NCBI GenBank assembly: GCA_009784425.1
Contig: WRBR01000009.1
Coordinates: 1-33,604, forward strand
DNA: 33,604 nt
Direction: 5' to 3'
DNA from: Coriobacteriia bacterium
GTDB lineage: Bacteria > Actinomycetota > Coriobacteriia > Coriobacteriales > UBA8131
The notes beneath the pieces are model-generated. The model was given only the letters and a program-made list of their open reading frames with translations, did no database searches and was not told where the DNA came from. Shown in pieces: positions 1-33,604 of the stretch. The position numbers were made by a program, and so were the translations under genes. The stretch's first letter is position 1, and the number at the start of each line of letters is the position of its first letter.

Positions 1-86
1 TGTTCCAATTTGACCAAGGTCAAATTGGAACACTAACCCCGTCCCCCTGTTCCAATCTGGTACACCAACCCCGTCCCTCCTGTACC
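1..86. repeat. REP-like palindromic repeat, copy A (TGTTCCAATTTGACC-AA-GGTCAAATTGGAACA followed by ACTAACCCCGTCCCCCTGTTCC and GGTACACCAACCCCGTCCCTCCTGTACC)
   Basis: Perfect 15-bp inverted repeat with 2-nt centre at 1-32; same modules recur at 2496-2710, 10918-11068 and 33385-33604. Confidence 0.9.
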
Positions 87-109
87 AAACCACTCTCCAC
101 TCTTAACTC

Positions 110-1039
110 TCATCTCAGTCCGGCTAAGAAGGCTGAGCCTGTCATGTCTCGGCCGCCGGCGGGTTTGAGTAACAGTATCTCCAGCTGGCCGTCAGAACAC
201 TCAAAATACACGCCTTTGTCTTCTTTTGTGCCTGCAGGGCGGGTTTCCAAAATCATTGCCTCTTTGCCATGCAGCGTTGCCCGAGAGCGGGCATGGTGGC
301 TGCTGGCGCGCACCCGGTTGTAGTTCTCGGTAACCGTGAGGCTGGGATCAAGGTCTATGCTCCCCTTTTCTATCTTGTCGGCGTAGGTTACGGCGCTTTC
401 ATCCTGCTCGGTCCACTCCACCTCGCCAGCTGCAATCGCCTTGAGGTTTGGCACCAAAAGCTCGGCTCCCATAATACCCAGCTCAACAATCAGCTGCTGG
501 TAGTTCTTATCAGCTATTGGGGTTACAGCCTGCAGACAGTAAGGTCCGGTATCCAGCTCGGTTTGCATGCGCATGATGGAAACACCGGTGGTTTCGTCGC
601 CGGCGAGCAGCGCCCGCTGAATGGGAGCCGCACCGCGCCAACGGGGCAGCAGCGAGGCATGAATGTTGATGCAACCATAGGTGGGGATGTCAAGGACCTC
701 CTTTGGCAACAACATGCCATAGGCAATCACCACGATAAAGTCGGGGGCAGAGCGCCTGATGTCTGCGAGCACCTCTGCGTCCACCACCCGGTTGCCCTCG
801 CTGTTAAACAAAGGCGTGCGGACTGTGCCTTTTTCAACGTATGAGTAAAAACTCGTTGGCGTGTAACAGGGAATCCCCAGTTCCAACGCACGCGCCTTTA
901 CCAAGGAAGGCATTTTTTCTGACCCGCGATGCGAAACAGCATCGGGACGAGAGAAAACCGCCTCTACGTTATGCTCTTTTGCCAGCGCATCCAAAACAGG
1001 AAGCGCAATGGTGGGGGTTCCCATAAAGATGATATTCAC
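110..1039 (-). CDS. fmt: Methionyl-tRNA formyltransferase
   Basis: MNIIFMGTP start, INIHASLLPRWRGAAPIQRAL core motif, LDTGP; 4 bp downstream of def. Confidence 0.95.
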   Translation of the reverse strand: MNIIFMGTPTIALPVLDALAKEHNVEAVFSRPDAVSHRGSEKMPSLVKARALELGIPCYTPTSFYSYVEKGTVRTPLFNSEGNRVVDAEVLADIRRSAPDFIVVIAYGMLLPKEVLDIPTYGCINIHASLLPRWRGAAPIQRALLAGDETTGVSIMRMQTELDTGPYCLQAVTPIADKNYQQLIVELGIMGAELLVPNLKAIAAGEVEWTEQDESAVTYADKIEKGSIDLDPSLTVTENYNRVRASSHHARSRATLHGKEAMILETRPAGTKEDKGVYFECSDGQLEILLLKPAGGRDMTGSAFLAGLR

Positions 1040-1043
1040 GTCA

Positions 1044-1598
1044 TTACCTTTTCTGCTCTATTGAGGTTTCTCCGGGCTTGGCCCCTGCTGCTTGTGCCTG
1101 TTCATATTCCTTGAGTTTCACTGACTTTTCAATAGCGTCAAGATGCTCAAACATCGTGACGCCCTCAAGGTGATCCATCTCGTGCTGCAAAACTCGTGCG
1201 TCAAAACCCTCAGCCGTAATCTCAATGCTGGAGCCCTCAAGATCCATAGCCTCAAGTTCAATATAGGTATACCTATCAATATCAACGGTAATACCGGGGA
1301 TTGACAGGCAGCCTTCTCCCCCGCACTCTTTTTCCTCGCCAAACTTACTGATGCGCGGATTGAGGATGAAAATGGGGTTTTCCTCCCGCTCTTCACCTTC
1401 ACCCGGCGCAGTGGTATCTATGACGAGCATCTGCTTGTTCACCCCAACCTGTGGGGCGGCCAAGCCGCAACCGTCATATTGATACATGACTTTGGCCATC
1501 TTCTTGGCAAGCTTTGCCATCTGAGGAAGCTCTTTGAGGCTAACCGGCTCACACTTTTGCCTAAGCCCCCTGTCTGGGGAGAGGATAATCTTCATCAC
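1044..1598 (-). CDS. def: Peptide deformylase
   Basis: GCGLAAPQVG, EGCLSIPG and LQHEMDHLEG (HExxH) motifs. Confidence 0.96.
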   Translation of the reverse strand: MMKIILSPDRGLRQKCEPVSLKELPQMAKLAKKMAKVMYQYDGCGLAAPQVGVNKQMLVIDTTAPGEGEEREENPIFILNPRISKFGEEKECGGEGCLSIPGITVDIDRYTYIELEAMDLEGSSIEITAEGFDARVLQHEMDHLEGVTMFEHLDAIEKSVKLKEYEQAQAAGAKPGETSIEQKR

Positions 1599-1632
1599 TG
1601 GTAACGTTTCAATTCAAAACAGCACACGTTGC

Positions 1633-2376
1633 TTACTCGAGCGCCAGCAGTTTGTCCAGTTGACGGATGACCAGCTCGGCCAAATACTCCTGCATGGGCG
1701 TAATCTGCGGGTTGCCATGCAGGCCGTCATAGGCCTCCAAGGCCTGGTAATAGTGCTCTTTTTCTGCAATATCAAAGACCACCTGCGGATATTCCGCCTG
1801 AGCCAGCATAGTGTTGATGATGATGCGGCCTACGCGTCCGTTGCCGTCACCAAAGGGATGGATCTTCTCAAGGCGCAAATGAAAGAAGGCAATGCTCTCA
1901 AGGGGGTGCTCTTCTTCTACGTTGGGAATCCTGTCGGTGAGCTGCACCATCTTGTAGGGAATCTTCTCATACGAGGTGGGGCGGTGCCCGCGAATCATCA
2001 TGTTGTAACCGCGGTACTCACCACTCATCGACTGATGCGCAATCAGCATCTTGTAATGCAGCTTGCGAATCTCGTGTTCAGTTATACGGGTATTGAAATT
2101 GACATAGAGCCTGCTCTGCGCCACTGCATCGCGGTAGCCCACTACATCCAGGTGGTCAGTGAGGGTTTTGCCCTGCACTACCACGTCATTCTTGAGTATA
2201 TCTTCTATCTCCTGTTGGCTGAGCTTGTTGCCCTCAATAGCCAAGGAGTTATAAATCTCGGCAAAGAAAAAACGCTCCTGATAGGCATCATAAGCATCGG
2301 GAGCGAACGATTTTTGTGCAAGTGCGGCCTTCTTTTTATCGGCCTCACGCAAAAGCAAATCAAGTGCCTCGCTCAT
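1633..2376 (-). CDS. Fic/DOC family protein (probable AMPylase) with N-terminal inhibitory helix motif
   Basis: HPFGDGNGRVGR active-site motif; NSLAIEGN matches the (S/T)xxxE(G/N) autoinhibition motif. Start placed at MSEALDLL (AAGGAG just upstream) rather than the longer ORF start at 2472. Confidence 0.92.
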   Translation of the reverse strand: MSEALDLLLREADKKKAALAQKSFAPDAYDAYQERFFFAEIYNSLAIEGNKLSQQEIEDILKNDVVVQGKTLTDHLDVVGYRDAVAQSRLYVNFNTRITEHEIRKLHYKMLIAHQSMSGEYRGYNMMIRGHRPTSYEKIPYKMVQLTDRIPNVEEEHPLESIAFFHLRLEKIHPFGDGNGRVGRIIINTMLAQAEYPQVVFDIAEKEHYYQALEAYDGLHGNPQITPMQEYLAELVIRQLDKLLALE

Positions 2377-2495
2377 CAAGTTTCTCCTTTCGTTTAAACC
2401 AATAAGGGTTCCACTCTTGACTGTTAAACCATTGTACCGCCAAAACCCCCCTTTGCGGCTGACAATACGCAAAAGTCTTAATTAAGTGGAGAGTT

Positions 2496-2710
2496 GTGTG
2501 GAACAGAGGGACGGGGTTAGTGTACCAATTTGGTCTGTGTGGAACAGAGTGGAACAGAGGGACGGGGTTAGTGTACCAATTTGGTCTGTGTGGAACAGAG
2601 GGACGGGGTTAGTGTACCAATTTGGTCTGTGTGGAACAGAGGGACGGGGTTAGTGTACCAATTTGGTCTGTGGACCAAATTGGTACACTAACCCCGTCCC
2701 TCTGTTCCAC
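2496..2710. repeat. REP-like tandem array, copy B: four 41-bp units (GTGTGGAACAGAGGGACGGGGTTAGTGTACCAATTTGGTCT; unit 2 has a 10-bp internal duplication) capped by an inverted copy
   Basis: Units at 2496-2536, 2537-2587, 2588-2628, 2629-2669; perfect 38-bp inverted repeat 2631-2668 / 2673-2710 with 4-nt loop TGTG. Confidence 0.95.
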
Positions 2711-2724
2711 CTCTGTTCCACAAC

Positions 2725-3597
2725 TCATGGGGACAGGGAAACTGACTCACTCAGTAGCTCTGAGAGCAGCCTGCTGAGTTTGCTTGCGGCGGCGGCTGTG
2801 TTGTTAAGGACTTCTTGGTGGGTGAGTTTTGCTTCCTCAATACCAGCAGCCATGTTGGCTATGACGGAGATGCCAATCACGTCAATACCCAGGCGACTTG
2901 CAGCTGTTGCCTCATGCACGGTTGACATGCCAACTGCGTCGGCACCCCAGACCCTCATGGCCTTAATCTCAGCAGGGGTCTCAAACATGGCGCCTTTGAA
3001 GCCGGTGTACACGCCCTCTTGAAGGGGCAGTTGCTGGCCGGCAATCTCCTTGAGAATACGGCGATACTCAGGCGTGTAGACATAGGTCATATCCAGGTTC
3101 TCACCGCCAAAATCGCTTTCCTCGTTGTAGGAAACCAGTGAGTCTCCGGTAAAGTTGATGTGGTCTTTGATGAGCATGAGGTCACCAACAGCAAAGCTCT
3201 CGTTGACTGCTCCAGCGGCGTTGGTGAAGATAGCCAGGCGGGCACCGCCGCAAAGCTCATTGGCAACGAGAAACGGTAGCACCTGGGTGAGCGGGTCATG
3301 CCCTTCGTAGCCGTGAACGCGGCCATCCAGCATTACGACCTTCTTGCCCTCAGGACTGCCAAAATGGCCTATGACCAGCTGCCCTGCATGGCCGTCCACC
3401 CTGGTAGACGGCATATGCGGGATGCCGTTGTAGCTCATCTCAAAGCTACCGGGAACTATCTGGTTAACCAGCTCGCCCAAAGCAGAGCCCGTTGTGATGA
3501 CAATCTCCGGCAGGCGGCTAGCCTCGGCGTCTGCCAAAAGCCAGCGGCTCCGTACTTCTGCCGCCGCTTCTTGCACTCGTTGCTTTATGGGTAGCAT
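2725..3597 (-). CDS. punA: Purine nucleoside phosphorylase (trimeric/PNP type)
   Basis: VITTGSALGEL, GHFGSPEGKKVVMLDGRVHGYEGH, AIFTNAAGAVNESF, DAVGMSTVHEATAASRLGIDVIGISVIANMAAG motifs. Confidence 0.9.
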   Translation of the reverse strand: MLPIKQRVQEAAAEVRSRWLLADAEASRLPEIVITTGSALGELVNQIVPGSFEMSYNGIPHMPSTRVDGHAGQLVIGHFGSPEGKKVVMLDGRVHGYEGHDPLTQVLPFLVANELCGGARLAIFTNAAGAVNESFAVGDLMLIKDHINFTGDSLVSYNEESDFGGENLDMTYVYTPEYRRILKEIAGQQLPLQEGVYTGFKGAMFETPAEIKAMRVWGADAVGMSTVHEATAASRLGIDVIGISVIANMAAGIEEAKLTHQEVLNNTAAAASKLSRLLSELLSESVSLSP

Positions 3598-3624
3598 GGC
3601 TGTCCTTACTTGTGGCGTTAAGTC

Positions 3625-3751
3625 CGAGGCTTAATCTGAGCGAGCAGATTGGCTTGAAAATCATGGTTCGTCCCAACAGGAGCGTATTGTAATACGCAAC
3701 TGAGGGGCGGTTCTGATTTGAAAGCCAAGATGCCGTTCAGATTAAGCCTCG
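3625..3751. repeat. Hairpin element with 15-bp perfect terminal inverted repeats (CGAGGCTTAATCTGA / TCAGATTAAGCCTCG) and a GCGTATT-GT-AATACGC central hairpin
   Basis: Arms at 3625-3639 and 3737-3751; right arm overlaps the 3' end of purD. Confidence 0.85.
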
Positions 3752-5034
3752 TCATCCCAGGCGGCGCGGCCGCGTAGGGCGCGCTCGCCAATGTCTCGGC
3801 GCAAAGTCTTTCCCTCATAACTGATGAGGTCTGCTGCCTTGTAGGCCAGCTCGCGGGCTTCTTCAAAGGAGTTGCCCAGGGCGGTTACGTTGAGCACTCT
3901 TCCGCCGTTGGTGTAGACCTTGCCGTCAGCATCACGCCGGGTGCCTGCGTGGAAGACCGAAACGCCCTCCAGAGCTTCGGCATCCTCTATGCCTTCAATC
4001 AGCTTGTCCTTTTCGTAGCTGCCGGGGTAGCCGGCGCTGGCGAGCACCACGCTCACAACCCAGTCGTCTCTCCATTCAAGCTCAATCTTGTTGAGCTTGC
4101 CCTGAGCGCAGGCCTCAAACACCTCTATGATGTCAGTTTTAAGCAGGGGCAAAACCACCTGCGTTTCCGGATCACCAAAACGAGCATTGAACTCCAGCAC
4201 CCGCGGCCCGGTGGGGGTCAGCATAAAGCCGCCGTAGAGCACGCCCACGTAATCAATGCCCTCTCTCACAAGCGCGTCCACGGTCTTTTGCATGAGCATA
4301 ATCATCTCGCGCTGTTCAAGCTCTGAGACAATGGGCACTGGTGAATACGCACCCATGCCGCCTGTGTTGGGGCCTTTGTCGCCTTCAAGGGCGCGCTTGT
4401 GGTCTTGCGCTGGCACCATAGGAAGCATGTGCTCGCCGTCTACAAAGGCAAGGAGCGAGCATTCCGGCCCGGTCATGAACTCTTCAATGACCACCTTGGA
4501 GCCGGCAACGCCAAATTGCCCGGCAAAACAGTCCCGCACGGCCTGAGCGGCTTGTTCGTTGGTCTCGGCCACCGTAACGCCCTTGCCGGATGCCAGACCA
4601 TCGGCCTTGACCACAATGGGCGCAGGGTGATGCTTGAGATACTCAAGGGCCTTGGCCTCATCCTTGAACACCGCGTATTCTGCCGTGGGAATCTCATACT
4701 TAAACATCAGGTCTTTTGAAAACTGCTTGGAGCCTTCTATAAGCGCCCCGGCGGCTCCCGGACCAAAACACTTGATGCCGGCTGCGCGCACCTTGTCGGC
4801 AACACCTTCTACCAGCGGTGCTTCTGGACCAATGACCACCAGGCCTACGTTGTAGTCGTCAGCGCACTGGGCAACCTCATTGCCGTCCAGGATATCCAAT
4901 TCAATGTTGACAACGCCCAGGGCACTGCCCCCATTGCCTGGTGCTACAAAGATACGCTCAGCCTTGGGCGAAGCAGCTAACGCGCGGACTATAGCGTGCT
5001 CACGCCCGCCACTACCTAGCACTAATATATTCAT
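3742..5034 (-). CDS. purD: Phosphoribosylamine--glycine ligase
   Basis: MNILVLGSGGREHAI, GPEAPLVEGV, ADGLASGKGV, NTGGMGAYSPVP, EFNARFGDPETQ. Confidence 0.97.
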   Translation of the reverse strand: MNILVLGSGGREHAIVRALAASPKAERIFVAPGNGGSALGVVNIELDILDGNEVAQCADDYNVGLVVIGPEAPLVEGVADKVRAAGIKCFGPGAAGALIEGSKQFSKDLMFKYEIPTAEYAVFKDEAKALEYLKHHPAPIVVKADGLASGKGVTVAETNEQAAQAVRDCFAGQFGVAGSKVVIEEFMTGPECSLLAFVDGEHMLPMVPAQDHKRALEGDKGPNTGGMGAYSPVPIVSELEQREMIMLMQKTVDALVREGIDYVGVLYGGFMLTPTGPRVLEFNARFGDPETQVVLPLLKTDIIEVFEACAQGKLNKIELEWRDDWVVSVVLASAGYPGSYEKDKLIEGIEDAEALEGVSVFHAGTRRDADGKVYTNGGRVLNVTALGNSFEEARELAYKAADLISYEGKTLRRDIGERALRGRAAWDDEA

Positions 5035-5298
5035 GGGGCTCCCTTCGGCCTTATTGTTCTTGGATATCCATGATAAGACAATACCTGACAGGGGGATGTA
5101 GAAAGTGTTAGGTTTTTCAAATTATTGCTTTGAATCCTTGCCGGTGGGCAAGTTGATAAAAATGAGTTATTCTGGGCAATATGCTCTCAGACAGCAAAGG
5201 GTGTTTGAGCCTCTGCTACCGTGCTGAAGAGCGATGTGGATGCAGCTCTAACGCACGATTAAGGAATTCTGCCCAAAAGAGGCATCAGGTATAAGTTA

Positions 5299-6711
5299 AT
5301 GATTAAAAACAGCTATTCGTATATCGGCTCAGGACTTTTCTTGCTGCTTGCACTAGCGGTAATGATTTTGAAGCCGTTTTCTCCGGACTTGGGTGATCAG
5401 GGGCAGATGGTCATAGGTGGAGTCCTGATAACCATAGGAATCTGGATATTCAAGCCCTTTGATCTGCCGCTCTCCGCTGGTGCCATGTTCTTGGCTTTCT
5501 TCCTTCTTTTTCAGGGCTTGGCACCTCATGTGGTGCTCTCGGGCTTTGCCGGATCTGCGCTCTGGACACTGATACCCGCCTTGTACTTTGGCTACATTCT
5601 TCAAAAGACAGGTCTTGGTAGGCGTATAGCATTAGGGATTATTAAGGTATTTAAGCCTACGTACCCTTTTCTTATCATTGCCTGGTTGATTATCGGCATT
5701 GGGCTCAGTGCCATGACCCCCTCGATGACCGTACGTGTTGCCATCTTGATTCCAATCGCCTTGCAGCTCAACGAGCTTTTTAAGCTAGAAAAGGGCTCAA
5801 AAGGAAACTCCCTCATGCTGCTCACCGCTCTTGCAGTTGCCATTATTCCCGGACAAGGATGGCTCACCGGCTCACTGAGCGGACCCATTATCCAGGGCAT
5901 GTTTGACTCTACCCCTGAGTTGGCAGGCTTGATTACTTTTGACATTTGGCTCAGTGTGAACCTCTTGCCCATGCTGGCAGTCACCGTTCTCCTTTTGGTT
6001 GGCGGCTATTTTGCACTTAAGCCCGCCGACAGGCTCTCCGTGGCAACGATTTCTGAGCTCAAACAACAGAAGACAGAAAAGATTAGTAGAGACGAGATAG
6101 CAACGGTTGTCATCCTTGCGCTCGTCTTTGTATTGTTCTTAACTGAGAGCTTTCATGGTATCCCTACAGCTGGAGTCTGCCTGATTGCCCTGGTGTTCTT
6201 CTTTGTGTTCAGGGTTATTGTGACCTCGGATATTAACGCAGGTATTAACTGGGATCTTGTGATTTTCTTAGGTGTTGCATTAAGCATGGGCGCGGTTGTC
6301 TCAGCAGTAGACATTGCACCCTGGTTGGCAAAAATCGTAGTTCCGGCGCTCTCTCCAATTGCTGCCAATCCTTGGTTATTCGTGCTTTTAGTTGCAACAG
6401 TGTTGTTCTTGTGGAGATTTGTTGATACCGCTCTTTTGATACCAACTATGGCAATCATTATTCCAATACTTCCCGCCATCAGTGAAGCCTATTCAATAAG
6501 TCCTCTGGTGTGGATTCCAATGTTTTGCATGGCCGCGCCTGCGATGTTTTTGTCTTATCAGAATATGTGGGTCTTGATGACTAACACAATGGCAGGGGAA
6601 CGGGCTTTGCCCGCAAGACATCTATTTGTGTTTGGAGCTGTCTACTTTTTAGCTTGTTTGATTGTGCTTGGCCTCGCAACGCCGGCCTACTTAGAAATGG
6701 GACTTCTGTAA
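5299..6711 (+). CDS. SLC13/DASS-family anion transporter (multi-pass membrane protein)
   Basis: Multiple hydrophobic helices; internal-repeat-like TPSMTVRVAILIPIA and VDTALLIPTMAIIIPIL segments typical of SLC13/CitT-like permeases. Confidence 0.75.
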   Translation: MIKNSYSYIGSGLFLLLALAVMILKPFSPDLGDQGQMVIGGVLITIGIWIFKPFDLPLSAGAMFLAFFLLFQGLAPHVVLSGFAGSALWTLIPALYFGYILQKTGLGRRIALGIIKVFKPTYPFLIIAWLIIGIGLSAMTPSMTVRVAILIPIALQLNELFKLEKGSKGNSLMLLTALAVAIIPGQGWLTGSLSGPIIQGMFDSTPELAGLITFDIWLSVNLLPMLAVTVLLLVGGYFALKPADRLSVATISELKQQKTEKISRDEIATVVILALVFVLFLTESFHGIPTAGVCLIALVFFFVFRVIVTSDINAGINWDLVIFLGVALSMGAVVSAVDIAPWLAKIVVPALSPIAANPWLFVLLVATVLFLWRFVDTALLIPTMAIIIPILPAISEAYSISPLVWIPMFCMAAPAMFLSYQNMWVLMTNTMAGERALPARHLFVFGAVYFLACLIVLGLATPAYLEMGLL

Positions 6712-6772
6712 TCTTGTGGATAAAGGAGATGGAGAAGAAGTTTTCAGGCTCCCTGAGGACAATGGGCCGAGG

Positions 6773-9727
6773 CTATTGTTTCATACGCTCGGCTATGGCT
6801 TCTCTGGAGAGGTAGTGAATGTTTTGCGAGGGTAGGGCTGCGAGAAAGGCTTTGCCGTAGAATTTGGTGGTGAGGCGGGTGTCGGCCAAAACGAGGTAGC
6901 CGCTGTCGCTGCTGGAGCGGATTAAGCGACCCGCGGCCTGCTTGAGGCTGATGACAGCCTCGGGGAGTACATAGCGGCTCCAGGCGCCTCGTTCGCGCTT
7001 ATCGCGCTCCAGTTGCAGCGGGTCGTTGGGTCTGCCAAAGGGCAGCTTGGGAATAATCACGCAGCGCAGAGTGTCGCCGGGGGCATCAAAGCCCTCCCAA
7101 AACGACCGCAGGGCAAAGAGTGAGCGCTCTTTGTTCTCAATGAACTTCTCGCGCAGGCGCGTGCGTGAGGTTCCCGCATATTGGCAGCTGACCTCAAGCC
7201 CGTTGGCCTCAAAGGCGGGGCGCAGGCGCTCGTAGGCTTCTTCCATCTCGCGCCTGTTGGTGAAGAGAGTGAGCACGCTGCCTCCCATAGCCTTGTGCAC
7301 GGAGAAGAGGAGTTCATCCAACTGACTGAGATATTCTGCGCGCTTGTGGTATTCATTGGGGGCAGCCATGTCAAGGGGCACAAAAACAGCCATGTTGGTT
7401 TCAAAGTCATAGCTTGAGTCAAGCTGAAGGGTGCTGAGGCAACCCGGGTCTAACAGGTCCAGGCCTACGCTGTGATTGAAGTAGCTAAAGTCCGCGTCTG
7501 GCGGCTCTTCGCCAAACTCTCCCCTGCCGCTTGTGCTGCCGAGCGCAATGGTTGCCGAGGTATACACCACCGAGAGCTGATTGGGGTAGAACCCCTGGGC
7601 GAGCACCTCGCCCACATCATAGTAGGAGGCTACGAGTTTGTTGGCGTTAAGCGCCACGCGCCGGTCAAGCTGGGCGGAGTAGACAAAGGCGGCGCTGGTG
7701 CCGTCCAGGATGAGGCGAAGCGTATCCAGGGCTGCGGAGATGGTCATCGTGTGCCCAGCCAGCATGCTCTGTGACTCGGCCATCTCCGGCAGATCGCTCA
7801 TGGACGATATCAGGTCTCTGAGCTCTTTTACCAGCCCCTCTATCCTCTCGCTGAGCGCGCTGCCTGTTGAAGTGACCAGAGCCCACTCCGCGCTCTCGCG
7901 CAGGCGCTCGTTGAGCCAGAGTTCCAGCTGGTTATAGTCGCTCGCCTCGCCGAGGTTCACCAGGTTTGCTACGGCCTGGAAAAACGCTGAGCTGAGGGCT
8001 TTTGCCGGCTCGGCCGTTGCGCTGGCTTTTGTTGCCAGGGCGAGCACCAGGTTGCCGTCGTCAAGAGAGGCGGCCTTGGTGCGTATGCTGTCAAGGAGTC
8101 CGCCCCCTCTGAGCGTGGCGCGGATTGCCTCGGTGAGCGCCTTGGCATCCAGCTCGCTGCTGAGCTGCCTGCGCGCCTCCCCCTCGGCACCGTGGGCTTC
8201 GTCGATGATCCAGTGGCGCACCGGTGGGAGCAGGGAGCCCTCGCTCATCACATCGCAAAAGAGCAGCGAGTGATTGGTGACGATGATGTCCGCATTCTTT
8301 GCCTGACGGCGCATGCTGTGCAAAAGACAGCAGCGGTAGTAGCGGCAGCGGCGCCCTAGGCAGTCATCCGCCGAGGCGAGGTATTCAAAGCGCGGCACGT
8401 CGCTGCGGCGCACATTGATGGCGTCTATGTCGCCCGAGACTGATTGACTTATGTAGCTCAGCAGATGGGCAACGAGGGCCGGCTCGCCCTTGTAGGACTT
8501 GTTGGTGATTGCTGTTTTGAGCAGCTTGCGCAGGCAGGGGTAATGCTCGTAGCCCTTGAGCGAGAGGTACTCCAGCCCACCTTTGCCCTCAGCCTCAAGG
8601 GCAGCGTTCAAGCGGGGCAGTTCATGATATATGAGTTGGTCGAGCAGGGCATTTGACTTGGTGGCTACGCCGCAGGTAACCCCGTTGCGCTTGGCAAAGA
8701 GTGCTGCCGGCAAGAGGTAGGCCATAGATTTACCCACGCCGGTGCCTGCCTCTATCGCGACGTTGCCCGAGGTGTTAAAGGCCTTGGCTACTGCCTCTGC
8801 CATTGAGAGCTGTTCGTAGCGTGTTTCGTATTCCGGGTACATTGCGCCGAGCAGGCCGGTGGCGGAATACTCCTCGGCTAATTCGCTGGCCTCAACCGGC
8901 TCCAGGGTGAGGATGCCGCCCTCCAGCTCAATGGCATCGGTTTTCTGCTGCTCTCTGAGATGCCTGGTGAGCTGCTCGCGCACGGCAAGGCAGTCAAAGG
9001 ACTCGCCTACCGTTTTTTGGTGCGCGGCAAAGAGCCTGAGCACCGGCAGGCTTGCCCACTCCTGGTTGGAGAATCTGTCTGCCAGATAAGAGCAGAGGCC
9101 CAAAGGAAGGTCGCTCAGCGCAACGAGGATGACTCGCCACACCTTGGCCAGAGCCAAAACGTCATCGATGGCTCTGTGGGTGGAGCGGCTTTCTGGCGCA
9201 AAGGCGGCGCTCAGAGTCTCAAGGTTGTACTCGCGCAGCAGCGGCATGGCAATGCGGGCGAGTTCAACCGTGTCTATCCAGGGCTCTTCTGAAAGCAGCG
9301 GGCATGGTGCTTCTTTGTCACTTGCACTGTTAGCTTGGATGAAGGCTTGGTCAAAAGGGGCGTTATGGGCAACGATGAGTCGGTTGCCGCAGAAGTCTTT
9401 AAGCCCGCGCATCACCTCTTCTGCAGAGGGCGCCTCAGCAACGTCAGCATCGCTGATATTGGTTATCTCGGTAATCCGCGGAGGAATCGGACGATTGGGA
9501 TTTACAAAGGTTGAGAAGCTGTCTTTAATCTCGCTGCCACAAACGATGGCCGCGGCTACTTCTATAAGTGCTTCTTGCTGGGGATCAAAACCTGTGGTTT
9601 CTGTATCAAGTATGACAAACTCAGGCTCAAGAGCTGCAAAGATAAAATCCTCTGCACGCTTTGCCAGGCTGGCGTAATTGGCTTTGATGTTGGGTTTGGT
9701 ACCAGGAATTACCAGCAAATCAAGCAT
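6773..9727 (-). CDS. DEDDh (DnaQ-type) exonuclease fused to DinG-family superfamily 2 helicase
   Basis: FVILDTETTGFDPQQEALIEVAA exonuclease motif and HNAPFDQAF; EAGTGVGKSMAYLLPA Walker A; Cys cluster CLGRRCRYYRCC (Fe-S type); WIIDEAHGAEGEARRQ DEAH box; QAAGRLIRSSSDSG motif VI. Confidence 0.92.
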   Translation of the reverse strand: MLDLLVIPGTKPNIKANYASLAKRAEDFIFAALEPEFVILDTETTGFDPQQEALIEVAAAIVCGSEIKDSFSTFVNPNRPIPPRITEITNISDADVAEAPSAEEVMRGLKDFCGNRLIVAHNAPFDQAFIQANSASDKEAPCPLLSEEPWIDTVELARIAMPLLREYNLETLSAAFAPESRSTHRAIDDVLALAKVWRVILVALSDLPLGLCSYLADRFSNQEWASLPVLRLFAAHQKTVGESFDCLAVREQLTRHLREQQKTDAIELEGGILTLEPVEASELAEEYSATGLLGAMYPEYETRYEQLSMAEAVAKAFNTSGNVAIEAGTGVGKSMAYLLPAALFAKRNGVTCGVATKSNALLDQLIYHELPRLNAALEAEGKGGLEYLSLKGYEHYPCLRKLLKTAITNKSYKGEPALVAHLLSYISQSVSGDIDAINVRRSDVPRFEYLASADDCLGRRCRYYRCCLLHSMRRQAKNADIIVTNHSLLFCDVMSEGSLLPPVRHWIIDEAHGAEGEARRQLSSELDAKALTEAIRATLRGGGLLDSIRTKAASLDDGNLVLALATKASATAEPAKALSSAFFQAVANLVNLGEASDYNQLELWLNERLRESAEWALVTSTGSALSERIEGLVKELRDLISSMSDLPEMAESQSMLAGHTMTISAALDTLRLILDGTSAAFVYSAQLDRRVALNANKLVASYYDVGEVLAQGFYPNQLSVVYTSATIALGSTSGRGEFGEEPPDADFSYFNHSVGLDLLDPGCLSTLQLDSSYDFETNMAVFVPLDMAAPNEYHKRAEYLSQLDELLFSVHKAMGGSVLTLFTNRREMEEAYERLRPAFEANGLEVSCQYAGTSRTRLREKFIENKERSLFALRSFWEGFDAPGDTLRCVIIPKLPFGRPNDPLQLERDKRERGAWSRYVLPEAVISLKQAAGRLIRSSSDSGYLVLADTRLTTKFYGKAFLAALPSQNIHYLSREAIAERMKQ

Positions 9728-9729
9728 GC

Positions 9730-10206
9730 TTAGATTTCATCCAGATCGTCGCTGGTTACCACCGCACCACCTAAGAGCGTGGTAGCAGAGCCCAGATCGT
9801 AGATGCCATCTTCAAAAGTGAGCGATCCGTCGCCTTCTTCGTCCAGAGTATAGAGAATTGCAAAAGCCTCAGCTCTATCACTTTCTGGCGTGCCACGCTC
9901 AGCGATGAGCGCATCCCTGGTGCCCTCGTCGGTGGTGATGTAGCCATCGTAGGCAAATACATAAGCCTGCATAACATGCGCAAGATTCTGTACCGCCTGG
10001 GAGGCGGCATTAAAGCACTCCGCAGCATCCTCTCCGGGATGACTCTCAATGTGCAGGTTGTCACCATGCAAGACCACGGTAAACGGCTCCAGTTCACCGC
10101 TTTGCTCAAACTTCTCCATTGCTTCGTCCAGCGCAAAGAGAACTATTTTGTCCAACGCGTCTGCCTCGTTTAACTCTGCCCCCTCGGCGATGTGATCTTC
10201 AGTCAT
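9730..10206 (-). CDS. Hypothetical acidic protein, 2 bp upstream of the exonuclease/helicase gene
   Basis: ORF with GGGAGA-like RBS before MTEDHIAEG; long ORF extends to 10275. Confidence 0.7.
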   Translation of the reverse strand: MTEDHIAEGAELNEADALDKIVLFALDEAMEKFEQSGELEPFTVVLHGDNLHIESHPGEDAAECFNAASQAVQNLAHVMQAYVFAYDGYITTDEGTRDALIAERGTPESDRAEAFAILYTLDEEGDGSLTFEDGIYDLGSATTLLGGAVVTSDDLDEI

Positions 10207-10353
10207 GATGTCTCCCATGCTCAAGTTATGGCTTTTTTGAGCTGTAGCTGCAAGTTCAAAAAAAGCCGTTCTCATATCCAGATTGATAATTGTACACGGA
10301 CATGCACCGATTTTCTTGGCAAATCCTCTTCAGTCTGAATGCGCTTTTGATTA

Positions 10354-10752
10354 TCAGGATTTAATGATGTGGCTCAGCTGGATGCCGGCAAGATGCTTGC
10401 CGAGCATGTCGCGAGTTGAATGCCAGATGTCTTCTGATACGCAATTATCCTCGCAGTTACACCAGGCAGAATCTTTGGTGGAAAAAGCCTTGTCCAAGGG
10501 ATCTTGCGCTGCCTCAAAGACCTCAAGGAGGGTTATCTCCTGCAATGGCTTTGCCAGTTTTATTCCCCCGTTGATGCCCCGCGCGGTGGCTACAATACCT
10601 GCTTTGAGGAGGCCTTGCTGCACCGTACGAGCAAAAGCATAGGTCACGTTATGGCGCTCAGCCAGCGTACGCAAACCCAGAGGCTTGTTGTTATTATCGG
10701 AAAGATCAGCAATCAGATGAATTGCATAGTCTGTCCGACGAGTGATCTTCAT
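10354..10752 (-). CDS. Rrf2-family transcriptional regulator with CxCx3C cysteine cluster
   Basis: MKITRRTDYAIHLIADLS ... GLRTLAERHNVTYAFARTVQQGLLKAGIVATARGINGGIKLAKP; WCNCEDNC. Confidence 0.92.
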   Translation of the reverse strand: MKITRRTDYAIHLIADLSDNNNKPLGLRTLAERHNVTYAFARTVQQGLLKAGIVATARGINGGIKLAKPLQEITLLEVFEAAQDPLDKAFSTKDSAWCNCEDNCVSEDIWHSTRDMLGKHLAGIQLSHIIKS

Positions 10753-10874
10753 AAATGGTACTCCTCATTAAAAAAGGTGAGCTCAGTCCCAGCAGAGAAC
10801 CAGCTATAAACGAATTGTGCTAAGTACTATACCAGTTTAGCGTTAAATTGCAATAAAAATTCGCAGTATTGCCC

Positions 10875-11068
10875 GTGACTCATTGTGACTCATTGGAGAC
10901 GGGGAACTGACTCAGTGGAACAGAGGTGGAACAGGGGGACGGGGCTTGGTGGAACAGGGGGACGGGGTTAGTGTTCCAATTTGACCTTGGTGGAACAGGG
11001 GGACGGGGTTAGTGTTCCAATTTGACCAAGGTCAAATTGGAACACTAACCCCGTCCCCCTGTTCCACC
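10875..11068. repeat. REP-like repeat cluster, copy C, including GTGACTCATTGTGACTCATTGGAGACGGGGAACTGACTCA and GGAACAGGGGGACGGGG modules
   Basis: Perfect 39-bp inverted repeat 10989-11027 / 11030-11068 with AA centre. Confidence 0.95.
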
Positions 11069-11086
11069 TCTGTTCCACCTCTGTAG

Positions 11087-11112
11087 CAAAAAGGCCCCGG
11101 AGGGCCTTTTTG
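11087..11112 (-). terminator. Rho-independent terminator of rpoC
   Basis: AAAAAGGCCCCGGAGGGCCTTTTT hairpin with T tract on the minus strand directly after the rpoC stop. Confidence 0.9.
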
Positions 11113-14100
11113 TTACTCGGAAATTTTGCCTTTAGCGTCGCTTTCGGTGAAGTCTACTATCTTGCCGAGGAGCTCGTCGAGTTCTTTGGGGTCGTTGGCG
11201 GTGCCGCGGATGATCAGCTTTTCGTCGCTGTCCTCAAAGGGGTCGGCGCTGTAGGAGAGCGGTACATCGCCGCTCATGAGCAAGTCGGGATTGTCCGGCG
11301 AGAACACTACGTCGAGCAAATGCGAAACATCGGATTCATCGTCGTCGGCCGGCGGCTCAATGAGGTGCAGTAGATCACGCTCCTCCAGCCCAGCCCTGAG
11401 TTCTTCGATGGCCTTGGAGCCAATGCCCTCGATGCGCAGGAGTTCCTCTTCGGATTTTCCGATGAGGTCGCCCACCATCTCAATGCCGGCCTCGCTGAAC
11501 TTGTTGGCCCAACGCTGCGAAACGCCCAGGTCATCAAACAGATAGAGCTTGGCGGTCTCCAGCGGGATGGGCGGCAGCTTTTTACCCAGGCCAATGCTGC
11601 CCAAGTAATTTGCTAGTTCAATTGGCATATTATGGTAGTCTTCTGAATCAAAGTTCCAGTCTTGGGGCTGCGGCAGCAGCATCTCAAGCTCCTTCAGTTC
11701 TTCAGGAGCCCAATCGGGCAGTATGTCAGACTTGCCACGTCCGGCACGCACAGGCTCACCCTTGTAGGTGAGGTCAATCTCGCGATAAACCTGCAGGCCG
11801 GTACCAGCCGGAATCGGCTTGCCGATAATCACGTTTTCTTTGAGTCCTACCAGGTCGTCGGAGCGCCCCTCTATAGCGGCGTCAGTTAAGACCTTGGTGG
11901 TCTCTTGGAAGGAGGCCGCAGAGAGGAAGGAGTCCGTGGCCAGCGAGGCCTTGGTGATACCAAGGAGCAGCTGTTGGCCGGTGGGCGCCTCGCCGCCTTC
12001 AAAGGCAATCTTCTCACTCACGCGCTCAAACTCGTACGCGTCCACCTGCTTGCCGGGCAGATACTCCGAGTCGCCAGGCGTGAGCACGGTGACCTTGCGC
12101 AGCATCTGGCGCGCAATGACCTCGATGTGTTTGTCGTTAATGCTTACACCCTGGTTGACGTACACGCCCTGTACCTGGGAGACAATGTAGCGCAGGGTCT
12201 CTCGGGCATCAGTGAGGCGGAGCAGGTCATGCGGATTGATAGAACCCTTGGTGAGCTGCTGGCCCATAGTTACGTGCGAGCCGTCTTCTACACCCGCCAT
12301 CAGTTGGGCGCGGGTGCTTATGGGGTATTCCTTGATATCGCCCTCTTGATTGGTGATGGTCAAGATTTGTTGAATCTTATCCCTGGCAACCTGCAAAACG
12401 CCGGTGAGCTCAGCGAGCACGGCCTCGCCCTTGGGGCGGCGCGCTTCAAAAAGCTCGGTAACACGCGGCAGGCCGTGGGTGATGTCCTCACCAGCCACGC
12501 CGCCGGTGTGGAAGGTACGCATGGTGAGCTGGGTGCCCGGCTCGCCGATTGACTGAGCGGCAATGATGCCCACTGCCGTACCGATGTTAACCGGAGAGCT
12601 GAGAGCAAGGTCCCAACCGTAGCATTTTTGGCAGACCCCACGCTCTGAGTGGCAGGTCATGATGGTGCGCACCTTGACGTCGGTGAGTCCGGCGTCGATG
12701 AGCTCCTGAATCTGGGCGGCACTGGTGATGTACTCGTCGGCATCAACGACAATCTCACCGGTGTCAACATTGGCAGCTGGCTTTAACACCAGGCGGCCAA
12801 CCAAATTAACATCAGGCTCTCCTTGCTTGGTAGCGAGGGGATAGTCCACACCCACGTCGGTGCCGCAGTCTTGCTCGGAGATGATGACGTCTTGCGCAAC
12901 GTCTACGAGACGACGGGTCAAATACCCGGAGTCGGCGGTACGCAGTGCGGTATCGGCCAGACCCTTACGGGCTCCGTGGGTTGAGATAAAGTATTCGAGC
13001 ACCGAGAGGCCCTCGCGGAAGTTTGCCTTGATGGGGCGGTCGATAATCTCACCCTTGGGGTCACTCATGAGTCCGCGCATACCCGCCAGCTGACGAATCT
13101 GCTTGATGTCACCACGAGCACCGGAGAAGGCCATCATGTAGATGGGATTAAAGCGCTCAAAGTTGGCGGCCATAGCCTCGCCCACCTCGTCATTGGCCTT
13201 GTTCCACACGTCAACAACCTGCTCGTGACGCTCTTCAACTGTCACCAGGCCGTCTTCGTAGGCCTCGTCAATGGTGGCTACCTTCTCGTCAGCCGCGGCC
13301 AGGATGGCCTGCTTCTGCGGAGGCACTACGGCATCATACACGCTTACCGTGATGCCGGCGCGTGTGGCGTAGTGGAATCCTGCGGCCTTGAGGCCGTCCA
13401 GTATCTGGCTCATCTGAGCCACCGGATAGGCATTGGTGCACTCCTCAACCAAATTGGAGATGCCCTTTTTGTTCATCTCGTGGTTGATGTAGGGGTAATC
13501 ATCGGGCAGCACCGCGTTAAAGGTGATGCGACCAATGGTGGTGGCAATACGCTCGCCGGCCTTAAAATCGATGGTCACAATGCGGCTCTCGATCTTGGAC
13601 TTGCGAGGATCGGGGTCATAACCCTTGAGACCCTCAGGCTCAATCACTGATACCAAAGAGCGCTCCGGCTCAACAGGCACGCCGGTGTTCTTGTCAACCC
13701 AGCGCAACTCCCGCACCTCGGTGTCCCTCTTGAGACGCACCTGGATCTTGGCCTGGAGGTCTACGTCGGGGCTTAGGGTGTGGTCGCGCTCGGCGTCATA
13801 GGCGTTGAGCGCGTCCTTGAAGTTGATGAACGAGCGACCCTCTCCCCTAAAACCGTCGCGTGCGGCGGTGAGGTAGAAGAGTCCAATAATCATGTCTTGG
13901 GTGGGCACGGCCAGCGGACGGCCGTGCGCCGGGCTCTTGATGTTGTTGGCAGAGAGCATCAACACGCGCGCCTCGGCCTGAGCCTCAGACGAGAGCGGCA
14001 CGTGTACGGCCATTTGGTCACCGTCAAAGTCGGCGTTGAATGCGGTGCAGACCAGCGGGTGCAGACGGATAGCCTTACCCTCAACCAATACGGGCTCAAA

Positions 14101-15642
14101 GGCCTGAATGCCCAGGCGGTGCAAGGTGGGGGCGCGGTTTAACAGCACCGGGTGCTCGTTGATGACCTCTTCGAGGATGTCCCAGACCTGGCTCGAGACA
14201 CCGCGATCGATGTCGCGCTTGGCGGCCTTGGGGTTTTTGTTGGGATCAAGCTCAACCATACGCTTAACCACAAAAGGCTTAAAGAGCTCGAGTGCCATCT
14301 GCTTTGGCAGACCACACTGATGCAGCTTGAGCTGCGGGCCTACCACGATAACCGAGCGGCCGGAGTAGTCCACGCGCTTACCCAGGAGGTTTTGGCGGAA
14401 GCGTCCCTGCTTGCCCTTGAGCATGTCAGAGATTGACTTGAGGGGACGGTTGCCCGGTCCGGTAACCGCACGCCCGCGGCGGCCGTTATCGAAGAGTGAA
14501 TCTACGGCCTCTTGCAGCATGCGCTTTTCGTTATTGACGATGATCTCAGGCGCACCCTGGTCAAGGAGGCGCTTGAGGCGGTTATTGCGGTTGATAACGC
14601 GGCGGTACAGATCGTTGAGGTCACGGGTGGCAAAGCGGCCGCCGTCAAGCTGCACCATAGGGCGCAAGTCGGGCGGGATAACCGGTATGACGTCAAGGAC
14701 CATGTCCTGCGGTTTGTTGTGGCTCTTGAGAAAGGCATCAACAACCTTGAGGCGCTTGATGGCCTTGGCGCGGCGCTGACCTTTGCCGGTGGCGATAATC
14801 TCGCGCAGCTCCTCGCCTGTGGCTTCCAGGTTAAGATTGATGAGCAGGTCACGCACGTACTCGGCGCCCATGCCACCACGGAAGTACAGCGAATAATTGA
14901 GGCGCAGCTCACGGTAGAGGGTTTCGTCATCGATGAGCTCGCGCTCAGAGATGCGCATGAACACGTCATGCGCGTCGGTGCGCAGCTGTTTGCGCTCGGC
15001 AAACTCCTCGCGCAGGTCGGCAATCTCTTCGGCTATCTCCTCGGGGGTGAGCTGTTCGCTCTGTGCCTCGGAGGCAGCAAATTCATCGTCGCCCACCGGG
15101 GCTGCGCCCAGGCGCTTGACACCCTCAATGGCGCGCTCAAGTTCGGCATCCAGCTCTTCAAGATCTGCCGCCAGCTCGTCGGCCAGCTCGGGGGTATCAG
15201 CCTCGCGAGCCTCGGTATCAACAAAGGTGATGATAGAAGACGCAAAGTACAGCACCTTCTCCAGATCCTTCAACGCTACATCTAAAAGGTAGCCCAGCCG
15301 CGACGGCGAGCCCTTGAAATACCAGATGTGGCTCACGGGCGCGGCCAGCTCAATGTGACCCATGCGCTCGCGGCGCACCTTGGCGCGGGTGACTTCAACG
15401 CCGCAGCGCTCGCAGACAATGCCCTTAAAGCGGATGCGCTTGTACTTGCCGCAGTTGCATTCCCAGTCTTTGGTGGGGCCAAAGATCTTCTCGCAGAAGA
15501 GCCCGTCCTTTTCTGGCTTGAGCGTGCGGTAGTTGATGGTTTCTGGCTTTTTAACCTCGCCCCTGCTCCAGGAGCGAATCTTTTCGGCGGAGGCAAGTCC
15601 TATCTTGAATTGCTCAAAGTTCTGTACGTCAAATTCAGACAT
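11113..15642 (-). CDS. rpoC: DNA-directed RNA polymerase subunit beta' with alpha-CTD-like C-terminal domain and acidic tail
   Basis: [23 protein letters not shown] zinc site, [16 protein letters not shown] catalytic loop, [16 protein letters not shown]. Start placed at MSEFDVQNF (GGAGGG RBS), 1 bp after the rpoB stop. Confidence 0.97.
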
Positions 15643-15643
15643 G

Positions 15644-18600
15644 TTACTCACCCTCCCCTTCAGTGTCATCGAGTGTTATTCCGGGCACATCTTCTCCTTC
15701 GGTACCAAAACCAAGATTGGCAGCAAGGTTATCATCGGTGCCGAGGGCGCCGATGAGGCTCTCTCCCTCGGTGTCAAAGCCCAACAAGCTGCTGATGTCT
15801 CCTGAGGTGAACTCGTCAAGCCCTGAGGCAATCAGGTCGAGGGCGTCCTCGTCGCTTCCTGGCTCGCCGAGCAAGATGTCGTCATACGCGGCAGCGAGGG
15901 TCTTGGTCTCGGCCAATTCAAAGTCTTCCAGCATATCCTCGCGCTGTCCGCCTACCAGCTCAACGTCAAGACAAAGCGATTTCATCTCCTTGACCAGCAC
16001 CTTAAATGACTCAGGCACCTCGGGTGAAGGGATGTTCTCGCCCTTGACGATATGCTCATAGGCCTTAACGCGGCCGGCGGTATCGTCAGACTTGATAGTC
16101 ATGATCTCTTCAAGCACTGCGCTGGCACCGTAGGCGTAGAGCGCCCACACTTCCATCTCACCAAAGCGCTGGCCGCCAAACTGACTCTTGCCGCCCAGGG
16201 GCTGCTGCGTGATGAGCGAGTAGGGGCCGGTGGAGCGAGCATGAATCTTGTCGTCCACCAGGTGGCTGAGCTTAAGGATGTAGTTTTGGCCCACAGTGAT
16301 GGGCTCGCGGAACATCTCGCCGGTACGGCCGTCAAAGAGCGCGGTTTTGCCTTCGCGCGAGAGTTGCGGAATGAACTCATCGCGGGCCAAGTCACCCAGC
16401 TCCTTGTGGAGATGCAGTTTGTGGTTTTTATTGGCGCGCTCAATGGCGTTGGATATCTGCTCTTCTGAGGCACCGTCAAACACAGGCGAGGCCACGTGGA
16501 TGGGTCCGGGCACAGGCTCGTTGGATGAGTCGTCATCGCTCCAACCAAATTGCGCGGCCCAGCCCAGGTGAGTCTCAAGCAGCTGTCCAACATTCATACG
16601 GCTGGGTACGCCAAGCGGGTTCAAGATGATGTCAATGGGCGAGCCATCGGCCAAGAAGGGCATGTCCTCAATCGGCAGAATTGCGCTGATGACACCCTTG
16701 TTGCCGTGGCGTCCGGCCAGCTTGTCGCCTTGCTGCACCTTACGCTTTTGGGCCACATAGACCCTCACGAGCTCGTTGACTCCGGGTGACAGTTCATCGC
16801 CCATGTCGCGCGAGAAAGTCTGGATGTCTATGATGCGCCCGCCGCTTCCGTGCGGCACCTTAAGTGAGGTATCGCGCACGTCACGGGCCTTTTCGCCAAA
16901 GATGGCGCGGAGCAGGCGCTCTTCTGCCGTGAGCTCGGTTTCGCCCTTGGGGGTGACCTTACCCACCAACACATCACCGGGAAACACCTCGGCGCCAATG
17001 CGGATGATGCCGTTGGAGTCAAGGTTGCCCAGCATGTCGTCAGAGATATTGGGTATCTCTCGCGTGATTTCTTCGGGGCCCAGCTTGGTGTCGCGGGCAT
17101 CAATTTCGTACTCGGAGATATGGATAGAGGTAAGCAGGTCTTCAGTCACAAGGCGCTCAGACAAGATGATGGCGTCCTCGTAGTTAAAGCCTTCCCAGGG
17201 CATGTAGGCAACCAGCAGGTTCTGGCCCAGGCTGAGCTCACCAAAGTGAGTGGCCGGACCGTCTGCCAACACCTCGCCTGCCTCAATCTTCTGGCCAACG
17301 CGCACCAGAGGTTTATGGTTAAGGCAACCGCTTTGGTTAGAGCGCTGGAACTTAGGCAGTGCGTAGTCACGCAGCCCATTTTTTCCGCGCACGGTAACCC
17401 GGTTGGTCTGCACGTATTCAACAACTCCGGGCTCCTCGGCAAGTACAATCTCGCCGGAGTCCACGGCGCAGCGGTGCTCCATGCCGGTGCCCACGAGCGG
17501 TGCATCGGGGCGCAGCAGCGGAACCGCCTGGCGTTGCATGTTGGAGCCCATGAGGGCTCGGTTGGCGTCATCATGCTCCAAGAAGGGGATGAGGGCCGTA
17601 GCAACCGACACCATCTGGCGCGGCGACACGTCCATGTACTGCACGCGCTTGGGCACAACCTCTTCAGGCTCACCAAACGATCCTCGTGCATCACGCATAC
17701 GGCAGAGCACCTTCTCGGCTTTGACAAACTTGCCCTTTTCGTTGCGGGTACCAAACTCACGGCTCTCTTGATCAAAGGTCTCGTTTGCCTGAGCGATGAT
17801 GAAGTTTTCTTCCTCATCAGCGGTGAGGTAGTCAATGTCATCGGTGACCTTGCCATCAATAACGCGGCGGTACGGCGCCTCGATAAAGCCGTAGGAATTA
17901 ACGCGGGCATAGGTGGCGAGCGAACCTATGAGCCCAATGTTGGGGCCTTCCGGGGTCTCAATGGGGCACATGCGTCCGTAGTGCGAGGGGTGCACGTCGC
18001 GCACCTCAAAGCCGGCGCGCTCACGGCTCAGGCCGCCGGGGCCCAGCGCCGAGAGGCGGCGCTTGTGGGTGATGCCCGTGGCCGGATTGGTCTGATCCAT
18101 GAACTGGCTCAGCTGCGAGGAGCCAAAGAACTCCTTGATAGCCGCCACAATGGGTCGGATATTGATGAGGCTGGTAGGCGTAATCTCAGAAACCTCCATA
18201 GTGGACATACGCTCGCGCACCACGCGCTCCATGCGGCTGAGGCCAATGCGAAATTGGTTTTGAATCAGCTCGCCTACGGTTTTGATGCGCCTATTGCCAA
18301 AGTGGTCGATGTCGTCAAGCTGGCAGTTGGGGTTGCTGTTGGCCAGCTCGGTGATGTAGCGCATGGTTTGCACCACATCCTCTTTAGTGAGGATGGAGGG
18401 GCCGGCTTCCGAGTAGTTTTGCGTACCGCGCTCATGGTGCTTGCCCATGTCTTCGGCCACAACGCAGGTGTAACCATCCTCGGCGGGGGTATAGGTGAGG
18501 CCAAGCTTTTTATCTATCTTATAGCGGCCTACGCGCGCCAGATCATAACGCTGCGGATTGAAGAACAGGCCCTCGAGCAGCGTGGCTGCGCTGTCTACAT

Positions 18601-19351
18601 TGGCCGGCTCGCCCGGACGCAGGCGCTTGTAAATCTCTATGAGGGCATCCTCGCGATTATCGGTGCCGTCTTTTTCAAGGGTACGGCGCACCAGATCGCT
18701 GTCGCCCAGAAGCTCCATGACTTCTTCATTGCTGCGGGCAATGCCCAAAGCCTTGAGCAGTAGCGTGGCCGGTTGCTTACGCTTGCGGTCAACCTTAACG
18801 CTCAGAAAATCCCTGCGGTCGGTCTCAAACTCCAACCAGGCGCCGCGCGAGGGGATGACCTTGCAGTTATAAAGCAGCTTATCACTGGTTTTATCTTGTT
18901 CGGAGCTAAAGTACACGCCGGGACTTCTCACCAGCTGACTTACCACGATGCGCTCGGTTCCATTGATGATAAAAGTCCCCCGCTTGGTCATAAGCGGAAA
19001 ATCGCCCATGAAAACCAGCTGCTCTTTTATCTCGCCGGTGTCCTTGTTGGTGAACTTGACGTTTACCAACAGTGAAGACTGGTAGGAGATGTCCTTCTTC
19101 TTGCACTCATCCTCGGAATGCTTTGGCTCACCAAACTCGTGCTCGCCAAATTCCGCAATGAGATTCTTTCCTGGATTCTCAATTGGTGAGATGTCGCGAA
19201 AAGCCTCCGCAAGTCCCTCAGTGACAAACCAGTCAAACGAACCAGTCTGAATTGATATCAGATTGGGTACGTCCATCACTTCGGGGATTTTTGCGAAATT
19301 TTTGCGCTCTCGGTACAATGTTGCAGGAGTGGAAACTTTGCCCTTTGCCAA
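15644..19351 (-). CDS. rpoB: DNA-directed RNA polymerase subunit beta
   Basis: [71 protein letters not shown]. Start placed at TTG of (M)[18 protein letters not shown], preceded by AGGAGGAA; the ORF track extends further upstream through non-homologous sequence. Confidence 0.96.
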
Positions 19352-19496
19352 GGTGGGTTCCTCCTTAGGAAGTAGAGAGAGGCCGTAAAAAGTCGTACCC
19401 TCAAATGTTACTATGAAACGACAGAAAAACAAGACTTGTTTTTTTGATTTGAGCAATTCTAGGTAACAAATCGGCAACAGTGAGGAAGGTGGCGCT

Positions 19497-20555
19497 GTGA
19501 GCGAACTGGAACGCATCAAGTTATCGCAGCTTTCTAACAAGGGTGGTTGAGCGGCCAAGTGGGGTCCGGAGGATCTCTCGGCAGTCTTATCTTCCTTTAC
19601 AAAGCAGTCTGACCCACGCCTGCTGGTTGGGTTTGAGAAAAACGATGACGCCGCGGTGTACGCGGTGAATGACGAGCTTGCCGTGGTGATGACCACAGAC
19701 TTCTTTACGCCCGTTGTTGATGACCCCTATGACTTTGGCCGTATAGCTGCTGCCAATGCCCTCGGCGATATCTTTGCTATGGGGGCGCGGCCTTTGATGG
19801 CGCTCAACCTGCTCGCTATTAGCCCCTGCCTGGGATTGGACATTGCCAAGGACATCCTTAGGGGTGGCGCTGATGCCGTGGCCGAAGCCGGAGCCCTCGT
19901 TGCCGGAGGTCACACTCTAGATGATGAGGTTCCCAAATATGGACTCTCTGTTTTGGGCACCGCGCACCCTCATGAGATAATCTGCAACCAGGGTGCCTTG
20001 CCGGGTGACCTACTCTATCTCACCAAGCCCCTTGGCACCGGGATAATGCTTTCTGCTGTGAAGTCTGGGCGCGAGACCCTTGAGAGCATCAGCGCGGTTA
20101 TCGATTCAATGAAGGAGCTGAATGACCTCGCCTCCCAAGCGATGATTGCCGCGGAGGCCCATGCGGCAACTGACGTCACCGGCTATGGCCTTGCCGGACA
20201 TCTGCATGAAATGCTGGCGGCAAGCGGCTGCTCGGCACTATTGGAGTGGACTCAGATCCCTCTCTTTAATAGTGTTGTTGAGTATTCAGAAGGGCGCGGC
20301 AGTTCAAACCTAAGCTCCCCTCTTGCAAGCCATGCCTTACAGTTTGTTGAACAGGGTAGGCTCGATGATATCGACTTCTCCACATGCATGGGGGTGCTGT
20401 GTGACCCCCAAACCAGCGGCGGCCTACTCATAGCCCTGGCTCCCGGCATGCAAGACTTCTTTGAAAAGGTCTACCTCTCACTCACCGGCAAGCAAGCAGC
20501 CTGCATCGGAACCGTCACCCCCGAAAGCCCCGGCACAATCCGCTTCTCCAAGTAA
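19497..20555 (+). CDS. selD: Selenide, water dikinase; predicted selenoprotein with in-frame TGA (Sec) at 19548-19550
   Basis: GTG start with [119 protein letters not shown]. Frame continuous with the 19656 ORF; GG(U/C)xxK is the SelD active-site motif. Confidence 0.93.
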
Positions 20556-20574
20556 TGACTGTGACACAAGTTGG

Positions 20575-20688
20575 GGAGTTCCTGCCGCGTTTGCACGCAA
20601 AAAGACGACTTTTTAGTAGTTTTTGCTCAATTTCTGCCATTTTTTAGCCAAAAATCGTCTTTTTGCGTGCAAACGCGGCAGGAACTCC
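20575..20688. repeat. Long hairpin: 34-bp perfect inverted repeat (GGAGTTCCTGCCGCGTTTGCACGCAAAAAGACGA) with ~46-nt AT-rich loop, between convergent selD and hycI
   Basis: Arms at 20575-20608 and 20655-20688. Confidence 0.92.
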
Positions 20689-20702
20689 TCGGTTTGTGCC
20701 AA

Positions 20703-21173
20703 TCAGGTCGGCAACAAGGGTGAGATTTCTTCTTTTGGATCCTTGCCGGATTTGAGGGTGCTGTAGATGAGGTGCACTGCCTCGAAGACTTTTTCGTGGA
20801 GAGGGCCAAAGAATTCTGTGTGCGATGGCTGAATGCCTACAAAAACAACCTCCTTGCAGCAGGCTTTGAGCTCGCTTAGGAGATAGGTGAGGGGGAGCGA
20901 GTGGGTGGTGATGAGAAAATCGGTGTACACGTCTTCTTCTTGCAGGATACGTATCTCGCCGGGCTCTAGTCCCATGTCTGCGGCATCCACCAGGAGAAGC
21001 AAATCAGGAGCTTTTCTGCGAATCACCGAAAGTTCGTCTTCAGGCGACTGCCCCCCGTCGATGACCTCCCATCCCTCAACGGGATTATCGGTCAGCATTT
21101 TAGCGAGCAACGGCCCGGCCGCATCATCACCTCTGAGCACGCTGCCTACGGTGAGTACCAAAGAGCCGCTCAT
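20703..21173 (-). CDS. hycI: Hydrogenase maturation endopeptidase (HycI family)
   Basis: VLTVGSVLRGDDAAGPLLAKML, LLLVDAADMGLEPGEIRI, THSLPLTYLLSEL, VVFVGIQPSHTEFFGPLHEKV. Confidence 0.88.
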   Translation of the reverse strand: MSGSLVLTVGSVLRGDDAAGPLLAKMLTDNPVEGWEVIDGGQSPEDELSVIRRKAPDLLLLVDAADMGLEPGEIRILQEEDVYTDFLITTHSLPLTYLLSELKACCKEVVFVGIQPSHTEFFGPLHEKVFEAVHLIYSTLKSGKDPKEEISPLLPT

Positions 21174-21613
21174 GCTTCAACCAGCCTCCCCATCAGGTAC
21201 ACCACCGGTGAGCTCTGAATGGTATGCAGGGACTCGGTCAGAGCCAGGGAAAAATCCTGTGCTTCTCTGCTGGTCTCAAGAGCTAAAAGCGGCTCTCTTA
21301 TTTCATCGAGCAGAAAGGCCGCGTGATTCTTATCAACCTGGATCTCTCCGTGTCGGAGGATGCCTTCGAGCTTGTAGCGGGCCTTGCTGTCCTCAGGCAA
21401 CAACTCAATCACCTCGAGATACACGCTGAGGGGGCATCTAAATTTTTCGCTGAAGCAGTCGATAACTCCCGTATGATGACCGATTGCCAGGGAGTAGTAC
21501 ATCACCTCTGCGGTTTCATCAGGAATCTCGCGCTCGTTGTCAACGAACTTGGTGCTCAGCTGATAAAAGACCACAAAGCTTTCTTTACTGTTATAGGGCT
21601 CTCGTTCAGTCAT
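21170..21613 (-). CDS. hycH: Formate hydrogenlyase maturation protein HycH
   Basis: FYQLSTKFVDNEREIPDETAEVMYYSLAIGHHTGVIDCFSEKFRCPLSVYLEVI ... EGILRHGEIQVDKNHAAFL resembles E. coli HycH (YYSLAIGHHLGVIDC, GEIxIDxNH); 4-nt overlap with hycI. Confidence 0.88.
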   Translation of the reverse strand: MTEREPYNSKESFVVFYQLSTKFVDNEREIPDETAEVMYYSLAIGHHTGVIDCFSEKFRCPLSVYLEVIELLPEDSKARYKLEGILRHGEIQVDKNHAAFLLDEIREPLLALETSREAQDFSLALTESLHTIQSSPVVYLMGRLVEA

Positions 21614-22033
21614 ACATCATACCCATTAGCTTTTGGTTACCGGCTCACCAGAAGGTAAGCCAACAGTTATATTACCACTTGCCAACAGCGCCTGGCGCGC
21701 ACTGAGCAAATATGGCCAGCGAGCTGCTCTAAAACGGTTTTTTGATAACTATCAAGTTACCTACAGACAGCCTTTGTGTATTTGAACTCCCAAAAAAATG
21801 GTGCTACTATCGGCTGAAGATGCGTCTTGCATTGTGTACTGGGAAATCTTTGGCAGAGAAAAAAGGAACGAATTAAATATTTTTTCAGATTCTTGTATGA
21901 CAAACACAGAATTGCTGGGTCTTAGTTATTGAGCGCATTTTTTGCACTCAGCAGGAAAGTCTCTGTGAGACAAGGGAAGACTGGTCTTTTCCCCCTTTAG
22001 TGGTTTGTCATCAATACAAGGCGGACACATCTG

Positions 22034-22282
22034 ATGAGTAATCTCTTGACTCATGGAAAAGCTTATTTGGGGGGCGGTGAGCAGGAGGTGAAGTGCAGGA
22101 CAAAGGCGCCGTTTAAAACGCGCGCAAACAAACCTGCTCTCACGCAGATTCTTGAGCAAGCAGAGCAAGAACGGGTAACTGAGGAGCAGTTAAGAAGAAT
22201 ACTGGGGCCAGTGTTCAAAAGGATCAACGAGGGCCGGTTCGACGGGACGGACCGCCCGGGACAGAAAAAGTGGGTAGAATAG
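22034..22282 (+). CDS. Small hypothetical protein upstream of the sigma factor gene
   Basis: 82-aa ORF, charged helix-rich; no recognised family. Confidence 0.4.
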   Translation: MSNLLTHGKAYLGGGEQEVKCRTKAPFKTRANKPALTQILEQAEQERVTEEQLRRILGPVFKRINEGRFDGTDRPGQKKWVE

Positions 22283-22301
22283 AAGGGTCTGGCATTGGGG
22301 T

Positions 22302-23543
22302 ATGAACAATCTGGTAGGCAGTGAAGCGTGGGTGAGCGCTCCCTTAGAAGCGCACAAAGAAAAAGGGATACCTGAAAAGCTTATTCGCAAAGCGAGCCGT
22401 GGCAATAGGGCTGCTTTGAGAGAACTCTGCGAGGCCATAGCCCGGCATGTCACCTTTCGCGTTATGCGCAAAATCAAAAGCCCGGCCGATGTTGAAGATG
22501 TGGCACAAGAAGTTCTCTTCAGAGTGTGCGAGGGCATCAGAAACCTGAGAGACCCCCGAGCCTTTGGAGGCTGGCTCAACACCATCATTAATAACGAAAC
22601 CAATCGTTATTTCACCCAAAATAAAAAACACGGCGTTGTCATCAGCATGGACCAGTACCTCGACAGCATTGTTCTTGAAGATGACAACGACTTTTTAGCT
22701 CATGACTACGTTATTAAAGAAGAAGAGAGAAAAGCTGTCATAGCCGTCATCGACACTCTGCCCGAAAGGCAGCTTGAGGCGGTCATTCTCTATTACTACG
22801 AAGGCATGAGCGTTACCGAAACCGCCCGGGCTATGGGGGTCACCAAGCAGGTGATATCCATACACTTGGCACGGGCAAAAGAAAAGATACGTAACGTACT
22901 TCACAAAGAATCAGAGGGCTTGGAAAAAACCGGCACCAGCAGCTTTGCCGTTTTGGGAATAGGCGGCATGATTTCTCAATCTCTCTTTGAAGAGGCTGCC
23001 CTCATGCCAATGCTCAGCAAGGCTGCAATAGACTCAGCGGTTGTTGCCGGCCTGGTCAAAGCCGAGATTGCTATGGCGGCAGCAGGAACCGTGGCAACCA
23101 AGAGTCTGGCCAAGTGGCTCGTAAGTGTAGTGGCCGGCATGGCAGTGGTGGTAGCGCTTGTCTCATTTTTTGACACTGACGCTGTGGTGGCAGACAACAA
23201 AACTGCCTCCGTTGCTGTTGCCGCAAGCACTATTGATACGCAAGGGGACATCGTCTTTTCTGAAGGAGAGACTGAACTCAATACCGTGAATCCCAATTAC
23301 GCATCGGCATGGGCCACCAATGACAGAGGAGAGCTTATCGCTCTTTCTTGGTGGATAACGCCGGGAGACGAGGAAGAAGCGGTTCTTTACATCGGAGAAG
23401 GGGCAAGTGTAGGCGATGCGCTTTTGACCATGAAAGAAAGCGGGAGGCTTGGCGCCTTTACGCTCTGGTTTTTGATGGAAGACAGCGCAGGTGCTACCTA
23501 CACCATGCAAAGACAGTTCACGATTCAAGTTGAGGGCATATAA
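22302..23543 (+). CDS. Sigma-70-family (ECF-like) RNA polymerase sigma factor fused to a transmembrane segment and extracytoplasmic domain
   Basis: Region 2: PADVEDVAQEVLFRVCEGIRNLRDPRAFGGWLNTIINNETNRYF; region 4: IDTLPERQLEAVILYYYEGMSVTETARAMGVTKQVISIHLARAKEKIRNVL; then TM helix LAKWLVSVVAGMAVVVALVSFF and ~120-aa C-terminal domain. Confidence 0.9.
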   Translation: MNNLVGSEAWVSAPLEAHKEKGIPEKLIRKASRGNRAALRELCEAIARHVTFRVMRKIKSPADVEDVAQEVLFRVCEGIRNLRDPRAFGGWLNTIINNETNRYFTQNKKHGVVISMDQYLDSIVLEDDNDFLAHDYVIKEEERKAVIAVIDTLPERQLEAVILYYYEGMSVTETARAMGVTKQVISIHLARAKEKIRNVLHKESEGLEKTGTSSFAVLGIGGMISQSLFEEAALMPMLSKAAIDSAVVAGLVKAEIAMAAAGTVATKSLAKWLVSVVAGMAVVVALVSFFDTDAVVADNKTASVAVAASTIDTQGDIVFSEGETELNTVNPNYASAWATNDRGELIALSWWITPGDEEEAVLYIGEGASVGDALLTMKESGRLGAFTLWFLMEDSAGATYTMQRQFTIQVEGI

Positions 23544-23563
23544 GTTAAGGAGATATGTGGGAC

Positions 23564-26500
23564 ATGAGACACTCTAGAGCACAATTCAAAGACGGAGATT
23601 CAAAGCTCAAGAAAACCGTAAGCATTCTGCTGGTGTTGCTTCTGGCGGCAACACTCATCATCGTACCGGCAGGAGGCCTGGAGCTTGGTGGCAATCAGCA
23701 AACCGTCGAAACAGGAGATGAGGATGCATCCTCTGCTCTTGATGCCAGGGAATCTGAAGAGGCAGATGGGCTAGATGAGAACGGCGCTGCACTCTTGGCC
23801 GCAGAAGAATCTCCTGTTTCTCCTGAAGGCGCCGTAGAGGGAGACTCCAACATGCTCCTTGCCATGAATGACCTCACGGCCCTGGCTGACTCCGGCAGCA
23901 TCAGCGGCTTTTTATGGGTTGATGGCAACGGCATGGCCCCCACCGACTGGAACGGTCTCTTTGACGCGGGCGAGTGGGCTCTTGGCAACTTTGCCGTGTA
24001 TCTGTATGACGCAGATGCCCTTGCCGGGCCTGTCACCAACCACACCACGCCCATAGCCCAAACCACTACCAGTGTAAACGGCACCTACGTATTTGAGGGC
24101 CTTGCTGCGGGTAACTATATAGTAGGGCTCGTCAGCGGCTTTGTGGACGGCGTGGAGTTTTTGCTGCCCTTTAACTTCACCAATCAAAACAAATTTGAAA
24201 TCAACTGGGATGCCATTGACTGGGATACCTGGGATGATGACCGTGATCAGCTCATGGCTTTAACCGAGGTCATCACTCTTGGAGAAAACGAGTCAGCAGT
24301 AAACATTGATGCCGCCATGCGTTTGCCTATGGGTATTCAGGCAACGGGAATACTCGAAGATCTCTGGAACAGTGCCGTAGGTACCAACCATCGCATAGAC
24401 GACACTGATTGGCGCGTGGTAAGAAAGCAGACAATCTCAGGTGGCAACTACGTAATGCTACTCAGGCTGAATTCTATTAGTACGGGCAATCACTTTAACA
24501 CAGAAAATAGCAGCGAGTACGACGGCTCGCTTCTTCAAGGCCGTATAACCAGTCACTATGCCGGCACGAGTTACCCCACCATAAAAGCAATTGCCGTGCA
24601 GCCCAATCTGGGAAGTCATACCGATGTTAATTTTCTTACCCAACCTACAAATACCCCGGCCGGTACTCAAACCAGGGACATCATGTTTGCCCTGAGCTAT
24701 CGAGATATCAAAACTCTGATTCCTGGTGGTGAAGGCATTCGTGCTCCGCTTCCTACTGTTTATAGGCAAGGCGTTAACGCTTTTGAACGATATTATCTGC
24801 GCACGTCTGTTAATGCGTCAACACTCTGGGGAGTCAGCTTTATTTCTGATTCCCTGGACGGTGGAATCTCACCTTTTTCCACCCGGATTAGTGACATTGC
24901 AGCCATATGGGTAGGCACTTCTTTAACGAGGCAGGTTACCGTTCATTATGTGGATGCAAGCGGAACAACTCTACGCCCGCCAGACACCCGCACGGTTACC
25001 TTTGGCAACGACTTTACCGTTCAAAACTCAGACATCCCCACCATTGCCAATTACAACTTTAGCGATCGCTGGAGAACCACTCCCACCGGCGCGCTGCTGA
25101 ATCCCCCCATAAGGCTCACCAATGTAACCACCAATTCAAATATCTATCTGGTGTATAACGAGATTCCAAAGGAGCGTTACTGGGTATATAAGGACACCAA
25201 TCTGAACAACCTTCTCAGCACCTGGCACTGGCTGGCCGATGCGGTCAATGCCTGCGGAACTGATGGTGGCTACACCATCTACGCAACAGAAAACGATACT
25301 GACATGTCCGACACCCCCGGCACTGATCCCAAGGGTCCCATCAACCCTCTCTATAAAAATCTAGCCGTGACTATTCCCTCTAATAAGACCATCACACTCA
25401 CCTCTCATTCGAGCGCTGTAACGCCCTTTGTCATCACGCAACGAAGCGTTAACGCCAGACACCTCTCAGTCTTCGGCTCCCTCACGATGAGAAACATCGT
25501 CTTGGACGGCATCACTACGGGCGGCGGCTTGCAGGTAGGTGATCGCCAGTTTGGCTTGACTGGTTCGTTTGTCATGGACAATGGTGCCGTTGTGCGCAAT
25601 TGCAACAGCACCGGCAATGGCGGGGGCGTGTTCATCAGCCAAGGCAGCATGATCATGAACAGCGGCAGAATCATCGATAACAGATCAGGCGGCGTTATGG
25701 GAGGCGGCGGTGTCTGCATCAACGCTGGCACCTTCACCATGAACAACGGCGAAATCAGTGGCAACAGGGCTAACAGCCAAGGTGGCGGTATATACGTTGC
25801 CACACAAGACGGATCCACCACTGACTTCTTCAGGATGAACGGCGGCTCCATCATCAACAACACGGCAAGCAACACCGGTGGTGGCGTACAGGTTGCTCCC
25901 TATGCCACCTTTGAGATGACCGCCGGTTTGATTGATAACAATACTGCCACCCTCACAGGCGGCGGAGTGGCTCTGTCATACGCCCGCTTTACCATGAGTG
26001 GCGGAACTATCAGCAATAACACCACCAGCAGCTTTGGCGGTGGTGGTATATGGGTTGACTCTAACAGCACTTTGATAGTGACTGCCGGGCAGATCCGTAG
26101 CAACAAGGCGCCCAGCGGTGGCGGTGGCGGTATCTTCACCTCAAATTATGGAAATATCAGGATTGCTCCAGGAGTGATTTTCTCTGGCAACACCGCATCA
26201 AGCGCCGTTGATATTGGCATGAACGCCACGGAATACGTGGCGGTGTTCCAAACGGACTTGAGCCCCAACGGCATCTACAGTCCCTGGGCACCGGGCGGCT
26301 ACAGCAACTGCATAAGCTTTGTTGCCGCCCACCCGGTTAACAACTACGACATCAACGTGATTACTTTTCCTGTCACCGTGAGATATGTGGATGTGAATGG
26401 TGCTTCCATACCCGGCAGGCCGGAGACAACGACCCAGGTCCACTATGGAAGGACCTTCTCGCAAAATCCCATAACGCCGATACCCGGCTATAAAACAGAG

Positions 26501-27139
26501 GGCTACTTTGTTGGCACTACCTTCAACCCGCCAACTCATGTGTATACCCCGGCCACCAGCTATACCAGTCCAATCATCAAGGGCAACCACACCGTATACT
26601 TTGTGTACCGAGAGATAACCTATACCACCCTCACCGTATCCAAAGAAGTTGCTGGTAATTACGGCGAGAGACTAAAGCTCTGGACCTTTACCGCGTACTT
26701 TGAGGATGAGGATGGCACACCGTTTACCGCCCCCTATCCGTTTACCATCACACACAGAGACGGCACCACGAGTGTTGGCACTAAAACTCCCAATGCAACC
26801 GATGGCAGCATCAGCTTTGATCTTAAGCATGGTGATGTAATCAGCTTGGGTGAGGTGCGCCGTGATGCAACTATCCGCATCGTGGAAACACCAGACAGTG
26901 AATACGCTGCCAGCTTTATAGACAGCCTCAGCCCCGCAACCAAGGTCAACGGCAATGACACGGGCAAGGTTCCCATGTCAGAAAACAGACGTTTTGACTT
27001 TACTAATGCCTATGACGACACCCCAGAGTCAGGCATTACTGCCGGCGGTGCTTCGGCCTTGGCCCTCTCGGCTTTGATCCTCGTAGCTACCGGAGCAATC
27101 GTAGTTTACGTGGTCAGACGCCGTAGACAAGTGTTCTAA
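23564..27139 (+). CDS. Large surface adhesin: signal peptide, SdrD-B-like domain, MucBP-like domains, glycine-rich beta-helix repeats, pilin-type beta domain, C-terminal anchor
   Basis: SGSISGFLWVDGNGM...TSVNGTYVFEGLAAGNYIVGL; TVHYVDASG / TVRYVDVNG modules; repeated NNG-IS-N-A--GGG-[IV] motifs; LTVSKEVAGNYGE...; TPESGIT + TM + RRRR. Start at MRHSRAQ favoured by AAGGAG spacing (alternative ATG at 23555). Confidence 0.87.
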   Translation: MRHSRAQFKDGDSKLKKTVSILLVLLLAATLIIVPAGGLELGGNQQTVETGDEDASSALDARESEEADGLDENGAALLAAEESPVSPEGAVEGDSNMLLAMNDLTALADSGSISGFLWVDGNGMAPTDWNGLFDAGEWALGNFAVYLYDADALAGPVTNHTTPIAQTTTSVNGTYVFEGLAAGNYIVGLVSGFVDGVEFLLPFNFTNQNKFEINWDAIDWDTWDDDRDQLMALTEVITLGENESAVNIDAAMRLPMGIQATGILEDLWNSAVGTNHRIDDTDWRVVRKQTISGGNYVMLLRLNSISTGNHFNTENSSEYDGSLLQGRITSHYAGTSYPTIKAIAVQPNLGSHTDVNFLTQPTNTPAGTQTRDIMFALSYRDIKTLIPGGEGIRAPLPTVYRQGVNAFERYYLRTSVNASTLWGVSFISDSLDGGISPFSTRISDIAAIWVGTSLTRQVTVHYVDASGTTLRPPDTRTVTFGNDFTVQNSDIPTIANYNFSDRWRTTPTGALLNPPIRLTNVTTNSNIYLVYNEIPKERYWVYKDTNLNNLLSTWHWLADAVNACGTDGGYTIYATENDTDMSDTPGTDPKGPINPLYKNLAVTIPSNKTITLTSHSSAVTPFVITQRSVNARHLSVFGSLTMRNIVLDGITTGGGLQVGDRQFGLTGSFVMDNGAVVRNCNSTGNGGGVFISQGSMIMNSGRIIDNRSGGVMGGGGVCINAGTFTMNNGEISGNRANSQGGGIYVATQDGSTTDFFRMNGGSIINNTASNTGGGVQVAPYATFEMTAGLIDNNTATLTGGGVALSYARFTMSGGTISNNTTSSFGGGGIWVDSNSTLIVTAGQIRSNKAPSGGGGGIFTSNYGNIRIAPGVIFSGNTASSAVDIGMNATEYVAVFQTDLSPNGIYSPWAPGGYSNCISFVAAHPVNNYDINVITFPVTVRYVDVNGASIPGRPETTTQVHYGRTFSQNPITPIPGYKTEGYFVGTTFNPPTHVYTPATSYTSPIIKGNHTVYFVYREITYTTLTVSKEVAGNYGERLKLWTFTAYFEDEDGTPFTAPYPFTITHRDGTTSVGTKTPNATDGSISFDLKHGDVISLGEVRRDATIRIVETPDSEYAASFIDSLSPATKVNGNDTGKVPMSENRRFDFTNAYDDTPESGITAGGASALALSALILVATGAIVVYVVRRRRQVF

Positions 27140-27195
27140 GTGCACAAGGGAATGGTTCTTTTGAGCACTCAACGAATATAGAACGGGGAATAGAT

Positions 27196-27816
27196 ATGAA
27201 GACGATCAGGAAAAAGGAAGAGGCAAGCCGAACTCCCAACCGGCAAAGGGGTGATCCCGAAGGGGACGACTCCACGCCACCCCTATCTCCAGGGGAGGCG
27301 CGTCCCAAGGCCAAGGTCAAGCGCAAAACGGTTTGGCACGACCTGGGAATGCTCGGAGTCAAGATTGGGGCAATCGTCTTGATTGCGGTAATGCTTTTTA
27401 GCCTTGTGTATGGATTGCATTACAACCGGGAGCCAGACATGCTCCCTGCGGTAAAAGATGGAGATCTGGTGATCTACTACCGCTGGGACAGGGACTACGT
27501 GGCAAGAGACCTGATAGTGCTGGAACACCAGGGACAAACGCAAGTAAGACGAGTGGTTGCAGTAGCAGGAGATACGGTAGATATCTCGGAGCAAGGACTG
27601 ATGATAAACGGTTCACTCCAGCAAGAACGAGAGATATTCTTCCTCACTCAACGCTACGAAGACGGTCCCAAGTTTCCCCTCACCCTGGGAGAAGGAGAGG
27701 TGTTTGTCTTAGGAGACTATCGCGAAGGTGCAACTGACAGCCGCATCTACGGACCAGTCAACGTAGAAGACACCAAAGGACAGGTAATAACCGTCCTCAG
27801 AAGAAGGAACCTTTAG
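27196..27816 (+). CDS. Signal peptidase I-like protein lacking the canonical Ser/Lys dyad (SipA-like)
   Basis: EPDMLPAVKDGDLVIYYRWDRDYVARDLIVLEHQGQTQVRRVVAVAGDTVDI ... FVLGDYREGATDSRIYGPV; canonical SM.P Ser is Asp, KRV Lys is Arg. Confidence 0.9.
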   Translation: MKTIRKKEEASRTPNRQRGDPEGDDSTPPLSPGEARPKAKVKRKTVWHDLGMLGVKIGAIVLIAVMLFSLVYGLHYNREPDMLPAVKDGDLVIYYRWDRDYVARDLIVLEHQGQTQVRRVVAVAGDTVDISEQGLMINGSLQQEREIFFLTQRYEDGPKFPLTLGEGEVFVLGDYREGATDSRIYGPVNVEDTKGQVITVLRRRNL

Positions 27817-27817
27817 G

Positions 27818-27866
27818 GAGTTAAGAGTTGAGAGTTAAGAGTTGAGAAATGAGAAATGAGAGTTAC
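27818..27866. repeat. Short tandem repeat: 2x GAGTTAAGAGTTGA followed by GAAATGAGAAATGAGA
   Basis: Direct reading; a related string in reverse orientation (CTCTTAACTCTCATCTCAG) lies at about 98-116. Confidence 0.85.
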
Positions 27867-27870
27867 CCAC

Positions 27871-27900
27871 CCTGTCATCCTGAGCGTAGCGAAGGATCTA
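27871..27900. repeat. Intergenic repeat motif TGTCATCCTGAGCGTAGCGAAGGATCTA
   Basis: Shares the TGTCAT(C/T)CTG(A)GCG core with the hairpin at 33342-33384. Confidence 0.6.
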
Positions 27901-27968
27901 GAGTGAGAAACACTGGGAAAGTAATACAAAAACTGGGAACTGGGAATTAGATCTAGGAAGGAATGATC

Positions 27969-29303
27969 ATGAGAGAGAAAGAAATGAAGAAGTACAGAAA
28001 ATCAAAGGGGCTGCTGGCTATTTTGCTTGCAGTAATGCTGAGCCTGACTATGGTGCCGGCTGCATTTGCAAACCCGGTTGACCCCGAGGGTATCGACCGA
28101 GCCGCCATCACCAAGGTGCTCAAGGTGCCGGTAGGAACCGATGTGCCGAGTATCACCTTTACCTTCACTATTGAAGGCATCTCAATCAACGATGACACTA
28201 CCCGAGCCTCAAGCGTGCCGGTTGCCGGCAATGCCGGCCAGGCATCAATAGTGTTTCCCGGCACAACCGCCAACCCGTATCAGCACACTGAGAATGTGCT
28301 GCCTGACTCCACGTATTACTACCTTGAGTCTGCGGAGCTCTTTGGCAATATAGTCTGGCCGGATACAGGCAGATATACGTATTTGATTACCGAGAACAGC
28401 ACGCAATACGCCCTTGACGACGGCGAGTTTCTCATTGAGTCTCAAGCCGTGTACCGCGTAGTGGTGTACGTGAAGGAAGACCCCATCACCAAGCTGCCCT
28501 ATATCTGGGGAATTGGCGCCTTTAGAATCACCGACGATGGCGGCACAGACCTTGGTCCTGGCGGCGTCAAAGTTGACCCAACACCGGGCGGCCCTGCCAC
28601 AGGTGAATGGAGCTACAGCCAGATGACCTTTGGCAATGTCTACTACAAGCATAATGGCGACGACGGGGAAGATCCCGAGAAGGACACCCTGATCATCTCC
28701 AAGGAAGTTTCTGGAGAATACGGCTCCAGTCAAACATACTTTGACTTTACCTTAACCATCAACAAGCCCTCACTGGTTCCCGATACAGTAACCAGCTACA
28801 GAGCCTATATCCTTGATGGCACAACCGTTGTGAGCAATCTTACCAACAACAAGGTAGGGGCATCCTTTATTACCACGGACTCAAACAACGTAACCTGCAT
28901 CGACATCCCTCTTGGCACACCGTTTACGTTTGCGCTCAAGCATGGACAGTCCCTGGTCTTAACCAATGCGTTTGTAGGATCTAACTATTCTATAAGCGAG
29001 GCTGCCACTCCAAGCTACAAGCCCTTCGTAGTTGTTCTCTCCAACAACACGCTGATTGGTGAGGTCACCGCTGGCATTGGCTCCGGTCTTGCCGTTCCGG
29101 CAGACGGCACCGCCATTACCTCTAATCCGCTCGTTGGCGAGCTGAAGAACTCTGCAGCTTTTGAAAACGTGAATGATGGAATTGAAGAGACCGGTCTCAC
29201 TATGGAGAACCTACCCTTCATTGGCATGATAGCACTGGCGGCCTTGGGCCTTGGCGCTTTCATCCTCATTCAAGCCCGCAAGAGAAGAGCAGAAGAACTC
29301 TAA
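27969..29303 (+). CDS. FctA/Spy0128-like pilin subunit 1
   Basis: Signal peptide KGLLAILLAVMLSLTMVPAAFA; AAITKVLKVPVGTDVPSITFTFTIEG ... YTYLITEN ... LIISKEVSGEYGSSQTYFDFTLTI ... FALKHGQSLVL; EETGLTMENLPF + TM + KRR. Start chosen for AGGAAGG spacing. Confidence 0.88.
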   Translation: MREKEMKKYRKSKGLLAILLAVMLSLTMVPAAFANPVDPEGIDRAAITKVLKVPVGTDVPSITFTFTIEGISINDDTTRASSVPVAGNAGQASIVFPGTTANPYQHTENVLPDSTYYYLESAELFGNIVWPDTGRYTYLITENSTQYALDDGEFLIESQAVYRVVVYVKEDPITKLPYIWGIGAFRITDDGGTDLGPGGVKVDPTPGGPATGEWSYSQMTFGNVYYKHNGDDGEDPEKDTLIISKEVSGEYGSSQTYFDFTLTINKPSLVPDTVTSYRAYILDGTTVVSNLTNNKVGASFITTDSNNVTCIDIPLGTPFTFALKHGQSLVLTNAFVGSNYSISEAATPSYKPFVVVLSNNTLIGEVTAGIGSGLAVPADGTAITSNPLVGELKNSAAFENVNDGIEETGLTMENLPFIGMIALAALGLGAFILIQARKRRAEEL

Positions 29304-29314
29304 AGACAGTCAGA

Positions 29315-29358
29315 GCCGGGGAGGCTTGCCGCGCAGAGCGAAGGCTTGCCGCCCCGGC
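29315..29358 (+). promoter_or_regulatory. Intercistronic GC-rich hairpin GCCGGGG...CCCCGGC between the two pilin genes
   Basis: 7-bp perfect GC stem enclosing two direct copies of AGGCTTGCCGC. Confidence 0.55.
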
Positions 29359-29390
29359 ACACCACTTGCTACGAAAGGAAAGAGCTTAAC

Positions 29391-30734
29391 ATGAAAAAGA
29401 TAGCAAGAATAATGTTGGCAGCCATACTGGCAATGACTTTGAGCCTTGGGATGGTGCCTGCGGCACATGCAGACCCGGTTGATCCAACCACCATCAACAC
29501 TGCGGCTATCACCAAGGTGCTCAAGGTGCCCGTTGGCACAGATTATCCGGCCATGACCTTTGAGTTTGAGGTTGAGCGCGTAGGTTTCAACGACACCACA
29601 AACATTCCGGCCAATTTTCCGCAGATTGGCACTGTCTTCATCGCTTTTGATGGAGCCACTGCAACCAGCCGTACCGAAGCACTCGAGGGCACTGTAGCCG
29701 GGGTAAGCACCTACTACCTCGAGTCACATGAGCTCCTTGCCGCAATCAACTGGCCAACCGCCGGCAAGTATGAGTACAAAGTCACCGAGGTTGATACTAA
29801 CTACACCATTTTAGATCCCCTCCACGAGGCAATGGAGCTTTCACTGGCCGAGTATTCTCTGTCGGTCTATGTACGTGAGTACAACGCAGACGATGCAGCG
29901 GCGGGCAGAATACCGGCTGGCAAGTCAATAGGAGACCGCTACATCTATGCCGTAGGTATGATCAGAGTTGTCAGTGATGACGGTGTACCCGGCTACTTCA
30001 AGGGTGATCCCACCCCGGGTGGCAACCAGGTAACCACCTTCTACAGTGACATGATCTTCACCAACAAGTATGTCAAGACCAATGGTGCCGACGATCCCGA
30101 TGATCCCGACCCCACTGATCCCGGCGATTCAACGCTCAACATCACCAAGACAGTAGCCGGAGACATGGGAAGCATAGTGCTGCCCTTTGACTTTACTATT
30201 ACGGTAAATGTTCCTACGCTGATTCCGAGCTATCAGCTGGATACTTACAAAGCTTATCTGGTGGCCGGCAATAACGTTCTTGATCCATCGGTTGCCATAG
30301 ATGCTTCTCTCGTAGCCACGCTTGTTGGCACGGATTCTTCCGGAATGAAGTACCTCAAGATTGCGCCCTTTACTGCGGTGGCCTTTAAGCTGACTCATGG
30401 GCAAAGTCTTGTGTTCATCAATACTCCGGTGGGCACCAACTATTCAATTAGCGAGGCGGGGGTAGACCGCTACACTGCCTCTGTGCGAGTCACCACCAAC
30501 AATGTACAGGGTGGTCCAACCAACGGAACTGCTGCCGGCACAGGGGTTTCCATCACCGGTGCCCTGGTGGGAGAGGCTCTGAACAAAGCTGATTTTACCA
30601 ACACTTTTGACCTGACACCTCCCTCTGGCCTCACCCTGGAGAACCTGCCGTTTTATCTCATGGTTCTGCTTGCGCTGGGTGCCCTGGTTGTGTTTGTTGT
30701 AGCAAAAAGACGAAAGAGGCAAGAAGAGGAGTAA
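29391..30734 (+). CDS. FctA/Spy0128-like pilin subunit 2
   Basis: Paralogue of pilin 1: AAITKVLKVPVGTDYPAMTFEFEVE, LNITKTVAGDMGSIVLPFDFTITV, FKLTHGQSLVFINTPVGTNYSISEAG, TPPSGLTLENLPF + TM + KRRKR. Start MKKIARI (29391) preceded by GAAAGGAAAG. Confidence 0.88.
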   Translation: MKKIARIMLAAILAMTLSLGMVPAAHADPVDPTTINTAAITKVLKVPVGTDYPAMTFEFEVERVGFNDTTNIPANFPQIGTVFIAFDGATATSRTEALEGTVAGVSTYYLESHELLAAINWPTAGKYEYKVTEVDTNYTILDPLHEAMELSLAEYSLSVYVREYNADDAAAGRIPAGKSIGDRYIYAVGMIRVVSDDGVPGYFKGDPTPGGNQVTTFYSDMIFTNKYVKTNGADDPDDPDPTDPGDSTLNITKTVAGDMGSIVLPFDFTITVNVPTLIPSYQLDTYKAYLVAGNNVLDPSVAIDASLVATLVGTDSSGMKYLKIAPFTAVAFKLTHGQSLVFINTPVGTNYSISEAGVDRYTASVRVTTNNVQGGPTNGTAAGTGVSITGALVGEALNKADFTNTFDLTPPSGLTLENLPFYLMVLLALGALVVFVVAKRRKRQEEE

Positions 30735-30920
30735 GAGATAGGAGTCAACCGTGGGAGTGGGAACGATGTCAAGAGTGTACTTAAACACCATCACACTACT
30801 GGTACCTGATACTTCGGTACCCGCCCGCTGACATCCCACCAAGCGTTGTCAAGAATGTGAACCAGGCACCCCCTCACCCACTGGCGCCTGGGGAAACTGG
30901 TACCTGAGAGGAGTTCTCGT

Positions 30921-32012
30921 TTGAGCAAGGCCACTGATATAACAAGAAAGGCGATACGGCTAGTTGACGGAGCTGTAAATACTGCAGTGCTCGTCATTAT
31001 CCTAGCCCTTGTTAGCATCGGCAGCTACGCTTTGTGGGACTCCGATCAGGTACATCGGGCGGCTCAAGCAAGCAACTACGCCATCTACAAACCCATCCCT
31101 GAGGTCAAATCCTTTGAAGAGCTTATCCTGATCAACGACGATGTGTTTGCCTGGATAGAGGTCTATGGCACCCATATTGATTACCCTGTGGTGCAGGGCC
31201 TTGATAACTCTACCTATATCAACACCAGTGCGGCAGGAAAGTACTCCCTGAGTGGGGCGATTTTTCTGGACTACCGATCAGCCCGTGACTTTTCTGACTT
31301 TAACTCCATACTCTACGGGCACCACATGGAAAAATTTGCCATGTTTGGCGAGATTGGTGACTTTGCCAAAAAGAGCTTTTTTGATGCAAGGCAATACGGC
31401 ATGCTCTTTTATAACGGCACTGAACATGGACTTGAGTTCTTTGCGTTTATCCATGTAGATGCCTATGACAAGACGGTTTTTTTGCCCGGTATTATTGAGG
31501 CGGGTGCTTCGCAGGAGTACCTCAACAGAATCTTTGAATGTGCCGTGCACACGCGCGAGCTCAGTGTGCCGGTGAGCACTGAGGACAGAATCGTTTTGCT
31601 CAACACCTGCTCAGCGGCCTCTACCAACGGAAGAGACATCCTTGTAGGCAGGATAAGCGACGAACTGTTTGATAATCCCTTTGCTGTTGACGAGGTGATT
31701 GAGGATGAGTTAGTGCCCGGCGGGTTTATGGAAATGTGGGGCGCTCTCGCCCTTTGGGCAAAAGTGCTGATATTTGCACTGCCCCTGATAGCTCTGATTT
31801 TACTGGTGTCATTTCTGATGAACAGAAAGCGCAAAAAAGATAAGGCTGCACTCTTATCATCTTCCGGTTCAGCCAACATACCCAGCCCAGAGACAGACCC
31901 CCCTGATGCTGGGTTGTTGGTTGAACCAGAAGATGACAAAGCAAGCCCCAAGCAGGAGCCTCTAAAGCTCCAGGAACAACAGCCATCTAGAAACGGCGAG
32001 GGAGAACAATAG
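30921..32012 (+). CDS. Class B sortase (predicted pilus polymerase) with C-terminal TM and charged tail
   Basis: TTG start with GAGAGGAG RBS; FAWIEVYGTHIDYPVVQGLDNSTYINT, GAIFLDYRSARDFSDFNSILYGHHM, catalytic LNTCS and NGRDILVGRI. Confidence 0.92.
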   Translation: MSKATDITRKAIRLVDGAVNTAVLVIILALVSIGSYALWDSDQVHRAAQASNYAIYKPIPEVKSFEELILINDDVFAWIEVYGTHIDYPVVQGLDNSTYINTSAAGKYSLSGAIFLDYRSARDFSDFNSILYGHHMEKFAMFGEIGDFAKKSFFDARQYGMLFYNGTEHGLEFFAFIHVDAYDKTVFLPGIIEAGASQEYLNRIFECAVHTRELSVPVSTEDRIVLLNTCSAASTNGRDILVGRISDELFDNPFAVDEVIEDELVPGGFMEMWGALALWAKVLIFALPLIALILLVSFLMNRKRKKDKAALLSSSGSANIPSPETDPPDAGLLVEPEDDKASPKQEPLKLQEQQPSRNGEGEQ

Positions 32013-32013
32013 T

Positions 32014-33300
32014 ATGTATACAGTTGACAGCAAAACGGTGCTACCCAGCTCTCTGAGCATGAAGCAACTAAGCAGTTCAAGCGGCAAGTGCGGCGGGCGT
32101 GCCACACTTTCAGGAGGCCGCCTGATTGAAAGGCAGCAAGGCGCGTGGCAGCCGGCAAAGTTTTTGATGCTGGCGCTTGTTTTGACCTTGGTGTTTTCTT
32201 GCCTGGTTTGTTTTTCAGCATTGCCAGGGCGCAACATGGCTTACGCCGCCACTCCTGGTGAGGTTGTTATTGAGGTAAATCAAACCTTCACCGCTGGAGG
32301 CACGGCTACGCCACCCGGCGCAGCCTTTACCTATAGCCTCATTCCAACAGTGGCTACCAACCCCATGCCAGCCGGCGGCGGCACCTTTACTCTCACCGGC
32401 ACGAGCTCGGTAAACATTACCTTGAACTTTACAAGGACCGGCGAATACTTTTACACCTTGCAATGCACCACAACCGCTGCAAGCGGCTATACCATAGACA
32501 CTATTGTGTATGCCGTTGAGATTACCGTCTTGAACAATCTCACTTCTTTTCTTGTTGTAAAGAACCCAGCTGGAGAAAAGAAGGAGCGCGCTGAGTTCAG
32601 CCACTCCTTCTTTGCCAATACTCCTCCGCCTCCTCCGCCTCCGCCGCCGCCACCACCACCGCCACCACCGCCACCACCGCCGCCTGGACCCACCGTGTAT
32701 GTTCCCGTGCCGGTTCCCGTGCCAACAACCACTGAGCCCACAACTACTATCACCCCTAACCAAACACCTACTGGTGTACAGACGCCGGTTGAGGAGAGGG
32801 AGATTATACCTCCGCCTCCTCCGCTGAGCGGGGCTTGGGCCCTCCTGAATCTGATACTGGCCATTGTTGGCATCTTGCTTGGAGTGATAACCCTCATTCG
32901 CGCTCTGAGAAAGAAGAACAAGGGCGACGAGGAAGACGAAGAGCTTGACGACCATGCAACCGTCCAGGCTGCCTATGCAACAGCTCAGCAGGGCGCCTAC
33001 CCCAATGCTGGGTATGACGAAGATATTGAAGAAGAGAGCGAAGAAGAGCAGAAGCTGAAGAGAACCAGACGCATCTGGCTTGCAGTGACACTCGTCTTGG
33101 CTGTGGTTGGCATAGTGTTCTTCTTCATCACCGAGGATATGCGTCTGCCTATGGTATTTGTTGATCGCTGGACCATAGTGAATGCATTAATTCTGCTCTT
33201 AGAGATAATAGCCATGATATTTGTGATCAAGAAATATAAAGAAGAAGTTGAAGAAGACGAGGAAGAAGAGATTCTCGTAAGCTTGGAGAGTGAAGCCTAG
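32014..33300 (+). CDS. Membrane-anchored Spy0128/FctA-like domain protein with polyproline stalk, three C-terminal TM segments and acidic cytoplasmic tail (candidate pilus base)
   Basis: Signal/TM FLMLALVLTLVFSCLVCFSAL; EVVIEVNQTFTAGGTATPPGAAFTYSLIP...GEYFYTLQ; ~21 consecutive Pro codons; TM segments ALLNLILAIVGILLGVITLI, IWLAVTLVLAVVGIVFFFIT, NALILLLEIIAMIFVI. Confidence 0.78.
   Translation: MYTVDSKTVLPSSLSMKQLSSSSGKCGGRATLSGGRLIERQQGAWQPAKFLMLALVLTLVFSCLVCFSALPGRNMAYAATPGEVVIEVNQTFTAGGTATPPGAAFTYSLIPTVATNPMPAGGGTFTLTGTSSVNITLNFTRTGEYFYTLQCTTTAASGYTIDTIVYAVEITVLNNLTSFLVVKNPAGEKKERAEFSHSFFANTPPPPPPPPPPPPPPPPPPPPPGPTVYVPVPVPVPTTTEPTTTITPNQTPTGVQTPVEEREIIPPPPPLSGAWALLNLILAIVGILLGVITLIRALRKKNKGDEEDEELDDHATVQAAYATAQQGAYPNAGYDEDIEEESEEEQKLKRTRRIWLAVTLVLAVVGIVFFFITEDMRLPMVFVDRWTIVNALILLLEIIAMIFVIKKYKEEVEEDEEEEILVSLESEA
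32623..32685 (+). repeat. CCN trinucleotide tract encoding 21 consecutive prolines
   Basis: Direct codon reading CCT CCG CCT CCT CCG CCT ... CCG CCG CCT GGA. Confidence 0.95.
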
Positions 33301-33341
33301 AAATATATTCTGGTTATTTCCTAACCCCCCCCCTCCCCCCT

Positions 33342-33384
33342 GTCATTCTGCGCTTCGCCCCCCACCAGCGAGGCGCAGAATGAC
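33342..33384. repeat. Hairpin GTCATTCTGCGCTTCGC...GCGAGGCGCAGAATGAC
   Basis: 17-bp stem with one mismatch/GT pair, C-rich loop; preceded by a poly-C tract. Confidence 0.85.
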
Positions 33385-33604
33385 GTTTAGAACAGGGGGA
33401 CGGGGTTAGAACAGGGGGACGGGGTTAGAACAGGGGGACGGGGTTGGAACAGGGGGACGGGGTTGGTGTCCCAGATTGGAACAGGGGGACGGGGTTAGTG
33501 TTCCATTTTGACCTTGGTCAAAATGGAACACTAACCCCGTCCCCCTGTTCCAATCTGGGACACCAACCCCGTCCCCCTGTTCCAACCCCGTCCCCCTGTT
33601 CTAA
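33385..33604. repeat. REP-like repeat cluster, copy D: tandem TTAGAACAGGGGGACGGGG units inside a long palindrome reaching the window end
   Basis: Perfect 89-bp inverted repeat 33425-33513 / 33516-33604 centred on TT. Confidence 0.95.

Follow-up and report, generated by a model that had tools for sequence, protein, structure and literature searches.

Single-chain membrane proteins that combine a sigma factor with its anti-sigma part are already on record, and include ECF48, ECF52 and ECF53 of the Actinobacteria and IutY of Pseudomonas (PMC8999054, PMC5826349). Truncated IutY is constitutively active and the intact protein is released by Prc and RseP, a route that has been proposed for ECF52 as well (PMC8999054, PMC5826349). 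The protein described here is encoded in a stretch of 33,604 nucleotides from a Coriobacteriia bacterium (contig WRBR01000009.1, hereafter the window), and resembles ECF52 (SCO4117 of Streptomyces coelicolor) in carrying a sigma domain, a transmembrane (TM) helix and an outside domain (here a predicted one) in one chain, ECF52 being also a protein for which proteolysis of the C-terminal extension has been proposed (PMC8999054, PMC5826349). With ECF48 and ECF53 it shares an ECF sigma domain and a TM helix in one polypeptide. ECF48, ECF52 and ECF53, however, own a cytoplasmic zinc-finger anti-sigma module, whereas the corresponding motif, HxxxCxxC, was found in none of 34 fused proteins of the window family. 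ECF52, in addition, has a Pro-rich region and a carbohydrate-binding module, while the window protein, in which Pfam detected no such module, has an ectodomain modelled as Ig/PKD-like and a gene linked to surface and pilus genes. The likeness to IutY (ECF243 of Pseudomonas putida) lies in the fusion of the sigma factor to a membrane-bound regulatory part, IutY being released by regulated proteolysis (PMC8999054, PMC5411451). IutY, however, works with an outer-membrane receptor in Gram-negative cell-surface signalling, whereas the window locus has neither a FecR-type domain nor a TonB receptor: the Pfam scan of the window protein returned no FecR-like anti-sigma family, and no TonB-dependent receptor gene is present among the neighbours of the sigma gene (adhesin, pilins and sortase).

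Other signalling systems offer partial parallels. In the SigI-RsgI system of Clostridium thermocellum, many sigma paralogues with outside sensors control surface machinery, through proteolysis by RseP and then by ClpXP (PMC12203970). The window family is similar in its many sigma paralogues per genome and its putative outside sensors, with the difference that RsgI is a separate anti-sigma factor whose periplasmic domain is autocleaving, and SigI is a free protein, whereas the window sigma is itself tethered. In the FecI-FecR-FecA system, the sensor and sigma genes adjoin the gene of the surface protein that they presumably control; that system, however, is made of three proteins including an outer-membrane receptor, while here a single protein is found with sortase-anchored or secreted surface proteins. 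One-component regulators of the ToxR/CadC kind also have a cytoplasmic transcription part, one TM helix and an outside sensor, although their DNA-binding part is a winged helix and that of the window protein is a sigma factor. The single-chain sigma-TM layout is, in fact, already known from ECF48, ECF52, ECF53 and IutY, and what is new here is the lack of a zinc-finger or FecR-type module, the Ig-like ectodomain, and the linkage to surface loci. A formal ECF group may already exist for this family, which we set apart from ECF48/52/53 and IutY by its lack of their anti-sigma features, its ectodomain and its gene context.

The single-chain protein and its locus

The fused sigma gene is a single uninterrupted open reading frame (Table 1). 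Pfam placed Sigma70_r2 at residues 46-109 (38.9 bits, cut-off 24) and Sigma70_r4_2 at residues 144-196 (45.3 bits, cut-off 25.7), and TIGR02937 of NCBIfam scored 78.9 bits. Sigma region 3 was absent from the Pfam scan, with a gap of about 35 residues between regions 2 and 4; having regions 2 and 4 and lacking region 3, the protein is an ECF (group 4) sigma-70 factor. The first-pass annotation had described sigma regions 2 and 4, an Ala-rich linker, one TM helix and a tail of about 120 aa, and Pfam, hydropathy and the actual tail length of 122 aa agree with that description. The K-containing flank on the N-side of the TM helix has a net charge of +1 and the D-rich flank on the C-side a net charge of -2; of 35 fused members, 25 are more positive on the N-side than on the C-side, the window protein clearly so. 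By hydropathy, residues 246-264 form a second hydrophobic stretch, borderline and Ala-rich. An N-in/C-out topology is favoured by sequence rules and domain type, and this prediction, through flank charges and the kind of domain involved, sides with the earlier placement of the C-terminal domain outside the cell.

The linker spans about 75 residues, in which the full-length AlphaFold model places both helices listed in Table 1 at moderate confidence, and in the alignment the linker of fused members generally carries a short conserved helix. No Cys is found past sigma4 in the window protein, and hhalign detected no similarity between the linker and the anti-sigma N-termini of the same genomes. 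The modelled sigma2-sigma4 arrangement, for which inter-domain confidence is low, gave target TM-scores of 0.71-0.72 against SigW-RsiW and CnrH-CnrY, versus 0.30-0.42 against RNAP-bound sigmas; the model hints at autoinhibition, with the linker as a possible internal anti-sigma segment. In these genomes, the genes of many ordinary ECFs run into a downstream gene with a TM segment, presumed to encode their anti-sigma factor. No such overlapping gene accompanies the fused sigma, which fits the first-pass claim that a separate anti-sigma factor is dispensed with, although the linker may itself act as an internal one and a conserved small ORF lies just upstream.

AlphaFold models the C-terminal 122-aa domain as a beta sandwich (pLDDT 83) whose neighbours among solved structures are PKD and Ig domains at modest TM-scores (0.4-0.6), and we consider it an Ig/PKD-like sandwich, confidently modelled. 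The domain has no Pfam match, and sequence searches of Pfam and the PDB gave weak Ig-like hints at most. The f13 relatives end in an 80-residue stretch that matches InlK_D3 (40.3 bits in L085 and 25.2 bits in L080, cut-off 25), a domain known from surface proteins, with a Pro/Thr/Ser-rich spacer before it. When the ectodomain profile was run against 400 genomes of the class, its matches were the sigma proteins of the fused family alone, with none outside sigma proteins at E 0.001, and for this reason the f1 ectodomain looks private to the fused-sigma family. Between strands 1 and 2, Asn330-Pro331 hardly varies across the f1 alignment. Asn-Pro is the dipeptide at which RsgI proteins cleave themselves; the dipeptide is common to both but the fold is different, which makes it a lead only, and Pfam and PDB searches of the window ectodomain returned no match to the RsgI autocleaving periplasmic domain. 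Speculatively, self-cleavage at Asn330-Pro331 might stand in for a site-1 protease in the window's clade. At locus L033 (2170-3444, G023:C92), the ectodomain of a fused sigma diverges abruptly past the TM helix, no surface gene lies beside it, and the gene is probably decaying. The window's own genome also encodes a 212-aa linker-TM-ectodomain protein of the same family without a sigma domain (L160, 5511-6149, G000:C100), either a relic or a split-off sensor.

Table 1. Positions in the window of the fused sigma gene, its parts, and the neighbouring features.
Feature	Position	Strand	Basis or remarks
Candidate promoter/regulatory element TTGTATGACAAACACAGAATTGCTGGGTCTTA	21893..21924	+	blastn of orthologous upstream regions; ~380 bp upstream of sigma
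82-aa ORF, possible small accessory protein	22034..22282	+	Ends 19 bp before sigma; missed by the first-pass annotation
Single-chain ECF sigma factor-linker-TM-ectodomain protein	22302..23543	+	413 aa
Sigma regions 2 and 4, residues 46-196	22437..22889	+	Pfam and NCBIfam, above cut-off
Cytoplasmic Ala-rich linker, ~residues 197-270	22890..23112	+	Candidate internal anti-sigma segment; helices 214-234 and 240-264 in model; no HxxxCxxC
Transmembrane helix, residues 272-290	23115..23171	+	Hydropathy 2.47; positive-inside flanks
Extracytoplasmic Ig/PKD-like domain (predicted), residues 291-413	23172..23540	+	AlphaFold, alignment; conserved Asn330-Pro331
Large adhesin/pilus tip-like protein	23555..27139	+	Signal segment, SdrD_B (below cut-off), MucBP, DUF7601, C-terminal TM, basic tail
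Signal peptidase I-like protein of pilus locus	27196..27816	+	Pfam, NCBIfam
Pilin, FctA + DUF7601	27963..29303	+	Pfam
Pilin, FctA + DUF7601	29346..30734	+	Pfam
Class B sortase	30921..32012	+	TIGR03064, 162.5 bits
FILTED-domain surface protein	32014..33300	+	NF052597, 114.1 bits

The distance of 20 bp reported at first between the sigma and adhesin genes holds if the ATG at 23564 is used; with the ATG at 23555, the adhesin gene starts 11 bp from the sigma stop. The sigma gene does sit before the adhesin and pilus genes, as the head of the locus would, but with the 82-aa ORF upstream of it, it may not be the first. The pilus locus of the congener G019 is syntenic, in the order sigma, adhesin, signal peptidase, pilin, pilin and sortase, with 48-51% identity for the fused sigma ortholog and 44-67% for the other proteins.

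Elsewhere in the window, the frame of SelD (selenide, water dikinase; 19467-20555, + strand) continues upstream beyond its listed GTG start, across an in-frame TGA (context GG-U-AAKW), and SelD is probably itself a selenoprotein, of which the 299-aa ORF is a version truncated by standard-code calling. The hydrogenase maturation genes HycI and HycH (20703-21613, - strand) adjoin it. RpoC (11113-15669, - strand) ends in a C-terminal alpha-CTD-like domain (PF03118, residues 1379-1430, 34.5 bits, cut-off 23.8), and a similar helix-hairpin-helix is found at the end of RpoC in an f13 genome (L087, 3-2921).

Fused sigma factors as a lineage beside surface genes

Relatives of the window protein at E 1e-15 or better are present in 15 of the 33 genomes of its family, and a class-wide search with a narrow profile, in which four candidates per genome were scored, found them in at least 11 of 400 genomes at E 1e-25. 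About 36 proteins from families f1, f3 and f13 have the sigma-linker-TM-ectodomain layout, the parts in common being sigma2-sigma4, linker, TM helix and C-terminal outside domain. The recurrence of this layout in one frame across some 36 proteins bears out the original proposal that sensor, anchor and sigma factor are combined in one chain. The window's genome has 2 fused proteins among 5 ECFs, and contains a full-length paralogue on contig C98 (38% identity over residues 23-410); in the f13 genome G053, as many as 13 of the 15 ECF-type region-4 matches are fused.

We compared 37 fused proteins with ordinary ECFs of the same genomes. On the sigma-domain tree, a quick tree with several weak forks, the fused and plain labels required 5 changes versus a mean of about 26 after shuffling, and none of 500 shuffles gave a number as low: the fused ECFs form a lineage apart from ordinary ECFs. 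A few plain members are nested among the fused ones, as expected from later loss. L109 (G053:C4) and L111 (G041:C7), in fact, are plain ECFs inside a fused clade that lie directly upstream of surface proteins of more than 1200 aa, and a secondary loss of TM helix and ectodomain is likely for both. In G019, the intact fused sigma is immediately preceded by a truncated tandem copy that consists of the sigma part alone (L026 10531-11250, - strand, 239 aa). A scan of viral contigs yielded no relatives of the fused sigma, a single-sequence search of genome contigs yielded three distant plain sigma matches only, and a phylum search with a broad profile returned mostly ordinary ECFs, the sigma part dominating. 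At L163 (G417:C19, 3548-5113) and L161 (G426:C15, 4240-6192), in other genomes of the phylum, long TM-bearing ECF frames each have the gene of a large secreted protein downstream, and the pattern of fused sigma and surface gene may extend beyond the class.

To score linkage by one fixed rule, a neighbour was counted if it was a secreted ORF, 400 aa or longer (150 aa or longer if cut by a contig end), with its start no more than 700 bp downstream. Such a neighbour follows 27 of 36 fused and 14 of 46 ordinary ECFs (p = 1.2e-4), and a secreted neighbour of about 940 aa or larger follows 20 of 36 and 2 of 46, respectively (p = 1.5e-7), both p-values being only indicative because the ~940-aa cut was picked after viewing the data and paralogues are not independent. 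Many of the ordinary ECFs counted at 400 aa are probably followed by TM-bearing anti-sigma factors that start inside or beside the sigma gene, and the two ordinary positives at the larger cut are the aforementioned L109 and L111; among the fused positives, the neighbours of L036 and L042 are not clear surface proteins. Domains of the scanned neighbours include Flg_new/InlB (Listeria-Bacteroides) repeats, LRR_5, SdrD_B and DUF7601. The surface gene lies upstream of the sigma gene instead at C98, G024:C20 and G006:C39, and L033, L094, L095 and L096 are fused ECFs without an adjacent surface gene. The linkage of fused sigmas to surface or pilus loci is statistical and not a one-off, gene adjacency alone being no proof of regulation by the fused sigma; probably, every one of them serves a single adhesin or pilus locus as its private switch. 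Our literature search found no paper that treats sigma factors together with pili or sortase in Coriobacteriia.

The region upstream of the sigma gene

The regions upstream of the fused sigma genes of the window and of G019 share one strong blastn island (30/39, E 4e-4) at a similar distance from the sigma gene, reading TTGTATGACAAAYAC...TGGGTCTWA. This motif matches once in the window, where 0 matches are expected, and once each in the window's genome (G000) and in G019, while the reversed-pattern control gave 0. It could be the promoter read by the fused sigma, a suggestion that rests on two loci; the truncated tandem copy in G019 seems to be preceded by a divergent form of this element. A sigma-70 promoter scan of the upstream region gave matches below chance expectation.

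Between the candidate promoter island and the sigma gene lies the 82-aa ORF, which belongs to no Pfam family. Its relatives overlap the fused sigma in G024 and end a few bp before it in G030; a profile of the small ORFs of the window and G030, run on 16,999 small frames, picked up the G024 copy, likewise placed upstream of its sigma (E 6.6e-8), and a search of the whole family returned those three and a fourth, on G023:C23, with no adjoining sigma. An accessory or anti-sigma role for its predicted product is possible.

Proposed release from the membrane and competing explanations

The explanation that we favour, and consider moderately probable, is that of a single-chain transmembrane signalling sigma factor that is released by proteolysis and drives its own pilus operon. 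At rest, the TM helix would hold the N-terminal ECF sigma domain at the membrane, with the Ala-rich linker helices probably folded on sigma2/sigma4 as an internal anti-sigma segment. The Ig-like outside domain would read the state of the surface, the likeliest signal, on the basis of gene linkage and of the analogy with FecA-FecR, being contact with, or absence of, the adjacent adhesin or pilus proteins. Such a signal would expose the chain to a site-1 cut, a site-2 protease would then cut within the membrane, and the freed sigma domain would join RNA polymerase and transcribe its own operon, comprising sigma, adhesin, signal peptidase, two pilins, sortase B and FILTED protein. We infer autoregulation, ligand, proteolytic release and autoinhibition alike from anatomy and precedent. 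The window's genome has a complete site-2 protease gene (G000:C37, with HEVGH, a PDZ-like core and NLLPVPPLDGG) and one HtrA-type protease (C120); Prc (S41), the site-1 protease of IutY, was not found in this 86% complete assembly.

Alternatively, the protein might be activated in situ without any cleavage, a change in conformation or oligomeric state of the ectodomain allowing the tethered sigma to recruit RNA polymerase to membrane-proximal promoters. The combination of a single TM helix, a cytoplasmic DNA-binding part and an outside sensor is indeed the ToxR/CadC layout, and in our alignments the C-terminus lacks a conserved tail such as Prc or DegS would recognise. A sigma factor, however, must travel into the holoenzyme and stay engaged through promoter opening, the known single-chain ECFs are thought to be proteolytically released (PMC8999054), and the site-2 protease gene is present, and we regard activation at the membrane as unlikely. 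Decidedly unlikely, in our view, is that the 82-aa upstream product is the main holder of the sigma factor, as a soluble anti-sigma factor or co-regulator, with TM helix and ectodomain just positioning the complex at the membrane: related ORFs do adjoin or overlap a fused sigma in three genera, but none is found upstream of the G019 ortholog, the C98 paralogue or the other fused loci, and the copy on G023:C23 has no sigma beside it. A hairpin, in which residues 246-264 and 272-290 would both enter the membrane and leave the C-terminal domain in the cytoplasm as a regulatory domain of another kind, is very improbable. The second weak hydrophobic stretch does occur in 5 of 7 close members (window, L026, L027, L028 and L030), but most of the wider members have one TM helix only, the flank charges in 25 of 35 members point the other way, the f13 members have an InlK_D3 domain, a type found in surface proteins, as well as Pro/Thr/Ser-rich spacers, and the predicted fold of the ectodomain matches extracellular PKD and Ig domains. 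Lastly, the artefactual joining, by frameshift or assembly, of a sigma gene to the 3' end of a membrane-protein gene, for which a fragmented assembly (146 contigs, 86% complete) would leave room, is excluded for practical purposes, because full-length homologues across genera and families keep sigma, linker, TM helix and ectodomain in one frame.

Beyond release by proteolysis as such, a wider proposal is one that we hold tentatively, at somewhat less than an even chance: that the Ig-like domain senses the adjacent surface protein, that one-protein switches of this kind serve surface and pilus loci across an actinobacterial class, that in one genome at least 13 such switches work in parallel to choose its coat, and that the whole is the single-chain counterpart of FecIR-FecA. 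For annotation, family models call the fused proteins plain sigma factors when half of each is a membrane anchor and an outside domain, a description that is corrected here. If our proposal is true, the sensor-sigma next to a given surface locus would make a compact, self-contained and transferable signalling part, and cell-surface signalling would extend to sortase-anchored surfaces, with many natural sensor-sigma pairs that possibly differ in promoter preference. Such an arrangement would bear on how these little-studied bacteria pick the adhesins and pili that they display.
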